Made by a program: the position numbers and the translations under genes. Below the pieces are notes generated by a model. It was not told the DNA's origin. It searched no databases and was given only the letters and a program-made list of their open reading frames with translations. A DNA stretch of 64,000 nt from an uncultured Blautia sp. (lineage in GTDB: Bacteria; Bacillota; Clostridia; Lachnospirales; Lachnospiraceae). The DNA lies in contig UQSX01000008.1 of NCBI GenBank assembly GCA_900543715.1, positions 1 to 64,000 on the forward strand. Reading direction: 5' to 3'. Every line of letters begins with the position of its first letter. The stretch's first letter is position 1. Of the stretch, positions 1 to 64,000 are shown piece by piece.

Positions 1-190
1 CTTCAGAACAACAGACGTAACAGGTGTCTGCATGCTGCCAGAAGGTACAGAAATGTGCATGCCTGGTGATAACGTAGAAATGACAATCGAACTGATCCAC
101 CCAATCGCTATGAGCCAGGGTCTTACATTCGCTATCCGTGAGGGTGGTAGAACTGTAGGTTCAGGTCGTGTTGCTTCTATCATCGAGTAA
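1..190 (+). CDS. tuf: Elongation factor Tu, C-terminal fragment
   Basis: This is the 3' end of the EF-Tu gene; the 5' part lies outside the window. Reading from base 2, the frame gives about 62 residues of the EF-Tu C-terminal beta-barrel (domain 3), including the near-invariant segments FRTTDVTGV and [12 protein letters not shown], and ends at TAA 188-190. EF-Tu is the GTPase that carries aminoacyl-tRNA to the ribosomal A site. The strong bias for a few preferred codons fits a highly expressed gene. A GC-rich hairpin with a T run lies about 75 bases downstream, so tuf is the last gene of its transcription unit. Identification is certain; whether this is the only tuf copy cannot be seen. Confidence 0.97.
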
Positions 191-265
191 TTTCGATAAG
201 CACTGCCTATTATAATTATATATTGAAAGGTATCGCAAGATACCATGTGTCCAAGCATAAGATTA

Positions 266-297
266 CCCCGGAGCCGAAAGGCTGCCGGGGTTTTTCT
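266..297 (+). terminator. Rho-independent terminator of tuf
   Basis: Arms CCCCGG (266-271) and CCGGGG (285-290), extended inward by AGCC/GGCT with a single bulged G, are followed by TTTTTCTG. It sits between the convergent ends of tuf and the minus-strand XdhC-like gene, and its right flank touches that gene's stop codon. Confidence 0.9.
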
Positions 298-298
298 G

Positions 299-1327
299 TT
301 ACAGAACCTCTAATAAAACATCCACCATACCGCCGCAGACCATGCCTTCGTCTTCAGCATCTTTTCCGGTCATATCAGCGTGATGGAGTACCAGGGGGAG
401 GCTTTCCTGAGACATAAGACGGAGGGATCTCTGGATGATATCTGCTTCCAGGCATCCTCCGCCGATGGTCCCCACAGTCCGACCATCCTGGTAAACCAGC
501 ATTTTTGTCCCGGCTTCTCTGGGAGAGGAGCCTTTTTTGGTCACAATAGTGGCCAGGACTTTTTTGATGTCTTTGTCCTTTTCATCTAAAATTGCCCTGA
601 GGATCTCTTTTGTAAAACCGCCCCGCTTCCGGCAGCGGTTTTTTTCCTGTATCACTTCAGCTATGATGGAGACGCCGATCTCTTCAGGTGTTTCTCCTCC
701 GATAGGCAGACCGATGGGAGTGTGTACGGATTCCAGTATCTGGGGATCAGCGCCTTGTTCCAGCAGAGCCTGTTTTACTTTGACAGTCCGGGCCCGGCTA
801 CCCATCATGCCGATATAGGCATGCTCTTTTTTCATAATCTTTTCCAGACACACCTGATCGTAACGGTGGCCTCTGGTCACAATGATAAAATAGGTATCCC
901 TATCCCCGGGGATTTTTTTCAGCCCTTCTTCAAAAGGCTGACAGAGCACAGTATCTGCACCGGCTCTTCTGGCATTGTCGGCAAATTTGGGGCGGTCTTC
1001 CAGGACTGTGACAGTACAGCCGATCATACGTCCGATCTGGATCACTGGAATGGATACATGACCGGCGCCGCAGACCACCAGCTTTTGTTCATGCGCCGGA
1101 AACTCACAGAAGATCCGTGTACTGTTCTCGGTGATAATACCGGGGGCAGAAATATCCGGAAGATTTTCGGCAAAATGAGAGAAGAATCCTTTTTTTCCGG
1201 ATTCCCACTGAAGAGAACCATCTGCAAAAAAAGCCTTTTCACCTGCTGCTGTTCCATCCAGAGCTGTGAGGATAAGGCTCTGGCGATTGGGATTACAGGA
1301 GGCGATGAGATTATATAATTCTGACAT
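299..1327 (-). CDS. XdhC/CoxI-family maturation factor with permuted domains
   Basis: 342-residue member of the XdhC/CoxI family, which inserts or sulfurates the molybdenum cofactor in xanthine dehydrogenase-type enzymes. A Rossmann (XdhC_C) domain comes first, with glycine motif VVCGAGHVSIPV near residue 85 and GMMGSRARTVKVKQ near 180. The XdhC_CoxI domain follows, with TKKGSSPREAGTKMLV and GTIGGGCLEADI near the C-terminus. This is the reverse of the common order; I recall the same order in the family called aldehyde oxidoreductase maturation factor. The ATG at 1327 is chosen because AGGAG lies seven bases upstream; the frame stays open to 1435 but would overlap the upstream gene and has no such site. 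The Mop-type oxidoreductase at 2777 is the likely client. Confidence 0.9.
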   Translation of the reverse strand: MSELYNLIASCNPNRQSLILTALDGTAAGEKAFFADGSLQWESGKKGFFSHFAENLPDISAPGIITENSTRIFCEFPAHEQKLVVCGAGHVSIPVIQIGRMIGCTVTVLEDRPKFADNARRAGADTVLCQPFEEGLKKIPGDRDTYFIIVTRGHRYDQVCLEKIMKKEHAYIGMMGSRARTVKVKQALLEQGADPQILESVHTPIGLPIGGETPEEIGVSIIAEVIQEKNRCRKRGGFTKEILRAILDEKDKDIKKVLATIVTKKGSSPREAGTKMLVYQDGRTVGTIGGGCLEADIIQRSLRLMSQESLPLVLHHADMTGKDAEDEGMVCGGMVDVLLEVL

Positions 1328-1394
1328 AATCTGAACTCCTTTTCTGGCGGCAGGATCTGAGACTGCCGTTTTTAAACATATTTTTAGCTTGCGT

Positions 1395-2249
1395 TTAGGA
1401 GTCTTCCGACTGCTTGACAAGTAAAGCGCTTCCATGGAGATCTGGCAGCGGCAGAGGGGTAAGCCGGTGTTCCCTGCAGAACTCTTTTACTGCCTGTCCG
1501 GCTCCGGGAAACTGAAGACTGCGGTAATCATGGACAAAAATGACACCGCCGCACACCAGAAGTGGCCAGAAAATCCGGAGCCCCTGGGCAACAGACTCGT
1601 ATAAGTCCGGATCCAGATGTACAAAAGCAAAACGGGGAGGCGCAGAGGGCAGAGAATCCGGAAAGTATCCGGCACAGATTACTGCCTGCTCCGGATAAGG
1701 AAGCTGTTCCAATACCTGAGAAACAGAGGTATCCTGAAAAGCATCTTTCCATCGGGCCGATGGATTTCTTTCAGCTTCTGCAGCAAGGGCTTTTTCCGGA
1801 AAGCCCTGAAAAGTATCAAAAAGATAAAGCTTTCTTTCCGGGAACAGCCGGTTCAGTTCCCGGGCGGAAGCGCCCTGGTGTACTCCAAGCTCGGCAATTT
1901 CCCCGGGCAGACAGCGCTGCCGGATCTCTTTCGCCAGAAGCCGGATCGTGGCAAGCCGGAAGTCTATCTGCCCCAGAAGGGAAGACAGATTCTGCACAGG
2001 ACCGGTGTATCCCAGATCCTGAAGCTGTGAAAGTACAGAGGAGGCGGCCACTGGATTTTTGATGGCGATCCAGACCAGGTCGGGATCCATTTGAGGAATC
2101 TGTGCAGGGGATATTACAGGGATTCCTTCATATTCTTTTCCCCAGGTCTGGGGATTATTGTCGGTAAACGCCAGAAGGCGGACAGAGGCGGACAGCAGAT
2201 TACCCAGGGTTTGGCCTCCCTGGCCGCAGCCAAATATGATGATCTTCAT
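1395..2249 (-). CDS. TylF/MycF-type O-methyltransferase with N-terminal Rossmann domain
   Basis: 284 residues in two parts. Residues 1-85 begin MKIIIFGCGQGGQTLG, a Rossmann-like nucleotide-binding fold often found in front of sugar-modifying enzymes. Residues 100-280 resemble macrocin O-methyltransferase (TylF): a SAM site near ELGVHQGAS, then LFDTFQGFP, FVHLDPDLYESV and FVHDYRS, whose acidic residues bind the metal in this family. Expected reaction: SAM-dependent methylation of a hydroxyl group; the substrate is unknown. It lies 67 bases upstream of the XdhC-like gene on the same strand, probably in one transcript starting from the palindrome-rich region 2263-2303. Its place among molybdenum-hydroxylase genes is unusual and may mean it modifies a small molecule linked to that enzyme. 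Confidence 0.8.
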   Translation of the reverse strand: MKIIIFGCGQGGQTLGNLLSASVRLLAFTDNNPQTWGKEYEGIPVISPAQIPQMDPDLVWIAIKNPVAASSVLSQLQDLGYTGPVQNLSSLLGQIDFRLATIRLLAKEIRQRCLPGEIAELGVHQGASARELNRLFPERKLYLFDTFQGFPEKALAAEAERNPSARWKDAFQDTSVSQVLEQLPYPEQAVICAGYFPDSLPSAPPRFAFVHLDPDLYESVAQGLRIFWPLLVCGGVIFVHDYRSLQFPGAGQAVKEFCREHRLTPLPLPDLHGSALLVKQSEDS

Positions 2250-2262
2250 GAAAAATTCCCCC

Positions 2263-2303
2263 TTTGAGAATGAGAATTATATTATTCTCAAAATAGAATA
2301 ATT
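2263..2303. promoter_or_regulatory. Overlapping palindromes (Fur-like box plus second operator) and minus-strand -10
   Basis: Two nested inverted repeats are visible. GAGAAT (2272-2277) pairs with ATTCTC (2284-2289), with another GAGAAT directly before it, a layout like Fur boxes. ATTATTCT (2281-2288) pairs perfectly with AGAATAAT (2295-2302) across six bases. A minus-strand TATAAT (complement of 2276-2281) lies inside the first repeat, 32 bases before the ATG of the methyltransferase gene, so a bound protein would block that promoter. The second repeat recurs imperfectly at 5585-5606. The identity of the regulator is inference. Confidence 0.6.
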
Positions 2304-2320
2304 GGAAAAAAGCGAATTTA

Positions 2321-2349
2321 TTGACTCTATTTTGAAAACAAACTATAAT
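2321..2349 (+). promoter_or_regulatory. Sigma-A promoter facing the aldehyde oxidoreductase
   Basis: TTGACT (2321-2326), a 17-base spacer and a perfect TATAAT (2344-2349). Transcripts from here run rightwards through 2371-2616, antisense to the small minus-strand gene, before reaching the ATG at 2777. That gives a leader of about 420 bases. Confidence 0.7.
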
Positions 2350-2370
2350 TAAAGCAAAAGATTCAGAAAA

Positions 2371-2616
2371 TTATTGGTGGGTACCACAGGGATCTTTGTC
2401 CGGACCTTTTCCTGTCAGATCTCTGAGACGCCGCATTCCGGTATCCGACAGAAAAACCAGCTCACTGGGTTTTCCTTTTCTGTCTTCTCCGCTGAGACGG
2501 AGAAAATTGGCGGTTTCATAATATTCCATAGGCAGAGTACGGCGAAAGACTTCTCCGGTAGCTTCGTCTCTGACCTCTACCGTAACTTGTTTTGCATGAA
2601 TTTCTTTCAGTTCCAT
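2371..2616 (-). CDS. Small conserved-looking protein of unknown function
   Basis: 81 residues, not recognised. The protein is rich in charged residues, with no membrane segment, signal peptide or cysteine pair. It contains VTVEVRDEATGEVFRRTLPM, suggesting a small beta-sheet fold, and a C-terminal FLSDTGMRRLRDLTG helix. The start at 2616 is chosen because AAAGGAG ends eight bases upstream; an ATG six bases earlier is too close to it. It lies between the divergent methyltransferase and oxidoreductase genes and opposite the long leader of the latter, so the two transcripts would overlap. It is probably part of the hydroxylase island, but nothing in the sequence shows its job. Confidence 0.6.
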   Translation of the reverse strand: MELKEIHAKQVTVEVRDEATGEVFRRTLPMEYYETANFLRLSGEDRKGKPSELVFLSDTGMRRLRDLTGKGPDKDPCGTHQ

Positions 2617-2776
2617 AAGCATTTCTCCTTTATAAGCCTATTGTAGCAAAGGAAAAAAGCTTTGACCAGAAAAAGATAAGAATTTAAGGATCAGCGCCTT
2701 AAAGATAGAGCGCCGCTGCAGAAGGGATCTGACGGCGCAGTATTCAGGAAGAAAACCAGAATAGGGAGGTGGAAGG

Positions 2777-5524
2777 ATGATTAAAAAAATCCTTATGATT
2801 AACGGCACACAGCGGACTTTAGTTGTAGAGGGGCACGAGTCTTTAGCTGAAGTGCTCAGGGACAGACTGCTTCTTACAGGCTGTAAGATCGGCTGCGGAG
2901 AGGGACATTGCGGAGCCTGCAATGTGATCGTGGACGGAAAAGTGACCCGCTCTTGTATTACCAAAATAGCGAAAGTGCCGGATTATGCAAAAATTGAAAC
3001 TATCGAAGGTATAGGTACTCTGGAGGACCTTCATCCTCTGCAGGCGGCCTGGATCGCACATGGCTGCGCACAGTGCGGATTCTGTTCGCCAGGCTTTATT
3101 ATGAGCGCCAAAGTGCTTCTGGAGAATAATCCCTCTCCCTCCAGAACGGAAGTCCGGGAATGGTTCAATAAGAACCGGAATCTCTGCCGCTGTACCGGAT
3201 ATAAGCCGCTGATAGATGCGGTGATGGACGCAGCCAGAGTACTGCGGGGAGAGATTACAAAAGAAGATCTTATGTTCCAGCCAACGGATAATCGGATCTT
3301 GGGAACCAGCTATGCCCGTCCTTCGGCGGCGGCAAAAGTGACCGGATCCTGGGATTTTGGAGCCGATGAGATCAAGACCCTTCCGGAGGATACCCTGCAG
3401 ATCGCACTGGTCCAGGCAGAAGTATCCCATGCATGGATCAAGGGGATCGATACCTCTCAGGCAGAGCAGATGCCGGGAGTATACCGGGTCATTACCTATA
3501 AAGATGTTCCCGGAAAGAACCGGATCACCGGACTTATCACATTCCCCACAAATAAAGGCGACGGCTGGGACCGTCCGATCCTCTGTGACGAGAAAGTGTT
3601 CCAGTACGGAGATGCTATCGCTATGGTATGTGCAGATACAGTCACCCATGCCAGGGAAGCAGCCAAGTATGTGAAGGTTGATCTGGAAGTGCTTCCTGCT
3701 TACATGTCTGCACCGGAAGCTATGGACCCGGACGCTATGGAAATCCATCCGGGAACACCGAATGTTTACTATGAGACCAACTGCATAAAGGGAGAAGATA
3801 CGGCTCCTATTATGGAGACAGCTCCCAATGTCATAGAGATGGATGCATATTGTTCCAGACAGCCTCATATGCCCATTGAACCAGACGTGGCTTATGCATA
3901 TATGGATGAGGAAGGAAGAGTGACCATACACTCCAAATCTATCGGGATCCATCTTCATCATGCCATGATCTGTGCAGGCATCGGCGTAGAGCCGGAAAAA
4001 CTCCGGCTGATACAGCTCCATGCAGGAGGAACCTTCGGCTATAAATTCTCACCTACCATAGAAGCGCTGGTAGGGGTAGCCGCCCTTGTCACAGGACGTC
4101 CGGTGGCTCTGAATTTTAACATGTATCAGATGATCACTTATACCGGAAAGAGAAGTCCCGGTTTTATGCATATCAAACTGGCGGCGGATGAGAAAGGCAA
4201 GATCCTGGCCCTTGAAGGCGACAACCTTATTGACCACGGTCCATACTCAGAATTCGGCGACCTGCTGACCATGCGTCTCAGCCAGTTTGTAGGAGCCGGA
4301 GTAGACATTCCCAATATCCGCAACCGGTCACGGACTGTCTGCACCAATCATGCATACGGAGCCGCTTTCCGGGGATACGGAGCGCCTCAGTCTTTCATGG
4401 GCGGCGATATCGCAATGGATATGATGGCAGCGAAAATGGGGATCGATCCTTTTGAGTTCCGTGCCATGAACTGCTATAAAGAAGCGGAAGGATCTACGAC
4501 TCCAAATGGCTGCAAACCAGACGTATACTGTCTGGAAGATCTGTATGATCTGGCAAGACCTTATTACCAGAAGAATAAAGCTTATGCAGAGACTCTCAAC
4601 CGGGAAAAGGGAGAAAACGGCAAATTCAAGTATGGAGCCGGCGTGTCCCTGGGGGTTTATGGCTGCGGCCTGGACGGCGTGGACTCCTCAGAAGCCTGGG
4701 CAGAACTGAATCCGGACAACACGGTGACGATTTATGATTCCTGGGAGGATCACGGACAGGGAGCGGATATCGGTACCCTCACCCACGCCCATGAAACCCT
4801 CCGTCAGGCAGGATTTACACCGGATCAGATCAAACTGGTGATGAATGATACAGGAAAGACTCCGAATTCCGGACCTGCCGGAGGATCACGTTCCAATGTC
4901 ATGACCGGAAATGCGGTGCGTGTTGCCTCGGAGATGCTGATAAACGCCATGAGAAAACCAGATGGTACTTATCGTACCTATGAGGAAATGGTAGAAGAGA
5001 AGCTTCCGCTGAAGTATGAAGGAAAATGGGTGGCAACCGCATGCACGGACTGTGACCAGGAAACGGCCCAGGGAAATCCTTTCTCTGTATATATGTATTG
5101 TATTAACCTGCCTGTAGTACAGGTCAATATGGAGACCGGCAAGGTAAAGGTTGTGAAATTTACCATGGTATCTGATTTTGGCACCATCATTAATAAGACG
5201 GTTGTGGACGGTCAGGTCATGGGCGCCATTGCTCAGGGAATCGGTCTGGCTCTGTCAGAAGATTTTGAGGACCTGAAGAAACATACCAGCCTCTTAAAGT
5301 GCGGAATTCCTTACCCCAATGATATTCCTGACGACATTGAGCTGGTTTACCAGGAAAATCACCCGAGACCTCTTGGACCATACGGCGCTGCCGGCTGCGG
5401 CGAGGGACCTTTGGCCGCACCTCATCCGGCAATCCTGAACGCTATATACAGCGCTACCGGAGCAAGGATCACCAGAGTTCCGGCCAGACCGGAAGTGGTA
5501 AAAGCGGCACTGGATGCTCTGTAA
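2777..5524 (+). CDS. Molybdopterin-dependent aldehyde oxidoreductase (Mop type, one chain)
   Basis: 915 residues, close to the 907 of Desulfovibrio gigas Mop, joining the iron-sulfur and molybdenum parts without a FAD subunit. Cysteines 40, 45, 48 and 60 form the plant-ferredoxin-type 2Fe-2S site; Cys100, Cys103, Cys137 and Cys139 form the second one. These positions equal those of Mop. The molybdopterin domains fill residues 180-915. GCGEGPLAAPH contains the base Glu876, equivalent to Mop Glu869. Such enzymes oxidise aldehydes or hydroxylate heterocycles, with water as oxygen source; the actual substrate cannot be read here. GGGAGGTGG precedes the ATG. The accessory genes on both sides presumably mature this protein. 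Family is certain, substrate is not. Confidence 0.93.
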   Translation: MIKKILMINGTQRTLVVEGHESLAEVLRDRLLLTGCKIGCGEGHCGACNVIVDGKVTRSCITKIAKVPDYAKIETIEGIGTLEDLHPLQAAWIAHGCAQCGFCSPGFIMSAKVLLENNPSPSRTEVREWFNKNRNLCRCTGYKPLIDAVMDAARVLRGEITKEDLMFQPTDNRILGTSYARPSAAAKVTGSWDFGADEIKTLPEDTLQIALVQAEVSHAWIKGIDTSQAEQMPGVYRVITYKDVPGKNRITGLITFPTNKGDGWDRPILCDEKVFQYGDAIAMVCADTVTHAREAAKYVKVDLEVLPAYMSAPEAMDPDAMEIHPGTPNVYYETNCIKGEDTAPIMETAPNVIEMDAYCSRQPHMPIEPDVAYAYMDEEGRVTIHSKSIGIHLHHAMICAGIGVEPEKLRLIQLHAGGTFGYKFSPTIEALVGVAALVTGRPVALNFNMYQMITYTGKRSPGFMHIKLAADEKGKILALEGDNLIDHGPYSEFGDLLTMRLSQFVGAGVDIPNIRNRSRTVCTNHAYGAAFRGYGAPQSFMGGDIAMDMMAAKMGIDPFEFRAMNCYKEAEGSTTPNGCKPDVYCLEDLYDLARPYYQKNKAYAETLNREKGENGKFKYGAGVSLGVYGCGLDGVDSSEAWAELNPDNTVTIYDSWEDHGQGADIGTLTHAHETLRQAGFTPDQIKLVMNDTGKTPNSGPAGGSRSNVMTGNAVRVASEMLINAMRKPDGTYRTYEEMVEEKLPLKYEGKWVATACTDCDQETAQGNPFSVYMYCINLPVVQVNMETGKVKVVKFTMVSDFGTIINKTVVDGQVMGAIAQGIGLALSEDFEDLKKHTSLLKCGIPYPNDIPDDIELVYQENHPRPLGPYGAAGCGEGPLAAPHPAILNAIYSATGARITRVPARPEVVKAALDAL

Positions 5525-5549
5525 AAAATGCGGAAACGAAAAGACAGGA

Positions 5550-5577
5550 CAAAGCGGGGGATCCCCGCTTTGTTTTA
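5550..5577 (+). terminator. Terminator after the aldehyde oxidoreductase
   Basis: Perfect arms CAAAGCGGGG and CCCCGCTTTG around a short GAT loop, followed by TTTT. It separates the oxidoreductase from the operon that starts at 5625. Confidence 0.88.
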
Positions 5578-5584
5578 CCTGAAT

Positions 5585-5606
5585 ATTATTCTTGAAATAG
5601 ATAATT
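5585..5606. promoter_or_regulatory. Second copy of the ATTATTCT...AGATAAT operator
   Basis: ATTATTCT (5585-5592), six bases, then AGATAATT (5599-5606). It matches the perfect palindrome at 2281-2302 except for one missing A in the right arm and two changes in the spacer. It lies 19 bases before the start of the ten-gene accessory operon. No good -35/-10 pair was found beside it, so the promoter itself is unresolved. Confidence 0.5.
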
Positions 5607-5624
5607 AAACACAGGAGAGAATAT

Positions 5625-7847
5625 ATGGAACATAAGGATCGGGGATTTGTGGGAAAACATTATTTAATGAAGCAGGCTTTCGGCCAGGAAGAACTTCATC
5701 AGAGGGAAGCTGTCTGTACCAGAGAAGATCCTCCGGGCTGCTCGGCAGTATGCCCTCTTCATCTGGATATGCGGGCAGTCTGCACCTATGCGGCAAAAGG
5801 AGATTTTGCAAAAGCAGCAGGAGTGATCCGGAGCGTTACCCCTTTTCTCCACCTTCTGGCAAAGGGCTGTCCCGGAGCCTGCGAGGAGGCCTGCGCCTTG
5901 TCCCGGATAGGGGAAGGGATCAAGGTGAGGGCTCTGGAAAAGGCCTGCGCCCTGTATGGAGGAAAAGAAAGAGGCAGCGGTTTTCTGATCCCCCGGAAAA
6001 ATAAAAAGGTGATTGTAGGGGGAGATGATCTTTTTGCCCTGGCCTGCTGCTGGGAACTGGGCAGAAAAGGCTATGAGATTTTCTGGTATACCCGGTGTGA
6101 AAACTGGAAAGAGCCTCTGCTTTCCTGGGGTCTGACAGAAGAGGAAGCAGAGGCAGATACGGCTTCTCTGGAACTTTTCCGTATGACCAAAAAAGATAGA
6201 GAAGGGGAAGCCTCAGGATGGGGTGCATGTGGAGACGCAGTCTGTCTGTCTCCCTGCCTTTGGCGTACCGGCCTGCCGGAAAATGTTTTTGGAACAGAAA
6301 AGAAATGGGAAAAGAATGACGGGGCTGCCTGGATACTGGCCTGGGCAAAATATGTATCAGCTAAGGCGGAACGTTATCTTCAGGGGGCCTCTTGGGAAGG
6401 AATCCGGCAGCCGGGGCCTCAGGAGAGCCGCTTACATGTAACTATGGACGGCGTGGAAGGAAGCCGGGCTTTTACAGGACTGGAGAAACCGGACAGAGAG
6501 CTGGCGGCAGCAGAGGCCGGACGCTGTATACAGTGCCAGTGCCTGGAATGTATAAAGGGCTGCGTCTATTTCCAGGAGTATAAACGGAACCCCAGAGGAG
6601 CTGTCCGGGAAATTTACAACAATCTTTCTATTGTGATGGGAAATCATATGGCAAACGGAATGATCAATGCCTGTGATCTGTGCGGACAGTGCAAGTCCGC
6701 CTGTCCTAATGGATTTGACTACCCGGAAGTATGCAAAATGGCCCGGAAGATCATGGTGGAGACAGAGAAAATGCCGCCTTCCGCTCATGAGTTCGGACTT
6801 CTGGACCAGCAGTTCTCCTGCAATGAAGCATTTCTGGCCAGGCCTGAGCCGGGATATGAACACTGCAGATATCTGTTTTTCCCCGGATGCCAGGCTTCTG
6901 CCGTGTCACCGGATACAGTAGAAGCTGCTTACAGGGATCTGTCAGGCAGACTTACCGGAGGCGTAGGCCTGCTTCTCGGCTGCTGCGGGGCTCTGGCCCA
7001 ATGGGCAGGAAGAGAAGATCTGGCTTCAGAGGCATTGGAAAAGATCCGCAGCGTCTGGAAAGAGATGGGAGAGCCGGAAGTGATCTGCGCCTGTCCCACC
7101 TGCATGAAGATATTAAGGGAAAGAACGGAAATTTCTGCGGTGGGAGTATGGCAGATACTCCTGGAACTGGGAACAGATCCGGTGACAGATCAGACAGTGG
7201 CTATACAGGATGCCTGCGGGGCAAGAGGAGATCAGAAAATCCAGGAACAGATCCGGGATTTTGCAGGGGCTTTGGGATGTAAAGTAGAAGAAGCCCCCTT
7301 TTCCAAAGATCTGTCTCCCTGCTGCGGATACGGGGGAATGGTCCGCTTTGCGAATCCCGAGATGGCAGAAAAAAAAGCTTCTTTTGCAGCCGGCAGGACC
7401 TCCAGAAAGATCCTGACCTACTGCATGGCCTGCAGGGACCAGCTGACCCGGGCAGGAGCGGACTCCATACATATCCTAGAACTGGCCTATGGAACCGGCG
7501 CTCCTTCGGTGCCGGATCTGTCCCGGCGTAGAGCGAACCGTCTGAAACTGAAGGAAAAACTCCAGCAAGAAATCTGGAAGGAAGAAATAAGGAGGGAAGC
7601 TATGCTGCCGGTCTTTTATGAAAATGGAGCGGAAGAAGAAATGGACAGGCGTATGATCCTGAAAAGCGACGTGGAAGCTGTACTGAAAGATTATGAAGCC
7701 TCAGGAGAAGCGGTGGAGGACCCGGAAAAGGGCTGGCTGGCTGCTTCCGCCAGGATCGGCAATGTTACTTTCTGGGTAAAGTTTACCGAGACAGAGAAAG
7801 GATACCTGGTATATGGGGCTTACAGCCACCGGATGACTGTGGAGTAA
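5625..7847 (+). CDS. Multi-cluster Fe-S redox protein (GltD-like N-terminus, dicluster and CCG domains)
   Basis: 740 residues. Residues 30-110 resemble the GltD-type 4Fe-4S region (Cys31, Cys39, Cys43, then GCPGACEEAC). A shrunken FAD/NAD-like stretch follows near residue 125, reading VIVGGDDLFALACCWEL, with the usual GxGxxG/A pattern lost. Next come paired ferredoxin motifs (CIQCQCLECIKGC and CDLCGQCKSACPNG) and two CCG domains (FFPGCQ...GCCG near 415-450, SPCCGYGGM near 565) like heterodisulfide reductase subunit D. I recall this architecture under the name pyridine nucleotide-disulfide oxidoreductase/dicluster-binding protein, beside Mop-type enzymes (DVU_1558). Likely role: electron transfer to or from the oxidoreductase or its cofactor. 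It is first in the operon, with AGGAGAG before ATG. Confidence 0.82.
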   Translation: MEHKDRGFVGKHYLMKQAFGQEELHQREAVCTREDPPGCSAVCPLHLDMRAVCTYAAKGDFAKAAGVIRSVTPFLHLLAKGCPGACEEACALSRIGEGIKVRALEKACALYGGKERGSGFLIPRKNKKVIVGGDDLFALACCWELGRKGYEIFWYTRCENWKEPLLSWGLTEEEAEADTASLELFRMTKKDREGEASGWGACGDAVCLSPCLWRTGLPENVFGTEKKWEKNDGAAWILAWAKYVSAKAERYLQGASWEGIRQPGPQESRLHVTMDGVEGSRAFTGLEKPDRELAAAEAGRCIQCQCLECIKGCVYFQEYKRNPRGAVREIYNNLSIVMGNHMANGMINACDLCGQCKSACPNGFDYPEVCKMARKIMVETEKMPPSAHEFGLLDQQFSCNEAFLARPEPGYEHCRYLFFPGCQASAVSPDTVEAAYRDLSGRLTGGVGLLLGCCGALAQWAGREDLASEALEKIRSVWKEMGEPEVICACPTCMKILRERTEISAVGVWQILLELGTDPVTDQTVAIQDACGARGDQKIQEQIRDFAGALGCKVEEAPFSKDLSPCCGYGGMVRFANPEMAEKKASFAAGRTSRKILTYCMACRDQLTRAGADSIHILELAYGTGAPSVPDLSRRRANRLKLKEKLQQEIWKEEIRREAMLPVFYENGAEEEMDRRMILKSDVEAVLKDYEASGEAVEDPEKGWLAASARIGNVTFWVKFTETEKGYLVYGAYSHRMTVE

Positions 7848-7858
7848 AGGAGGCGCAG

Positions 7859-8077
7859 ATGGGAGAAAAAACTTATTATTCTATGGATCCCATGGGAAAA
7901 CTGAAGTGCCATAAATGCAAAAAAGAACTGGTCAGAGGAAGGGCGGTTTTCAGCTATCTCGGCAATGCGTTCCCGGTAGAACTGCCGGTATGTCCGGAAT
8001 GCGGTTATATTTACGTACCTGAGGAGCTGGCAGTAGGCAAAGTCCTTTCTGTGGAACGCAGTCTGGAGGACAAATGA
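7859..8077 (+). CDS. Small two-CxxC protein, DVU_1557-like
   Basis: 72 residues with two CxxC pairs: CHKC near residue 17 and CPEC near residue 43, separated by a hydrophobic stretch. This is a rubredoxin or zinc-ribbon-like knuckle pattern. It matches in size and position the small redox protein I recall as the DVU_1557 family, always beside Mop-type clusters. Metal identity cannot be told from sequence; iron or zinc would both fit. AAAGGAGG lies before the ATG, and the stop overlaps the start of the next gene by four bases (ATGA), so the two are translationally coupled. No membrane or export signal is present. Confidence 0.75.
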   Translation: MGEKTYYSMDPMGKLKCHKCKKELVRGRAVFSYLGNAFPVELPVCPECGYIYVPEELAVGKVLSVERSLEDK

Positions 8078-8673
8078 TTGGCAGTCATCCCGGCGGGCAG
8101 GAGATGACAGCCAGACTGCTGACCCTTTCGGGACTCCGTCCTCCTGCCAGGATCCTGGAACTGGGAGCTGGAGAGGGAAAAACAGCGGCATATCTAAGAA
8201 CATTGGGATTTGAAGTAAGGGCAGTGGATCTGAAGCCATCAGGCCCGGGAGTAGAGCAGGGAGACATAAGAAGGCTGGATTTTGCCAGGGAAAGTTTTGA
8301 CTGTTGCCTGGCGGAATGTACGGTCTCCGGATGCGGAGACGGAAATGCGGCCCTCAAAGAGGCATTCCGGGTACTGAAAAAAAATGGCTGTCTGCTGATA
8401 GCCGATGTTTTTTTCAAAAAGAAAAAGGCGCCTTCCCTCTCTATGAGAGAGCCTCTGATATGGAACTGCTGGAAGGAAGCTTTTGAAAAAGCAGGATTCC
8501 AGATAGAAAAGGGGGAGGACGAAACGGAAGCATGGAAGGAATTTTTTTTGGAAAGTCTTTGGAACGGAAATGCAGAGGAAAGCTGTGTGGATTTCTTCAT
8601 AGAGGCAGGAAAAGCCGGGTGCGGATACTTCCTGGCCTGTCTCAGGAAAGGAGAGAAAAATGGATTTATTTGA
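8074..8673 (+). CDS. trsM: SAM-dependent methyltransferase, DVU_1556 (TrsM)-like
   Basis: 199-residue class I methyltransferase. The SAM-binding motif I is ILELGAGEGKTAAYL near residue 27, followed by the acidic motif II in VRAVDLKPSG and a proline-poor motif in the CLAECTVSGCGDGN region. The latter has several cysteines, uncommon at this place in ordinary methyltransferases. It starts inside the stop of the preceding gene and overlaps the next gene by 14 bases. In context this is the methyltransferase of the DVU_1551-1559-type set. The substrate is unknown; a pterin, a sulfur ligand or a peptide would all be possible. Family assignment is good, pathway assignment rests on neighbours. Confidence 0.8.
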   Translation: MIGSHPGGQEMTARLLTLSGLRPPARILELGAGEGKTAAYLRTLGFEVRAVDLKPSGPGVEQGDIRRLDFARESFDCCLAECTVSGCGDGNAALKEAFRVLKKNGCLLIADVFFKKKKAPSLSMREPLIWNCWKEAFEKAGFQIEKGEDETEAWKEFFLESLWNGNAEESCVDFFIEAGKAGCGYFLACLRKGEKNGFI

Positions 8674-9088
8674 GCGTATGCTGGAACTGTCAGGACAGGG
8701 ATTCTACTGCGCCCAGATTTTGATGATCCTGGCGCTGGAATCGGAAGAAAGGGAGGACCCGGATCTGATACGGGCCATGAGCGGATTAAACGGAGGCCTT
8801 GGATTTTCCGGAAGAGTCTGCGGCGCTCTTACGGGAGGCTGCTGTTTCTTGGGATATTTTCTGGGAAAAGGAGAGGCGGAAGAACTGGAGGACCCGGAGG
8901 CCCCGATCCTGATCCAAAAGCTGGCGGACTGGTTTGAAGAATGGACCAAAAGCCGGTATGGCGGCTGTACCTGCCGGGAGATCCTGGAGGGAGATCCGGG
9001 AAATAAAATGAAAAGATGCCCGGAACTTGTAGAAGAAGTATATCAGAAATGCCTGGAACTCCTTTCGGAAAAAGGAGGATTGCCATGA
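8660..9088 (+). CDS. C-GCAxxG-C-C family protein, DVU_1555-like
   Basis: 142 residues. It carries the C-GCAxxG-C-C family pattern in variant form: FYCAQILM near residue 16, GGLGFSGRVCGALTGGCC near 45-62, and further cysteines at CTCREIL and KRCPEL. Members are small helical proteins thought to bind a metal or Fe-S cluster through these cysteines and often sit with redox enzymes. Between helices is an acidic linker. It overlaps the previous gene by 14 bases and the next by four, so it belongs to the same tightly coupled block. GGAGAG before the ATG acts as ribosome site. Molecular activity is not established for the family as far as I know. Confidence 0.8.
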   Translation: MDLFERMLELSGQGFYCAQILMILALESEEREDPDLIRAMSGLNGGLGFSGRVCGALTGGCCFLGYFLGKGEAEELEDPEAPILIQKLADWFEEWTKSRYGGCTCREILEGDPGNKMKRCPELVEEVYQKCLELLSEKGGLP

Positions 9089-10164
9089 AAGGAGCAGGGC
9101 TGATCGCCGCGGCAGGAAGATCCAGACGGATGGAAGGATTTAAACCGCTGCTGGAGATAAACGGCTTTCCCATGATCGCTATGACTGTCCAAAGTATGGA
9201 AAATGCCGGGATAAGAGATATTACGGTGGTTGTGGGATACCGGGGAGAAGAGGTAAGGAGGGCCTTGAAGGCTCTGGAGGTAAAAATCGTAGAAAATCCC
9301 TTCTGGCAGGACACGGATATGCTGGCTTCTGTGAAACTGGGACTTGAGGCTGTGGACAGGAGACAGGGCGTATTTTTTCTTCCCGGAGACATTCCTTTAA
9401 CCTCTCCGGGAACTTTTCAAAAGCTGAGAGAGGGGATTTTGGCAGCAGAGCCGGAAACAGAGGCTCTGATCCCTGCTTCAGGAGGGAAGACCTTCCATCC
9501 CCCCTTTCTGTTTCCTGCAGGCTGTCAGAAAGCACTGGACTATCAGGGCAGCCGGGGACTTCAGGGAGCCTTTGGCGCCATGAAGACAAAAACAGTAGAG
9601 ACAGCAGATGGAGGAGCACAGATGGACGCTGATGATCAGAAAGATCTTGCCCATATCCGGGACTATGCCAGAAAGTACAGAGGGATTTCCCCCCAGTTGT
9701 GTGAAAAACTCTATGATGAAGTGAATCTCCCGGCCCATATCCGGGCCCACTGCATGGCGGTGGGGGATCTGGCGGCCTGGATGGCCCGGCGTCTGACAGA
9801 AGCAGGTGCTTTTCTGGATATAGAGCTTTGCAGAAGCGGAGGCTGCCTTCATGATCTGCTGCGGCTGGAGCCCTTTCATGAAAAAGCGGGGAGAAAGTTT
9901 CTGGAAGAAAAGGGGTATCTGGCTCTGGCAGCAGTAACGGGAGCCCACAGAGGTTTTGAGCAGGAGCCGGATACTCTTTGCAGAGAGGATGTACTGGTGT
10001 GTCTGGCGGATAAACTGATCATGGAGAACAGGCGTGTATCTCTGGAGGAGAGATATAGGAAAGCCCTGGAGAAAAAAGAAGTAAAAAAGCGTATTTTACA
10101 GGATATTGAAATCTGCCGTCGGCTGATAAAAGAATTTGAGGTGATGACAGGTGAAAGGTTATGA
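9085..10164 (+). CDS. MobA/MocA-like nucleotidyltransferase fused to an HD domain, DVU_1551-like
   Basis: 359 residues. The N-terminal half is a MobA-like nucleotidyltransferase: AAAGRSRRMEGFKPLLEI is the NTP-binding signature, with VVVGYRGEEV and FFLPGDIPLTS (metal-binding Asp) further on. The C-terminal half (about residues 200-359) is an HD phosphohydrolase, with H..H-type residues around AHCMAVGDLAAW and GGCLHDLLRL. MocA proteins add CMP to molybdopterin, giving the MCD cofactor found in Mop-type enzymes, so that is the natural guess for the first half. The HD part could hydrolyse a phosphate ester or a nucleotide on the same cofactor. The start at 9085 has AAAGGAGG six bases upstream. 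I recall the same fusion as the DVU_1551 family. Confidence 0.85.
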   Translation: MKGAGLIAAAGRSRRMEGFKPLLEINGFPMIAMTVQSMENAGIRDITVVVGYRGEEVRRALKALEVKIVENPFWQDTDMLASVKLGLEAVDRRQGVFFLPGDIPLTSPGTFQKLREGILAAEPETEALIPASGGKTFHPPFLFPAGCQKALDYQGSRGLQGAFGAMKTKTVETADGGAQMDADDQKDLAHIRDYARKYRGISPQLCEKLYDEVNLPAHIRAHCMAVGDLAAWMARRLTEAGAFLDIELCRSGGCLHDLLRLEPFHEKAGRKFLEEKGYLALAAVTGAHRGFEQEPDTLCREDVLVCLADKLIMENRRVSLEERYRKALEKKEVKKRILQDIEICRRLIKEFEVMTGERL

Positions 10165-11299
10165 GCAAAAAGTATATTTAAACAATGCTGCCACCTCCTG
10201 GCCGAAACCGGACTGTGTAGCCCTGGCCGTTTCTCAGGCTCTCAGGAGCCTGCCGGGAGACGCCGGCAGAGGAGGGATCCGGGAGTTTGATGTGTTTGAT
10301 CAGGTACGGAAAAAACTGTCTGCTTTGCTGGGAGTTTCCAGCCCGGAAAGGATTGCTCTGGGAAGTAATTCTACATGGGGCCTGAACCAGGCTGTTTTCG
10401 GTTTCCCTCTGGAACCGGGAGACCGGGTGCTGACTACAAAGGCAGAACACAATGCAGTACTCCGTCCTTTATATCGACTGGAAAAAGAGGGGATCCAGGT
10501 AATTTACCTGGATGTGGATAAGACTGGCCGGATAGAGCCGGAGGAGTGGAAAACAGCCGTAAGGAAATACCGGCCCAGACTGTGTGTGCTGATTCATGTT
10601 TCCAATGTGACAGGTGCTGTCAATGACGCAGAGACCCTGACGGCCATGGCAAAAGACGCCGGAGCCGCTATGCTTCTGGATATATCCCAGAGTCTGGGCT
10701 GGATCTCTGTTGAAATGGAAAAATGGGGAGCAGATATGGCAGCTTTTACAGGACATAAGTATCTGCTGGGGCCTCAGGGAACCGGAGGGCTTTACGTCCG
10801 GCCAGGGCTTACTTTGGATCCCTATGTACTGGGAGGCACCGGCGTAAAAAGCAATCTGAAGGAAATGCCGGAAGAAATGCCTCTCCATCTGGAGGCAGGA
10901 ACCGGAAACGAGCCTTCTTACCATGGCCTTCTTGCCGCCTTGCAATGGGCAGAAGAAAATCCTTTGGACCGGGAGAAAACGGAGGAAATCCTTCGGTATC
11001 TGAAAAAGGGGCTGAGGGATCTGGGCTGCCGGGTGATCCAGCCGGAACCTCCGGTTACGCCGGTGCTTTCTTTTACAATTCCAGGCTGGCATCCGGGAGA
11101 GGTCGGAGATATTTTATCCGGCAGTTATGACATTATCTGCCGGACAGGGCTCCACTGTTCGCCCAGGATCATGGAGAACCTTGGAACGCCCCAGGGGACT
11201 ATACGCCTGAGTCTGTCCCGTTTTACGAAAAGGGCGGATGCAGACCGGGTACTGGAAGCTGTGGCCGCTATGTGCGGAGACCAGATGGAAGAAACCTGA
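10151..11299 (+). CDS. Class V aminotransferase-fold PLP enzyme (cysteine desulfurase-like)
   Basis: 382 residues, fold type I PLP enzyme of the cysteine desulfurase/selenocysteine lyase branch. The start is GTG at 10151, with GAGGTGATG upstream; the product begins near VYLNNAATSWPKP, typical of this family. The PLP lysine is in FTGHKYLLGPQGTGGLY, and the candidate sulfur-carrying cysteine is in ICRTGLHCSP near residue 330. Likely reaction: removal of sulfur or selenium from cysteine or selenocysteine, passing it to an acceptor. Here the acceptor could be the terminal sulfido ligand of the molybdenum cofactor, a step handled with XdhC-type proteins elsewhere. It overlaps the preceding gene by 14 bases. 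Confidence 0.85.
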   Translation: MKGYEQKVYLNNAATSWPKPDCVALAVSQALRSLPGDAGRGGIREFDVFDQVRKKLSALLGVSSPERIALGSNSTWGLNQAVFGFPLEPGDRVLTTKAEHNAVLRPLYRLEKEGIQVIYLDVDKTGRIEPEEWKTAVRKYRPRLCVLIHVSNVTGAVNDAETLTAMAKDAGAAMLLDISQSLGWISVEMEKWGADMAAFTGHKYLLGPQGTGGLYVRPGLTLDPYVLGGTGVKSNLKEMPEEMPLHLEAGTGNEPSYHGLLAALQWAEENPLDREKTEEILRYLKKGLRDLGCRVIQPEPPVTPVLSFTIPGWHPGEVGDILSGSYDIICRTGLHCSPRIMENLGTPQGTIRLSLSRFTKRADADRVLEAVAAMCGDQMEET

Positions 11300-11321
11300 A
11301 AACGGAGGATACATTTTAAAG

Positions 11322-12941
11322 ATGGAATTTAAATGGAAAAAGACAGAAAACTGTTTTGCAGAAGCCAGAACGTATGAATATGAACTTCCTATTACCGGAG
11401 AGGAGCTGGCTGCAAGGCTGGAGGGGTTTGAAGTAAAAGAAAACCATCGGTTCCGCCGCCCGGTTTTTTCGGCAAAGAAGGGGGCTCTGGAGGTCAAGGG
11501 AATCCTGAAGGAAAAGGTTGTGAAGATCAATTATACAGCAGAAAACTGGGAAGAGGAAAAGAACCGGATGGAGGCCTGGATGAAAAACCAGGAAATTTAT
11601 ATGGAGGAAAAAGGAGAGAGCATCTGCCCGGTATGCCTGAAAGTCCTGCCGGCCCAAAAAGCAGTAAGAGAAGACGGGATCTATCTGGTAAAAGAATGTC
11701 CGGAACACGGAAGATTTGAAGCGCTGATCTGGGAAGGAACACAGGAAAGCTACCGGGACTGGGGAAAACATATCCTTCCTTCAGACAGGATTCCCGCCGC
11801 CCTTCCTGAAAAGCAGGGATGCCCTCTGGACTGCGGCCTCTGCGAAAACCATCAGCGCCGGGGCTGCTGTGTTCTGCTGGAAGTAACCGGAAGGTGTAAT
11901 CTTCAGTGCCCGACCTGCTTCGCCGGATCCGGCCCGCAAGGCCGGGATGTACCATTGGAGGAACTGAAAGACCAGATGCAGTATCTCATGGAACACGGAG
12001 GGCCTTTTAATCTTCAGATTTCCGGGGGAGAGCCTACGGTCCGGGAAGATCTGGAAGAAATCCTTCGATTTGGGAAAAAACTGGGTTTTACATTTTTTCA
12101 GCTGAACACCAACGGGATCCGTCTGGCAGAAGAACCGGGATATGCAGAGAAGCTGAAAAGAGCAGGAATTTCCTGTGTTTTCCTGCAGTTTGACGGACTG
12201 AAAGAGGCCCCATATCAGGTTTTAAGGGGCCGTCCTCTGCTGGAGATCAAAAAGAAAGCCATCGATGCCTGCGAGGCAGCGGGACTGGGAGTCGTGCTGG
12301 TTCCGGTCATTGCTCCGGGAGTTAACGAAGACCAGGCCGGGGAAATTCTTTTTTATGCAAGAAGCCGGATGCCTGTGATAAGAGGCGTTCATTTTCAGCC
12401 AGTCAGTTATTTCGGACGCTGCAGCGAGTCAAAAGGCAGCTATCGGATAACCATACCGAAAATGCTGAGGCTTCTGGAAGAACAGACAGGAGGCTGGATC
12501 CATGCCGGAGATTTTACCGGAGGAGGCGCCACTAATCCTTACTGTACCTTTCAGGCCAACTACCTTAGGCAGAAAGATGGTTCCATGAAACTTCTGGCTC
12601 ATGGGGAGCCAAGGACTTCCGGCCTGTCGGAACAGGCCCGGGATTTTGTGGCCCGCCAGTGGAGCGGAAACTGCTGCAGGGAAGGTCTTCAGGCCGGAGA
12701 TGGCTGCTGCGGGGAAGAAACGGGAAGACTGACTCTGGATACTTCTTCTCTGGACAATTTTCTGAGGGAGATCCACAGAAATACGCTGGCGGTTTCCGGT
12801 ATGCTGTTCCAGGACGCCTGGAATCTGGAACTGGACCGTTTACGCCGGTGTTATATTCTGGAATCAGACAGCCGGTATGGCATGGTGCCTTTCTGCATTT
12901 ATAATCTGACAGGATCTGACGGGAGGGCTTTGTATAGATGA
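11322..12941 (+). CDS. trsS: Radical SAM enzyme, TrsS-like, with N-terminal extension
   Basis: 539 residues from the ATG at 11322, which has GGAGG 13 bases upstream; the frame is open further upstream but runs into the previous gene. Residues 1-95 form an unrecognised charged domain. Then comes a CPVC knuckle (Cys102, Cys105) and, near 170-185, CPLDCGLCENH. The radical SAM core has VTGRCNLQCPTCFAG with the 4Fe-4S cysteines 192, 196 and 199, followed by QISGGEPTVREDL. More cysteines lie near the C-terminus (NCCREGL, GCCGEE). I recall TrsS as a radical SAM protein, sometimes a selenoprotein, in Mop-type clusters; no in-frame TGA occurs here. It would cleave SAM to make a radical; the substrate is unknown. 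Confidence 0.82.
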   Translation: MEFKWKKTENCFAEARTYEYELPITGEELAARLEGFEVKENHRFRRPVFSAKKGALEVKGILKEKVVKINYTAENWEEEKNRMEAWMKNQEIYMEEKGESICPVCLKVLPAQKAVREDGIYLVKECPEHGRFEALIWEGTQESYRDWGKHILPSDRIPAALPEKQGCPLDCGLCENHQRRGCCVLLEVTGRCNLQCPTCFAGSGPQGRDVPLEELKDQMQYLMEHGGPFNLQISGGEPTVREDLEEILRFGKKLGFTFFQLNTNGIRLAEEPGYAEKLKRAGISCVFLQFDGLKEAPYQVLRGRPLLEIKKKAIDACEAAGLGVVLVPVIAPGVNEDQAGEILFYARSRMPVIRGVHFQPVSYFGRCSESKGSYRITIPKMLRLLEEQTGGWIHAGDFTGGGATNPYCTFQANYLRQKDGSMKLLAHGEPRTSGLSEQARDFVARQWSGNCCREGLQAGDGCCGEETGRLTLDTSSLDNFLREIHRNTLAVSGMLFQDAWNLELDRLRRCYILESDSRYGMVPFCIYNLTGSDGRALYR

Positions 12942-14146
12942 ATATAGCGAAACTGGATTCCTGGGTAAAGGAGAAGGAAGGGATAAAAATCCTGGACCGT
13001 CAGGCGATAGAAAGCCTGCAGCTGGAAAAACTGAACCGGCTTCTGGAAAGAGAATACGCCAGGCAGGGATTTTACCGGAACCTGCCCCGGCGCCTGAATT
13101 CTCTGAAGGAACTGGAAAACCTGCCCTTTACCACAGAGCAAGACCTGAAAGAACAGGGGAATCGGATGCTTCTGGTCAGCCAGTCAAAGATCGAGAGAGT
13201 GAGAAGCTGGGAAACCTCAGGGACCACGGGACCTGCAAAAAGGATCTTCTATACCGCCAGGGACAATGACCGGACAGTATCTTTTTTTTCGGCAGGACTT
13301 TCTGAGCTGATCCATTGGGGGGAAAAGGCTGTGATCGCCATGCCTTTTACAGGAGACAGGGGACTTGGCGAACTGATACAGGAAGCTGTGGAAGGGCTGG
13401 GCGCCGTGCCTGTGCCTGCAGGAAATATGAAAAGCTTCGGGGAGATGATGGAACTTCTGGACAAAGAGAAACCGGATACGTTTATAGGCCCTCCTGTACT
13501 ACTGCTGTCTCTGCTCCGTATGAGGCCAAAGAGCAGTATCAAAAGAGGATTGGTCAGCGGAGATGCCTGTCCCCCGGGAATCATGAAAGCAATCGAAGAG
13601 CGTCTGGGTACCAGACTGTACCCCCACTATGGGTCCAGGGAAATGGGACTTGGAGGTGCTGTCACCTGTCCGGCTTTTCAGGGTATGCACCTGCGGGAAA
13701 ATGATATTATTGGGGAGATTGTAGACGAAAAGGGAAAAGCAGTACCGGAAGGAGAGTGGGGGGAGCTTACAGTGACTCTCATAGAGGCCGGGGCTATGCC
13801 TCTGATTCGCTACCGCACAGGGGACATAAGCCGCTTTTTGCCGGGAATCTGTCCCTGCGGCTGCTGTCTGCGGCGGCTGGATTCCGTCAGCAGGATTGGG
13901 GAAGGAAGAGAAATGGAAGAACTTGATGACTATATATTCCAGATCCCATGGATCGTGGATTACCGGATATCCAGGAAAGGAGAAATTCTGGAAATAGAGG
14001 GGCTGACAACGGAAAAAGGCATAGAGGAAAAAGCCGGAGGCCTGCTTCCCGGAGAGTGGAAAGGGAGAAAACTCAACTGTACCTGGAAATCTGCAGAACC
14101 AGAGGATGAGCCCTGCTACCGGGGAAAGCGCAGGATAGAGAACTAA
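12938..14146 (+). CDS. PaaK-like AMP-forming CoA ligase, DVU_1553-like
   Basis: 402 residues, ANL superfamily, phenylacetate-CoA ligase branch. The phosphate-binding loop is SWETSGTTGPAKRIFY near residue 90, the adenylate-binding motif is HYGSREMGLGG near 230, and YRTGDISRF near 290 carries the ribose-binding Asp. CPCGCCLRR just after it looks like the zinc or Cys knuckle of some PaaK homologues. The usual C-terminal lid is shortened. Expected reaction: ATP plus a carboxylic acid to an acyl-AMP, then a thioester; the acid is not known. ATGA overlap with the radical SAM gene implies coupling. I recall this as the DVU_1553 family found with the other genes here. Confidence 0.82.
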   Translation: MNIAKLDSWVKEKEGIKILDRQAIESLQLEKLNRLLEREYARQGFYRNLPRRLNSLKELENLPFTTEQDLKEQGNRMLLVSQSKIERVRSWETSGTTGPAKRIFYTARDNDRTVSFFSAGLSELIHWGEKAVIAMPFTGDRGLGELIQEAVEGLGAVPVPAGNMKSFGEMMELLDKEKPDTFIGPPVLLLSLLRMRPKSSIKRGLVSGDACPPGIMKAIEERLGTRLYPHYGSREMGLGGAVTCPAFQGMHLRENDIIGEIVDEKGKAVPEGEWGELTVTLIEAGAMPLIRYRTGDISRFLPGICPCGCCLRRLDSVSRIGEGREMEELDDYIFQIPWIVDYRISRKGEILEIEGLTTEKGIEEKAGGLLPGEWKGRKLNCTWKSAEPEDEPCYRGKRRIEN

Positions 14147-14175
14147 GAGAAGGGACAGAGGCAGGGGGAACGCAG

Positions 14176-14577
14176 ATGAATGAATTTTATTATATTGCCC
14201 GGCTGCGTATCAAGCGCAGAGAGGATAAAGGAAATGAATACTTTGGAAGGGGAGTGGCGGATCTTCTTCACGGTGTAGATCAGTTTTCCTCACTGAACCT
14301 GGCAGCCCGGCATATGGGAATGGCTTACAGCAAGGCCTGGCGGATCGTACGCCAGGCAGAAGCGGCGCTGGGCATACAGCTGCTGCATCGTATGAGAAAA
14401 AACGGTTCCACTCTTACAGCAGAAGGCCGGAAGATGCTTGAAGTTTATGAAGAGGCGGAACAGGCCGCCTGGGCAGCAGCAGATGCAGTGATAGAACGTT
14501 ATTATGGAGGAACGGGGAATGAACAGGATCAAAGAGGAACTGCTCCAGAACAGGGGAATGCTGGTGACGGACTTTGA
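14176..14577 (+). CDS. ModE-like winged-helix regulator without molybdate domains
   Basis: 133 residues, mostly a single winged helix-turn-helix of the ModE N-terminal type: GVADLLHGVDQFSSLNLAARHMGMAYSKAWRIVR is spread over residues 26-60, followed by EAALGIQLLHR and a basic wing GSTLTAEGRKML. E. coli ModE carries two TOBE molybdate-binding domains after this; they are missing here, leaving only a short glycine- and glutamine-rich tail. Such short forms are common in clostridia. It may control the mod operon that starts 780 bases downstream, where a palindrome overlaps the -10. The 3' end overlaps the next gene by 59 bases. Confidence 0.8.
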   Translation: MNEFYYIARLRIKRREDKGNEYFGRGVADLLHGVDQFSSLNLAARHMGMAYSKAWRIVRQAEAALGIQLLHRMRKNGSTLTAEGRKMLEVYEEAEQAAWAAADAVIERYYGGTGNEQDQRGTAPEQGNAGDGL

Positions 14578-15193
14578 TAGGACTCTGACCCTCTCTGGCA
14601 GTTCCCTTCATGGGGCGGTGCACGTACTGGGGGAAAATTCGGGACTGGCCGTAGGGCGGGACCGGCTTTTTCAGAAAATGGGAAGAGAGGTTTTGCGTGC
14701 TGCAAAGAGGGGGCAGGAGAAGGAAGCTTTGAACAAAAGGGCAGAGGACTGGTGGAAGGAACAGATGGAATTGTATGTGAGAGAGGGCATTGGCCAAGAG
14801 GTATTAAAAAAAGCGGCAGAGCTGCTGCCTCCCAGGAGGGAGGCTCTGGAACTCCTGGAGTTTTGCAGAAAGGAAACTTTGCCGGTCTGGATCGTCTCTG
14901 CAGGCTTGGGAAATGTGATCCGCTTCTGGCTGGAGGCACAGGGAATTTGGGAAACGGGGATCCAGGTGCTGGCCAATGAGCTTTATTATGCAGGGGAAAA
15001 CCCTGTAGGATACGGAGAAATCCTTACTATATGGAATAAAAGAGATAAATTTTTTGCTGTAGCAGCACCAGAAGAAGAACAGAAGTTATTTTTCCTTGGA
15101 GATAAAAGAGAAGATCTGAGATGGAGAAAAAATAATGAAGAAAGTTATCTGATCCAAGAAGGAGAAATAGTTAAAATAGAGGAATTTGCTTGA
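14519..15193 (+). CDS. HAD-superfamily phosphatase
   Basis: 224 residues. HAD motif I is LVTDFDRTLTLSG near residue 17 (nucleophile and acid aspartates), motif II is WIVSAGLGN, and motif IV is FFLGDKREDLRW. The helical cap between motif I and motif II fits subclass I. The start at 14519 is preferred over an ATG five codons earlier because GGAGG lies eight bases before it. Substrate: a phosphomonoester, not identifiable; homologues act on nucleotides, phosphoserine or cofactor precursors. As last gene of the ten-gene operon it may clean up a phosphorylated intermediate of the pathway, but it could equally be a passenger. Confidence 0.72.
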   Translation: MNRIKEELLQNRGMLVTDFDRTLTLSGSSLHGAVHVLGENSGLAVGRDRLFQKMGREVLRAAKRGQEKEALNKRAEDWWKEQMELYVREGIGQEVLKKAAELLPPRREALELLEFCRKETLPVWIVSAGLGNVIRFWLEAQGIWETGIQVLANELYYAGENPVGYGEILTIWNKRDKFFAVAAPEEEQKLFFLGDKREDLRWRKNNEESYLIQEGEIVKIEEFA

Positions 15194-15229
15194 GAAACCC
15201 AAAAAAAATTGCTATACTTATTATACAAT
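15190..15229 (+). promoter_or_regulatory. Promoter of the mod operon with a palindrome over the -10
   Basis: TTGAGA (15190-15195), 17 bases, TATACT (15213-15218). ATTGCTATA (15208-15216) is mirrored by TATACAAT (15222-15229), an imperfect palindrome that covers the -10, as expected for repressor control. The TATA-rich arms are reminiscent of ModE sites. The leader to the modA ATG is about 130 bases and holds a short TTCGG/CCGAA hairpin (15231-15247). Confidence 0.6.
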
Positions 15230-15357
15230 TTTCGGAGATTTGCCGAATATTTTTTGCTTGCAGGATGAGGGCCAGTATTTTTCTGATAGCTTTAGGAGCA
15301 AAGCGTGTAAATCCACGTTTTGTATATAAAATTTCTGAATAAGAAAGGAGAAAGCAA

Positions 15358-16281
15358 ATGAAAAAAAAGGTTTTAGCAGTACTGCTGGCAGGCACAATGG
15401 CATTGGCCATGGGGGCATGCGGCCAGGAAAGCGGCACAGAGACATCTGAGACCGCCGGAGGAGAAGACGCTGCAGCAGAGGAAACAGACGCTGAAGAAAC
15501 AGCTTCTGACAGCCAGGAAACGACTGAAGAAGGAGATGAGGTAGAACTGACAGTATTTGCAGCAGCCTCGCTCACAGAGACTCTTACAGAAATCAGCGAA
15601 CTCTATAAAGAAGAGCAGCCCAATGTAAGCCTGGTCTTTAACTTTGACTCCTCAGGAACTTTAAAGACCCAGATCCAGGAAGGCGCTGTCTGCGATCTGT
15701 TTATTTCTGCAGGACAGACCCAGATGGATCAGATGGACAGTACAGCAGACCCGTCGGTGAACACAGAAGGGCTTGATCTGGTCCTGGAAGACTCCAGGAT
15801 CGATATTTTGGAAAATAAGGTCGTGCTCTGCGTCAGCGAAAACAGCAGTGTGCCCTTAGAGACATTTGATGATATGGCGGCAGCATTGAAGGAAGGAACA
15901 ATTCTTCTTGGAATGGGAAACAGCGATGTGCCGGTAGGACAGTATACCCAGAAGATCCTGGAGTATTATGGACTGAATGAAGAGGAACTGGCTGCAAATG
16001 GCCGGATCTCTTACGGCAGTAATGTAAAAGAAGTAACCACACAGGTTTCTGAAGGCACCGTGGACTGCGGCGTTATTTATTGCACAGATGCTTACTCTGC
16101 AGGGCTTACAGCTTCTGACTATGCTACGCCGGAAATGTGCGGACAGGTGATCTATCCTGCCGCTGTTATGAAGAACAGTCAGTATCAGGAAGAGGCTCAG
16201 GCTTTTCTGGATTTCCTTCAGACAGATCCCTGCATGGAAATCTTTGAAGAGGTTGGCTTCTCCAGGGTGACAGAAGGATGA
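15358..16281 (+). CDS. modA: Molybdate ABC transporter substrate-binding lipoprotein
   Basis: 307 residues. A lipoprotein signal peptide ends in the lipobox LAMGAC with Cys21 as lipid anchor. An acidic, threonine- and serine-rich linker follows to about residue 62. Then comes the ModA fold: LTVFAAASLTETLTEI, FNFDSSGTLKTQI, CDLFISAGQTQMD and the late IYCTDAYSAG segment. It binds molybdate (or tungstate) outside the membrane and delivers it to ModB. AAAGGAG precedes the ATG. It is first in the operon modA-modB-modC-molybdopterin-binding protein-moaA-MOSC. Oxyanion preference cannot be settled from sequence. Confidence 0.95.
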   Translation: MKKKVLAVLLAGTMALAMGACGQESGTETSETAGGEDAAAEETDAEETASDSQETTEEGDEVELTVFAAASLTETLTEISELYKEEQPNVSLVFNFDSSGTLKTQIQEGAVCDLFISAGQTQMDQMDSTADPSVNTEGLDLVLEDSRIDILENKVVLCVSENSSVPLETFDDMAAALKEGTILLGMGNSDVPVGQYTQKILEYYGLNEEELAANGRISYGSNVKEVTTQVSEGTVDCGVIYCTDAYSAGLTASDYATPEMCGQVIYPAAVMKNSQYQEEAQAFLDFLQTDPCMEIFEEVGFSRVTEG

Positions 16282-16952
16282 TAGATTGGTATCCTTTATG
16301 GAACTCTCTGCGGATTGCGGCCATCAGCTGTACAGTTGTATTTTTCCTGGGAATCCCTGCCGCTTACTATATAGCCAGGCTTCCCAGGGCTGTGAAAGGG
16401 ATTTTAGATGTGATACTGACTCTGCCCATGGTACTTCCGCCTACGGTATGCGGCTATTTTCTGCTGATACTTCTGGGGCCTCAAAGGCCCCTGGGCAGAT
16501 TTCTGGCCAATTTCGGCATACAGTTTGCCATGACCTGGTACGGAGGTATCGTAGCTTCGGCGGTAGTAGCTTTTCCGTTGATGTACCGGACAGCCAGGGG
16601 AGCCTTTGAAAGTTTTGACACTACCCTGGCATATTCCGGTCAGACCCTGGGCCTTTCCAATACCTATATTTTCTGGCGTATCCGGATGCCGGCCTGCCGT
16701 CAGGGAATCCTGGCAGGAACGGTTCTGGCTTTTGCCAGGGCTCTGGGAGAATATGGAGCCACCAGCATGCTCATCGGATATGTTCCGGGGCGGACAGCCA
16801 CTATATCTACCACGGTTTATCAGCTTTGGCGGACCAATAATGAGCAGGAAGCCTTTTTCTGGGTCATGGTAAATGTAGTAATCTCAACGGTAATCCTTCT
16901 GGCGGTGAATATGCTGGAACGCCGAAACAGAAAGGCAGGTGGCAGGATATGA
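16278..16952 (+). CDS. modB: Molybdate ABC transporter permease
   Basis: 224 residues with five predicted membrane segments, starting at residues 8-30. The ABC permease EAA loop, which contacts ModC, is visible as AYSGQTLGLSNTYIFWRI followed by MPACRQGILAGTVLAFARALGEYGAT. The last phrase is highly typical for ModB. The start codon overlaps the modA stop by four bases and the stop overlaps modC by four, giving translational coupling through the transporter. Function: inner-membrane channel for molybdate uptake driven by ATP hydrolysis on ModC. Confidence 0.95.
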   Translation: MIDWYPLWNSLRIAAISCTVVFFLGIPAAYYIARLPRAVKGILDVILTLPMVLPPTVCGYFLLILLGPQRPLGRFLANFGIQFAMTWYGGIVASAVVAFPLMYRTARGAFESFDTTLAYSGQTLGLSNTYIFWRIRMPACRQGILAGTVLAFARALGEYGATSMLIGYVPGRTATISTTVYQLWRTNNEQEAFFWVMVNVVISTVILLAVNMLERRNRKAGGRI

Positions 16953-18013
16953 GCCTTTCCGTTCATATAGAGAAAAAACTGGGCAGCTTCCGATTATCTG
17001 TGGATCTGGAACATCCGGGAGGAATCACTGGCCTTTTGGGGGCTTCCGGCTGCGGAAAGAGTATGACTTTGAAGGCCATTGCCGGCATTGAAAAGCCTGA
17101 CAGAGGAAGGATTGTTTTGGATGACAGAGTGCTTTTTGACAGTGAAAAGAAAATCAATCTGAAACCTCAGGAACGAAGAGTAGGATACCTGTTCCAGAAT
17201 TACGCGCTGTTTCCCAATATGACAGTGGAGAAGAATATTCTCTGCGGTTTATCCAGGGAGAAGGATAAAGGCCTTCGCAGAAAGAAAATGGAAGAAATGC
17301 TTGAGAAAATGGATCTTACAGCTCAGAGGAAGCTGTATCCGGGACAGCTCAGCGGAGGACAGCAGCAGAGGACGGCCCTGGCCCGGATCCTGGTCAGTGA
17401 GCCGGAGGTGCTTTTGCTGGATGAGCCTTTCAGCGCCTTGGATTCTTATCTGCGGGAGCTGCTGCAGATACAGGTAAAAGACATCCTTGCAGGGTATGGA
17501 AAGGATGTGCTGCTGGTAAGCCACAGCCGGGATGAAATTTATTATCTCTGTGGCCGGACAGCAGTTATGGAAAATGGAAAAATCCTGAAGACCGATGATA
17601 CAAAAAAACTTTTTGCCGATCCGGGAAGCTGGGCAGGAGCAGAGCTGACCGGCTGCAAAAATATTGCCGAGGCCAGAAAGACCGGGGAATATGAGGTGGA
17701 AGTTCCAGATTGGGGAATCCGTCTGCGTACAGGAAAACCAGTAAAAGATAATGTGTGCGCCGTGGGCCTCCGGGCTCATTACTTTAACCCCAAAGCCAGG
17801 GAAAATATTTTTCCGGTTTCCTATTCATCGGAAAAAGAAGAACCTTTTGAAATGAGAATATTGTTCCGGTATGCAGGACAAAAAGAAGGGACGCCGGATT
17901 TGTGGTGGAGACTGCCTAAGGACAGAAATCCCAGGACCATGCCGGAGAAACTTGGTATTGCCCCCCAGAACGTCCTGCTTCTGTATCCGGAGCCACAGGA
18001 GGATGATATATGA
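16949..18013 (+). CDS. modC: Molybdate ABC transporter ATP-binding protein
   Basis: 354 residues. Walker A is GASGCGKSMTL near residue 33, the Q-loop is in FQNYALFPNM, the ABC signature is LSGGQQQRTALARIL, Walker B with catalytic Glu is LLLDEPFSALD, and the switch His is in LVSHSRDEIY. The C-terminal 140 residues hold a degenerate TOBE-like region that probably senses molybdate or regulates transport, as in ModC proteins. It overlaps modB by four bases and the next gene by four. Together with modA and modB it forms a complete importer. Confidence 0.94.
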   Translation: MSLSVHIEKKLGSFRLSVDLEHPGGITGLLGASGCGKSMTLKAIAGIEKPDRGRIVLDDRVLFDSEKKINLKPQERRVGYLFQNYALFPNMTVEKNILCGLSREKDKGLRRKKMEEMLEKMDLTAQRKLYPGQLSGGQQQRTALARILVSEPEVLLLDEPFSALDSYLRELLQIQVKDILAGYGKDVLLVSHSRDEIYYLCGRTAVMENGKILKTDDTKKLFADPGSWAGAELTGCKNIAEARKTGEYEVEVPDWGIRLRTGKPVKDNVCAVGLRAHYFNPKARENIFPVSYSSEKEEPFEMRILFRYAGQKEGTPDLWWRLPKDRNPRTMPEKLGIAPQNVLLLYPEPQEDDI

Positions 18014-19032
18014 AATTAATACGGACGGAGGATGCGGTAGGACAGGTGCTCTGCCACGATCTGACCCAGATCATTCCGGGAGTAGTGAAAGGCCCCCGGT
18101 TTCGGAAAGGGCATATTGTTGCCCGGGAAGATATTCCTGTACTTCTGAGTATGGGAAAAGACCAGCTTTATGTGTGGGAAAAGGACGATACGGTTTATCA
18201 TGAAAACGAAGGGGCGGAGATTTTATGTCAGGTATGTCAGGGAGAGAATATGATTCCTTCTGAGGTGAAAGAGGGAAAAATCGAGCTGACTGCAGCCTGT
18301 GACGGATTGTTTCTGGTTGACGTAGAAAGACTGAATGCCATTAATGAGATCGACCAGGTAATGATCGCTACCAGACACAGCAATACTCCGGTGAAAAAAG
18401 GGGATAAGCTTCTGGGAACCAGGGTAATCCCTCTGGTGATTAAAAAAGAAAAAATGGAGCTGGTCAAAAAGACTGCAGGGGAAAAACCTCTCTGCCAGCT
18501 TTTGCCTTACCGGCTGAAAAAAGCCGGGATCGTAACTACAGGAAATGAAGTGTTTTATGGAAGGATCCAGGACAAATTTACTCCTGTGGTGAGGAAAAAG
18601 CTGGAACAGTACGGAATACAGGCAGAGGAGCATATTATTGTTGGAGATGAAAAAGAGAAGATCACAGAGGCAATCCTGGAACTGAAAGTCAGAGGCTGTG
18701 AGCTTATTATAGCCACAGGAGGCATGAGTGTAGATCCCGACGACCAGACGCCGGGAGCCATAAAGGAAAGCGGCGCTCAGGTGGTCACCTATGGAGCTCC
18801 GGTACTTCCGGGAGCTATGTTCTGTCTGGCTTATTTTCCCGATGGAACTCCGGTCATGGGACTGCCAGGCTGTGTAATGTATGCGAAGACTACGATTTTT
18901 GACCTGGTCCTGCCTAAGACTGCGGCTGGAATACAGGTATCCAGAAAGGAGATTACCAGACTTGGAAACGGCGGCCTGTGCCTGGGATGTGAGGAATGCC
19001 GCTGGCCGGACTGCGGATTTGGAACGGGCTGA
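18010..19032 (+). CDS. Molybdopterin-binding (MoeA/MogA-fold) protein
   Basis: 340 residues. The C-terminal half has the MoaB/Mog molybdopterin-binding fold: GIVTTGNEVFYGRIQDKF, LIIATGGMSVDPDDQTPG and MGLPGCVMYAKTT are its pterin-binding turns. The N-terminal part is beta-rich and differs from classical MoeA. The protein ends in a cysteine cluster CLGCEECRWPDCGFG, seen in clostridial relatives that sit beside molybdenum hydroxylases. Probable role: activation of molybdopterin and insertion of molybdate, replacing or adding to MoeA. ATGA overlap with modC joins uptake to cofactor assembly. The role of the terminal cysteines is not known to me. Confidence 0.85.
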   Translation: MKLIRTEDAVGQVLCHDLTQIIPGVVKGPRFRKGHIVAREDIPVLLSMGKDQLYVWEKDDTVYHENEGAEILCQVCQGENMIPSEVKEGKIELTAACDGLFLVDVERLNAINEIDQVMIATRHSNTPVKKGDKLLGTRVIPLVIKKEKMELVKKTAGEKPLCQLLPYRLKKAGIVTTGNEVFYGRIQDKFTPVVRKKLEQYGIQAEEHIIVGDEKEKITEAILELKVRGCELIIATGGMSVDPDDQTPGAIKESGAQVVTYGAPVLPGAMFCLAYFPDGTPVMGLPGCVMYAKTTIFDLVLPKTAAGIQVSRKEITRLGNGGLCLGCEECRWPDCGFGTG

Positions 19033-19058
19033 TATCAGAAAGGAGGGAAACCGGAGAT

Positions 19059-20033
19059 ATGTTTGACAAATATGGAAGAGAAATCGATTATATACGGATT
19101 TCAGTGACAGACCGCTGTAATCTGAGATGCCTCTATTGTATGCCAGAGGAAGGCGTGTCCATGGTTTCCCATGAAGAAATTCTCAGCTATGACGAAATCC
19201 TCACTTTGGCGGAGGTCTTTGTCAGTCTGGGAATACGGAAAATCAAACTGACCGGAGGAGAGCCCCTGGTGCGCAGGGACCTTCCCTGGCTGGTAAAAAA
19301 GTTAAAGGCAGTGCCGGGAATAGAAAAGGTTACTCTGACCACCAACGGTCTGTTTTTGAAGGAAGCTCTGGGAGAACTTGGGGAGGCAGGAATAGACGGG
19401 ATCAATCTGAGCCTGGATACCCTGAATCCGGAGGTTTTTGCAGAGATTACCAGAAGAAGGGGATTAGATAAGGTTCTGGAAGGATTTTACGAGGCGCTGA
19501 AATATCCGGAAATTCCCCTGAAGATTAACTGTGTGCCTTTGGGCAGGGAGGACCAGGGAGTTCTGGAAATAGCAGAACTGGCCAGACAATATCCTGTACA
19601 TGTGCGTTATATAGAGATGATGCCTATTGGTTTGGGAAGACAGTTCAGGTCAGTGGGAGAAGAAGAGCTTCTGGAACAACTCCGGGAAAAATATGGAAAT
19701 CCCAGTCCCTGTGAGGAAAAACTGGGTAATGGACCAGCCCATTACTATAGCTTTCCCGGATTTTTGGGAAAAATCGGCTTCATCAGTGCACTGAGCCATA
19801 AATTCTGCGGAAGCTGCAACCGGGTACGGCTGACCTCTCAGGGATTTTTAAAAACCTGCCTTCAGTATGAGACTGGGGCGGATTTAAGAAGGCTGCTGAG
19901 AGAAGGGGCCAGTCAGGAAACTCTGAAAAGGGCTGTGGAACAGGCGATCAGAGATAAGCCCCAGAGTCACAGATTCGGAGAGAAGGATACTGGGGAAGTG
20001 GAGACCCATATGATGTCCCAGATTGGCGGATAG
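19059..20033 (+). CDS. moaA: GTP 3',8-cyclase, molybdopterin synthesis
   Basis: 324 residues from the ATG at 19059, which has AAAGGAGGG upstream. The radical SAM cluster site is TDRCNLRCLYCMPEEG near residue 18. The second 4Fe-4S site is FCGSCNRVRLTSQGFLKTC near residue 246. The protein ends in Gly-Gly, the C-terminal motif needed for catalysis in MoaA. Reaction: GTP to 3',8-cyclo-7,8-dihydro-GTP, the first step of molybdopterin synthesis, which MoaC then rearranges. No moaC, moaD, moaE or moeB is present in the window, so they must lie elsewhere. Confidence 0.96.
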   Translation: MFDKYGREIDYIRISVTDRCNLRCLYCMPEEGVSMVSHEEILSYDEILTLAEVFVSLGIRKIKLTGGEPLVRRDLPWLVKKLKAVPGIEKVTLTTNGLFLKEALGELGEAGIDGINLSLDTLNPEVFAEITRRRGLDKVLEGFYEALKYPEIPLKINCVPLGREDQGVLEIAELARQYPVHVRYIEMMPIGLGRQFRSVGEEELLEQLREKYGNPSPCEEKLGNGPAHYYSFPGFLGKIGFISALSHKFCGSCNRVRLTSQGFLKTCLQYETGADLRRLLREGASQETLKRAVEQAIRDKPQSHRFGEKDTGEVETHMMSQIGG

Positions 20034-20074
20034 CTCTTGAGGGGCAGTTTACAGTTTTTCATGGAGGTGGAAAA

Positions 20075-20506
20075 ATGGGAAAAGTCATGGCAGTCTGTAT
20101 CAGTGAAAAGAAAGGTACGCAGAAGAAAAATGTCCATGAAGCTTTGTTTATAGAAGATTTTGGGCTGGAAAATGATGCTCATGCAGGTAAATGGCATCGC
20201 CAGGTAAGTCTGCTTTCCTACGAAAAGATACAGGACTTCAAGAAAAAGGGAGCCCCTGTGGAAGACGGGGCCTTCGGAGAAAATCTCATTGTCAGCGGTA
20301 TAGATTTTAAAAATCTTCCTGTAGGCACCCGCTTTCAATCCGGGGATGTGGTGCTGGAGATGACCCAGATCGGGAAGGAATGTCACAGCGGATGTGAGAT
20401 ATACAAGATCATGGGAGACTGCATTATGCCAAGGGAAGGCGTGTTTGCAAAGGTGCTTCATGGAGGAAGAATCCGGGAAGGAGACGAGCTTACGGTTCTG
20501 GAATAA
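20075..20506 (+). CDS. MOSC domain protein
   Basis: 143 residues, almost exactly one MOSC domain (MoCo sulfurase C-terminal-like beta-barrel). Visible features: EDFGLENDAHAGKWHRQVSLLS, GAFGENLIVSGID and the conserved cysteine in IGKECHSGCEIYK, which in MOSC proteins is proposed to hold sulfur or the molybdenum cofactor. Stand-alone MOSC proteins of this size occur with moa genes in clostridia, often near MogA/MoaB. Likely role: carrying or delivering the mature or sulfurated cofactor. It closes the mod-moa operon; GGAGG precedes its ATG and a long hairpin follows its stop. Confidence 0.88.
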   Translation: MGKVMAVCISEKKGTQKKNVHEALFIEDFGLENDAHAGKWHRQVSLLSYEKIQDFKKKGAPVEDGAFGENLIVSGIDFKNLPVGTRFQSGDVVLEMTQIGKECHSGCEIYKIMGDCIMPREGVFAKVLHGGRIREGDELTVLE

Positions 20507-20516
20507 AGGAACAATT

Positions 20517-20577
20517 ATAAAACTCCTAAATATAAGGGCAAAAACAAAGAAAAACCCCTTATATTTAGGAGTTTTAT
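20517..20577 (+). terminator. 22-bp perfect inverted repeat, probable terminator
   Basis: Bases 20517-20538 and 20556-20577 are exact inverse copies of each other (22 of 22), separated by a 17-base A-rich loop. It follows the MOSC stop by 11 bases and ends one base before the -35 of the next promoter. There is no long T run after the stem, but the right arm is T-rich. It probably stops the mod-moa transcript. Confidence 0.7.
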
Positions 20578-20578
20578 C

Positions 20579-20630
20579 TTGACAATAATCCGAAATCGTA
20601 ATATACTCTCTGCAATCCGATTTCGGATTA
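20579..20630 (+). promoter_or_regulatory. Promoter and MarR operator pair
   Basis: TTGACA (20579-20584), 17 bases, TATACT (20602-20607). Thirteen-base arms TAATCCGAAATCG (20586-20598) and CGATTTCGGATTA (20618-20630) flank the -10. Within the right half, AATCCGA-TT-TCGGATT is itself a 16-base palindrome. The placement between -35 and +1 of a marR gene is typical of autorepression. Confidence 0.8.
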
Positions 20631-20705
20631 TTTTTGCGGGCAACAAAGTAAAGGGACATGCCCGTATCGGGGCTTTTGATTTTTTGAGGATAAGGAGGAG
20701 GATAC

Positions 20706-21149
20706 TTGGAGACAGGAACAGAGAAACGATATCAGGAATTTATCAGCGCCTCTAAGGAAATAGATGATGTATACCACATGCTGGCTCTGAAGTTTGGACT
20801 TTCCGACAGCGCCATGTGGATACTGTGTACTATGAGGGAGGCAAAAAGGGAACTGACCCAGTCGGAAATTGCCCAGGAGATGTCCATGAGCCGGCAGACG
20901 GTAAATTCTGCCATCAAAAACCTGGAAAAACAGGGATATCTGCGTTTAGAAGCGGTTTCCGGGGACAGAAGAAACAAGATCCTTTCTTTTACAGAAGAAG
21001 GAGAAATTTTTGTAAAAAGGACAGTGGACCGGGTGCTGAGCTTGGAACACCAGGTTTTCGAAAATCTGGAAGTGGAGGAACAGGAAAAGATTACGCAGAT
21101 CCTCCGAAAATATACCAGATTTATGAAGGAAGGGGCAGAAAAAATCTGA
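20706..21149 (+). CDS. MarR-family transcriptional regulator
   Basis: 147 residues. The start is TTG at 20706 with AGGAGGAGG just upstream. The winged helix-turn-helix lies at residues 50-105: LTQSEIAQEMSMSRQTVNSAIKNLEKQGYLRLE is the DNA-recognition part, followed by the wing SGDRRNKILSFTEEG. Flanking helices give the MarR dimer interface. It most likely represses its own operon, which includes the two ABC exporter genes, by binding the inverted repeats around the -10. Release would come from a small ligand, perhaps a substrate of the exporter. The gap to the first ABC gene is 36 bases. Confidence 0.9.
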   Translation: METGTEKRYQEFISASKEIDDVYHMLALKFGLSDSAMWILCTMREAKRELTQSEIAQEMSMSRQTVNSAIKNLEKQGYLRLEAVSGDRRNKILSFTEEGEIFVKRTVDRVLSLEHQVFENLEVEEQEKITQILRKYTRFMKEGAEKI

Positions 21150-21185
21150 CAATTACCGAAAAGAATGACATGACAGGAGGATTTT

Positions 21186-22910
21186 ATGAAGACGGTACTG
21201 CGGTTTATGAAACCGTATAAAGGATTGTGTTTTTTTACACTGCTGGTAACCATACTGGACGTGGCAGGAGGACTCCTGATACCCAGACTGACAGCAGATA
21301 TGGTAAATATGGGAGTGGCAGGAGGCGACTTAGGCTATATGCTGGAAAAAGGCGGTCAGATGATCCTGATCGCTTTTCTTGCCGGTGCCGGGGCTCTGGC
21401 AGGCAGTTACCTCTGCGCAGATCTTTCAGCAAAGATTGGCCGGGACATGAGAAATGCGGTGTATGACAAATCTCTGGAATTTTCAGGAGAGGATTTTCAG
21501 AGATTTGGAACAGGGTCTATGATCACCAGGACCTTAAATGATATCAATGTGATCCAGCAGGCGGTAGTCTGGTGTATCCAGATGGTGATACCGGTTCCGG
21601 TGGTATGTATCATGGGAACCTCTATGGCCTTTGCCATAGACAGCCAAATGGGGATGCTGCTTATTGGCGTGACAGTTCTTATTATTGTGCTGGCCCTGTT
21701 TGTCACCCGGAAAGCGGCGGAAATTTTTGACCGGCTGCAGCGATTTCTGGACAGGATGAATGTAGTCCTGCGGGAAAACATTACAGGGGTCCGGGTAATC
21801 AGAGCCTTCCACAAGGAGAAAAGAGAAGAGGGCAGGATGCGGAAAACTTTCGAGGATTATGCAGAGTCTTCCATTCAGGCCAACCGGCTTTTTGCCGGAT
21901 TGGATGTAGCGGCTTTCACGGTGATCAACCTGTGCATTGTTCTGATCCTGTGGCTTGGGGGAAACCGGATCGGACAAGGCTTTATGCAGGTCGGAGATAT
22001 TACGGCGCTGACGGAATATGCCATTTTGATCCTGTTTTATATCATCATGGCCCAGATGGTAATCATACTTTTACCCAGGGCGAGAGTCTGTATCCGCCGT
22101 ATGGAGGAAGTTTTAAGGACAGAACCAGAGATACAGGATCCAAAGGACTGCATCAGCGGAACCTGGGAAAATACACAGGAAGTGCTTCGGTTTGAAGACG
22201 TAAATTTCCGGTTTTCTGATGCAGAAGAAAATACTCTGAAAAATATCAGTTTTTCCTGCAGAAGAGGGGAGACCACAGCTATTATCGGAAGTACAGGCAG
22301 CGGAAAATCTACCATAGCCAGACTGATCCTGAGATTTCATGATGTCAGCCAGGGAAGGATCCTCCTTAAAGGACAGGACATCCGCAGCCTTCCTCAGAAA
22401 GAACTGAGGCAGGAGATCTCCTATGTGCCTCAGAAAACATGGCTTTTTTCAGGAACTATCGGGGAAAATCTGGCTCAGGGGAAAGAAAACGCCGGAAAAG
22501 AAGAAATGCTCCATGCACTGGAGACTGCTCAGGCGGACTTTGTTAAAAATCTGCCACAGGGCCTGGAAACAAAAGTTGCCCAGGGAGGAACGAATTTCTC
22601 AGGAGGGCAGAAACAGAGACTGTGTATTGCCAGAGCATTGATGAAAGACAGTGACCTCTATATTTTTGACGACAGCTTTTCAGCTTTGGATTTTAAGACA
22701 GATAAGGCTCTGAGAGATGCTCTGAAGGAAGAGACAAAGGAAACGGCAGTGGTGATCATTGCCCAGAGGATCAGCACGATTTTACATGCCAGTCAGATCG
22801 TTGTCCTGGATGAAGGTGAGATCGCAGGTGTGGGAACTCATGAATATCTGATGGAAAACTGTGCTGTTTACAGGGATATTGCCAGGTCTCAGATGAAAGG
22901 AGGAGAGTAG
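21186..22910 (+). CDS. ABC exporter half-transporter with degenerate ATP site
   Basis: 574 residues: a six-helix membrane domain (about 1-315) and an ATPase domain. Walker A is IIGSTGSGKSTIAR, the signature is FSGGQKQR, and Walker B reads LYIFDDSFSALD, with Asp where the catalytic Glu is expected. That substitution marks the non-hydrolysing site of heterodimeric exporters such as TM287/288. The next gene, two bases downstream, encodes its partner. Substrates of such pairs are usually drugs, lipids or peptides; nothing here specifies one. Expression should follow the MarR regulator upstream. Confidence 0.9.
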   Translation: MKTVLRFMKPYKGLCFFTLLVTILDVAGGLLIPRLTADMVNMGVAGGDLGYMLEKGGQMILIAFLAGAGALAGSYLCADLSAKIGRDMRNAVYDKSLEFSGEDFQRFGTGSMITRTLNDINVIQQAVVWCIQMVIPVPVVCIMGTSMAFAIDSQMGMLLIGVTVLIIVLALFVTRKAAEIFDRLQRFLDRMNVVLRENITGVRVIRAFHKEKREEGRMRKTFEDYAESSIQANRLFAGLDVAAFTVINLCIVLILWLGGNRIGQGFMQVGDITALTEYAILILFYIIMAQMVIILLPRARVCIRRMEEVLRTEPEIQDPKDCISGTWENTQEVLRFEDVNFRFSDAEENTLKNISFSCRRGETTAIIGSTGSGKSTIARLILRFHDVSQGRILLKGQDIRSLPQKELRQEISYVPQKTWLFSGTIGENLAQGKENAGKEEMLHALETAQADFVKNLPQGLETKVAQGGTNFSGGQKQRLCIARALMKDSDLYIFDDSFSALDFKTDKALRDALKEETKETAVVIIAQRISTILHASQIVVLDEGEIAGVGTHEYLMENCAVYRDIARSQMKGGE

Positions 22911-22912
22911 GC

Positions 22913-24724
22913 ATGGAAGAAAATAATCAGGCTTTATTTGAAGAAGAATTTGAAATGCCCAGCCGTCCTCTGGAGACTTTAAAGAGGATGTGGAATTCGG
23001 TGGAAGAGCAGCATGGCCGGCTGCTGGTGGTTTTTGTATCTGTGATCTTCTATACCCTTCTTTCTATTTTAGCTCCTGTATACAGCGCAGGAATCATCGA
23101 TCTGCTCTGGGAAAAGATACAGGAAGCCTTAAGAGGAGGGCAGGCTTTTTCGGTGACCTGGGAGTCGGGAGGAAAAGAAATCTGTATTCTTCTGGCCATA
23201 TATGCGGCTACTTCACTATTTTATGGCCTGCAGAATTTTCTCATGGCCAGTTTTGCGGAGCGTCTCAGCCTGAAGCTGAGAACAGATATCAGCCGGAAAC
23301 TGGACCGGCTTCCTCTTTCCTACTTTGACGGACATCAGCCGGGAGAAATCATGAGCCGGGCAGTAAACGACCTGGACAAAAATGCAGAGGCTCTCCAGAC
23401 GGGACTTTTGAAACTGTTTTCCGCAGTGGGACTTGTGGTGGGTTCTCTGATCATGATGTTCCGCTTTCATGTGGGACTGACCATGATCTTTCTGGTATTT
23501 ATGGCCTTTTCTCTTTTTTCTACCAAGCTTTTTTCCGCCAAGACGCTGGAGTTTGCCTCCAGGCGGCAGCAGTGTGTCAGCCAGGTTACCAGACAGGTGG
23601 AAGAGGCATACAGCGGAAGAAATATTATTAAGGCATTTACACAGGAAGAAAACAGCTCCCGGGACATGCACCGGGTCAATGAAGAGCTGGCCCAGGCCTC
23701 TAAATGGGCAGATTTTGTGACCAACGCCATTAACCCGACTATCCGGTTTATCAATCGTCTGGGGCAGGTGGGCATTGCCGTGTTTGCAGGGAAGCTTCTG
23801 TTGGACGGCGCTCTTACTGTAGGACGGTTCCAGGCCTTTTTCCAGTATGTATATCAGGCAGGAGAGCCCTTGACAGAAGGGGCTTACATGATAAATTCCA
23901 TGCAGTCTGCACTGACCTGTGTGGAGCGGGTTTACCAGCTTTTAGATGAGGAAGAAATATCTCCGGAACCGGAAAATCCGGAAATGGTAGAGAAAGCCAG
24001 AGGTTTTGTAGAATTTGAAAATGTACGTTTTGGCTATTCTCCGGAAAAAATTCTTATGGAAAATATCAGCTTCCAGGCAAAACCGGGACAAAAGATCGCA
24101 GTGGTAGGAAGCACCGGAGCAGGAAAGACGACTCTGATCAACCTTCTTATGCGGTTTTATGAGGTAAACGGAGGCAGGATCCTTCTGGAAGGAGTGGATG
24201 CCAGAAATCTCACAAGAGGAAACCTGAGAGAAAATTTTGGCATGGTCCTTCAGGATACCTGGCTGTTTCAGGGAACCATTGCGGAGAATATCGCTTACGG
24301 AAAACCAGAGGCTACCAGAGAAGAGATCATTGCCGCAGCTAAAGCAGCCAGAGTGGATTTCTTTGTTAGAACGCTGCCTAAGGGCTATGATACAGTACTG
24401 CAGAATGAGGCAGAAAATATTTCCGTGGGTCAGAGGCAGCTGTTGACCATAGCGAGAGTCTTTCTCTGCAATCCGCCCATCCTTATACTGGACGAGGCTA
24501 CTTCCAGTGTGGATACCCGGACAGAGATGGAAATCGGAAAGGCTATGCACAGCCTGATGAAAAACCGGACCAGCTTTGTGATTGCCCACCGGCTTTCCAC
24601 CATTGTGGATGCGGATATGATTCTGTTCATGGAGAATGGAAACATTATTGAGCAGGGACGGCACAGAGAGCTCCTGGAAAAGGGAGGGGCTTACGCCCAG
24701 CTTTATAACAGCCAGTTTGCGTAA
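22913..24724 (+). CDS. ABC exporter half-transporter with canonical ATP site
   Basis: 603 residues: an N-terminal cytosolic lead of about 40 residues, six membrane helices and an ATPase domain. Walker A is VVGSTGAGKTTLINL, Walker B is LILDEATSSVDT with the catalytic Glu present, and the switch is VIAHRLSTI. The signature motif is ISVGQRQLL, altered from LSGGQ. In the heterodimer that weak signature would face the Asp-containing site of the partner, so one ATP site is impaired and one is active, as in TM287/288 and LmrCD. The gene follows its partner by two bases; a weak hairpin lies about 115 bases after its stop. Confidence 0.9.
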   Translation: MEENNQALFEEEFEMPSRPLETLKRMWNSVEEQHGRLLVVFVSVIFYTLLSILAPVYSAGIIDLLWEKIQEALRGGQAFSVTWESGGKEICILLAIYAATSLFYGLQNFLMASFAERLSLKLRTDISRKLDRLPLSYFDGHQPGEIMSRAVNDLDKNAEALQTGLLKLFSAVGLVVGSLIMMFRFHVGLTMIFLVFMAFSLFSTKLFSAKTLEFASRRQQCVSQVTRQVEEAYSGRNIIKAFTQEENSSRDMHRVNEELAQASKWADFVTNAINPTIRFINRLGQVGIAVFAGKLLLDGALTVGRFQAFFQYVYQAGEPLTEGAYMINSMQSALTCVERVYQLLDEEEISPEPENPEMVEKARGFVEFENVRFGYSPEKILMENISFQAKPGQKIAVVGSTGAGKTTLINLLMRFYEVNGGRILLEGVDARNLTRGNLRENFGMVLQDTWLFQGTIAENIAYGKPEATREEIIAAAKAARVDFFVRTLPKGYDTVLQNEAENISVGQRQLLTIARVFLCNPPILILDEATSSVDTRTEMEIGKAMHSLMKNRTSFVIAHRLSTIVDADMILFMENGNIIEQGRHRELLEKGGAYAQLYNSQFA

Positions 24725-24840
24725 TGAAAATTTGTCTCCAGACTTGCATAGTGGTGAGTGAACCATATCACAAGTAAGTGCGGTTTTTTCGATTTGGGTA
24801 TGATATGGCGTGAAGTAATGAATCACGAAGAGAATCTGAA

Positions 24841-24873
24841 AGGGAGCGGACGGATGATGTTCTGCTCTCTTTT
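24841..24873 (+). terminator. Possible terminator after the ABC exporter pair
   Basis: AGGGAGCGGA (24841-24850) pairs with TCTGCTCTCT (24861-24870), with two G-T pairs, followed by TTTC. It is weaker than the other terminators here. The surrounding 24725-24958 stretch holds no gene I can support. Confidence 0.45.
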
Positions 24874-24958
24874 CGTATGAGTGAAAAATAGAATGGCAGG
24901 GAAATATTTAGGGGTTATAATGGACTAAATAGCTTGGCAACTTGGAATTTGGGGAGGT

Positions 24959-25240
24959 ATGTATATGGTTAGAGAAGTGGAAGAAAATGAATTAAATGAG
25001 CTATTAAAATTATATTTGCATGAGGACTCTTTGCCAGAAATGACAGAACATTTAAAAGATACATGGACTTCTATCGTGAAAGAATTGCTTGATTTATTAA
25101 AACCGCACTTAGATACGTTATGGGGAACTATATCACAAATAAGGGGGGACTTGAATGATGAAAAAGATGTTAATTATAACCGGGCTTTTGACGGTATTGC
25201 TCATAGGCTGTGGAAAAACTCACATTACCAAAACATATGA
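24959..25240 (+). pseudogene. Fragment resembling the N-terminus of a GNAT acetyltransferase
   Basis: 93 codons starting MYMVREVEENELNELLKLYL. The first 40 residues, up to LKDTWTSI, look like the N-terminal strand and helix of small GNAT acetyltransferases. The rest does not continue that family: no acetyl-CoA-binding Q/RxxGxG/A motif appears and the frame runs into the start of the next gene, overlapping it by 86 bases. I read it as an acetyltransferase cut after its first helix and joined to foreign sequence. The area is visibly richer in A and T than its neighbours. It could also be a short real protein, so the call is tentative. Confidence 0.4.
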
Positions 25241-25493
25241 GAAATCAGAGAGTGATGGAATCCTAGCCACATATTATGAAATGAATGATGGGACATGGCA
25301 GTGTGATGACAGAACATATCAATTTAGACTGGAGTTAACGGGGAGAATGCCTAATGCTGAATCAGATAGTTATTATGTCGTTCTTACGGACAATGAGAAT
25401 TTAACTTTTGAAGATGTATCAAAAAGTCTGTATAGTAGTTTACTCGAGGAGAGTAAGATAATGGAAGGTTCTATTATTGTAGAAATGCAATAA
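25155..25493 (+). CDS. Small lipoprotein of unknown function
   Basis: 112 residues. It opens with a positively charged start, a hydrophobic stretch and the lipobox LLIGC, placing the lipid-anchored cysteine at residue 19 (counting from the first of two adjacent ATGs). AAGGGGGG lies nine bases before the first ATG. The mature part is about 94 polar residues with predicted beta strands (DGTWQCDDRTYQFRLEL) and is not a family I recognise. Only one further cysteine is seen, in the mature region. It would be tethered to the outer face of the membrane. The AT-rich codon use differs from the surrounding operons, hinting at acquisition. Confidence 0.6.
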   Translation: MMKKMLIITGLLTVLLIGCGKTHITKTYEKSESDGILATYYEMNDGTWQCDDRTYQFRLELTGRMPNAESDSYYVVLTDNENLTFEDVSKSLYSSLLEESKIMEGSIIVEMQ

Positions 25494-25654
25494 CTTCCCA
25501 TTATTTAGTAAGTTAAAGGAAACGAGAAACCCTAATTTATAAGGAGTAAAAAAGTATACGATTTTATGACATTAAATGCCGAAATATATTGTACTTGGGA
25601 AAAAACAGTTCTATAATGAGATGAAAATATTATCTCAGATAGGAGAACCCAAAG

Positions 25655-25792
25655 ATGAAAGAAGAAGCAAGAGTATATTTGGATACGGAATCCAAATACG
25701 GAAGTGGACTTGGCTTGAAGAACTCAGAGACAGTTCTTCCCTCAGAAGGCTTAGAGAAAAAAGCCGGAAAAGGAGGGAAGACACATGGATAA
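25655..25792 (+). CDS. Small open frame coupled to folE
   Basis: 45 codons, beginning [18 protein letters not shown] and ending at TAA 25790-25792, which overlaps the folE start (25785). AGGAG lies nine bases before its ATG, better than the competing frame that begins at 25576 and has no ribosome site. The peptide has no hydrophobic segment and no recognised family. Because its stop lies just past the folE start, ribosomes finishing it could restart on folE, so it may serve as a coupling leader as much as a protein. Existence as a translated gene is plausible but unproven. Confidence 0.4.
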
Positions 25793-26342
25793 GGAAAAAA
25801 TACAAGAGGGAGTAAGGCTTATCCTGGAGGGTATCGGAGAAGACATACATAGAGAAGGGCTTGTGGAGACCCCGGACCGTATTGCCAGAATGTATGAAGA
25901 ACTGGCAGCAGGATATACAGATGACGCAGCAGTACATTTAAAGAAAAGGTTCCATGTAGACAATAATGACATGGTCATGGAAAAAGATATTCACTTTTAT
26001 TCTTTTTGTGAGCACCATATGCTGCCTTTTTACGGAACAGCGGCAGTTGCCTACATTCCTGACGGGGAAGTGGTGGGATTGAGCAAAATTGCCCGTACCT
26101 TAGAGGTTTTTGCAAAGCGGTTTCAATTACAGGAACGTTTGACTGCACAGATTGCCGATGTATTTATGGAAGAATTAAAGCCCCATGGCGTTATGGTACT
26201 GATCGAAGCAGAGCATATGTGCATGACTATGCGTGGAATTAAAAAGCCTGGGACTAAAACAGTCACTGTGGTCACAAGGGGTGTTTTCAATGAAGATGAG
26301 AAACTCCAGAACCAATTCTATCGTATGCTGGAACGGAGATAA
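25785..26342 (+). CDS. folE: GTP cyclohydrolase I
   Basis: 185 residues, the usual length for type I. It converts GTP to 7,8-dihydroneopterin triphosphate, the first step of folate synthesis. The zinc-binding region [14 protein letters not shown] and the later [14 protein letters not shown], which carries the second zinc cysteine, are intact, as is the [23 protein letters not shown] block. GGAGGG precedes the ATG. It is the first enzyme of a four-gene folate operon (folE, HD protein, folP, folB-folK fusion) with gaps of 1 to 19 bases. Confidence 0.96.
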
Positions 26343-26343
26343 T

Positions 26344-26826
26344 ATGGAAAGAGCAAACAGAATATGCGGACATCCTGTGTGGAGATGGCATATGGAACGG
26401 CTGGCAGAATATGAGAAAGACCGGATATTCTGCAGACATGGAGTGGAACATCTGCTGGACGTGGCCAGAATTGCTTACATAGAGAATCTGGAAGACAACA
26501 GAGGCATCTCCAAAGAAATCATTTATGGGGCGGCCCTTCTTCATGATATCGGGAGATATCTCCAATACACAGAAGGAATCCCTCATGAGAAAGCAGGAGA
26601 AGAGCTTGCCCTGGAAATCCTGAAGGACAGTGGATTTTCCAGAGAAGAGCAGGAAGAAATCCTGGAAGCTGTTTCACGGCACAGAGATAAGGACACGAAA
26701 GACAGCAGCCAGCTTGCCGGGCTGATCTACCGGGCGGATAAGCAGTCCAGGATCTGCTGTTTCTGCAGTGCAGAGCCGGAATGTAACTGGAGTGAAGAAA
26801 AGAAAAACAGGCAGATCCGTGTATGA
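26344..26826 (+). CDS. HD-domain phosphohydrolase in the folate operon
   Basis: 160 residues from ATG 26344, one base after the folE stop. HD metal-binding residues are visible: CRHGVEHLLDVARIA, GAALLHDIGRYLQY with the HD pair, and VSRHRDK. A cysteine-rich tail (ICCFCSAEPECNW) follows. HD proteins cleave phosphate esters or nucleotides. Its fixed place between folE and folP in many clostridia, and the lack of a NudB-type pyrophosphatase here, make dihydroneopterin triphosphate or its monophosphate a reasonable substrate guess. That is inference from neighbours, not from the sequence. Confidence 0.82.
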   Translation: MERANRICGHPVWRWHMERLAEYEKDRIFCRHGVEHLLDVARIAYIENLEDNRGISKEIIYGAALLHDIGRYLQYTEGIPHEKAGEELALEILKDSGFSREEQEEILEAVSRHRDKDTKDSSQLAGLIYRADKQSRICCFCSAEPECNWSEEKKNRQIRV

Positions 26827-26845
26827 GGAGATAAGGAGAGACATC

Positions 26846-27655
26846 ATGAAAATTGGAAACCGATATTTTGATACAGAACATGAATGTTATATTATGGGTA
26901 TCTTAAACGTTACCCCGGATTCTTTTTCCGACGGCGGACAGTGGAATGACATAGATAAGGCCAGAAAACATGTGGCAGATATGATTGAAGAGGGAGCGGC
27001 TATCATCGACGTAGGAGGAGAATCTACCCGTCCGGGCCATACCCAGATCACTATTGAAGAAGAAATCCAAAGGGTGGTTCCTGTTATCCGGATGATAAAG
27101 GAAAATTTTGACATTCCGGTATCTATTGACAGTTATAAAAGCGACGTTGTGGAAGCTGCTTTAAAGGCCGGAGCAGATATGGTAAACGATATCTGGGGAT
27201 TTAAATATGACAGAAGAGTGGCTGAGCTGACAGCACAATTTCAGGTTCCATGCTGCCTGATGCATAATCGGGATAATACAGATTATAAAGATTTTCTGAC
27301 AGAAATGTGCCAGGAGCTGAGGGAATCTGTGGAAATCGCAAAGGCAGCAGGGGTTTCTGATGAAAACATTATCCTGGACCCGGGAGTGGGATTTGGAAAG
27401 ACCTATGAACAGAACCTCCAGGCTATAAATCGTCTGGAGCTCCTGAAGGAAATCGGATATCCTGTGCTGCTGGCAACCTCAAGAAAGTCCGTGATCGGAC
27501 GGGCCCTGGACCTGCCATCGGACCAGAGAGTTGAGGGGACAGTGGTAACAACGGTAATGGGCGTGGAAAAGGGAGCTTCTTTTGTCCGTGTCCATGATGT
27601 AAAGGAAAACAAAAGAGCGATACAGATGACCCAGGCTATTCTGAGGGAGCAGTAG
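26846..27655 (+). CDS. folP: Dihydropteroate synthase
   Basis: 269 residues from ATG 26846, preceded by AAGGAGAG. It joins 6-hydroxymethyl-7,8-dihydropterin pyrophosphate and p-aminobenzoate to dihydropteroate; it is the sulfonamide target. The family blocks are clear: IMGILNVTPDSFSDGG, AAIIDVGGESTRPGH, VSIDSYKSDVVEAALKAGA, ILDPGVGFGKT and LLATSRKSVIGR. Position in the operon and length are normal. No known resistance-type insertion is apparent by eye. Confidence 0.96.
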   Translation: MKIGNRYFDTEHECYIMGILNVTPDSFSDGGQWNDIDKARKHVADMIEEGAAIIDVGGESTRPGHTQITIEEEIQRVVPVIRMIKENFDIPVSIDSYKSDVVEAALKAGADMVNDIWGFKYDRRVAELTAQFQVPCCLMHNRDNTDYKDFLTEMCQELRESVEIAKAAGVSDENIILDPGVGFGKTYEQNLQAINRLELLKEIGYPVLLATSRKSVIGRALDLPSDQRVEGTVVTTVMGVEKGASFVRVHDVKENKRAIQMTQAILREQ

Positions 27656-27658
27656 AAA

Positions 27659-28477
27659 ATGAAATACGATGAAATACATATAGAAAATCTGGAATTTTAT
27701 GCCAGGCACGGAGTTTTTCCAGAAGAGACGAAACTGGGACAGAAATTTATGATTTCTCTGGTCATGTATACCAATACCCGGGGGGCTGGGAAAAAGGACG
27801 ATCTGGAGCTGTCTGTAGATTACGGCGCAGTCAGCCATTTTATTACAGAGTATATGCAGAAAAATACTTTTAAGCTTATCGAGGCGGCGGCAGAAAACCT
27901 TGCCCGGGAGCTGCTGCTTCGGTATCCTCTGCTGGAAGGGGTGGAGCTGGAGCTGAAAAAACCCTGGGCTCCTGTGGGGCTGCCTCTGGAATATGTATCC
28001 GTAAAAATCAGCAGATTCTGGCACAAAGCATATCTGGGCCTTGGCTCAAATATGGGAGATAAGAAGGGCTATCTGGACTATGCAGTGAAAAGGCTGAATG
28101 AAGAAAAAGACTGCAAGGTGGAAAAAGTATCCGATTATCTGGTGACAGAGCCTTACGGAGGAGTAGAACAGGATGATTTCCTGAATGCCTGCCTCCTTCT
28201 GAAAACCCTTCTTTCTCCGGAGGAGCTTTTAGAAAAGCTTCATGAGATTGAGAAAGAGGCACACCGGGAGCGGATCATCCGCTGGGGACCGAGAACCTTA
28301 GACCTGGACATTTTATTATACGATGACCTGGTTATGGAAAATGATGAACTTATCATTCCTCATGTAGAAATGCATATGAGAGATTTTGTATTGAAGCCGT
28401 TAAGTGAAATTGCCCCCAATGTGCGGCATCCTATTTACAAAAAAACAATTTCCCAGCTTCTGAAGGAACTGGGGTAA
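27659..28477 (+). CDS. folK: Bifunctional dihydroneopterin aldolase / HPPK
   Basis: 272 residues made of two folate enzymes. Residues 1-118 are dihydroneopterin aldolase (FolB): IHIENLEFYARHGVFPEE, with the catalytic Lys in ELELKKPWAPV. Residues 122-272 are 6-hydroxymethyl-dihydropterin pyrophosphokinase (FolK): AYLGLGSNMGDKKGYL and WGPRTLDLDILLYDD with the magnesium-binding aspartates. The fusion catalyses consecutive steps feeding FolP, encoded three bases upstream. Such fusions are common in Bacillota. A strong hairpin follows the stop. Confidence 0.95.
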   Translation: MKYDEIHIENLEFYARHGVFPEETKLGQKFMISLVMYTNTRGAGKKDDLELSVDYGAVSHFITEYMQKNTFKLIEAAAENLARELLLRYPLLEGVELELKKPWAPVGLPLEYVSVKISRFWHKAYLGLGSNMGDKKGYLDYAVKRLNEEKDCKVEKVSDYLVTEPYGGVEQDDFLNACLLLKTLLSPEELLEKLHEIEKEAHRERIIRWGPRTLDLDILLYDDLVMENDELIIPHVEMHMRDFVLKPLSEIAPNVRHPIYKKTISQLLKELG

Positions 28478-28494
28478 CACTCGGAGTAAAATAT

Positions 28495-28541
28495 AAGTCC
28501 AGGACAGACTGCTTTTTCAACGCCTGTCCCGGACTTGTATT
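28495..28541. terminator. Bidirectional terminator between folate operon and DUF4179 gene
   Basis: Thirteen-base arms AAGTCCAGGACAG (28495-28507) and CTGTCCCGGACTT (28524-28536) with one mismatch. T-rich sequence follows on the plus strand; the minus-strand gene ends at 28555, so both convergent units can use it. Confidence 0.8.
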
Positions 28542-28554
28542 GTTTATCTTATAG

Positions 28555-29598
28555 TTATTTAAGCTGAATGGTAAAGGCCTCTCCCACCGGCTGATAATCA
28601 TTGCTCATCTTTCCGCTGGTCTCCGGGAATTTTACGGCATATGGGGTCAGAGTCAGGCTTTCCGCCTGGTCGTTTACATAGCCGTTGTCTATGGTGCTGA
28701 CTTCCATACGGCCCTGGCCGTCATGGATGGAACGGGTGATAAATTCCACCGGATTCCCCAGATTGTCTTCTCCTTTCAGGATAACGTCATAGACTACCTT
28801 TTCAGGAGAAAGGGTGAAGAAGATTTTCTGGCCTACTTCGCTGGTGGTGTATTTTTCCAGAGATAATGTGGTGCCATCAGGCAGGGTGATGACTTCGTCC
28901 AAAGGAATGGTTACGGTATCGGCAAGAAGTTCTGCTCCTGAGGAGGTAAAGGCTATGGTGCCGATTTCTTTGCCGGCTACTGAATAGCGGATTTCCATAT
29001 CCACAGTGCCGCTGGTATCAACATCGGGAAGGTCGATTTCCATAGTAGATACCAGGTTATAGTCATCCGCCTGTTCAATGCCGCCGCCGGCACCGCTGGA
29101 AGCCATTTTACCGTTGATAAATACCATGGCATCGGCGGTATACTTCATTTGTTTCTCTACAGTGTCCATCTTTTCGGAAGTGGTCAGCGTATCGGTAATG
29201 TACATCATATTTTCATCCAGTATCACTTCGTTTAAAGTTACGGTGAATCCGTCCTTGGATACGGACTCCCCTACTACTGTGGTGTAAGGGGACAGATCTG
29301 CGGAAATCCCCAGGAGCTGTCCCAGATTATAGGTGACAGATTTTACTGCGGCATAGGCTGTGATTCTGACCGACGGAAGGGAACCGGCACCGATAAGGAC
29401 AACTGCGGCGGCAGCGGCGGCTGCATATTTTCTCCAGCGGTGTTTTCCAGTGGTTTTTCTGTCTGAGTAAGAGGAGATCCGCTTCTTATCAAAAGTTTTT
29501 TTCCAGTTTTTTACGTCTTCTTGGGTTGCCTGAGCAGCTGGGTAGGACTCCGGGCTGCTGTCAATATCGTTTAATAAATCGTAGATAGATTCTTTCAT
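28555..29598 (-). CDS. DUF4179 membrane protein, probable anti-sigma factor
   Basis: 347 residues. The N-terminal 60 residues are cytoplasmic and polar, followed by one membrane helix (YAAAAAAAVVLIGAGSLP near residue 58) and an extracellular beta-rich region (residues 85-347) of the DUF4179 type. Genes of this family stand directly after ECF sigma genes in clostridia, with the N-terminal part thought to hold the sigma factor and the outer part to sense a signal. Here it starts three bases after the sigma gene. It lacks a classical zinc-binding anti-sigma HxxxCxxC motif. Function as anti-sigma is inferred from order and topology. Confidence 0.82.
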   Translation of the reverse strand: MKESIYDLLNDIDSSPESYPAAQATQEDVKNWKKTFDKKRISSYSDRKTTGKHRWRKYAAAAAAAVVLIGAGSLPSVRITAYAAVKSVTYNLGQLLGISADLSPYTTVVGESVSKDGFTVTLNEVILDENMMYITDTLTTSEKMDTVEKQMKYTADAMVFINGKMASSGAGGGIEQADDYNLVSTMEIDLPDVDTSGTVDMEIRYSVAGKEIGTIAFTSSGAELLADTVTIPLDEVITLPDGTTLSLEKYTTSEVGQKIFFTLSPEKVVYDVILKGEDNLGNPVEFITRSIHDGQGRMEVSTIDNGYVNDQAESLTLTPYAVKFPETSGKMSNDYQPVGEAFTIQLK

Positions 29599-29601
29599 AG
29601 G

Positions 29602-30165
29602 TCAGTCTCCTTTCTGGACTCTTCCGGGAAATAATTTTCGGATTTTTCGCTTTCCACGGGACAGATGGTTGTAGATCATTGGCCTGGACATACCTGTGTC
29701 CCGGCTGATTTCTTCCATATCCTGTTCTTCTACATAAAGGCGGAGAAATAAGTCTTTATCCTGGGGCTTCAGGCAGTCCAGCATCTGCTGGGTCTCCCGG
29801 GAAATCTCTTCTTCAATAGCCTGAAGGGCCGTATCCTCCTGGGCAGCTGTGGCAGGCAGCTTTTCCTCCCAGCTATGTTCCATAAGATGGTGGGAATACC
29901 TTCTCAGACAGTCCAGAGCTTTCAGTCTGGCTACCCCTGCGATCCAGTTGGCGAAAGGGTTTTTCTCTGGTCTGTAGGAAGTGATGTTTTCCCAGACTGC
30001 GAAGAACACTTCGTTGATACAGTCTTCCTCATATTGGGTCAGGCTGCCGATATGCCGGTGTATCACAGAACGGACCAGGCCGCCGTAGTGGAGCATACAG
30101 TACTCCAGGGCTTTTTCATTCCCAAGACTTATCTCCTTTATAAAATTTTGTTCCGTTATTTTCAT
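29602..30165 (-). CDS. ECF-type RNA polymerase sigma factor
   Basis: 187 residues. Region 2 runs from about residue 20 to 90 (GGLVRSVIHRHIG, CINEVFFAVWENITSYRPEKNPFANWI), region 4 from about 130 to 180 (LKPQDKDLFLRLYVEEQDMEEISRDTG, then the recognition helix MSRPMIYNHLSRGKRKIRKLF). There is no region 1 or 3, as expected for the ECF group. AGGAGAG precedes the ATG. The DUF4179 gene follows within three bases, so the pair forms a sensing unit. The regulon is unknown; it may include its own promoter. Confidence 0.9.
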   Translation of the reverse strand: MKITEQNFIKEISLGNEKALEYCMLHYGGLVRSVIHRHIGSLTQYEEDCINEVFFAVWENITSYRPEKNPFANWIAGVARLKALDCLRRYSHHLMEHSWEEKLPATAAQEDTALQAIEEEISRETQQMLDCLKPQDKDLFLRLYVEEQDMEEISRDTGMSRPMIYNHLSRGKRKIRKLFPGRVQKGD

Positions 30166-30234
30166 AAACTCTCCTTCTGGCTTAAGTATGCATACAAGAT
30201 CCGGCAGAATGGTTTGCCGGCGCCATATGAAAAT

Positions 30235-30263
30235 AGTATAGCGTAAAACACATCTGATGGTTA
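30235..30263 (-). promoter_or_regulatory. Possible ECF-type promoter of the sigma gene
   Basis: On the minus strand, TAACCA, 17 bases, TATACT, about 70 bases before the sigma ATG. The AACC in the -35 is common for ECF promoters. A CCGGCA/TGCCGG hairpin (30201-30220) lies in the leader. Low certainty. Confidence 0.35.
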
Positions 30264-30360
30264 TACCTTATATTCGTAAAAAAAGAGGGAAATCTATCCG
30301 TTTTCAACAGAAAATAGAAAAAATAATTAATTTCAGGCCAGAAAAGCCGGATCTTGCCAG

Positions 30361-30475
30361 GAACGGTTACAAAAGTGAAAATGGGAGATGCAACCGTACC
30401 ATTGAGTCCGAGAGTACGGTTACATAAGAGAAATTGGCAGACATGACCGTACCAGGGCAGAAGTACGGTTATGGG
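30361..30475. repeat. Tandem ACGGTTA inverted-repeat units
   Basis: ACGGTTA occurs three times at about 50-base spacing (30363, 30416, 30465). Its inverse occurs between the copies (AACCGTAC at 30392-30399, ACCGTAC at 30446-30452), so each interval can fold on itself; GTACGGTT recurs exactly. Flanks also repeat loosely (AAAAGTGAAAATGGGAGA against ATAAGAGAAATTGGCAGA). This fills the gene-free stretch 30166-30491 together with the sigma leader. No coding frame was found there. Confidence 0.65.
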
Positions 30476-30491
30476 AGAACAGGCCCATGGT

Positions 30492-31016
30492 TTAAAGGCC
30501 TTTTTTCGGCTTTGCGAGTCTTTCCAGATAGGTATCCAGAACTTTGGTACGTTTCAGAGCAGTTACAAGTACCAGGGCAATGAGAGTTCCTCCAAAGCTG
30601 GACACAAAGAAGGGAAGAACAAAAGCAAACACAGCACAGGAGTCTCCCATAAGGAGTACAGCTATTGGATAGCTTAAAATTCCGCCGATGACAGAAGTGC
30701 CAAAGAGTTCTCCCAGGTATGCCATGGGAAGTTTCCGAGTATAGTGGTAGAGGAGGCCGCAGAGCAGGGCGCCGCACATGGAACCAGGAAATGCCAGAAG
30801 AGTTCCGGTTCCCATGAGATTTCTCAGAAGACTTGTGATAAAAGCCATTCCCACAGCATACCAGGGACCTAAGAAGACTCCGCCCAGTATATTGATGAAA
30901 TGCTGGACTGGGGCACACCTGGAAGCTCCTACAGGAATGGACAGAGGGGAGCATACAATTCCCACCGCAACAAGGATGCCTGCCAGGGCAAGCTTGCGGA
31001 CATTTACACTTTTCAT
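30492..31016 (-). CDS. thiW: ThiW, S component of an ECF-type vitamin transporter
   Basis: 174 residues with five to six membrane helices. Motifs fit ThiW, the substrate-binding subunit for the thiazole moiety of thiamine: SIPVGASRCAPVQHFINILGG near residue 25, then FLGPWYAVGMAFITSLLRNLMGTG and FPGSMCGALLCGL. It would use the shared ECF energising module (EcfA1, EcfA2, EcfT) encoded elsewhere. The ATG at 31016 is chosen over a TTG three codons earlier because GAAAGG lies 11 bases before it. No TPP riboswitch was recognised upstream, although thiW genes often have one. Confidence 0.83.
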   Translation of the reverse strand: MKSVNVRKLALAGILVAVGIVCSPLSIPVGASRCAPVQHFINILGGVFLGPWYAVGMAFITSLLRNLMGTGTLLAFPGSMCGALLCGLLYHYTRKLPMAYLGELFGTSVIGGILSYPIAVLLMGDSCAVFAFVLPFFVSSFGGTLIALVLVTALKRTKVLDTYLERLAKPKKGL

Positions 31017-31057
31017 ATTGATCAAAACCTTTCATTAAAAAAATTTCTCCAGGCCTT

Positions 31058-31086
31058 ATTGTATCACAGAGCAAAGAAAATTTGAA
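31058..31086 (-). promoter_or_regulatory. Possible promoter of thiW
   Basis: Minus-strand TTCAAA, 17 bases, TACAAT, about 42 bases before the ATG. A TTGATCAA palindrome lies just before the start codon. Confidence 0.4.
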
Positions 31087-31258
31087 AAAAATCTGTGGGC
31101 TTTTTTATCTGGTACTCCAGGTCCCGGCTTTCAAAAACAACCTTAAAATAAGAATTCCTGCCCGGGCTAAGTCAGCTATGACCACCGGGTTTTTCCAACA
31201 TATTATGAGATTGAGGGCAAAACTAGCTGCTCTCTTATCATAATATGGAGGTAATGTT

Positions 31259-32641
31259 ATGGGCATAACAAATGCGAATAAAGAAATAGATGTTTCCAAA
31301 ATAGACTGCGATGGAATCGTGAAAGTAACTCTGGGGCTCTCTGCAGCACCGGATATTTCTTCCAATCCCACAGACATTGTTCTGGTGCTGGACCGTTCCG
31401 GGAGCATGACGGGAAGTCCCCTTGCCAATATGAAAGAAGGGGCAAAGACTTTTATAGATATTATTGATGAGTCTACGGACAGCTCCCAGGATGGAAATAT
31501 CGGCTCCGGGAGCCATATCGGTATTGTAAGCTTTGCCAGCGTTGCCGTGGCTGACACGGGGCTTATTACTTCAACAGAGGATTTAAAAAATGCTGTGGAC
31601 GGACTTATTGCCGGGGGAGCAACCAACCATGCAGACGCTTTTTCCAAGGCTATCCAGCTTTTCGATCCCGCCTCCTCCAATGCCAGGGTGATCATTATGT
31701 TTACAGATGGAAAAACCACAGCCGGAGCTCCTCCAGCCCCTGTGGCGGCAGAAGCCAGGGATGCAGGAATCGTCATCTACTGTATCGGACTTCTGGGGGA
31801 CGATGGAATAGACGTGGAAGTGCTTAACGACTGGGCCACAGACCCGGATGCATCTCATGTGGCGGTGACTCCGGATGAGGAAGAACTGGAGGATTTATTT
31901 GCAGATTTAGCGGCTGACATTTCAAAACCCGGGGCCCTTGATATTGTTATTGACGAGGAAGTGAACCCAGATTTCAGCATCGTGAGCATCAATCCTCCCA
32001 GCAAAGGTACCGCTGAGATGGTAAATTCCACCACACTTCAGTGGAAAATTTCTGAACTGGGGGTTTCCGGAAATGAGGGAGCTTCCCTGGAGTTCTTTAT
32101 TAAGCATATAGGCCAGACCTCGGGGAAAAAACTTGTGAATGCCTCTATTACCTATTCCGATAAAGATGGAAATAAGGTGATTTTCCCGGAACCTTATGTG
32201 ACTGTAGACTGCGAGAAGCCGGTGACCCCGGAGAAATGCCCACGTCCCATAGACTTTAAAGTGGAAGGATGTAAGGACTTTGCTGTGATAGATCTGGGGG
32301 ATGTATATCTGGAATCCCAGGGAAGGATACTGGAACTTAACCTCACCATTAAGAATGTGTGCCCGGATAAAAGAGTGGCTCTGGGGATTATCCTTACAGA
32401 AGTTGACTGCTATGGAAAGGAGTACCAGAGAGGCCTGAAAACCATGACAATTCCTGCCCACCACTATCCTGGATGCCGGGATATTCAGGTAAAATGCGTT
32501 AAATTTGTGGTTCCGGATGACATAAATGTATGCGGAGGAACTCCAGGGACAATGTGCGAAGAAAGAAAATTTAAGGCTCAGGTAATCGCGAATGCCATTG
32601 ATACAGACTTCAGATGCTGTGAGTCTGCGGCTAATATCTAA
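31259..32641 (+). CDS. Von Willebrand A domain protein with Cys-rich C-terminus
   Basis: 460 residues. A VWA domain fills about residues 35-215: the metal-binding DRSGSMTGS (MIDAS), the TNHADAF threonine loop and MFTDGKTTAG. Residues 225-325 look like a beta-sandwich ending in EPYVTVDC. The last 130 residues hold many cysteines (CPRPIDFKVEGCKDFAVIDL, CPDKR, CYGKEY, GCRDIQVKC, CGGTPGTMC, CCES). There is no signal peptide, membrane helix or LPXTG anchor, so it is either cytoplasmic, exported by another route or part of the spore. GGAGG precedes the ATG. VWA domains bind protein partners; the partner is unknown. Monocistronic by appearance. Confidence 0.8.
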   Translation: MGITNANKEIDVSKIDCDGIVKVTLGLSAAPDISSNPTDIVLVLDRSGSMTGSPLANMKEGAKTFIDIIDESTDSSQDGNIGSGSHIGIVSFASVAVADTGLITSTEDLKNAVDGLIAGGATNHADAFSKAIQLFDPASSNARVIIMFTDGKTTAGAPPAPVAAEARDAGIVIYCIGLLGDDGIDVEVLNDWATDPDASHVAVTPDEEELEDLFADLAADISKPGALDIVIDEEVNPDFSIVSINPPSKGTAEMVNSTTLQWKISELGVSGNEGASLEFFIKHIGQTSGKKLVNASITYSDKDGNKVIFPEPYVTVDCEKPVTPEKCPRPIDFKVEGCKDFAVIDLGDVYLESQGRILELNLTIKNVCPDKRVALGIILTEVDCYGKEYQRGLKTMTIPAHHYPGCRDIQVKCVKFVVPDDINVCGGTPGTMCEERKFKAQVIANAIDTDFRCCESAANI

Positions 32642-32652
32642 GATTGGATAAA

Positions 32653-32692
32653 GAGGGGGTATCCCAGGTCAGAAATGATTTGGGGTACCCCT
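32653..32692 (+). terminator. Hairpin after the VWA gene
   Basis: AGGGGGTATCCCA pairs with TGGGGTACCCCT with small mismatches across a 14-base loop. It lacks a following T run, so termination is only probable. Confidence 0.5.
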
Positions 32693-32720
32693 GAGAAATT
32701 TCTGGAAAGTCTGAGCAAAA

Positions 32721-32757
32721 TGTAATAATTGACATTACAATAGCTGCCAGTTAAAAT
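32721..32757 (+). promoter_or_regulatory. Promoter and operator of the Rrf2 gene
   Basis: TTGACA (32729-32734), 17 bases, TAAAAT (32752-32757). TGTAAT (32721-32726) and ATTACA (32734-32739) form a palindrome centred on the -35, suiting autorepression by the Rrf2 product. Confidence 0.65.
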
Positions 32758-32781
32758 AAAATACAAAGAAAGGAGACGCCC

Positions 32782-33210
32782 ATGCAGATTTCAAGCAGAT
32801 TTACAATTGCCATACATATGCTTACTTGTATGGAAAATTTTAAGGATGAATATAAGATAACCAGTGATTTCCTGGCTTCCAGCATTAATGTGAACCCTGT
32901 GATCATCCGCAGGATCTTGTCACAGCTGAAGGAGAAAGGACTCATTGAAGTAAAAAGAGGAACCGGAGGTGCCGCTGTGGCAAAGCCTCTGGAAGAGATT
33001 ACTTTTCTGGATGTATATCAGGCAGTAGAATGCATAGAGGAAAATACGCTGTTCCATTTTCATGAAAATCCTAATATGAACTGTCCTGTGGGAAAGAATA
33101 TCCATAACATCCTGGATGATAAGCTGCTCAGAGTCCAGGAAGCTATGGAAAAAGAGCTGAAGGCTATTACTCTGGCAGATGTAATGAAAGACCTGAATAA
33201 ATATGTATAA
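32782..33210 (+). CDS. Rrf2-family transcriptional regulator
   Basis: 142 residues. The winged helix opens with QISSRFTIAIHMLTCMENF and continues with SSINVNPVIIRRILSQLKEKGLIEVKRG and the wing TGGAAVAKPLEEITFLDV, all standard for Rrf2. IscR- and NsrR-type members bind an Fe-S cluster through three cysteines in the second half; here only the cysteine in NMNCPVGKN is seen there, so a classical cluster is unlikely. A CymR- or YwnA-like sensor using a single thiol or a partner protein is possible. AAAGGAG precedes the ATG. Confidence 0.88.
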   Translation: MQISSRFTIAIHMLTCMENFKDEYKITSDFLASSINVNPVIIRRILSQLKEKGLIEVKRGTGGAAVAKPLEEITFLDVYQAVECIEENTLFHFHENPNMNCPVGKNIHNILDDKLLRVQEAMEKELKAITLADVMKDLNKYV

Positions 33211-33298
33211 TTAACAATTCAGAAACAAAAGTTAAACATTACAGCAACAGAAAGAAGTTATCCTGTTTGTCAGAGACAGAGAAAAGGAGGAAAAGAAG

Positions 33299-33970
33299 AT
33301 GGTACACATCCTCGTGGTGGAAGATGATGAGAAACTGAACCGGATTGTCTGTACTTATCTGAATGACAGTGGTTTTCAGGCGAAGGGCTGTCTGAATGCC
33401 AGGGAGGCTTATGATGAAATGTACAATCAGCTTTACGACCTGATCATTTCAGACATTATGATGCCGGAAATTGATGGATTCGAATTTGCCCGGACGGTGC
33501 GGAAGGTGAACCAGAGAATCCCCATTCTCTTCATGTCTGCCAAGGATGATCTTCCTTCCAAGCAGAAAGGATTCCAGTTGGGAATCGACGATTATATGGT
33601 AAAACCTGTGGAACTGGATGAACTTGTCCTTCGGGTACGAGCCCTTCTGCGCCGGGCCAATATCGAGCTGGAGCGAAAGATTACAGTAGGAAACCTGGTT
33701 CTGGATGCCGATGGAATGAGCGCAGAGGTAGATGGAGAGGAAATCAGCCTGACTACCAGAGAATTTAATATTATATATAAGCTTCTTTCTTATCCCAAAA
33801 AGACTTTTTCCAGAGCTCAGCTAATGGACGAATTCTGGGACCTGGACAGCGACACCAGCCTTAGGGCGGTGGATGTATATATGACAAAACTGAGGAATAA
33901 ACTGTCTGGCTGTGATGGATTTAAACTGGTGACGGTGCGGGGACTGGGATATAAGGCGGTGCCTCAATGA
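33299..33970 (+). CDS. OmpR-family response regulator
   Basis: 223 residues. The receiver domain (1-118) has the acidic pocket in VVEDDEKLNR, the phospho-acceptor Asp in DLIISDIMMPEIDGFE, Ser in LFMSAKDD and Lys in DDYMVKPVE. The OmpR/PhoB winged helix (130-223) has LTTREFNIIYKLLSYPKKTFSRAQL and VRGLGYK. It is phosphorylated by the sensor kinase encoded immediately after, with a four-base ATGA overlap. AAAGGAGGAAAAG precedes the ATG. Target genes are unknown; the small membrane protein gene downstream may be part of the system. Confidence 0.93.
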   Translation: MVHILVVEDDEKLNRIVCTYLNDSGFQAKGCLNAREAYDEMYNQLYDLIISDIMMPEIDGFEFARTVRKVNQRIPILFMSAKDDLPSKQKGFQLGIDDYMVKPVELDELVLRVRALLRRANIELERKITVGNLVLDADGMSAEVDGEEISLTTREFNIIYKLLSYPKKTFSRAQLMDEFWDLDSDTSLRAVDVYMTKLRNKLSGCDGFKLVTVRGLGYKAVPQ

Positions 33971-35061
33971 CCAGGAAAGATAAAACCGGGAAGCGGATTA
34001 TTAAGGACAGCCTTTTTCCAGTTTCTCTTTTTGCTATTTATCTGGGAGTCCTGCTTCTGATGTCCGGGATCCATCAGGGACTGGTAGTGCTTATGAACGC
34101 TCTTGCATTGAACAGCTTCATTCAGACCCTTATTCCTACCATATACTGGAGTGCCGTGGCAGTAGGCCTGACTTTCTTTACAAGGAAGAAAATAAAGGAT
34201 ACTTACGAGGCCCCTCTTCACAGGCTGGCAGAAGCTACCGAGCAGGTAGCCGGAGGGGATTTTTCTGTATATGTTCCCACAATTCACACCTCTGACAAAC
34301 TGGATTATCTGGACGTGATGATTTTGGACTTCAACAAGATGGTGGAAGAACTGGGAAGCGTAGAGACCTTGAAGACAGATTTTGTTTCTAGTGTTTCTCA
34401 TGAGATGAAGACCCCTATTGCCATTATCAAAAACTATGCGGAACTTCTTCAGATGAAAAACGTAAGTGAGGAAGAAAAGCTGGAGTATGCAGAAAATATT
34501 CGGGAGGCCGCAGGAAAGCTGTCTGAACTGATCAGTAATATCCTGAAGCTGAACAAGCTGGAGAACCAGCGGATCGACCCGGAAATCGAAAGCTATGACC
34601 TATGCGGTCAGCTGGAAGAATGTATCCTGCAGTACGAAGAACTATGGGATGAAAAGGAACTGGAGCTGGAAGTAAATATAGAGGAAGGGGCTGTAATACA
34701 GGCAGACCCAAGTCTTATGGAACTGGTGTGGAATAACCTGATTTCCAATGCCATTAAGTTTACGGAACCGGGAGGAAAAGTAACCATACGTCAGACCAGA
34801 ACCAGTGATCATGTGGAGGTGTCTGTCTCAGACACTGGCTGCGGCATGAGCAGAGAAAGCGTCCGGCATATATTTGACAAATTTTACCAGGGAGATACTT
34901 CCCATTCAAAAGAAGGAAACGGACTGGGCCTGGCTCTGGTAAGGCGAATCCTGGACTTGATGAATGGAGAGATCCAGGTAATCAGTGAAAAGGGAAAAGG
35001 AAGTACCTTTACAGTAAAGCTTCCCAGACAGAAGGAAGGAAAAGAGGCCATTGGAGGTTGA
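33967..35061 (+). CDS. Sensor histidine kinase
   Basis: 364 residues. Two membrane helices (about 17-37 and 50-68) with almost no extracellular loop, then a HAMP linker (LHRLAEATEQVAGGDFSVYV). The HisKA motif is SSVSHEMKTPIAIIKNYAE with the phospho-accepting His, and the ATPase domain has NLISNAIKF, SDTGCGMS and KEGNGLGLALVRRI. The tiny loop suggests it senses within the membrane or through a partner, as in bacitracin-type (BceS-like) kinases. No ABC peptide transporter is adjacent, which weakens that comparison. It overlaps the regulator gene by four bases. Confidence 0.92.
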   Translation: MTRKDKTGKRIIKDSLFPVSLFAIYLGVLLLMSGIHQGLVVLMNALALNSFIQTLIPTIYWSAVAVGLTFFTRKKIKDTYEAPLHRLAEATEQVAGGDFSVYVPTIHTSDKLDYLDVMILDFNKMVEELGSVETLKTDFVSSVSHEMKTPIAIIKNYAELLQMKNVSEEEKLEYAENIREAAGKLSELISNILKLNKLENQRIDPEIESYDLCGQLEECILQYEELWDEKELELEVNIEEGAVIQADPSLMELVWNNLISNAIKFTEPGGKVTIRQTRTSDHVEVSVSDTGCGMSRESVRHIFDKFYQGDTSHSKEGNGLGLALVRRILDLMNGEIQVISEKGKGSTFTVKLPRQKEGKEAIGG

Positions 35062-35064
35062 TAA

Positions 35065-35637
35065 ATGTTGGAGAATGGGAGTAGAAAACATAGGGACTTT
35101 ATAGGATATGAATATAAAGAGGTATCAGCGGAGCCAGGGCAGATTTCTTTTCTTATAGATGGATATGAAAATTTCGGCTGGGAAGTGGATGAGAATATAG
35201 TGCAGTATGGCAGTGACAGATTCTCAGAGAAAACAAGGGCTTCCCACCACAGAAAAATAATGCTGCGATTGAAACGAAACCGGAAGATCGTCAATAAAAT
35301 GGAGCTTACAAGACTTCAGAGAAACTTTGAGGCCTGTGTAGCAGAAATCAAGAACCTGGAGAAAGAAAAGACTTCCCGTCCTGGGATACAGGCACTGTCT
35401 GTGGGAATCATAGGAACTGCCTTTATGGCCGGCTCCACTTTTGCCGTAACAGCAGATCCTCCTCTGATACTGTTATGCATTATTTTGGCTGTTCCGGGAT
35501 TTCTGGGCTGGATATTTCCCTTTTTTTTGTATAAATGGGGAGTCAGAAAACAGACAGAAAAAATGAATCCTCTCATAGAAGCGAAATATGATGAGATTTA
35601 TGAAATCTGTGAAAAAGGGAATAAGCTGCTGAATTAA
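35065..35637 (+). CDS. Membrane protein of unknown function downstream of the two-component pair
   Basis: 190 residues, not recognised. The N-terminal part (1-100) is polar and basic with a probable coiled segment (MELTRLQRNFEACVAEIKNL). Two membrane helices follow (about 112-130 and 135-157), then a short charged tail. The N-terminal 40 residues contain GYEYKEVSA and SFLIDGYENFGWEVDEN, a pattern I have seen in small phage-shock- or antibiotic-response-linked proteins but cannot assign. GGAGG lies before its ATG, three bases after the kinase stop, so it is cotranscribed and probably a target or modulator of the system. Confidence 0.7.
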   Translation: MLENGSRKHRDFIGYEYKEVSAEPGQISFLIDGYENFGWEVDENIVQYGSDRFSEKTRASHHRKIMLRLKRNRKIVNKMELTRLQRNFEACVAEIKNLEKEKTSRPGIQALSVGIIGTAFMAGSTFAVTADPPLILLCIILAVPGFLGWIFPFFLYKWGVRKQTEKMNPLIEAKYDEIYEICEKGNKLLN

Positions 35638-35664
35638 AAGAAATATAAAAACATGAATAGCGGT

Positions 35665-35727
35665 AAGCCGTCTCTTTTCGATGGAATTAGAAGATTTACA
35701 TAAAGTCTGCGGAAAGAGGCGGCTTTT
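35665..35727 (+). terminator. Terminator of the two-component operon
   Basis: AAGCCGTCTCTTTT (35665-35678) pairs with AAAGAGGCGGCTT (35713-35725) with one G-T pair, across a 34-base loop, then TTTGTG. The loop is long for a terminator. Confidence 0.7.
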
Positions 35728-35804
35728 GTGTATACAAATAAAAGCCGGTAAGTTATAATGAAAAAAACAAGTTGGTTTATATTCTACTGCTCGGGGAGGA
35801 GACA

Positions 35805-36833
35805 ATGGGGGAGAAAAGACTGAAGGCGGGAAAAATTTTACTGCTGTCTGTAAAAATCGCAATAGGAGCCAGTCTGGCTATTTATATAGCAGAATACCTT
35901 CAGCTGGAGTATGCTGCTTCTGCGGGGATCATTACCCTTCTGTCTGTTTTGACCACAAAGTGGGGAACACTGAAACTTTCTCTTCTGCGTATTCTTACAT
36001 TTCTCATAACTGCAGCAGGATGCTGGCTGATTCTTCAGTACGTCCGGGGAGACTGGATAGGATTTGGAATTTTTCTTTTTTTCATGGTAGGGCTTTGTGA
36101 ACTGACTGGTCTTAGAAATACCCTTTCGGTAAACGCAGTTATTGCTACCCATATTCTGGCGGCCCAGGATTTCTCGGTGGACTTTTTACTCAATGAATTT
36201 TTCCTGGTGCTGATTGGAGTTGGCCTGGCTTTCGTCCTGAATCTTTTCAACGGGAATAGGGCTCACAAAAAAATGCTTATAAAAAATATGCGCTATACGG
36301 AGCAGCAGCTTCAGATGATCCTGGAAAGACTGGCGGGCTACCTGAGGAGAGAGGAAACTGTGGGAAGCATATGGGCGGATATTATCCGTTTGGAGGATAA
36401 ACTGAAATTTTTTATTGAACAGGCTTATGAGTATCAGAACAACACCTGGCATTTTCATCCAGCTTATTACATTGATTACTTTGAGATGAGAGAAAAACAG
36501 TATGGGATTTTGCATAATCTCCACTATGAGATTAAAAAGATAAGAAATATGCCGGAACAGGCGGAAGTAGTAGCAGAATACATCCTTTACATGAAGGAAC
36601 ACGTAACAGAAATGAATAATCCAAAAGTTCAGCTGGAACGCCTCCACCAGGTTCTGGCAGATATGGAAAAGACTCCTTTGCCTGAAAACTGGGAGGAATT
36701 TGAAGGAAAAGCAAAGGTATATCATATTATGATGGATTTGGAAGAATTTCTGATATATAAGAAAAGATTTGTAGAATCACTTGATGAGAAGAAATTGAGG
36801 ATTTACTGGAATAAAGAAAACGCAGGGAGTTAA
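35805..36833 (+). CDS. Aromatic acid exporter (ArAE/FUSC-like) family protein
   Basis: 342 residues from ATG 35805, with GGGGAGGAG upstream. The first 155 residues hold about five membrane helices, including AGIITLLSVLTTKWGTLKLS, typical of the small ArAE proteins of Bacillota. The C-terminal half (160-342) is helical and cytoplasmic with YTEQQLQMILERLAGYL. Distant relatives (AaeB, FusC) export aromatic acids, but small Gram-positive members have no confirmed substrate. It stands alone, with its 3' end shared with a bidirectional terminator. Confidence 0.8.
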   Translation: MGEKRLKAGKILLLSVKIAIGASLAIYIAEYLQLEYAASAGIITLLSVLTTKWGTLKLSLLRILTFLITAAGCWLILQYVRGDWIGFGIFLFFMVGLCELTGLRNTLSVNAVIATHILAAQDFSVDFLLNEFFLVLIGVGLAFVLNLFNGNRAHKKMLIKNMRYTEQQLQMILERLAGYLRREETVGSIWADIIRLEDKLKFFIEQAYEYQNNTWHFHPAYYIDYFEMREKQYGILHNLHYEIKKIRNMPEQAEVVAEYILYMKEHVTEMNNPKVQLERLHQVLADMEKTPLPENWEEFEGKAKVYHIMMDLEEFLIYKKRFVESLDEKKLRIYWNKENAGS

Positions 36834-36850
36834 ACCTGCGTTTTCTTTAT
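36811..36850. terminator. Bidirectional terminator overlapping two stop codons
   Basis: ATAAAGAAAACGCAGG (36811-36826) and CCTGCGTTTTCTTTAT (36835-36850) are exact inverse copies (16 of 16). The left arm is coding sequence of the exporter gene; the right arm reaches the flavodoxin stop codon at 36847-36849. Confidence 0.9.
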
Positions 36851-37323
36851 TCCAGTGTATTTACCCAAGCTGCCAGAGCCTCTTTCGTTGGGGCGCCGTT
36901 GAGAAGCTTTCCTGGCTTCCAGTTTATAGATGGATATTGCTGACGGAGTTTTTTCTCGCAATTTTCGACACCGCTGCTGCCGGAAGTAGCGAAAGGAATT
37001 ACAGTTTTTCCGGCAAAGTCATAGGACTCTAAGAATGTATTAATGATAGTAGGGGCTACATACCACCATACGGGAAAACCAAGGAAGATCACGTCATAAC
37101 TGCCGGCATCCATATCCTCTTTCATGATCTCCGGGCGAGAAGAAGGATCGTTTATCTCCAAAGAGCTGCGGCTTTTTTTATTCATCCAGTCCAGATCTGC
37201 AGCAGTATAGGGAATAGCTGGCTGGATTTTATACAGATCAGCCTCTGCGGCCTGAGCCAGATTTTTTGCTACAGCTTCCGTTACGCCGCTTGCAGAAAAA
37301 TACGCTACTAATTTTTTACTCAT
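36847..37323 (-). CDS. Flavodoxin
   Basis: 158 residues. It begins [20 protein letters not shown], the FMN phosphate loop of flavodoxin-like proteins, and has [20 protein letters not shown] and [16 protein letters not shown] around the flavin. This is the flavodoxin_4 type often annotated in gut Bacillota, smaller electron carriers or NADPH-dependent FMN reductase relatives. It may provide low-potential electrons to radical SAM or other enzymes, but no partner gene is adjacent. A GGAGGAAC ribosome site precedes the ATG. Confidence 0.9.
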
Positions 37324-37362
37324 GTCTGTTCCTCCAATCTTATATTTTGTCTTTTTCTTTCT

Positions 37363-37392
37363 ATTATAGGAGCAGGAAGGGGAAAAGTCTAA
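37363..37392 (-). promoter_or_regulatory. Promoter of the flavodoxin gene
   Basis: Minus-strand TTAGAC, 18 bases, TATAAT, about 40 bases before the ATG. Confidence 0.5.
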
Positions 37393-37574
37393 TGCTTATA
37401 TGGTATTGAAGAAAATGCCTTTCACGTACAGAAATCCTTTTTGGAGAAATTCTGTTGAGACATTTCTATATTTGTTTCGAAATCTTATATTCTTTAGTTA
37501 AACAAGTGATACACTGCCGGGCCTCTTTGTATTATACTGTAAGCAGAGAACAATCCAATAGGAGGAAATGGACC

Positions 37575-40500
37575 ATGGGTGCATTTGATTATCAGAAAGT
37601 AAAAGATCCGCGTTATTTTCAGGAAGGAAGAATGGAAGCTCATTCCGACCATCCGTATTATGCATCAGCAGAGGATGCAGGAGAAAAAGTATGTGTATTT
37701 ACTGAAAGCCTGAATGGCTTGTGGAAGTTTCACTATGCCAGAAATTATAATTCTGCCATACAGGGATTTGAGACGGAAGAATATAACTGCAGGAACTGGG
37801 AGGATATCCGGGTGCCGGCTCACATTCAGATGGAAGGCTACGATGTGCCTCAGTACGCTAACACCCAGTATCCCTGGGAAGGACATGAAGAGATTCAGCC
37901 AGGTGAGATCCCGGAAAACTTTAATCCGGTGGCCAGTTATGTGAAATATTTTGAAGTTCCGGAACATATGAAGGACAGAAGGCTTTTTATCTCCTTTCAG
38001 GGTGCGGAAAGCGGTCTGGCTCTCTGGCTGAACGGACATTTTGTGGGATACAGTGAGGACACCTTTACTCCGTCAGAATTTGAACTGACAGAATATGTAA
38101 AGGAAGGAGAAAACAAGCTGGCAGCCCAGGTGTTTAAATGGACTTCCAGCAGCTGGTGCGAGGACCAGGATTTTTACAGATTTTCCGGAATTTACAGAGA
38201 TGTATATCTGTACACGGTTCCCGATGTACATATCAGAGACCTGAGAATCCGGGCCATACCTGACGAGACATTGACCAGAGGCACTCTGGAAATCCGCACA
38301 GAAGCCTGGGGACAGGGAAAAGCCCTGGTCTGCCTGTCCAAAAACGGCAGGACCTTTGAAGGAGAGTATGATCTGGACAAGGGCGGACTTACTATGGAGA
38401 TCGAAAATCCAGCGCTGTGGAGCGCAGAAGAGCCTCAGCTTTATGATCTGACTATCCAGATATATGACCAGGATGGAAACCTTCAGGAATATATCCCGGA
38501 ACGGGTGGGATTCCGCAGATTTGAAATAAAAGACCATGTCATGACTCTGAATGGAAAACGTATTGTATTCAAGGGTGTGAACCGCCATGAATTCAGTTCT
38601 GTTTCCGGGCGCCATGTGTCCGAAGAAGAACTTATCAAAGACCTGAAGACCATGAAGCAAAATAATATCAATGCCATCCGCACCTGTCATTATCCAGATG
38701 CGTCTCCACTGTATCGTCTCTGCGATGAGTACGGACTGTATCTTATCGATGAGACGAACCTGGAATCCCATGGTTCCTGGGATACTGTGGAAGAGACAGG
38801 TGATATTTCAGGAGTAGTTCCCTGTGACAGACCGGAATGGCTGGATATGATGCTGGACCGCGCCAACTCCATGTATCAGAGAGATAAGAACCATCCGGCT
38901 GTTTTGATCTGGTCCTGCGGCAATGAATCTTTCGGAGGAAAGGATATCTTTGAAATGTCCCAGTTTTTCAGAAAAGAGGATCCTACCCGTCTGGTTCATT
39001 ACGAAGGAGTATTCCATGACCGGAGATACAATGATACCAGCGATATCGAAAGCCAGATGTATACTTCAGTGGAGAACATTAAGAAATTCTTAGAGAAAGA
39101 CAGGAGCAAGCCTTTTATCTGCTGTGAATATACCCATGCTATGGGAAACTCCTGCGGAGCTATGTACAAGTATACAGATCTTACAGATACTGAGCCTTTA
39201 TATCAGGGGGGATTTATCTGGGATTATATTGATCAGACTCTGTATAAAAAAGACAGATACGGAAAAGAATTTCAGGCCTACGGAGGAGACTTTGGCGAAC
39301 GTCCCACAGACTATGAGTTCAGCGCCAACGGTATTGCTCATGGGGGCGAGAGAAATCCTTCGCCTAAGATGCAGGAAGTAAAATTCAATTATCAGAATAT
39401 TACCGCTCAGGTGGGAGCTGAAGAGGTTAAGGTTATCAACAAGAATCTTTTTGTAAACACCAATACCTTTAACTGCGTTGTAACTGTAGAAAGAGATGGA
39501 AAGATTATCCGCAGAGCAGGACTTGAGACGGATGTTGAACCCTTATCTGAAAAGACCTATGCCCTCCCTGTTCCTCAGGAGACCAGACCAGGGGAGTATG
39601 CGGTCACTGTGGCTTTCCTTTTGAAGGAAGACAAAGTATGGGCAGCCGCAGGTCATGAAGTAGCTTTTGGTCAGTATGTCTACAGTGTCCAGACAGAGAA
39701 AAAGAAATCTGCCAAAAAGATTGAAGTCATCAGAAGCACTCATAATATCGGTGTTAAAGGAGAGAACTTTGAGGTGATCTTTTCCGGTCTTAATGGAGGA
39801 CTGGCCTCCTATAAATATGGAGGAAAGGAAATGATCGAGGCAATTCCAAAGCCGAATTTCTGGAGAGCTCCTACGGACAATGACAACGGCAACTTTATGC
39901 CTGCAAGATATGGACAGTGGAAGATTGCCAGCCTCTATGCCACCCATAAAGACTACCGGGAAAACACCTATGCGAAGATCATAAAACCTGAACTGGAGGT
40001 TAAGGAGAATACTGCAAAGGTTACTTTTACATACCTTCTTCCTACAAGGCCTGTATCTCAGTGCCAGCTTTCCTATGAGGTAGACGGAGAAGGAAAAGTG
40101 ACAGCCGTCCTTTCCTATGATCCGGTGAAAGAACTGGGAGATATGCCGGAATTTGGCGTAATGTTCAAGCTGAATGCAGACTATGACCATCTGGAATGGT
40201 ACGGACTGGGACCGGCTGAGACCTATGCAGACAGGCAGAAAGGGGCAAAGCTGGGAATTTACAGAAACCTGGTAAAAGACAATATGGCCGCTTATGTAGT
40301 GCCTCAGGAGTGCGGAGCCAAGGCCGGCGTCCGGTATGCGAAAGTAACAGACCGGAAAGGTAGAGGAATGCTTTTTGAAATGGATGAGAAGAGCGGTCCC
40401 ATGATGTTTTCCGCTCTGCCTTATACGCCTCATGAGATGGAAAATGCCAGACATCCTTATGAACTGCCGGAGGTACATTATACAGTAGTACGGGCAGCTC

Positions 40501-40613
40501 TGGGACAGATGGGTATTGCCGGAGATGACAGCTGGGGAAGCCCCACACATCCGGAATTTCTATTAAATGCAGAAGGAAAAATGGAGTTCGCTTTCTCCTT
40601 TAAAGGCATTTAA
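37575..40613 (+). CDS. lacZ: GH2 beta-galactosidase (LacZ type)
   Basis: 1012 residues from ATG 37575, with AGGAGGAA upstream; length matches E. coli LacZ. All five LacZ domains are present: sugar-binding (GLWKFHYARNYN), immunoglobulin-like, TIM barrel with GVNRHEFSS and the acid/base Glu451 in SCGNESFGG, nucleophile Glu518 in CEYTHAMGNS, and the C-terminal Bgal_small_N domain with FWRAPTDNDNG and YGLGPAETYADR. It hydrolyses lactose and other beta-galactosides; no signal peptide, so it acts in the cytoplasm. No transporter or LacI-type regulator is adjacent, so control is unclear. A CTTTGAG/CTCAAAG hairpin (40618-40639) follows without a T run. Confidence 0.95.
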   Translation: MGAFDYQKVKDPRYFQEGRMEAHSDHPYYASAEDAGEKVCVFTESLNGLWKFHYARNYNSAIQGFETEEYNCRNWEDIRVPAHIQMEGYDVPQYANTQYPWEGHEEIQPGEIPENFNPVASYVKYFEVPEHMKDRRLFISFQGAESGLALWLNGHFVGYSEDTFTPSEFELTEYVKEGENKLAAQVFKWTSSSWCEDQDFYRFSGIYRDVYLYTVPDVHIRDLRIRAIPDETLTRGTLEIRTEAWGQGKALVCLSKNGRTFEGEYDLDKGGLTMEIENPALWSAEEPQLYDLTIQIYDQDGNLQEYIPERVGFRRFEIKDHVMTLNGKRIVFKGVNRHEFSSVSGRHVSEEELIKDLKTMKQNNINAIRTCHYPDASPLYRLCDEYGLYLIDETNLESHGSWDTVEETGDISGVVPCDRPEWLDMMLDRANSMYQRDKNHPAVLIWSCGNESFGGKDIFEMSQFFRKEDPTRLVHYEGVFHDRRYNDTSDIESQMYTSVENIKKFLEKDRSKPFICCEYTHAMGNSCGAMYKYTDLTDTEPLYQGGFIWDYIDQTLYKKDRYGKEFQAYGGDFGERPTDYEFSANGIAHGGERNPSPKMQEVKFNYQNITAQVGAEEVKVINKNLFVNTNTFNCVVTVERDGKIIRRAGLETDVEPLSEKTYALPVPQETRPGEYAVTVAFLLKEDKVWAAAGHEVAFGQYVYSVQTEKKKSAKKIEVIRSTHNIGVKGENFEVIFSGLNGGLASYKYGGKEMIEAIPKPNFWRAPTDNDNGNFMPARYGQWKIASLYATHKDYRENTYAKIIKPELEVKENTAKVTFTYLLPTRPVSQCQLSYEVDGEGKVTAVLSYDPVKELGDMPEFGVMFKLNADYDHLEWYGLGPAETYADRQKGAKLGIYRNLVKDNMAAYVVPQECGAKAGVRYAKVTDRKGRGMLFEMDEKSGPMMFSALPYTPHEMENARHPYELPEVHYTVVRAALGQMGIAGDDSWGSPTHPEFLLNAEGKMEFAFSFKGI

Positions 40614-40793
40614 GCTTCTTTGAGCCTATGGTCTCAAAGCCATGCTCGACAAATTCGCATAAAATGTATAAATATTCCTGACATATGTTTAACGCAGCAG
40701 TTCCACTCTTGTGTTTTTTAAATTTTTGTGCTAAATTGATACTCTACCTTGTACACGAAGTATATAGTATATAAGATCAAAAAGGAGATTAAT

Positions 40794-41699
40794 ATGACAG
40801 AACTGATTTGGCATACCCTTATGCATGCTGTAAGCGATACACTGCGTCTGGTGCCCTTTCTGTTTCTTACGTACCTGGTGATGGAGTATCTGGAGCACAA
40901 AACCCAGGAGACCACTCAGCAGATGATACGCAGAGCAGGAAAGCTGGGCCCTCTTATCGGAGGAATCGCCGGAGTATTTCCGCAGTGTGGCTTTTCTGCT
41001 GCCGCTTCCAGTTTTTACGCGGGAGGAGTAATCTCAGTGGGAACTCTTATGGCGGTTTTTCTTTCCACATCTGATGAGATGCTGCCGATTTTTATTTCAG
41101 AGGCTGTGGAAATTCCTGTGATTTTAAAGATACTGGGAGTGAAGATACTTATTGGAGCTGTGTCAGGCTTTGTCCTGGATATCCTCTGGAGAGCAGGAAG
41201 CAGGAAACGGAAAGAATATCATGAGCACAAACATATTCACAGGGAACATCATGAGAAAGATATACATGATCTCTGTGAACATGAACACTGCCACTGTGAA
41301 GAAGGCAGTATTCTGAAATCGGCCATAATCCATTCCCTTCAGATCACCCTCTTTATCTTTCTGGTAACCCTGGTTATCGGATTTCTGGTGGAAGTCCTGG
41401 GTGAGGACCAGATTGGAGCAATCATCAGCAGCCAGCCTGTACTGGGCGTTCTGCTGGCAGGACTGGTAGGAATGATCCCCAATTGTGCAGGTTCTGTGAT
41501 CATTACCCAGATGTATCTGGGAGGGATCCTGGGAACCGGGCAGATGATGGCAGGTCTTCTGGCAGGAGCCGGAGTAGGGATCCTGGTGCTGTGCCGTACC
41601 AACCGGGGAGCAAAAGAAAACCTGGGAATCATCGGTCTGCTTTATGGCATCAGCGTATTCTGGGGAATCTTGTTTGAAATTCTCGGCATTGCTTTTTAA
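40794..41699 (+). CDS. ArsP_2-type permease with His-rich loop
   Basis: 301 residues from ATG 40794 (AAAGGAG upstream). Around eight membrane helices arranged as two similar halves: GGIAGVFPQCGFSAAASSFYAGG in the first and GLVGMIPNCAGSVIITQMYLGG in the second. Between them lies a cytoplasmic loop with roughly a dozen histidines and three cysteines (HEHKHIHREHHEKD, CEHEHCHCEE). I recall the family as arsenic efflux or putative manganese transporter (ArsP_2). The His/Cys loop points to a divalent metal such as zinc or manganese more than to arsenic. It is followed 15 bases later by the broken dipeptidase gene. Confidence 0.78.
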   Translation: MTELIWHTLMHAVSDTLRLVPFLFLTYLVMEYLEHKTQETTQQMIRRAGKLGPLIGGIAGVFPQCGFSAAASSFYAGGVISVGTLMAVFLSTSDEMLPIFISEAVEIPVILKILGVKILIGAVSGFVLDILWRAGSRKRKEYHEHKHIHREHHEKDIHDLCEHEHCHCEEGSILKSAIIHSLQITLFIFLVTLVIGFLVEVLGEDQIGAIISSQPVLGVLLAGLVGMIPNCAGSVIITQMYLGGILGTGQMMAGLLAGAGVGILVLCRTNRGAKENLGIIGLLYGISVFWGILFEILGIAF

Positions 41700-41714
41700 A
41701 ATCGGAGGGAAACT

Positions 41715-42708
41715 ATGAATGTCTATGACCTTCACTGCGATACCATCAGCGCTATCTGGGAAGGCAGGAAAGAGGGAAAGGATCTTTTCCTTTCTGCCAG
41801 CGGCCTTCAGGTAGACCTGGAGAAAATGAAAAAGGGAGATTACCAGCTTCAGACCTTTGCTATTTTTCTGGACAAAGATAATACAGAGGACTGTTTTGCA
41901 GCGGCAAAAGAAATGGCAGAGCTGTTTAAAAAAAGAACTGGAAAAAAACCGGGATAAGATCACTCAGGTTTATTCCTATGCAGATATCCAAAAGAATAGG
42001 GGAGAGGGCAGGATATCAGCTCTCCTTTCTCTGGAGGAAGGCGCCATTTTTGAAAAATCTTCCCGGCATTTACAGTGGCTCTATGACCAGGGGGCTAGGA
42101 TCGCTACTTTAACCTGGAATCATGAAAATGATCTGGCATATCCCAATCGCCAGGGGAACCCTTTTAAAGACCATCCCTGGAGCTGGGGGGAGGAGCGGGG
42201 ACTGAAAGAAAAAGGGATCCGGGCTCTGGAACAGATGGAAAGTCTGGGAATGATCCCGGATGTTTCCCATTTGTCCGACGGAGGATTCTGGGATGTGGCG
42301 AAATATTATAAAAAGCCATTTTTAGCCACCCATTCCAATGCCAGAGGAGCTGCTCCAGAAGCTGCCAGAAATCTCACAGATGCTATGATCCGTGTTTTGG
42401 CAGAGCGGGGAGGGATTCTGGGACTGAATTACTGTGTCAGCTTTGTGCGTAACGGCTGGAAGCCTGGTCAGCCAGGGGCTTCCATGGAAGAGCTGATCCG
42501 GCAGATCCGGTACATTGTGAATGTTGGCGGGGAGGAGTGCCTGGGCCTTGGCTCTGACTTTGACGGAATAGAAGAGGCCCCGGAGATGGAAAACGCCGGA
42601 GGAATGGAAAAACTTGCAGAAGCTATGGAAAAGGCAGGAATTTCTCATAGTCTGACAGAAAAAATTTTTTGGAAAAATGCGGACAGGTTTTTGCGGGAGA
42701 ACCTTTAA
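41715..42708 (+). pseudogene. Membrane dipeptidase family gene, frameshifted
   Basis: Two overlapping frames together make a complete peptidase of the M19 dipeptidase family. The first (41715-41957) begins MNVYDLHCDTISAIWEG, with the metal-binding HxD, and stops after 80 codons. The second carries the rest: LSLEEGAIFE, ATLTWNHENDL, IPDVSHLSDGGFWDVA, FLATHSNARG and LGSDFDGI. They join at the seven-A run near 41926-41932; with six As the frame would read LFKKELEKNRDKITQV without break. M19 enzymes cleave dipeptides with zinc. The break may be a real mutation, phase variation or a sequencing error. GGAGG precedes the first ATG. Confidence 0.85.
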
Positions 42709-42711
42709 AAA

Positions 42712-42758
42712 TACGCCGGGATATGAAGAGCAGAGAGCTCACATATTCCGGCGTAAAA
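42712..42758. terminator. Bidirectional terminator, dipeptidase and aldolase genes
   Basis: TACGCCGGGATATG (42712-42725) pairs with CATATTCCGGCGTA (42742-42755) with one G-T pair. T-rich or A-rich flanks on both sides serve both strands. Confidence 0.82.
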
Positions 42759-42759
42759 T

Positions 42760-43800
42760 TTACCGATACTTAATAACCATATCCCTAAAGCTTTCTACAA
42801 AATCAGATACCGCTTCTTCATTGGTAACCCAGGAAGTGCAGAATCGAAGACAGGTATGGTCCGGATCCGGCTTGCACTGGAAAGTGGTCAGATACTTACT
42901 GTTGATTTCCTCAGCCAGTTCATTGGGGAAAATGGGAAAAATCTGATTGGTAGGAGCATCGCACAGCAAGGGGATTCCCGTTTCCGCAAAGACTTCCTTG
43001 ATGGGCTCCATGCGCCGGATACTTTCCTTTCCCAATTCTATGTAAAGATTATCTTTGAACAATTCTTCAAACTGAACGCCGATCATCCATCCTTTCGCCA
43101 TAATAGCTCCCCGCTGCTTCATGTTAAAACGGAAATGATCCTTAAATTTTTCCCGTATAAGGACCAGAGCCTCTCCAAACATGGCTCCTGACTTGGTACC
43201 GCCGATATAAAAGGCATCACATAATTTAGGCAGGTCCGGGAAGGTCAGATGAGAGACCTCTTCTGCTGCCAGTGCGGCAGCCAGACGGGCTCCGTCCATA
43301 TACAGATACAGATGATGGCGCTGACAGAATCCGTAGAGAACTTCCAGCTCCTCTTTTGTATATACGGTGCCGATTTCTGTAGGATTTGATATATAAACCA
43401 GCCTGGGCTCTACCCAGTGCTCATTTTCATGAAGGTCCAGAACCGGACGGATCAGGTCGGGGGTCAATTTGCCGTCTTCTGTGGAAATAGAGAAGACTTT
43501 GTGTCCGGTAGCTTCGATAGCGCCTGTTTCATGGGTGTTGATGTGCCCTGTCTGAGCGCTGATCACTGCCTCATAAGGCTTTAATACATGAGAAATAAAA
43601 GTGAGATTCGTCAGAGTCCCGCCTGAGATAAAGTGGATATCTGCGCTGTAATCTTCCAATGCCTCTTGAATCAGTTCCCGGGCAGCATTGGAATGTTCAT
43701 CCAGTCCGTAAGAGTTATTTTGGTGATAGTTAATGGTTTCCAGGGCCCTGAGAATATTCGGATGGGCGCCTTCGCTGTAGTCGTTCTGAAAACTATACAT
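42760..43800 (-). CDS. ltaE: Low-specificity threonine aldolase family PLP enzyme
   Basis: 346 residues, fold type I, beta-eliminating lyase/threonine aldolase family. It begins FQNDYSEGAHPNIL (usual start of clostridial members), has the HISGGTLTNL-type phosphate loop (FISGGTLTNLTFI), the Asp for the pyridine nitrogen in YLYMDGARLAAAL and the PLP lysine in YIGGTKSGAMFGE. Reaction: L-threonine or L-allo-threonine to glycine and acetaldehyde. Some family members act on other beta-hydroxy amino acids. It faces the dipeptidase gene across a shared terminator. GGAAGAG precedes the ATG. Confidence 0.88.
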   Translation of the reverse strand: MYSFQNDYSEGAHPNILRALETINYHQNNSYGLDEHSNAARELIQEALEDYSADIHFISGGTLTNLTFISHVLKPYEAVISAQTGHINTHETGAIEATGHKVFSISTEDGKLTPDLIRPVLDLHENEHWVEPRLVYISNPTEIGTVYTKEELEVLYGFCQRHHLYLYMDGARLAAALAAEEVSHLTFPDLPKLCDAFYIGGTKSGAMFGEALVLIREKFKDHFRFNMKQRGAIMAKGWMIGVQFEELFKDNLYIELGKESIRRMEPIKEVFAETGIPLLCDAPTNQIFPIFPNELAEEINSKYLTTFQCKPDPDHTCLRFCTSWVTNEEAVSDFVESFRDMVIKYR

Positions 43801-43940
43801 GAGTATACCTCTCTTCCTGTGTGAAAATTCCGGAAACTACTTCCGGATAGCCCAAAAGACAAGCTGTAGATACATTTTAACATAAAAAATCTTTTCTGCA
43901 CAGAGGAAATTCTCTCCTTTGGAAACCTTCAATCCTGTAT

Positions 43941-43969
43941 TTGACAGTCCCAGGCTCAGTGTATAAAAT
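43941..43969 (+). promoter_or_regulatory. Promoter of the DapF-like gene
   Basis: TTGACA (43941-43946), 17 bases, TAAAAT (43964-43969), 33 bases before the ATG. Confidence 0.78.
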
Positions 43970-44002
43970 AACTATATCAGATATTAAAGAAAGGAATCAT
44001 CT

Positions 44003-44845
44003 ATGGAATTTTATAAATATCACAGTCTGGGAAACGATTATCTGGTATATGATATCCGGAAAAATCAGGAGGAGCTGGACCAGGAAAAAATCGTCCGGGT
44101 TTGCAGCCGGAACTTTGGTATCGGGTCTGACGGTATTGTGGCAGGTCCCTATGAAAAAGACGGGAATATGTATGTGCGGGTTTTTAATCCGGACGGCACA
44201 GAGGCGGAGCAGGGAGGAAATGCCCTGAGGATCTTTGCCCATTATCTGAAAGCTATTGGAGATATACAGAAAGAATCTTTTGAATTATACACCAAGAGCG
44301 GGATTTCCCAGATCAGATATCTGAACAGAGAGGGAAACCGGATCCAGATGACCATGGGAAAACTCCGCTTTTCCAGCAAAGCCCTGGGACTTTCAGGCCC
44401 CGACAGAGAGGCAGTCCATGAATTTTTTAATTTCGGAGGGGAAGAATATGACTGTACCTGTGTTTCCGCAGGAAATCCTCACTGTGTCATTGTGCTGGAA
44501 GATACGGACAGAGAGACCGTATGCCGGATAGGAAAATATTCTGAAAGGGCAGAATGTTTTCCTGAGGGAATCAATACCGAAATCGTGAAGATATTAGATA
44601 AAAATAATATTGAAATTGAAATCTTTGAACGAGGAGTAGGCTATACCCTGGCCTCTGCTACCGGCGCCTGTGCTGCAGCGGGAGCGGCATATAAGCGGGG
44701 GCTCATTGATTCTGACGTTATGGTCCACATGCCGGGAGGAAAACTCTGGACTCAGATTGACGAAGACTGGGAAGTAAAGATGATCGGAAGCGTAAAGCGG
44801 ATATGTAAAATCCAGCTGTTTGAGGACTTTTTTCAGGGAATCTAA
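44003..44845 (+). CDS. dapF: DapF-like protein lacking the first catalytic cysteine
   Basis: 280 residues with the two-fold symmetrical diaminopimelate epimerase fold. It opens MEFYKYHSLGNDYLVYD and has SAGNPHCVIVLEDTD and EIFERGVGYTLASATGACAAAG. The two active cysteines of DapF should lie in a QCGNGAR-type motif and in the GxGAC motif. The second is present (Cys223), but the first motif reads EQGGNALR, with Gly71 in place of cysteine, and the usual ACG before GxGAC is ASA. A two-base epimerase mechanism therefore looks impossible as such. It may do another reaction, or use one thiol. It has its own promoter. Family certain, function open. Confidence 0.8.
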   Translation: MEFYKYHSLGNDYLVYDIRKNQEELDQEKIVRVCSRNFGIGSDGIVAGPYEKDGNMYVRVFNPDGTEAEQGGNALRIFAHYLKAIGDIQKESFELYTKSGISQIRYLNREGNRIQMTMGKLRFSSKALGLSGPDREAVHEFFNFGGEEYDCTCVSAGNPHCVIVLEDTDRETVCRIGKYSERAECFPEGINTEIVKILDKNNIEIEIFERGVGYTLASATGACAAAGAAYKRGLIDSDVMVHMPGGKLWTQIDEDWEVKMIGSVKRICKIQLFEDFFQGI

Positions 44846-44857
44846 GTTGTTGGGGAC

Positions 44858-44975
44858 TTGTTTTTTGAAAAAGATGTGATATACTAGCCACAGCGGGATG
44901 GTTTTAGAAACCACCGAAGAACATTGAAGTATACAGCAGTAAGGGGCGGGAGCAGTACTTTCGTCCCCTTTTCCC
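44858..44975 (+). promoter_or_regulatory. Promoter and hairpin-containing leader of the zinc-type GTPase operon
   Basis: TTGTTT (44858-44863), 16 bases, TATACT (44880-44885). The leader to the ATG at 45018 is about 125 bases. It can form GGTTT/AAACC (near 44910) and a stronger stem AAGGGG (44941-44946)/CCCCTT (44965-44970) followed by TTCCC, which looks like a terminator placed before the gene. Attenuation is possible. No riboswitch class was recognised. Confidence 0.5.
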
Positions 44976-45017
44976 ATGTATAAACTGCACATATCATAGC
45001 AGAAAGGAGATTTCACA

Positions 45018-46151
45018 ATGACAAAAATTGATATTTTTTCTGGATTTCTGGGAGCCGGAAAGACCACACTGATCCAGAAGCTTTTAAAAGAAGCTTATAA
45101 AGGAGAGCAGGTTGTACTGATTGAAAATGAATTTGGAGAAATCGGCATTGACGGCGGATTTTTGAAAGAAGCAGGCATTGAGATACGGGAAATGAATTCC
45201 GGTTGTATCTGCTGCTCTCTGGTAGGAGACTTTGGAGAAGCTTTAAAGGAAGTAATCGGAAAATACAGTCCGGACAGGATTATCATTGAACCTTCAGGAG
45301 TAGGGAAACTTTCCGATGTGATCAAAGCCGTTCAGAAGATTGAAGATTCAGTTGACATAAAGTTAAACAGCTTTACCACTTTGGTAGATGTGACAAAATG
45401 CAAAATGTATATGAAAAATTTCGGAGAATTTTTCAGTAATCAGATTGAATATGCAGGAACCATTATCCTTAGCCGTACAGACACAGAAAAGGCAACTCAG
45501 GAGAAAGTAGAGGCGGCAGTAGAGCTGATACGTTCCTTAAACAAGACTGCAGCTGTGATCACTACACCTATAGCACAGCTTTCAGGAGAAAAGATACTGA
45601 ACACTATGGAGCATAATACTTCCCTGGAAAAAGAGCTGATGGAAGAAGAAACCTGCCCGGTATGCGGCGGCCATCACCATCATCACGACCATGAAGGCTG
45701 CGACCATGACCATGAAGAATGTGACCACCACCATCATCATGACCATGAGGAATGTGACCACGATCATCACCACCATGACCATGAAGAATGCGGCCATGAA
45801 CACCATCATGATCATGAAGAATGCGGCCACGAGCATCATCACGGCCATGACCATCATCATGGACATCACCATGCAGATGAAGTCTTTACAAGCTGGGGCA
45901 AAGAGACTGTAAAGGCTTATTCTCAGGAGGAAATCCAGAAGATTCTGGATACTCTGTCTGAGGATGGATCTTATGGAATGGTGCTGAGAGCCAAAGGTAT
46001 GGTAGAAGGCAAAGACGGACAGTGGATTTATTTCGATATGGTTCCCGGTGAGGCGGATATCCGTCAGGGCGCTCCAGATTATACAGGAAGGCTTTGCGTC
46101 ATTGGTTCCAAGCTTGCAGAGGATAAACTGGCCGAGCTCTTTGGCGTATAA
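45018..46151 (+). CDS. G3E GTPase (COG0523/CobW family) with long His-rich tract
   Basis: 377 residues. The GTPase has Walker A GFLGAGKTT (9-17), the metal-binding CICC motif (Cys63, Cys65, Cys66), the IIEPSGVGK switch and base motif SRTD. Residues about 218-285 are a metal-binding stretch of some 30 histidines with repeated HDHEEC units. The CobW C-terminal domain follows. Proteins with this build act as metallochaperones, mostly for zinc (ZNG1, YciC) or nickel; the tract can hold many ions. It starts the operon with a second G3E protein, pth and mfd. Zinc is the most likely metal; no Zur box was identified. Confidence 0.88.
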   Translation: MTKIDIFSGFLGAGKTTLIQKLLKEAYKGEQVVLIENEFGEIGIDGGFLKEAGIEIREMNSGCICCSLVGDFGEALKEVIGKYSPDRIIIEPSGVGKLSDVIKAVQKIEDSVDIKLNSFTTLVDVTKCKMYMKNFGEFFSNQIEYAGTIILSRTDTEKATQEKVEAAVELIRSLNKTAAVITTPIAQLSGEKILNTMEHNTSLEKELMEEETCPVCGGHHHHHDHEGCDHDHEECDHHHHHDHEECDHDHHHHDHEECGHEHHHDHEECGHEHHHGHDHHHGHHHADEVFTSWGKETVKAYSQEEIQKILDTLSEDGSYGMVLRAKGMVEGKDGQWIYFDMVPGEADIRQGAPDYTGRLCVIGSKLAEDKLAELFGV

Positions 46152-46178
46152 TAATTATAGAAGGGATTGGACAAAGAT

Positions 46179-47132
46179 ATGGAAGAAGAAATCAGAGTTC
46201 CCATATATTTTATGGCAGGATTCCTGGAAAGCGGCAAGAGTACCTTCCTGGATTTTACGATTGATCAGGATTATTTTCAGATAGATGGTCCCACGCTTCT
46301 TATCCTCTGCGAAGAGGGAGAGGTGGAATTTGACCCTAAAAAATTGAAGAAAAGCAGGACCAGCGTAGAAGTCATCGATAAATTTGAAGACCTGACGCCA
46401 GAGCGTCTGGTGGCTTATGACGCCTTCTATCGGCCAGAAAGGGTCATCATTGAATACAACGGTATGTGGCAGGTAAGCAAGTTTGAAGAGATGCAGCTTC
46501 CAAAGGACTGGGGCCTTGTACAGCAGATCGTTACTGTAGATGCCAGTACCTTCCAGATTTACATGAATAACATGAAGTCTCTGTTTGTAGAAATGGTAAG
46601 AGGAGCAGATATGGTTCTCTTTAACCGCTGTACAAAGGACATGCCCTTGGCTTCTTTCAGAAGAAGCGTGAAGGTAGTGAATCAGTCTGCCGAAATTATT
46701 TTTGAGGATGATGAAGGCGAGATTGAAGATATTTTCGCTGAGAAAATGCCTTTTGATGTGGAAGCAGATGTCATTGACATTATGGATGAAGACTATGGCA
46801 TCTGGTTTATTGACGCCATGGACCATCCGGAGACTTATGAAGGTAAAAAAGTATCCTTTACTGCCATGGTGCTGAAATCCAGAGAACTGCCAAAAAATGT
46901 TTTTGTGCCAGGAAGGATGGCCATGACCTGCTGTGCAGATGACACCAGCTTTATTGGATATATCTGCAGAACACCAGAGGCAAAAAACCTGAAGACAGGA
47001 AAATGGGTGAAGCTGGTAGCTGAGGTAGGATATGAATATGTAGAGTCTTATCATAAGGAAGGACCGGTGCTTACTGCCATTTCTCTGGAGCCTGCAGAAC
47101 CTCTGGCTCAGGAGCTGGTATATTTTAATTAA
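46179..47132 (+). CDS. G3E-like GTPase with C-terminal DUF1980-like domain
   Basis: 317 residues from ATG 46179; a TTG four codons earlier leaves no room for the ribosome site AAGGGA. The N-terminal 180 residues resemble the CobW GTPase: YFMAGFLESGKSTFLDF is the P-loop and RVIIEYNGMWQVSKFEE takes the place of the usual EPSG switch; the CxCC metal motif is absent. The C-terminal 95 residues (VSFTAMVLKSRELP, RMAMTCCADDTSFIGYICR, KWVKLVAEV) look like the OB-like domain of DUF1980/YcgQ (TIGR03943), a Zn-linked family. It lies 27 bases after the first G3E gene, so they may work as a pair. Confidence 0.72.
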   Translation: MEEEIRVPIYFMAGFLESGKSTFLDFTIDQDYFQIDGPTLLILCEEGEVEFDPKKLKKSRTSVEVIDKFEDLTPERLVAYDAFYRPERVIIEYNGMWQVSKFEEMQLPKDWGLVQQIVTVDASTFQIYMNNMKSLFVEMVRGADMVLFNRCTKDMPLASFRRSVKVVNQSAEIIFEDDEGEIEDIFAEKMPFDVEADVIDIMDEDYGIWFIDAMDHPETYEGKKVSFTAMVLKSRELPKNVFVPGRMAMTCCADDTSFIGYICRTPEAKNLKTGKWVKLVAEVGYEYVESYHKEGPVLTAISLEPAEPLAQELVYFN

Positions 47133-47142
47133 GGAGAATCAT

Positions 47143-47760
47143 ATGTTTTTGATAGCAGGCCTTGGAAACCCAGGGAGACAGTATGAAAAGACCAGACATA
47201 ATATGGGATTTGACACCATAGATGAATTAATTGAACGTCACAGGATTCCTCAGGGAGGGATTGCCCATAAGGCTATGTACGGCAAGGGAATTATCAACGG
47301 AGAAAAGGTGATTCTGGCAAAGCCCCTTACCTACATGAATTTAAGCGGAGACTCCCTCAGGGAATTCGTAAACTATTATAAACTGGACCCGGAATCAGAG
47401 ATGATAGTTATTTATGACGATATCGATCTGGAGCCGGGGCAGATACGTATCCGCAAAAAAGGCAGTGCCGGAGGCCATAATGGGATCAAGAGCATTATCG
47501 CCCAGCTTGGCACTCAGAACTTTTACCGGGTGAAAGTCGGCGTGGGAGCAAAACCTAAGGGATGGGACCTAGCGGATTATGTACTGGGCCGTTTTTCACC
47601 TCAGGAAAGAGAATTGGTGGATCAGGCCATTATACAGGCAGCAGAGGCGGTGGAGATGATTCTTTCCCAAGGGATAGAAGCGGCTATGAACCACTATAAC
47701 GGAGCTGCCAAAAAGAAAAAAGCAAAAACCCAGGAAGAGGCGGAAAGCCCGCAGGAGTAG
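47143..47760 (+). CDS. pth: Peptidyl-tRNA hydrolase
   Basis: 205 residues. It frees tRNA from stalled peptidyl-tRNA. Active-site blocks are present: AGLGNPGRQYEKTRHNMGF with the catalytic His, LAKPLTYMNLSG with the substrate-binding Asn, and YDDIDLEPGQIRIRKKGSAGGHNG with the catalytic Asp. A Lys-rich tail of about 20 residues extends beyond the usual end. It lies 10 bases after the second G3E gene and four bases before mfd, the standard pth-mfd order of Bacillota. AAGGAG precedes the ATG. Confidence 0.96.
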   Translation: MFLIAGLGNPGRQYEKTRHNMGFDTIDELIERHRIPQGGIAHKAMYGKGIINGEKVILAKPLTYMNLSGDSLREFVNYYKLDPESEMIVIYDDIDLEPGQIRIRKKGSAGGHNGIKSIIAQLGTQNFYRVKVGVGAKPKGWDLADYVLGRFSPQERELVDQAIIQAAEAVEMILSQGIEAAMNHYNGAAKKKKAKTQEEAESPQE

Positions 47761-47763
47761 ATT

Positions 47764-50700
47764 ATGCAGGTATTTATGCAGCCATTGGAAAATTTAACAG
47801 AGTACCAGGAGATACGGTCAAGACTTCCGAAAAACCGGGGAGTCCTTCAGCTCTCCGGCTGTGTGGAATCACAGAAAGCCCATATGATGTATGGGCTTTT
47901 TCGCGGTATGCAGAAAGATGCTAAAAGAGAAAATATGAATTGTCTCATCATAGCGGAGAACGATCTGAAAGCCAGGGAAATCTACGAAGATTACCGGATG
48001 TATGACCAGGAGGTTTACCTCTATCCGGCCAAGGACCTGATCTTCTTTCAGGCCGATGTACATGGAAATCTGCTGACAAGAGACCGGATGAAGGCGGTGG
48101 CTGCCCTTTTGGAGAAGAAAGGGGTTACTGTGATCACCAGTATAGGCGGCTGCATGGACTACCTTCTTCCTCTGGAGGTTATAAAGGACCATACCCTTGT
48201 GTTTAAAAGCGACAGTCCAGTAGAACTGGGGAAACTGAGAAAACAGCTTCTGGGTATGGGATATGAGGGAAACGCCCAGGCAGAGGCTCCGGGACAGTTT
48301 TCTGTCAGAGGCGGCATCATAGATATTTTTCCTCTGACTCTGGATAATCCGGTGCGGATCGAGTTGTGGGGAGATGAGATTGATTCTATACGAAGTTTCG
48401 ACCCGGAAAGCCAGCGTTCTATAGAAAATCTGGAAGAAGTTACTATTTACCCGGCAGCAGAGATGGTCCTGGACCAGGAGGTCCTGGAAAAAGGTCTGAA
48501 GGCCATCGAAAAAGAGAAAAAAGCCATGGTAAAAAAATTCCGAGATGATTTTCTGACCGAAGAAGGGGCCAGGCTTACCCGGATGGTAGAAGAGGCTGTG
48601 GATAGCCTGAAAGAGTATCAGGACTTTTCAGCAGCAGAACATTTTGTACGGTATTTTTATAAGAATGCGGTAACTTTTCTGGATTATTTTCCCACAGAAG
48701 ATACTCTGGTATTTCTGGATGAGAGCAATCGACTGACGGAACAGGGGAATGCCATTGAAACAGAATTTCGGGAGAGCATGGAGCATCGGCTGGAGAAAGG
48801 ATACCTTCTGGCCGGACAGACAGATCTGCTCATGCCCTGCCGCCAGGTGATCCAGAACATAAATAAGAAAAACTGCGTATCTTTGTGTACCATGGAACAG
48901 CAGAGAGGAGACTGGGATATCCGGGAGCAGTTTTATACTACAGTAAAATCTGTCAGTCCCTACAACAACAGCTTCGAGCTGCTGGTTAAGGACATGGAAT
49001 ACTTTAAGAAAAATGGATATCAGGTTTTACTTCTTTCCCCTTCACGTACCAGAGCTGCCAGACTGGCAAAGGACTTAAGCCAGGAAGGACTGAACAGCTT
49101 TTACACAGAAGATATGGACCGGACCATTGCTCCGGGAGAAATTATGACAGCTTTTGGCCACGCCAGGAGAGGCTTTGAGTATCCTCTCATCAAGTTTGTG
49201 CTGATAACGGAAACAGATATCTTCGGACAGGAAAAGAAGAAAAAGAGGAAGAAGACAGAATACAGCGGCAAACGTATCCAGAATTTCAGCGAGCTGAGCG
49301 TTGGTGATTATGTGGTCCATGAAAATCATGGACTGGGAATCTATAGAGGAATTGAGAAGATTGATGTAGACCGGGTAGCTAAGGACTACATTAAGATTGA
49401 GTATGGAGATAACAGTACCCTGTATATCCTTCCCAATCAGCTGGACCTGCTTCAGAAATATGCAGGAGCTGACGCTAAAGCCCCTAAGCTGAATAAGCTG
49501 GGAACCCAGGACTGGAATAAGACAAAGACAAAGGTAAAAGGCGCAGTCAAGAATATCGCCAAAGATCTGGTGGCCCTTTACGCTGCAAGGCAGGCCCAGT
49601 CCGGCTATCAGTATGGAAAAGATACCGTATGGCAGAGGGAATTTGAGGAAATGTTTCCTTTTGAGGAGACAGAAGACCAGCTGGCAGCCATAGAGGCCAC
49701 CAAGGGAGATATGGAGAGCACTAAGATCATGGACCGTCTGATCTGCGGAGACGTGGGATACGGCAAGACGGAGATTGCCATCCGGGCTGCCTTTAAGGCG
49801 GTTCAGGAAAGCAAACAGGTGGTATATCTGGTGCCCACTACCATTCTAGCCCAGCAGCATTATAATACATTTGTCCAGAGAATGAAGGACTTCCCTGTGC
49901 GGATTGACCTTCTGTGCAGGTTCCGTACTCCGGCAGAACAGAAGAAGACCATTGAAGACCTTAAGAAAGGCCTGGTGGATATTGTCATAGGCACCCATCG
50001 TGTCCTTTCCAAAGATATAAAGTATAAAGATCTGGGACTTCTGATCATTGACGAGGAGCAGCGTTTTGGGGTTACCCATAAAGAAAAGATTAAAAAACTA
50101 AAGGAAAATGTAGACGTTCTCACACTGACTGCCACACCTATTCCCAGAACCCTTCACATGGGCCTGATCGGTATCCGGGACATGAGCGTACTGGAAGAAG
50201 CACCTATGGATAGAATGCCTATCCAGACATTTGTTATGGAATACAATGAAGAACTGGTCCGGGAGGCGATAACCAGGGAGCTGGCCAGAGGCGGTCAGGT
50301 GTATTATGTATACAATCGGGTGAATGACATTGACGAGATCGCCAACCGGGTGGCAAAACTGGTACCGGAGGCTAATGTGGCCTTTGCCCATGGGCAGATG
50401 CGGGAGCACCAGCTGGAGAAGATCATGTATGGCTTTATTAACGGGGATATTGACGTACTGGTATCCACTACTATTATTGAGACAGGGCTGGATATTTCCA
50501 ATGCCAATACCATGATTGTCCACGATGCAGACCAGATGGGACTTTCTCAGCTTTACCAGCTTCGTGGCCGTGTGGGCCGCTCTAACAGAACAGCCTATGC
50601 CTTCCTTATGTACCGCAGAAATAAAATGCTCAAAGAAGTTGCAGAGAAAAGGCTCCATGCTATTCGGGAATTTACAGATCTGGGCAGCGGATTTAAGATT

Positions 50701-51312
50701 GCCATGCGGGACCTGGAAATCCGTGGAGCGGGAAATCTTCTGGGTGCTGAGCAGCATGGCCATATGCAGGCAGTGGGTTATGACCTGTACTGTAAAATGC
50801 TGGACGAGGCAGTGAAAGAGGCAAAAGGCATTAAACAACAGGAAGACTTTGAGACTGCCATTGATCTGGAACTGAACGCCTTTATCCCGCCGAAATATAT
50901 TCCCAATGAATATCAGAAGCTGGATGTATATAAACGTATTGCAGCTATTGAGTCGCAGGAAGAGTATGAAGATATGCAGGAAGAACTTATGGACCGGTTC
51001 GGAGAGCCTCCTAAAGCAGTGGAGAATCTTCTGGCAATAGCAGCCCTTAAGGCTCTTGCCCATAAGGTTTATATTACAGAAATCAAGCAGACAGGAAAAG
51101 ACGTAAAAATTATAATGTTTAAACGGGCAAAACTGGACCCGGCAGGATTTCCTGGAATCTTGGAAAAATATAAGAATAATCTGAAGATGCATTTGGAAGA
51201 GCCGCCTTATTTCCAGGTTTCCCTTAAAGGAAGAAAACCAAAAGAAACCCTGGATGTGCTGGTGTTTCTGAAAAGTATCCTAACAGATTTTCTTCCATTG
51301 GCGGAGGAATAA
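47764..51312 (+). CDS. mfd: Transcription-repair coupling factor
   Basis: 1182 residues, full length. Domains in order: UvrB-like damage module (about 1-350, with GQFSVRGGIIDIFP), the RNA polymerase-interacting Tudor domain (DYVVHENHGLGIYRGIEK near 520), the RecG-like translocase with Walker A CGDVGYGKTE, DEEQRFGV box and TATPIPRTLHMGL, helicase motif VI QLRGRVGRSNR, and the C-terminal TRCF domain. It pushes stalled RNA polymerase off lesions and recruits UvrA. The start is ATG 47764 or the ATG four codons later; neither has a strong ribosome site, so coupling to pth is likely. Confidence 0.96.
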   Translation: MQVFMQPLENLTEYQEIRSRLPKNRGVLQLSGCVESQKAHMMYGLFRGMQKDAKRENMNCLIIAENDLKAREIYEDYRMYDQEVYLYPAKDLIFFQADVHGNLLTRDRMKAVAALLEKKGVTVITSIGGCMDYLLPLEVIKDHTLVFKSDSPVELGKLRKQLLGMGYEGNAQAEAPGQFSVRGGIIDIFPLTLDNPVRIELWGDEIDSIRSFDPESQRSIENLEEVTIYPAAEMVLDQEVLEKGLKAIEKEKKAMVKKFRDDFLTEEGARLTRMVEEAVDSLKEYQDFSAAEHFVRYFYKNAVTFLDYFPTEDTLVFLDESNRLTEQGNAIETEFRESMEHRLEKGYLLAGQTDLLMPCRQVIQNINKKNCVSLCTMEQQRGDWDIREQFYTTVKSVSPYNNSFELLVKDMEYFKKNGYQVLLLSPSRTRAARLAKDLSQEGLNSFYTEDMDRTIAPGEIMTAFGHARRGFEYPLIKFVLITETDIFGQEKKKKRKKTEYSGKRIQNFSELSVGDYVVHENHGLGIYRGIEKIDVDRVAKDYIKIEYGDNSTLYILPNQLDLLQKYAGADAKAPKLNKLGTQDWNKTKTKVKGAVKNIAKDLVALYAARQAQSGYQYGKDTVWQREFEEMFPFEETEDQLAAIEATKGDMESTKIMDRLICGDVGYGKTEIAIRAAFKAVQESKQVVYLVPTTILAQQHYNTFVQRMKDFPVRIDLLCRFRTPAEQKKTIEDLKKGLVDIVIGTHRVLSKDIKYKDLGLLIIDEEQRFGVTHKEKIKKLKENVDVLTLTATPIPRTLHMGLIGIRDMSVLEEAPMDRMPIQTFVMEYNEELVREAITRELARGGQVYYVYNRVNDIDEIANRVAKLVPEANVAFAHGQMREHQLEKIMYGFINGDIDVLVSTTIIETGLDISNANTMIVHDADQMGLSQLYQLRGRVGRSNRTAYAFLMYRRNKMLKEVAEKRLHAIREFTDLGSGFKIAMRDLEIRGAGNLLGAEQHGHMQAVGYDLYCKMLDEAVKEAKGIKQQEDFETAIDLELNAFIPPKYIPNEYQKLDVYKRIAAIESQEEYEDMQEELMDRFGEPPKAVENLLAIAALKALAHKVYITEIKQTGKDVKIIMFKRAKLDPAGFPGILEKYKNNLKMHLEEPPYFQVSLKGRKPKETLDVLVFLKSILTDFLPLAEE

Positions 51313-51353
51313 GGCTTTCACAGTATGTTCACATTCTTCGGGGAAAATGGCTC

Positions 51354-51382
51354 TTGCCCCGGAGAATAAAAGCGTCTATAAT
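51354..51382 (+). promoter_or_regulatory. Promoter of the PrsA-like lipoprotein gene
   Basis: TTGCCC (51354-51359), 17 bases, TATAAT (51377-51382), about 37 bases before the ATG. Confidence 0.65.
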
Positions 51383-51419
51383 GGGAAAAGGACATTTTTT
51401 GTAACTACAGGAGGAGATT

Positions 51420-52646
51420 ATGAATAAAGCAGCTAAGAAAATAACAGGTGTTCTTCTGGCGGGAGCATTGGGAGCAGCGGCTCTGGCAGGATGTAATACT
51501 CCTATGGATGGGACCCAGCCTCTCCTTACTTCCGGGGAAGATACCATAACTGTAGGAACCGGAAACCTGATGCTGAGGATGAATCAGGCGACTATGCTAT
51601 CTTATTATTCTATGATGGGAGGCAGCACCACTGGAATCTGGTCTCAGGATTCAGGAGAAGGAGAGACCTACGGAGATACGACCAAGGCAAATGTGCTGGA
51701 TGAACTGGAGAACATGCTGGTCCAGAAACAGCATGCAGCAGATTATGATGTGTCCATTTCAGAGGAAGAGCAGAGTAAGATTGAAGAGGCGGCCAAGGCC
51801 TTTATGGATGCCAATACAGAAGAAACCATCCAGACTTTATCAGTTACTCAGTCAGATGTGGAGACACTTCTGGAGCTTTATACCTATCAGACAAAGATGT
51901 ATGACCCGATGGTAGCAGATGTAGATACAAATGTAGAAGATTCTGAGGCTGCCCAGAGCAGGATTACTTACTGCAGGATTGATATCAGCGATACCCAGAA
52001 TGACGACGGAACTACAACACCTCTTACAGACGAAGAAAAACAGGCCAAGAAAGACCAGGCCCAGGCTATCCTGGATCAGCTTCAGGCCTCTGCAGATCCG
52101 GCCAGTGCAGATATGGACGCTATTGCCAAAGGTGTCAGCGAGGACCTTAATGCAGTAGACAATACTTTCGGTGATGATGACACGCTTCTGGATGATAAAC
52201 TGAAAGAAGCAGCAAAAACCCTTCAGGACGGACAGGTTTATGGTGAGGTAGTGGAAGGAGAGAACGCATATTTCGTAGTAAGAATGGACAGCGTTCTGGA
52301 CAGAGAGGCTACAGACCAGGAGAAAGAATCTATTGTATCTGAAAGACAGCAGGAAGCATATAATGACCTTCTGGACCAGTGGAAAGAAGAAACAGATATA
52401 ACTGTTAATAACGACCAGTGGGAGAAAGTCACGCTTACAGATACAGAGCAGTATACCATTAAACAGCCTGAGACAGAAGAAAGTACAGAAGACAGTACCT
52501 CTGATACCACAGAGAGTACAGGCGATACTGAGGCCGCAGAGGATACAACAGGTGAGACAGAAGAAGCTGCATCTGAAGAGAGCCAGACAGAAGGCTCCAC
52601 AGATACGCAGACAGAGGACGGAAGTTCAGAAGAAGCGGCAGAATAA
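51420..52646 (+). CDS. PrsA/SurA-like lipoprotein
   Basis: 408 residues. The signal peptide ends in the lipobox ALAGC, giving lipid-anchored Cys25. The helical N-terminal part (NVLDELENMLVQKQHAADYDVSISEEE) is SurA_N-like; residues 170-320 correspond to the place of the parvulin PPIase domain but are degenerate (RITYCRIDISDTQNDD, FGDDDTLLDDKLKEAAKTL). The last 60 residues are a Glu/Thr/Ser-rich disordered tail. The family folds secreted proteins at the outer face of the membrane. Gene order mfd-prsA is widespread in Lachnospiraceae. Isomerase activity is doubtful. AGGAGG precedes the ATG. Confidence 0.8.
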   Translation: MNKAAKKITGVLLAGALGAAALAGCNTPMDGTQPLLTSGEDTITVGTGNLMLRMNQATMLSYYSMMGGSTTGIWSQDSGEGETYGDTTKANVLDELENMLVQKQHAADYDVSISEEEQSKIEEAAKAFMDANTEETIQTLSVTQSDVETLLELYTYQTKMYDPMVADVDTNVEDSEAAQSRITYCRIDISDTQNDDGTTTPLTDEEKQAKKDQAQAILDQLQASADPASADMDAIAKGVSEDLNAVDNTFGDDDTLLDDKLKEAAKTLQDGQVYGEVVEGENAYFVVRMDSVLDREATDQEKESIVSERQQEAYNDLLDQWKEETDITVNNDQWEKVTLTDTEQYTIKQPETEESTEDSTSDTTESTGDTEAAEDTTGETEEAASEESQTEGSTDTQTEDGSSEEAAE

Positions 52647-52658
52647 CCAAAAAAACAG

Positions 52659-52703
52659 CCCCCTGTGTAAAAGAGATAGAGGCTTTTACACAGGGGGTTT
52701 TTC
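52659..52703. terminator. Bidirectional terminator after the PrsA-like gene
   Basis: Perfect 15-base arms CCCCCTGTGTAAAAG (52659-52673) and CTTTTACACAGGGGG (52683-52697), then TTTTTC. The opposite flank is A-rich, serving the convergent MATE gene. Confidence 0.93.
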
Positions 52704-52710
52704 AGCAGTT

Positions 52711-54075
52711 TTATATACGGTTACGAGATTTTTCAAAGGCATGGATCCAGTCTGACTTCAGAAAATAGATGAAAAATACAATAGAACTTAAAGTCCAGGT
52801 CAAAGGATAAGCCCAGAAGATCACCCTTATATCGGGAATCAGCTTTACGGTGATCGTTATGTAAGTTACCCGGATGATGCACCAGCATGCCAGCATGACC
52901 AGCATCGGCACGGTGGACTTTCCTGCACCCCGTAAAATTCCGGCCATACAGTGGGAAAAGGCAAGGAGAAAATAAAATAAGGTGACTACACGGGCCTGAG
53001 CTGTGCCATAGGAAATTACTTCCGGAGTGCTGCTGAAGGCAGAAATCAGCACAGGGGCCAGTCCATAAATCACCAGGCCAATAAGTTCCGCAAGGGTAAT
53101 AGAACAGACAACCCCAAAGACAGCACCTTTTTTGGCCCGCTGGTATTCCTTTGCTCCTAAATTCTGGCTGATAAAAGTGGTAAGGGCCAGGGCAAAGCAG
53201 GTGATAGGAAGAAATCCGAAGCCTTCTACTTTAGAGTAGGAACCACAGCCGGCTACAGCCATTTCTCCGAACTTGTTAATGTTGGACTGGACCACAACAT
53301 TTGCCAGAGAAATAATAGAGTTCTGCAGTCCTGCCGGAAGGCCGTTTGCGATGATCTGCCGCAGGACCAGAAAATCCAGACGGATTTTGGAAAGGCGTAC
53401 CCGATATTCTTCAGGACTTCTCATAAGCTGCCACAGACAGAGAAAAGCACTGATAAACTGGGAGATAATGGTGGCCAGAGCTGCAGAGCCTACTCCCAGG
53501 TGAAAGACGCCTACAAAAAGCAGGTCCAGCACAATGTTCACTATAGAGGAAATTACCAGGTAGATCAGAGGATGACGGCTGTCTCCTACAGACTGGAGGA
53601 TTCCCACCATAAAGTTATACATGACGAAAGCCAGGGAACCGCTGAAGTAGATCCGGAAGTAGGTAATAGAATTGGGGAGGACTTCTGAAGGCGTACCCAT
53701 AAGGACTAAAATCTGAGGCGCCGCCAGAACGCCTACAACAGTGAGAAGAATTCCGGAAATAAGCCCCAGAGCCATAATGGTATGGATGGCTCTCTGGACA
53801 ATATGAAATTTCTTGGCGCCGTAATACTTGGCTACCACTACGCCTGCACCGATAGCAAGACCGTTAAAAAATCCCACCATGAGAAAGATCAGATTTCCTG
53901 AGGAGCTTACCGCAGCCAAAGCGGTGCTGCCCAGGAATCTTCCCACAATGAGAGAATCCGCTGTATTATAAAGCTGCTGGAAGAGATTGCCGAAGAAAAG
54001 CGGTATGGCAAAAAAAACGATCCTTTTCCAGATAGGACCAGTGGTCATAGAAACTGCTGAAGAATTACTGCTCAT
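52711..54075 (-). CDS. MATE-family efflux transporter
   Basis: 454 residues with twelve membrane helices. It opens TTGPIWKRIVFFAIPLFFGNLFQQLYNTADSLIVGRFLG over residues 11-50, a hallmark of the NorM/DinF-like clostridial MATE group, with the second half repeating a similar pattern (FLPITCFALALTTFISQNLGAKEYQRAKKG across 280-310). Such proteins export cationic drugs or metabolites using sodium or proton gradients. The gene stands alone with its own promoter (54120-54148) and shares a terminator with the PrsA-like gene. GGGGGAC precedes the ATG. Substrate unknown. Confidence 0.92.
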   Translation of the reverse strand: MSSNSSAVSMTTGPIWKRIVFFAIPLFFGNLFQQLYNTADSLIVGRFLGSTALAAVSSSGNLIFLMVGFFNGLAIGAGVVVAKYYGAKKFHIVQRAIHTIMALGLISGILLTVVGVLAAPQILVLMGTPSEVLPNSITYFRIYFSGSLAFVMYNFMVGILQSVGDSRHPLIYLVISSIVNIVLDLLFVGVFHLGVGSAALATIISQFISAFLCLWQLMRSPEEYRVRLSKIRLDFLVLRQIIANGLPAGLQNSIISLANVVVQSNINKFGEMAVAGCGSYSKVEGFGFLPITCFALALTTFISQNLGAKEYQRAKKGAVFGVVCSITLAELIGLVIYGLAPVLISAFSSTPEVISYGTAQARVVTLFYFLLAFSHCMAGILRGAGKSTVPMLVMLACWCIIRVTYITITVKLIPDIRVIFWAYPLTWTLSSIVFFIYFLKSDWIHAFEKSRNRI

Positions 54076-54119
54076 GATATTGTATGTCCCCCTTCTGTCT
54101 TAATAGTTCAGCTATGCAT

Positions 54120-54148
54120 AGTATAGTTCTGCACAAGAAAAAAAGCAA
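54120..54148 (-). promoter_or_regulatory. Promoter of the MATE gene
   Basis: Minus-strand TTGCTT, 17 bases, TATACT. A ten-base palindrome CTATGCATAG (54112-54121) covers the start region and may be an operator. Confidence 0.68.
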
Positions 54149-54165
54149 TCCAAAGTCACAGAATC

Positions 54166-54195
54166 TTGCCCCTATCCCGACGGGAGGAGTATAAT
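54166..54195 (+). promoter_or_regulatory. Promoter of the PHP-UvrD gene
   Basis: TTGCCC (54166-54171), 18 bases, TATAAT (54190-54195), 82 bases before the ATG. It is divergent to the MATE promoter. Confidence 0.6.
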
Positions 54196-54277
54196 ATTAT
54201 AAATGTTTTGAGGATTGCGGGAGCACATAGTGCGGAGCAATCAGGTATCATAATATTAAGAAAAGAAGGTTATATTC

Positions 54278-57200
54278 ATGTATATATCAGATTTACATAT
54301 CCACTCCAGGTTTTCCAGGGCTACCAGCAAGGAAGGGGACCCGGAACATCTGGAACTCTGGGCCAGGAAAAAGGGAATCCATCTGGTGGGAACGGGAGAT
54401 TTTACACACCCTCAGTGGAGAGAAGAGCTTAAAGAAAAACTGGAACCTGAAGGAAACGGTGTGTACAGGCTGAAAAAGGAATATCAGATTCAGGACGGCA
54501 TGACGCCGGATAATATAGAACCGCGATTTGTGGTAACCGGGGAAATCAGTTCCATTTATAAGAAGAATGACAAGACTCGGAAGGTACATAACCTTCTGAT
54601 ACTTCCTGGCCTGGAAGAAGCAGACCGCCTCTCTGCCAGGCTGGAGGAAATTGGAAACATTCATTCTGACGGACGGCCTATTCTGGGCCTTGACTGTCGG
54701 GATCTTTTAGAGATTATGCTGGAGACAGCAGAGACGGGAATCTTCGTTCCAGCCCACATATGGACGCCTCATTTCGCTATGTTTGGGGCTTTCTCCGGAT
54801 TTGATACCGTGGAGGAGTGCTTTGAAGACCTGACCCCTTATATTCATGCAGTGGAGACCGGTCTTTCTTCAGATCCGTCTATGAACTGGAGAGTTTCTGC
54901 TCTGGACAGATACCAGCTGATATCCAATTCAGACGCCCACTCTCCGGGAAAACTGGGAAGAGAGGCCAATCTGATGGATACGGAGCTTTCTTACGAAGGC
55001 CTTTGGAAGGCCATTCAGACAGGAGAAGGTCTGGAGGGAACCATTGAGTTTTTCCCGGAAGAAGGAAAATATCATTATGACGGCCACAGAAAATGCCATC
55101 TCTGCCTTTCTCCTGCCCAGACTAAGGAATATCAGGGACGCTGCCCGGTATGCGGGAGAAAACTGACGATCGGTGTGGAACACCGGGTAGAAGAGCTGGC
55201 AGACCGCCCGGAAGGTTTTATCAGGGAAAACGCCAGAACCTTTGAATCCCTTATGCCCCTTCCGGAGCTGATCGCTCAGGCCACAGGCCACTCTGCAGCA
55301 AGTGCCAAGACAGAGAGACTCTATGGAGAAATGCTGAAGGCCCTGGGGACAGAATTTGAGATCCTGCGGAAGGTACCGGTGGAAGATATCCAGAAACAGG
55401 CAGGATATTTTATAGGAGAAGGGATCCGGAGACTTCGTGAAGGCAAGGTGGAACGTCATCCTGGGTTTGACGGAGAATACGGGACCATTAAGCTTTTCCG
55501 GGGAAGTGAACTGGAAGATACTCAGGGGCAGATAAGCCTTTTCGATGGATTTGGACTTGAAGGATTCTCTCAGACAGAAGGAGTGCAGGAGGAGAATAAG
55601 GCATCTTTTCAGGCTGAGCCGGGGCACAATACAGTGGGAGCAGAATCTGACCAAGGCTCTTCAGGGGAGGATGAAGCCGGAGAGACTGGGAAGGGTACAG
55701 AAGTCCTTCCTGCATTAAATGAGCGGCAGCAGGAGGCAGTGGAAAGTATCCATCCGGTTACAGCAGTCATTGCAGGTCCGGGTACAGGGAAGACCAAGAC
55801 TCTGATAGAGAAAATCCTTTACCTCATAGAGAGAAGAAGAGTAAAACCCTCGGAGATCACAGCAGTGACCTTTACAAATAAAGCTGCCCAGGAGATGAGG
55901 GAGCGTCTGGAGCGGGAACTGGGAAATAAAAGAGCCCTGAAACAGATCCAGATCGGCACCTTTCATTCTATCTGCCTGGATATACTCAGAGAACAGGGGA
56001 AAGATTTTACCCTTGCAGATGAGATCCAGGTAAAGGAACTGGCCCAGGAGACCATAGATACCTGGAATATGAAGATATCTGTAAGAGACTTTCTTTCTGA
56101 AATCTCCCTGTATAAGTCTGCGCCGGGAGAAAGAAAGTTCCCTGACCAGGTTTGGGAAGAAGCCTTTAACTATTATCAGAAACTCTTAAAAGACGGAAAA
56201 CTGGCAGACTTTGATGACCTGCTTTTAAGAGCTTTGAGTCTGGCCCGGCTTTCTGAGAATCAGGAATATAAGAAAAGATTTACATACCTTCTGGTAGATG
56301 AATTTCAGGACGTGAACCCTGTCCAGTACAGACTCATGCTGGAATGGGCAAAAGCAGGCAGGGAGCTTTTTGTAATCGGTGATCCTGATCAGGCTATTTA
56401 CGGATTCCGTGGTTCAGATTCCCGGTGCTTTACCCGTCTTGGAGAAGACAGACCCGATACCAGAACGATTTACCTGGAAGAAAACTATCGGTCCGTTTCT
56501 TCAGTGGTGGATGCGGCTATGGCAGTGATTTCCAAAAATCCGGGGGAGGCAAGACATCTGAGAGCCTGCAGGGGAGATGGGGAAAAACTTCGGGTAGTAG
56601 AGACTGCCTCGGACCTTTCTGAGGGAATTTTTGTAGCCAAAGAAATCAACCGCCAGACCGGCGGTCTGGACATGCTGGACGTTCAGACTGGACTTCAGGC
56701 AGAGGCGGAACGGAGACAGAGAAGCTTTTCCGACATTGCCGTTCTGTGCAGGACCCACCGGCAGTTCCGGATCCTGGAAAAATGTCTGTCTCAGGAGGGG
56801 ATTCCCTATGTGACTGTGGGAAGAGGAGACTTTCTGCTGGATCCTGCAGTGAGAGGAACCGTCAGTTTCTTCAAAAGCCTTGAGGAAGATGATCCTCAGA
56901 CAAAAGGACTTGCCTTAAAACTTCTCTGGGGATTATCCGATACAGAGGTGGCGGACAGTGTGTATCAGGAGGCAAAGAAAAAATATCTGCCCCAGATGAA
57001 GAAATATAAACCGGAAAAGATCCTGAAATCCTGGCAGGAGGACATGAACTTTAAGAAAAATGCTGCTGTGACCAGACTTTATCAGACGGCCCTTCAATAT
57101 TCCACTATGGAAGAATTCCTCCGTGACCTGTCTCTGGGTGAGGAAGGAGATCTTGTCCGCCGGCCGCAGAAAAGCTACAGTGCCGGGGCTGTCACCCTTA

Positions 57201-57496
57201 TGACCCTTCACGGCTCCAAAGGACTGGAATTTCCCCTTGTATTTCTCTGCGGAGCACAGGAAGGGATCCTCCCTCTGGAAAAGGCAGATTACCCCACAGA
57301 TCTCGAGGAAGAGAGAAGACTTTTCTTCGTAGGCATGACAAGAGCCAGGGATCAGTTGATCCTCACCTACGTAAAGGAACCGTCCCCTTTTCTGGAAGAT
57401 ATGCCGGAAGGAGCTGTTTTAAGGGAAAGAGCTGGAAAACAGAAAGAGGAAAAGGAAGGAGAGCAGATGAGCCTGTTCGATTTTCTGAAGGAATAA
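54278..57496 (+). CDS. PHP-zinc ribbon protein fused to a UvrD/PcrA-like helicase
   Basis: 1072 residues. Residues 1-260 form a PHP phosphoesterase: YISDLHIHSRFSRAT, TGDFTHPQW and ISNSDAHSPGKLG carry the metal ligands. A zinc ribbon (CHLCLSP...CPVCGR near 272-292) and a helix-hairpin-helix-like stretch follow. From about residue 480 it is a superfamily 1 helicase: Walker A AGPGTGKTKT, DEFQDVNP, GDPDQAIYGFRGSD, EENYRS and GSKGLEF. A linker motif QISLF (418-422) and a C-terminal QMSLF (1063-1067) resemble sliding-clamp binding peptides. Such fusions are common in clostridia and presumably process damaged or replicating DNA; the PHP substrate is unknown. Confidence 0.9.
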   Translation: MYISDLHIHSRFSRATSKEGDPEHLELWARKKGIHLVGTGDFTHPQWREELKEKLEPEGNGVYRLKKEYQIQDGMTPDNIEPRFVVTGEISSIYKKNDKTRKVHNLLILPGLEEADRLSARLEEIGNIHSDGRPILGLDCRDLLEIMLETAETGIFVPAHIWTPHFAMFGAFSGFDTVEECFEDLTPYIHAVETGLSSDPSMNWRVSALDRYQLISNSDAHSPGKLGREANLMDTELSYEGLWKAIQTGEGLEGTIEFFPEEGKYHYDGHRKCHLCLSPAQTKEYQGRCPVCGRKLTIGVEHRVEELADRPEGFIRENARTFESLMPLPELIAQATGHSAASAKTERLYGEMLKALGTEFEILRKVPVEDIQKQAGYFIGEGIRRLREGKVERHPGFDGEYGTIKLFRGSELEDTQGQISLFDGFGLEGFSQTEGVQEENKASFQAEPGHNTVGAESDQGSSGEDEAGETGKGTEVLPALNERQQEAVESIHPVTAVIAGPGTGKTKTLIEKILYLIERRRVKPSEITAVTFTNKAAQEMRERLERELGNKRALKQIQIGTFHSICLDILREQGKDFTLADEIQVKELAQETIDTWNMKISVRDFLSEISLYKSAPGERKFPDQVWEEAFNYYQKLLKDGKLADFDDLLLRALSLARLSENQEYKKRFTYLLVDEFQDVNPVQYRLMLEWAKAGRELFVIGDPDQAIYGFRGSDSRCFTRLGEDRPDTRTIYLEENYRSVSSVVDAAMAVISKNPGEARHLRACRGDGEKLRVVETASDLSEGIFVAKEINRQTGGLDMLDVQTGLQAEAERRQRSFSDIAVLCRTHRQFRILEKCLSQEGIPYVTVGRGDFLLDPAVRGTVSFFKSLEEDDPQTKGLALKLLWGLSDTEVADSVYQEAKKKYLPQMKKYKPEKILKSWQEDMNFKKNAAVTRLYQTALQYSTMEEFLRDLSLGEEGDLVRRPQKSYSAGAVTLMTLHGSKGLEFPLVFLCGAQEGILPLEKADYPTDLEEERRLFFVGMTRARDQLILTYVKEPSPFLEDMPEGAVLRERAGKQKEEKEGEQMSLFDFLKE

Positions 57497-57529
57497 GTCA
57501 AAACCCCGATTAAGCATATGGGGCATCAA

Positions 57530-57571
57530 GCCAGCAGCGATGCAAGCATGCACGCTTGGCTCGCTGCTGGC
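57530..57571. repeat. Inverted repeat after the helicase gene
   Basis: GCCAGCAGCGA (57530-57540) and TCGCTGCTGGC (57561-57571) match exactly; an inner CAAGC/GCTTG extends the stem. No T run follows, so it is more a stable hairpin than a clear terminator. Confidence 0.6.
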
Positions 57572-57595
57572 GGAAATAAAGGATTATAAACATAA

Positions 57596-57666
57596 AAGGC
57601 TGTCCCATTAAGTCAGAGTCCGGAATACTTACTTCCTGTGACCCAGGCTTAATGGGGCAGCCTTTC
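57596..57666. terminator. Long bidirectional hairpin before the TSCPD gene
   Basis: AAGGCTGTCCCATTAAG (57596-57612) pairs with CTTAATGGGGCAGCCTT (57648-57664) with one G-T pair across 35 bases, followed by TCATCTTG. It separates two convergent genes. Confidence 0.7.
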
Positions 57667-57743
57667 ATCTTGTGAATCTGACGGAGTATGGCAGGTGAAC
57701 CTGATATACGGACTTCTGCGCCAAGACCGGAGCAACTACTGGA

Positions 57744-57989
57744 TTACTGCTCTGCCTTTGCCAGTTCTAAAGCTTTGGCAAGCTGATCCGGACAGGAAGT
57801 GCCTCTTCCACCGCAGTCAGTGCCCTTTAATCTGGCGATTACATCATCAATTTTCATTCCCTGGACCAGGCTGGCAATGCCTTTTGTATTGCCGTTGCAG
57901 CCTCCGTTGAATTTTACAGATTTTATTGTATCGCCGTCCAGTTCAATATCGATGCTCCGGGAACAGACGCCTTTTGTTTTATAAACCAT
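57744..57989 (-). CDS. TSCPD domain protein (TIGR03905 family)
   Basis: 81 residues, a single TSCPD domain as found at the C-terminus of class II ribonucleotide reductases. It has FNGGCNGNTKGIASLVQGM and CGGRGTSCPDQLAKALE, where the cysteines may bind a metal, and an early GVCSRSI cysteine. Stand-alone forms of this size are widespread in anaerobic Bacillota (TIGR03905) with no known activity. GGAGGAATC precedes the ATG. It appears to be transcribed alone. Confidence 0.88.
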   Translation of the reverse strand: MVYKTKGVCSRSIDIELDGDTIKSVKFNGGCNGNTKGIASLVQGMKIDDVIARLKGTDCGGRGTSCPDQLAKALELAKAEQ

Positions 57990-58162
57990 GTTTGATTCCT
58001 CCTTACGATCGTTTTTTTGACTAAGTCATTATAGCATGTAGGGAAAGAAAAGTAAAACGCCTGTAGAAAAACCAGGGGAAAAAGAGTAAAATAGGTTACA
58101 GTTCACATATCGCCGCGAATGGGCGGCAGCTCATAAAGAAAAGCAGGAAAGAGGTATATTAA

Positions 58163-58864
58163 ATGAAAGTTATAGGAATTATCGGAGCCATGGAAGAAGA
58201 AGTGGCTATGTTAAAGGAAAAAATGACTGAGGTAACAGTTAAGGAAAAAGCCGGAATGGAATTTTTTCATGGACAGTTAAAAGGCCATGAGGCTGTAGTG
58301 GTACGCTCAGGTATCGGAAAAGTAAACGCAGGAATCTGCACCCAGATCCTGGTGGACGACTTCCATGCAGAGGCTGTGATCAATACAGGGATCGCAGGCT
58401 CTCTTAAAGCGGAGATCAATATCGGAGATATTGTACTGTCCACAGACACCATGCAGCATGATGTGGATGCCAGAGAGTTCGGCTATCCGGCAGGTCAGAT
58501 TCCCAGGATGGATACCCTGGCTTTCCCGGCAGATGAAGATCTGCGGAATCTGGCTGCTAAAGTCTGCGCCCAGGTAAATCCGGAGATTGGCGTCTGGGAA
58601 GGACGGGTAGTCAGTGGAGATCAGTTTATTGCTGACAAAAAGAAAAAGGAAGAGATCATTTCTATTACCGGGGGAAGCTGTACGGAGATGGAAGGTGCAG
58701 CTATCGGACAGGCCGCCTATCTGAACCATATCCCCTATCTGGTGATCCGGGCTATCTCTGACAAAGCCGATGACAGTGCCCAGATGGACTATCCAACCTT
58801 TGAAAAACAGGCCATTCTCCACAGTGTCCGCCTGGTAGAGAATATGATGGGCCTGCTGGATTAA
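58163..58864 (+). CDS. mtnN: 5'-methylthioadenosine/S-adenosylhomocysteine nucleosidase
   Basis: 233 residues, standard length. It begins IGIIGAMEEEVAMLKEKM with the general-acid Glu12 region, then RSGIGKVNAG, SGDQFIADKKKKEEI and CTEMEGAAIGQAAYLN with the ribose-binding Glu, and AISDKADDSA with the catalytic Asp. It removes adenine from methylthioadenosine, S-adenosylhomocysteine and 5'-deoxyadenosine. The last is the waste product of radical SAM enzymes such as MoaA and TrsS encoded in this window. AAAGAGG precedes the ATG. Confidence 0.95.
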   Translation: MKVIGIIGAMEEEVAMLKEKMTEVTVKEKAGMEFFHGQLKGHEAVVVRSGIGKVNAGICTQILVDDFHAEAVINTGIAGSLKAEINIGDIVLSTDTMQHDVDAREFGYPAGQIPRMDTLAFPADEDLRNLAAKVCAQVNPEIGVWEGRVVSGDQFIADKKKKEEIISITGGSCTEMEGAAIGQAAYLNHIPYLVIRAISDKADDSAQMDYPTFEKQAILHSVRLVENMMGLLD

Positions 58865-59029
58865 GAGAGAATTTGTCGAGCGATTTTTGTTTTCAAAAGG
58901 AACCAGGCGCTATATAATGAAACCAAAGGATTCCCCCTACAGCCGGCCAGGGGGACAGGCCTAAAAAGAGCGGACAGAAGCAGGACGTGGACATGCCTGT
59001 CAGTCTTCCGCCGAAATCAAGGAGGAATT

Positions 59030-59779
59030 ATGGAGCGCCTTATTTTTTACTGGGGTGCCTGCCTTATGGGACTTTTTTGTCTTATAAGTATGCTGGCAGT
59101 TTATAACAGCAACAAAAGAGTATTGAAGGATCTGAAACAGCCAGGAGAGGAAAAAGACAAGTGGCTGATGGCTTTTATGCTGGAACACCAGAAACTTCTG
59201 AAAGAAAACACCAGAATACACAACCCTTCGGTTTATGTAGTAAAGAGAATGAGAGGACGAAAGATAGGACCCTGGAGCATCCGCCAGATGAAGAATATAT
59301 CCTGGGGAACTTTCATCCTCTCTTTTTTATTTGCCGGACTTCAGATCCTGTACGCCTGGCCGCCTCAGACAGGTCTGATCACTATCTCATTTTTGGGGCG
59401 GGAGACCACAGTGTTTACCTTTTCCATGGTGGCAGGAATCTGTACGGAGGTCTTTCTCCTGGCCCTGCGGATGGTAATGGGCATAGGATATCAGGAAGAT
59501 GTAATAGAAACCAGCCTATTGGACTATGTAGAGAACCGGTGGCGGGAGCCGGCAAAGATCATTCCCCTGGAAAATGCCAGAAGCTCCAATGCCCGGGTGC
59601 AGAAAAAGAAAGAAAAGGAAAAGGATACACAAGCATCCAGAGACAGCCGTGACAAGGCTGCCAGACAGATGGAACAGGGAATCCTGGAGGCGGCGGCTAC
59701 AGACAGCAGATATAGTCATCTGCTGAATAAAGAGGAGGAAGCAATCGTAAAGGATGTAATTAAAGAATTTCTAACTTGA
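59030..59779 (+). CDS. Three-helix membrane protein of unknown function
   Basis: 249 residues, not recognised. Membrane helices lie at about 6-24, 93-112 and 128-150. A basic patch between the first two contains VKRMRGRKIGPWSIRQMK. The C-terminal 80 residues are a highly charged helix with KKKEKEKDTQ and end in the acidic LLNKEEEAIVKDVIKEFLT. GGAGGAAT stands before the ATG. The stop overlaps the -35 of the pgi promoter. It lies between mtnN and pgi with long untranslated flanks, so it is probably an independent unit. I recall similar proteins only in Lachnospiraceae; no function is known to me. Confidence 0.7.
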   Translation: MERLIFYWGACLMGLFCLISMLAVYNSNKRVLKDLKQPGEEKDKWLMAFMLEHQKLLKENTRIHNPSVYVVKRMRGRKIGPWSIRQMKNISWGTFILSFLFAGLQILYAWPPQTGLITISFLGRETTVFTFSMVAGICTEVFLLALRMVMGIGYQEDVIETSLLDYVENRWREPAKIIPLENARSSNARVQKKKEKEKDTQASRDSRDKAARQMEQGILEAAATDSRYSHLLNKEEEAIVKDVIKEFLT

Positions 59780-59804
59780 TAAACAGAAAGGGATTTGCTA
59801 AACT
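59776..59804 (+). promoter_or_regulatory. Promoter of pgi
   Basis: TTGATA (59776-59781), 17 bases, TAAACT (59799-59804); the -35 overlaps the stop codon of the preceding gene. Confidence 0.6.
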
Positions 59805-59840
59805 TAAAGCAGAAATAATTTCGCAAAGGAGAAGATGAAA

Positions 59841-61190
59841 ATGGGAAATAAAGTGACATTTGACTACTCTAAGGCAGCAAACGTTGTCCGCGAAGAAGAA
59901 GTAGCGGCAATGAAAAAGATGACAGAAACAGCAAAAGAAGTCCTGGTGACAAAGACAGGACTGGGAAATGATTTCCTGGGCTGGATCGACCTTCCTGTGG
60001 ACTATGACAAAGAAGAGTTTGACAGGATCAAAAAGGCTGCAAAGAAAATCCAGGAAGATTCTGAGGTACTTCTTGTTATCGGAATCGGCGGTTCCTACCT
60101 GGGTGCCAGAGCAGCTATTGACTTTCTGAATCATCCTTTCTACAACAATTTGAGTAAAGAGGACAGGAAGACTCCGGAAATCTATTATGTAGGAAATAAT
60201 ATCAGCGGTGCATATGTGAAAGGCCTGGCTGAGGTAGTCGGGGACAGAGACTTTTCCATTAACGTTATCTCCAAATCCGGTACTACTACAGAACCTGCGA
60301 TCGCATTCCGTTTCTTTAAAGAAATGATGGAAAATAAATATGGCAAAGAAGAAGCGGCTAAAAGAATCTATGCCACTACTGACAAGGCAAAGGGCGCTTT
60401 AAAGACCCTGGCCAACGAAGAAGGATATGAGACCTTCGTAGTGCCTGATGATGTAGGCGGCCGTTTCTCTGTGCTTACCGCAGTAGGACTTCTTCCTATC
60501 GCTGTAAGCGGTGTTTCTATAGACAAGCTTATGGAAGGCGCTGCTTCAGGAAGAGAGCTGGCTTTAAATACCCCATATGAGGAAAATGACGCTATGCTCT
60601 ACGCAGCAGTCCGGAATATCCTTCATAAAAAAGGCAAATCTGTGGAGATCCTGGCTGATTATGAGCCTACCCTTCACTATGTGGCTGAGTGGTGGAAACA
60701 GCTTTATGGAGAAAGCGAAGGAAAAGACCAGAAAGGCATTTATCCTGCTTCAGTAGATTTTACCACGGACCTTCATTCTCTGGGACAGTTTATCCAGGAC
60801 GGATCTAGGATCATGTTCGAAACAGTTCTGGCTGTGGAAGAGCCTAAGGAGGACGTAGTGATCAAAGAAGAAGCCAGCGATCTGGACGGCTTGAACTACC
60901 TGGCAGGAAAGGGCATGGATTTTGTAAATAAGAGTGCCATGAACGGAACGATTCTGGCTCATACAGATGGAAACACACCAAATCTTATGGTGAAGATCCC
61001 GAAACAGGACGAGTTCTATCTGGGACAGCTTTTCTATTTCTTTGAGTTTGCCTGCGGCCTCAGCGGCTACATTACAGGAGTGAACCCATTTAACCAGCCT
61101 GGAGTAGAAAGCTATAAAAAGAACATGTTCGCATTGCTGGGAAAACCAGGATATGAGGACAGAAGAGAAGAGTTATTAAAGAGATTATAA
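59841..61190 (+). CDS. pgi: Glucose-6-phosphate isomerase
   Basis: 449 residues from ATG 59841; AAGGAG is nine bases before it, while the ATG two codons earlier is too close. It interconverts glucose 6-phosphate and fructose 6-phosphate. Family blocks: [34 protein letters not shown] (phosphate site), [28 protein letters not shown] and [20 protein letters not shown] with the catalytic Lys. This is the short, Bacillus-type form. It is followed by a strong hairpin and is monocistronic. Confidence 0.97.
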
Positions 61191-61268
61191 TTTTCAGACA
61201 TAGGCCATAGCTGGCATGCAGGCATGGGGAGTGTCATCTTCCCCGGCCTGTGTATTCATAAAATAAAA

Positions 61269-61332
61269 ATACGGGGCTGCAGTGCAAAGGAAAATCTGCT
61301 GTGATTTTATCCTTTGTACAGCGGCCCCGTAT
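61269..61332. terminator. Terminator of pgi
   Basis: ATACGGGGCTGC (61269-61280) pairs with GCGGCCCCGTAT (61321-61332) with one G-T pair; an inner AAAGGAAAATC / GATTTTATCCTTT pairing lengthens the stem. CTTTATTA follows. The convergent HPr-like gene ends 54 bases later. Confidence 0.82.
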
Positions 61333-61385
61333 CTTTATTACCCAGGAAACATCCTTTCCTGAAGACATCATCTATGAGGTGAAAC

Positions 61386-61640
61386 TCAGCGGCACAGTAA
61401 AAAAGCTTCTACAGCCTTTACAGCGTCATCTTCATCCTCTCCCTGGGCAGTAACTTTTACAGAAACTCCTTTTGAGAGATCAAAAGCCATAACGCCCATG
61501 ATACTTTTGGCATTTACCTGTTTGTTTCCACATGATAATTCAACCTTGCTCTGAAACTGACAGGCAGTACGAACCAATTCAGAGAATGGATGCTGACAGG
61601 CTTTTTCTAAGTCAGATATAGTGATCGTGATTTCTCTCAT
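61386..61640 (-). CDS. HPr-like protein without the PTS histidine (Crh-like)
   Basis: 84 residues, the size and fold of HPr, the phosphocarrier of the sugar phosphotransferase system. The block around the HPrK-phosphorylated serine is intact: VNAKSIMGVM with Ser46 in the same numbering as B. subtilis HPr. The active-site segment, normally GxHARP, reads CQHP: Cys15 stands at the phospho-His position and His17 at the Arg position. It should therefore not pass phosphate in the PTS, but could still be phosphorylated on Ser46 and bind CcpA, as Crh does (Crh has Gln15). It has its own promoter at 61688-61716. Confidence 0.82.
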   Translation of the reverse strand: MREITITISDLEKACQHPFSELVRTACQFQSKVELSCGNKQVNAKSIMGVMAFDLSKGVSVKVTAQGEDEDDAVKAVEAFLLCR

Positions 61641-61687
61641 CTGTTGTCCCTCCTTCTGCTGGCTGCATAAAAATACATTTTTCCAGT

Positions 61688-61716
61688 ATTATATAGCAAA
61701 CATACCAATGTTTCAA
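61688..61716 (-). promoter_or_regulatory. Promoter of the HPr-like gene
   Basis: Minus-strand TTGAAA, 17 bases, perfect TATAAT, about 47 bases before the ATG. Confidence 0.78.
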
Positions 61717-61735
61717 GAAAAAAACTTATTCTGTG

Positions 61736-61750
61736 TCCGTATTTTACGGA
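61736..61750. promoter_or_regulatory. Palindrome upstream of the XRE regulator
   Basis: TCCGTA-TTT-TACGGA, perfect six-base arms, 68 bases before the XRE ATG and next to a TATTATAAT run. Probably an operator, perhaps for the XRE protein itself. Confidence 0.45.
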
Positions 61751-61817
61751 TATGGATTATTATAATTTGTCTTTTCCATGGATAAAATATCTCTGTGTAG
61801 ATTTAAAGGAGGAAGAC

Positions 61818-62186
61818 ATGAGTATTGACTACAAATCGATTGGCAAACGGATTAAAGCTGCACGTATACGCTTAGATATGACCCAGGAACGTCTGGCAGA
61901 ACAGGTAAATCTTTCTCCCAGTCATCTCAGCAACATTGAGACCGGTACAACGAAAGTAAGTCTGTCTACCATTGTGAAACTGGCAAATGCGCTTCATGTA
62001 TCAGTGGACGGATTGCTGGCGGACAGTGTTGTACAGTCTAAGGCTGTATTTGAACAGGATATTCAGACAATTCTCAGCGACTGTGATGACTATGAGATCA
62101 GAGTGATCGCAGATATTGCGGCTGCCACAAAAAAGACGCTCCGAAAAGAAGCAGAACTAAAGAAGACGTGGAAAAAGCCGGGATAA
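61818..62186 (+). CDS. XRE-family helix-turn-helix regulator
   Basis: 122 residues from ATG 61818, with AAAGGAGG upstream. The HTH_3 domain covers residues 6-62: IGKRIKAARIRLDMTQERLAEQVNLSPSHLSNIETGTTKVSLSTIVKLANAL is spread across it, with the recognition helix SPSHLSNIE. The C-terminal half is a short helical dimerisation region (FEQDIQTILSDCDDYEIRVIADIAAATKK). This small type is abundant in Lachnospiraceae, with no assigned targets. The upstream palindrome may be its site. Confidence 0.88.
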   Translation: MSIDYKSIGKRIKAARIRLDMTQERLAEQVNLSPSHLSNIETGTTKVSLSTIVKLANALHVSVDGLLADSVVQSKAVFEQDIQTILSDCDDYEIRVIADIAAATKKTLRKEAELKKTWKKPG

Positions 62187-62222
62187 TTCCATACGTGGGG
62201 TATTCCCCGGCCGTATTTCCTC

Positions 62223-62489
62223 TCAGTCTTCTTCTATGATCTGCAACTGAAAATAATCAAAATCCAGTATTTCTATAAAATTATCCTGAGAAAATCTCAC
62301 CTTGGAAAATCTCTGGAAGTCCTTGATATTGGCGTCCAGCCAGATAGGGGCAGCCAGATCGAATTCGTGACACAGCGTATCCAGGGCATGAAAAACTTTC
62401 TTTGTCCTGCTGTCTTTGGAATCATCACAGACTACCATGCTTTTCAGGATATGTGTATCTTTATAAATACTTCCCATTATACGAAACAT
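62223..62489 (-). CDS. Small conserved-looking protein of unknown function
   Basis: 88 residues, not recognised. It starts MFRIMGSIYKDTHILKSMVV and contains two tryptophan-free beta/alpha stretches, with WLDANIKDFQRFSKVRFSQD in the middle and an acidic end (FDYFQLQIIEED). No membrane helix, signal or cysteine pair. The regular spacing of hydrophobic residues and the AAAGGAAATG ribosome site support it as a real gene. The convergent layout with the XRE gene leaves 36 bases between their stops. Confidence 0.6.
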   Translation of the reverse strand: MFRIMGSIYKDTHILKSMVVCDDSKDSRTKKVFHALDTLCHEFDLAAPIWLDANIKDFQRFSKVRFSQDNFIEILDFDYFQLQIIEED

Positions 62490-62776
62490 AGCATTTCCTT
62501 TCTGAAGAACTTTTATCCTTTACTCTTCGGCTACATTATAGAAAATCAAAAAGCAGCTGTAAAGTCTCTTTCGCCTTTTTGCAGCCGATTGTGCAGTTTG
62601 CTTACAGAAATTATGAAAAACTGTCAAAATGACAGGAAGGCGAAGGTTTTTGTTTATGCTTACTAAGAGTCCTGACAATCTTTGTGGAATTGAACTATGG
62701 AAAAAAAGGGCGGATAGGGGTATACTGAGAACAGTTCAGAAGCAGGACATATAACTATTTTAGGAGGAAATGAAAA
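62490..62776. other. Intergenic region before the sugar ABC ATPase
   Basis: About 290 bases with no supported gene. It contains a palindrome CTGTCA-AAA-TGACAG (62621-62635) and TATACT at about 62723, without a good -35. A long A/T-rich stretch lies near 62490-62580. Confidence 0.5.
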
Positions 62777-63889
62777 ATGGCAAGTTTATCATTGCAGCAT
62801 ATTAACAAAACTTACCCAAACGGATTTGAAGCAGTTAAAGATTTTAACCTTGAAATCGCAGATAAAGAATTTATCATCTTCGTAGGACCTTCAGGATGTG
62901 GTAAATCCACAACCCTTCGTATGATTGCCGGACTGGAAGAAATCTCTGGCGGTACATTAAAGATTGGTGATAAAGTAGTAAATGATGTAGAGCCAAAAGA
63001 CAGAGATATCGCAATGGTATTCCAGAACTACGCTCTGTATCCTCATATGACAGTTTATGATAACATGGCATTTGGTCTGAAACTGAGAAAAGTTCCTAAA
63101 GATCAGATCGACAAAATGGTTAAAGAAGCAGCTAAGATCCTTGACCTGGAGAAACTGTTAGACCGTAAACCGAAAGCTCTTTCCGGTGGTCAGAGACAGC
63201 GTGTTGCTATGGGACGTGCTATCGTGCGTGAGCCTAAAGTATTCCTTATGGACGAGCCTCTGTCAAACCTGGATGCAAAACTTCGTGTTCAGATGCGTAC
63301 TGAGATCTCAAAACTTCATGAGAGACTGGGCGCTACCATCATCTACGTAACCCATGACCAGACAGAAGCTATGACTCTTGGTACAAGAATCGTAGTTATG
63401 AAAGACGGTGTTGTTCAGCAGGTTGATACACCTCAGACATTATACAATGCTCCTTGCAATCTGTTCGTTGCAGGTTTCATCGGATCTCCTCAGATGAACT
63501 TCTTAGATGCAACTGTTCATGTAAAAGGCGATGATGTTCAGCTTCAGATCGGCAAGACAATCCTTCATGTTCCGGCTTCCAAGAAGAAAGCTCTTGTTGA
63601 CGGCGGATATGATGGAAAGACCGTTGTTATGGGTATTCGTCCAGAGCATGTATACGATGATGAAGCTCGTATCCAGGCATTCCCGAACAGCGTAATCGAA
63701 GGAAAGATCACTGTTTACGAATTACTTGGTGCTGAAGTTTATCTGTATTTTGATACAGAAGGATTCTCCATGACAGCAAGGGTTAATCCTCGTACAACAG
63801 CAAGATCCGGTGATACAGTTAAATTCGCTCTGGATATGGAAAAGATTCACATCTTCGATAAAGAAACAGAGCAGGTTATCACAAACTAA
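62777..63889 (+). CDS. ugpC: Carbohydrate ABC transporter ATP-binding protein (MsmK/UgpC type)
   Basis: 370 residues, the usual length. Walker A is GPSGCGKSTTLRMIAG near residue 36, signature LSGGQRQRVAMGRAIV, Walker B FLMDEPLSNLDAKL, switch His in YVTHDQTEAM. The C-terminal TOBE/regulatory domain (240-370) includes MGIRPEHVYDD. Such ATPases often serve several sugar importers encoded elsewhere, which suits its isolated place here with no permease genes. Codon use is strongly biased (CGT, GGT, GTT), like tuf, pointing to high expression. AGGAGG precedes the ATG. Confidence 0.94.
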   Translation: MASLSLQHINKTYPNGFEAVKDFNLEIADKEFIIFVGPSGCGKSTTLRMIAGLEEISGGTLKIGDKVVNDVEPKDRDIAMVFQNYALYPHMTVYDNMAFGLKLRKVPKDQIDKMVKEAAKILDLEKLLDRKPKALSGGQRQRVAMGRAIVREPKVFLMDEPLSNLDAKLRVQMRTEISKLHERLGATIIYVTHDQTEAMTLGTRIVVMKDGVVQQVDTPQTLYNAPCNLFVAGFIGSPQMNFLDATVHVKGDDVQLQIGKTILHVPASKKKALVDGGYDGKTVVMGIRPEHVYDDEARIQAFPNSVIEGKITVYELLGAEVYLYFDTEGFSMTARVNPRTTARSGDTVKFALDMEKIHIFDKETEQVITN

Positions 63890-63905
63890 ATTCGAATATG
63901 GAAAT

Positions 63906-63976
63906 CAACGGAGAATGTCCGTTGTTGCCAATAAAAGAAAAAGACAGGATGCTTATGCATACCTGTCTTTTTCTTA
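63906..63976 (+). terminator. Hairpins after the sugar ATPase gene
   Basis: A short CAACGG/CCGTTG stem (63906-63924) is followed by a strong terminator: AAGAAAAAGACAGG (63935-63948) and CCTGTCTTTTTCTT (63962-63975), 14 of 14 bases paired, with the T run inside the stem. Confidence 0.88.
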
Positions 63977-64000
63977 TGAAAAAATGGGATTTTGGTTCGC

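Follow-up and report, generated by a model that had tools for sequence, protein, structure and literature searches.

The window analysed here is a 64,000-nucleotide stretch of DNA from an uncultured Blautia sp. The eight genes that an earlier note on this DNA had described were confirmed where it had placed them, on one strand and mostly overlapping, between positions 5625 and 14146, and the gene for a Mop-type molybdenum enzyme directly precedes them (Table 1). Two starts were revised, as the NTP transferase gene most likely begins at 9088 and trsS at 11322 rather than at the starts of their longest open reading frames. The gene set is not a chance array, as loci from several phyla carry it again. 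The wider cassette includes the XdhC gene on the opposite strand and a MoeA-like gene further downstream.

Table 1. Features of the window, with profile scores judged against the NCBIfam curated cut-offs
Feature	Positions	Strand	Evidence
XdhC-related maturation factor (molybdenum module)	299..1435	-	NF045664 best family (XdhC_rel_AOR), 274.2 bits, under cut-off 350; homologues in many cassettes
Mop-type molybdopterin-dependent aldehyde oxidoreductase, without FAD domain	2777..5524	+	NF045668, 1563.5 bits, passes cut-off 1100
dicl Fe-S protein: N-terminal cluster domain, degenerate FAD motif, 4Fe-4S dicluster, two complete CCG motifs, C-terminal domain	5625..7847	+	NF045663, 727.3 bits, passes cut-off 530; alignment
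dicl C-terminal domain (limits approximate); separate small protein in Mop-less cassettes	7605..7844	+	profile match
DVU_1557 family protein (DUF7479), two CxxC, C-terminal lysine codon 8072-8074; predicted modification acceptor	7859..8077	+	NF045645, 91 bits, passes cut-off 60; PF24292, 90.2
SAM methyltransferase, DVU_1556 type	8074..8673	+	NF045667 best family, 128.1 bits, under cut-off 155
C-GCAxxG-C-C redox protein, DVU_1555 type	8660..9088	+	NF045669, 168.4 bits, passes cut-off 103
MocA-like NTP transferase-HD fusion (molybdenum module)	9088..10164	+	NF045665 best family, 282.9 bits, under cut-off 315; TIGR03310 MocA, 86.6 bits
Cysteine-desulfurase-like PLP enzyme, predicted TrsS feeder	10151..11299	+	TIGR01977 best family, 307.3 bits, under cut-off 377
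TrsS radical SAM enzyme with fused N-terminal 104-residue-type domain (about 11325-11588)	11322..12941	+	NF045646, 553.7 bits, passes cut-off 490
AMP-forming ligase, DVU_1553 type	12938..14146	+	NF045666, 339.4 bits, passes cut-off 300; adenylation-type motifs
ModE/LysR-type DNA-binding protein	14176..14577	+	TIGR00637, 32.6 bits; PF00126
HAD-IB phosphatase	14504..15193	+	family profile match
Molybdate transporter genes, ModA, ModB, ModC type	15358..18013	+	family profile match
MoeA-like molybdopterin-binding protein, recurrent beside Mop	18010..19032	+	TIGR00177, 66.8 bits, cut-off 85.35
MoaA	18996..20033	+	TIGR02666, 358 bits, cut-off 284

The window genes are members or near members of the DVU_1551-1559 set with TrsS in NCBIfam (NF045645, NF045646, NF045663-NF045669), and they stand in nearly the order seen in Desulfovibrionaceae. 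Of the names given in the earlier note, TrsS was encountered and TrsM was not. Compared with the DVU_1551-1559 set, the window has an added desulfurase, a 104-residue protein fused to TrsS, and XdhC on the other strand. These models provide names only and no function, and no functional study of the gene set was found in the open-licence PMC literature: TrsS is listed in a table of a selenoprotein review (PMC13188914) and two proteomic studies tabulate DVU_1559 (PMC10920352, PMC11784015), while the excerpts of PMC6436200, PMC10609526 and PMC11186832 hold nothing further on it. The solved chains closest to the window Mop are those of the Desulfovibrio aldehyde oxidoreductases 1dgj and 1sij/1vlb (1216-1231 bits, nearly full length). 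In the portions of the literature available on them, these enzymes were studied in isolation, with flavodoxin as partner and their neighbouring genes unmentioned. The Desulfovibrio oxidoreductase is a textbook molybdenum enzyme, yet the companion genes of its family across phyla carry, according to our literature search, only database names.

The dicl protein resembles HdrB and other CCG-domain proteins in its CCG motifs, of which it has two complete copies that do not vary across an alignment of 20 proteins. It differs from them in its domain order, its fused N-terminal GltD-like part and its private C-terminal domain. Its FAD/NAD motif of the GxGxxG type is not intact in the window, reading VGGDDL where the alignment consensus is GAGLSG. 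Positions 671-755 of the 756 in profile NF045663 match stand-alone small proteins in three loci (L077, L204 and L223), and a wider search for such stand-alone C-terminal domains yielded one near-identical protein only. In the AMP-forming ligase, the adenylation-type motifs and Lys397 are kept in at least 90% of 55 aligned proteins.

This conserved set accompanies an aldehyde-oxidising molybdenum enzyme in bacteria of many groups, and it is bound to the Mop-type enzyme, as the earlier note had supposed, not to molybdenum hydroxylases generally. Among 196 genomes of the class of G001, TrsS and Mop scored over their cut-offs in exactly the same 10 genomes; in a phylum draw of 299 genomes, Mop was present in all 20 genomes with TrsS, one Mop being truncated by its contig. 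The hypergeometric probabilities of this co-occurrence are 5.5e-17 and 7.6e-27, respectively; restricted to genomes with any match to the xanthine oxidase (XO) family they become 2.1e-9 and 2.2e-18, all four being uncorrected for kinship. Wide occurrence of the families without a Mop-type enzyme, which the earlier note had named as the telling counter-case, was not found for over-cut-off TrsS in either genome draw. The methyltransferase, C-GCAxxG protein, TrsS, AMP ligase, dicl and DVU_1557 were over threshold in none of 15 other XO-type loci, some of which are short, one of which is really a split Mop (L146) and one of which matches dicl at 130 bits, below threshold (L161). The converse tie is looser, since 8 named Mop genomes out of 28 gave no TrsS match at 1e-30. 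Within the phylum draw, TrsS is missing beside Mop in G381 and G263, and the sole TrsS-like protein of G272 is the MopB-linked relative; in G089 the cassette is present and TrsS was not detected. All of 11 genomes have as many dicl copies as Mop copies (17 of each, with one Mop truncated), and over-cut-off TrsS, AMP ligase and C-GCAxxG protein are single where there are three Mop copies (G080) or two (G173). Two of the Mop paralogues in G080 and one in G173 are accompanied by dicl and DVU_1557 only.

From its distribution, the DVU_1557 gene follows TrsS in occurrence. Where the DNA downstream of Mop extended for 4.8 kb or more, it was found in 13 of 15 TrsS-positive and 2 of 6 TrsS-negative genomes (Fisher 0.03; 0.04 without L149 and 0.12 if L149 is counted as negative, the small sample hanging on this one truncated locus). 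Two TrsS-negative genomes of 1.3-1.4 Mb keep it, and L188 has TrsS and DVU_1557 without Mop or dicl. The protein is conserved along much of its length, including two CxxC motifs, and three loci encode it as a fusion with dicl. Its last residue is lysine in 90 of 90 distinct proteins and in all three fusions, encoded in the former by AAA (62) or AAG (28) and followed by any of the three stop codons. The tail can be written E-[DEGS]-K; in a separate search 66 of 75 proteins ended in EDK, and the other 9 were without any tail, as expected of truncated or frameshifted pieces. This terminal lysine could serve only for docking.

Judged by gene content, the operon splits in two. A molybdenum module, consisting of XdhC, the MocA-like NTP transferase-HD and the MoeA-like protein, would do ordinary molybdenum work. 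The second module, as delimited from the loci compared, consists of TrsS, the AMP ligase, the methyltransferase and usually the C-GCAxxG protein, and accompanies DVU_1557 and the dicl C-terminal domain. Three cassettes (L077, L223 and L246, the last being 20 kb around L204) hold TrsS, the AMP ligase, a methyltransferase, a DVU_1557 protein and a stand-alone dicl C-terminal domain, and within the DNA covered they are free of Mop, XdhC, NTP transferase, HisP and MoeA. All three come from genomes that also have Mop, two having been found only through searching Mop genomes. A dihydrolipoyl-dehydrogenase-type gene is present in L077 (476 bits, cut-off 408.8) and L223. L128 encodes a fusion of DUF5714 with TrsS (Pfam), as do, by eye, L201 and L202, and a DUF5714 gene is adjacent in L086 and L223. 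The C-GCAxxG and DUF5714 proteins were considered as one family, but we claim no homology because the profile comparison gave a probability of only 1.2.

In a quick tree, the window TrsS falls inside the TrsS clade of the Mop cassettes (78 rows, SH-aLRT 99). It matches the structure of the tetraether lipid synthase Tes (MJ0619; 7tol, 7tom), an enzyme whose cluster forms carbon-sulfur intermediates, with 290 bits for 7tol, and shares with it a rubredoxin-type CX2C-X20-CX2H, an N-terminal 4Fe-4S motif CX3CX2C-X2-H and the radical motif CX3CX2C. Tes makes a thiolated lipid under limiting SAM (PMC9433317); of the motifs described in the excerpt of that work, these three and the labile cluster methionine, Met439, are kept in the window TrsS, where the latter is M494 (invariant in 27 of 27). 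Unlike a true Tes, the window protein stays under the Tes cut-off (NF045702, 319.1 versus 450 bits), has Glu at the position aligned with Tyr459, has an extra invariant cysteine (Cys182) and lacks about 35 residues of the stretch that joins the core to the C-terminal cluster. Its extra N-terminal domain of ~90 residues corresponds to a separate 104-residue-type protein in other species (56.5, E 4.4e-15). This family had matches in only 6 loci among 30,739 ORF entries, all 6 with a desulfurase, and a desulfurase accompanies TrsS only in loci also having the 104-residue protein. The desulfurase, listed earlier as part of the conserved set, was found with TrsS of at least 400 bits in only five loci plus the window, and a core role for it was dropped after this wider count of loci. 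Outside the 6 loci that have both the desulfurase and its partner protein, sulfur chemistry is suggested by the likeness of TrsS to Tes.

We tentatively propose, as a possible rather than a probable reading, that the molybdenum module is joined to a second module that would build a likely sulfur-bearing redox group on the C-terminal lysine of DVU_1557, which would carry electrons between Mop and the HdrB-like dicl. This explanation is based on the genome tie between TrsS and Mop, the module split, one dicl per Mop, the fusions, the invariant lysine, and the three Tes metal-site motifs and labile methionine kept by TrsS. The AMP ligase would activate an acid and join it to the terminal lysine; the TrsS radical would abstract hydrogen from an sp3 carbon, and the resulting carbon radical would take sulfur from the C-terminal 4Fe-4S cluster, as happens in the intermediate of Tes. 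The desulfurase and the fused domain might reload the cluster sulfur in the window system, and the methyltransferase and the C-GCAxxG protein might finish or reduce the product. The dicl CCG clusters would then exchange electrons with the product, so that modified DVU_1557 would shuttle between Mop and the dicl protein at 5625, while XdhC, the MocA-like transferase-HD and the MoeA-like protein would be responsible for the synthesis and insertion of ordinary MCD. CCG motifs are also found in quinone-feeding proteins, and the FAD motif of dicl is degenerate in the window; we count both against this reading.

In its strongest form, a previously unknown protein-bound redox cofactor, the proposal is doubtful: a sulfur-bearing arm on the C-terminal lysine of DUF7479 (DVU_1557), made by a Tes-like radical SAM enzyme and an adenylating ligase, would link a molybdenum hydroxylase to a CCG-cluster reductase and elsewhere to a dihydrolipoyl-dehydrogenase-like flavoenzyme. 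Protein-bound lipoate is a works-like analogy only, in that an adenylating ligase, a radical SAM enzyme of a kind capable of C-S bonds, an invariant lysine and, in two variant cassettes, the dihydrolipoyl-dehydrogenase-type gene come together; membership is not claimed. If the group on the lysine is real, a relative of the enzyme tying archaeal membrane lipids together would make a new redox cofactor bound to protein, and the lipoyl-arm principle would have been invented a second time, independently. The two-part split and the one residue named as the likely site of chemistry reduce the gene list to one mass-spectrometry question.

The earlier note had considered either a modified molybdenum cofactor or a new ligand or electron carrier. 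The electron carrier fits better, with the modification predicted on the carrier itself, and the set likely does not alter the molybdenum cofactor. Modification of MCD, for example by C- or S-alkylation, would agree with the strict tie to Mop genomes and with the MocA-like, XdhC and MoeA genes interleaved in the set. Furthermore, the Tes family was first described as pterin-acting, a role echoed in the Pfam zinc-ribbon name HMPTM. A cofactor role keeps some probability because TrsS relatives outside the Mop clade adjoin an unrelated molybdopterin enzyme, of the DMSO reductase family, in all three loci of one branch (L191, L192 and L195). However, the second module is separate from the molybdenum genes in three cassettes, and two publications describe a native D. 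gigas enzyme that carries MCD at 1.28 A (PMC10223205) and needs no sulfido ligand (PMC10223205, PMC3877041). The D. gigas enzyme counts against modification of MCD provided that this species carries the cassette; it was absent among the best 80 matches of a named-genome scan, and the excerpt of its genome paper (PMC4287179) does not describe the locus. Over a stretch of 382 residues, the D. desulfuricans enzyme 1DGJ shares 85% identity with the enzymes of L103 and L104, whose loci hold the whole gene set. On balance we regard modification of MCD as unlikely. A variant in which TrsS replaces MPT synthase as dithiolene maker predicts Mop genomes without MoaE and was set aside, as the MoaE counts (12 of 196 genomes overall, and 6 of the 10 that have Mop) are uninformative, with weak scores and MoaE scarce generally.

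It is fairly unlikely that the second module is a transient aid to the assembly or repair of metal sites in Mop or dicl, with no lasting group left behind. Such a role would suit several redox proteins interleaved with XdhC and the MocA-like gene and is consistent with ordinary MCD in the crystal, yet an AMP ligase with conserved adenylation motifs has no obvious metal-site role and the invariant lysine is left unexplained.

The small protein itself might be used otherwise. A small protein of invariant C-terminus that shares its operon with an AMP-forming enzyme and a desulfurase recalls ThiS or MoaD, in which case the C-terminal carboxylate of DVU_1557 would be adenylated and thiocarboxylated and sulfur passed to TrsS or the molybdenum site. 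This is improbable given a tail that is not Gly-Gly, a ligase that is PaaK-like rather than ThiF-like, and most cassettes being without a desulfurase. Equally improbable is a precursor peptide whose terminal lysine is modified and cut out as a diffusible cofactor like PQQ or mycofactocin; a radical SAM enzyme beside a short protein with an invariant last residue would suit it, but no protease was identified among the recurrent genes, and conservation well beyond the tail and the dicl fusions argue against a peptide. A catabolic pathway making the aldehyde substrate of Mop or consuming its acid product is very unlikely, for although a ligase of acyl-activating type adjoins the oxidoreductase, one over-cut-off set accompanies three Mop copies in G080, paralogues there and in G173 go without it, and the radical SAM enzyme, methyltransferase and desulfurase fit poorly.

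Candidates for TGA read-through mix true internal TGA codons with ordinary stops, and only L118 and L204 were used; in these two cases an internal TGA is flanked on both sides by conserved sequence.

The gene set that the earlier note had read from the window was borne out. The gene for Mop, a molybdopterin-dependent aldehyde oxidoreductase (NF045668), is followed on the same strand by eight tightly packed genes in the order dicl (a 4Fe-4S dicluster protein, NF045663), 1557 (a DVU_1557-family small protein with two CxxC motifs, 72 residues in the window), MT (a methyltransferase), CGCA (a C-GCAxxG-C-C protein), NTP (an NTP transferase with a fused HD domain), Csd (cysteine-desulfurase-like), TrsS (a radical SAM enzyme, NF045646) and AMP (an AMP-forming ligase). 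A ModE-like regulator, a HAD phosphatase, ModABC, a MoeA-like protein and MoaA are encoded 3' of the operon, and an XdhC relative is encoded upstream of Mop on the opposite strand. A relative of TylF-type O-methyltransferases adjoins XdhC (1395-2249), and its relatives occur near Mop in a few other loci. The same operon is present in G001, the genome nearest to the window (46% of sampled words in common). The system is real, conserved and functionally undescribed, with piecewise names already in NCBIfam.

Coordinates of features in the window and in loci (L numbers) fetched from other genomes
Feature	Location	Strand
Mop-type aldehyde oxidoreductase	window 2777-5524	plus
Eight tightly packed genes after Mop	window, end at 14146	plus
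TrsS-like radical SAM gene directly beside DMSO-reductase-family molybdopterin oxidoreductase	L191 5743; L192 9645; L195 838	
TrsS with in-frame TGA near C-terminal cluster motif	L118 9774-11318; L204 1483-2856	
Tandem TrsS with AMP ligase and dihydrolipoyl-dehydrogenase-type gene	L077 6885-9474; L223 8759-11402	

The set was compared in two draws, the first of 196 genomes of the class and the second of 299 genomes of the phylum. In the class draw, TrsS and Mop both exceeded their curated NCBIfam cut-offs in an identical ten genomes. AMP, dicl and CGCA did so in the same ten and in G089, in which a contig end truncates Mop and no TrsS was found; NTP was over its cut-off in seven genomes. A match to the XO family (xanthine-oxidase-type molybdenum enzymes) at 1e-60 was present in 38 of the 196, and therefore most such genomes are without the set. 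MoaE was recognisable in only 12 of the 196, although 38 have XO-family matches; this class may have a divergent MPT synthase or a replacement for it. In the phylum draw, TrsS was over the cut-off in 20 of 299 genomes, all 20 of which have Mop (the copy in G265 is truncated), and Mop was over the cut-off in 23, or 25 when two contig-truncated copies are counted. Among these 25, no TrsS match at 1e-50 was found in G381 or G263, and the sole TrsS-type match in G272 is a 332-bit relative from a MopB-linked branch. With kinship ignored, the hypergeometric probability of the TrsS/Mop overlap is 5.5e-17 in the class and 7.6e-27 in the phylum, or 2.1e-9 and 2.2e-18, respectively, when only genomes with any XO-family match are considered. 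Among the matches listed, 29 named Mop loci had no TrsS in the fetched DNA; whole-genome searches for 28 of them at 1e-30 found a TrsS match elsewhere in 20 (11 over the cut-off) and none anywhere in eight.

Gene neighbourhoods agree with this distribution. An alignment of Mop was used to search for named loci; the best 80 among the matches listed bear titles from Firmicutes, Desulfobacterota, Spirochaetes, Chloroflexi, Actinobacteria, Acidobacteria and others, and 63 of them score as Mop. In the 29 loci with at least 9.5 kb on each side, the neighbours of Mop (fused 1557 left out) were dicl 26, 1557 22, AMP 19, MT 18, CGCA 18, TrsS 18, XdhC 14, NTP 12, His-phosphatase 10, MoeA-like 9 and Csd 0. 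At 15 other XO-type loci, several of them short, one actually a split Mop (L146) and one with a sub-threshold dicl match of 130 bits (L161), MT, CGCA, TrsS, AMP, dicl and 1557 were each over threshold in none, with XdhC in two, NTP in three and MoeA in two. When counting started from TrsS instead (68 loci, each spanning 15 kb or more, with TrsS of at least 400 bits), the partners were dicl 61, AMP 59, MT 59, 1557 59 (plus three fused to dicl), CGCA 54, XdhC 47 and NTP 45; Mop was present in 58, a figure that is not independent because some of these loci were picked via Mop.

The set falls into two modules. Copies of dicl equal copies of Mop in all 11 class genomes with the set (17 and 17; Mop truncated in G089), and three Mop-dicl-1557 groups in G080 and two in G173 stand against one over-cut-off copy each of TrsS, AMP and CGCA. 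By these copy numbers, dicl accompanies each Mop, and the remaining genes would act in trans. Three cassettes are without Mop, namely L077 (G097, 13 kb), L223 (G495, 20 kb) and L204/L246 (G510, 20 kb); in all three the host genome has Mop elsewhere, and two were met through the search of Mop genomes. XdhC, NTP, His-phosphatase and MoeA are also missing within the 13-20 kb examined. TrsS, AMP, an MT (in L204/L246 on the opposite strand, 89 bits) and a 1557 protein are retained, together with a small protein whose match to dicl is confined to the last 85 residues of dicl. L077 carries a weak CGCA relative and L223 a DUF5714 protein, both having tandem TrsS genes, while L204/L246 has a Mop-like ORF of 86 bits, far under the Mop level. 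In a quick tree of 98 TrsS-type proteins, the 78 rows from Mop cassettes formed one clade (99), and five rows from Mop-less cassettes neighbour it (joint 99; variant group 90). Relatives of alcohol dehydrogenase, aldehyde dehydrogenase, PTA and acetate kinase lie upstream in L223, and two extra XdhC-like ORFs lie inside Sporomusa cassettes (L230 15103-16667; L231 4063-5153).

The 1557 protein follows TrsS. In L188, where neither Mop nor dicl is present, it adjoins TrsS; in L094, L095 and L100 it is fused to the dicl end. Among Mop loci whose downstream DNA extends 4.8 kb or more, 1557 was present in 13 of 15 where the genome has a TrsS match vs two of six where none was found (Fisher 0.03; 0.04 without L149, which was counted positive on a TrsS cut by the contig end, and 0.12 with L149 as a negative). 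The two 1557-positive genomes without a TrsS match are 1.3-1.4 Mb in size. The last residue is lysine in all 90 distinct 1557 proteins, Mop-less cassettes included, and in all three dicl fusions, the tails being EDK (75), EEK (11), EGK (3) and ESK (1). Since both lysine codons are used (AAA 62, AAG 28), stop codons of all three kinds occur and an ATGA or GTGA overlap is present at only 24 of the 90 ends, gene overlap does not explain the terminal lysine. None of eight other proteins of the cassette has a comparable bias (highest for Mop, 35 of 134). A separate protein search gave an EDK end in 66 of 75 matches, the remaining nine stopping short of the tail motif. From its conservation, we read this lysine as a candidate site of recognition or attachment; its invariance makes the role of the set open to test.

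The nearest solved relative of TrsS is the tetraether lipid synthase Tes (7tol, 290 bits). The three Tes metal motifs, given in the available part of PMC9433317 as CX2C-X20-CX2H, CX3CX2C-X2-H and CX3CX2C, are all retained in TrsS, each of the eleven ligands being present in at least 78 of the 81 sequences of a wider alignment. Met439 of Tes aligns with TrsS Met494 (invariant, 27 of 27), whereas Tes Tyr459 is missing. The same part of that paper describes a carbon radical stored as a C-S bond on the C-terminal cluster of Tes, and a thiolated lipid as the product under SAM limitation. Two loci, L118 and L204, have an in-frame TGA (presumably read as selenocysteine) in place of a cysteine that lies five residues ahead of a cluster-type cysteine; the window TrsS has alanine there. 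A 104-residue-type protein is fused to TrsS in the window and G001 and adjoins the Csd gene in Sporomusa (L230, L231), L091 and L102; its profile matched in only six loci of 30,739 ORF entries, all six with Csd. DUF5714 is fused or adjacent to TrsS in L128 (6303), L201 (679), L202 (1474), L086 (13854) and L223 (13220), the assignment being Pfam-tested in L128, L086 and L223. A more distant TrsS-like family (L064, L065, L189) adjoins ICMT/PEMT-type membrane methyltransferases in L064 and L189, where it perhaps belongs to a lipid pathway.

In the proposed mechanism, the AMP ligase, which has conserved adenylation motifs and a conserved Lys397, would likely join an acid to the C-terminal lysine of 1557, and TrsS would introduce sulfur at an unactivated carbon. 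MT and CGCA would probably finish the product, with which dicl, carrying two complete CCG motifs (20 aligned proteins), would exchange electrons, while the molybdenum part of the set would make and insert ordinary molybdenum cofactor (MCD). The first reading of the earlier note, that the set modifies MCD itself, is possible but second best; its tie of the set to Mop stands (10/10 class and 20/20 phylum TrsS genomes). The strongest point for a role in the cofactor is that TrsS relatives adjoin a DMSO-reductase-family protein of 726-727 residues in L191, L192 and L195. However, a 1.28 Å model of the native Desulfovibrio gigas enzyme contains MCD (available part of PMC10223205), which bears on the set only if D. 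gigas carries it, and across a stretch of 382 residues the D. desulfuricans enzyme (1DGJ) shares 85% identity with those of L103 and L104, both loci having the full set. The D. gigas enzyme is also described as active without a sulfido ligand in the parts available of PMC10223205 and PMC3877041.

Elsewhere in the window, folate genes lie at 26768-28477, encoding dihydropteroate synthase and a fusion of FolB with HPPK, and two ABC-transporter genes at 21186-24724 each encode a membrane domain fused to an ATPase domain.
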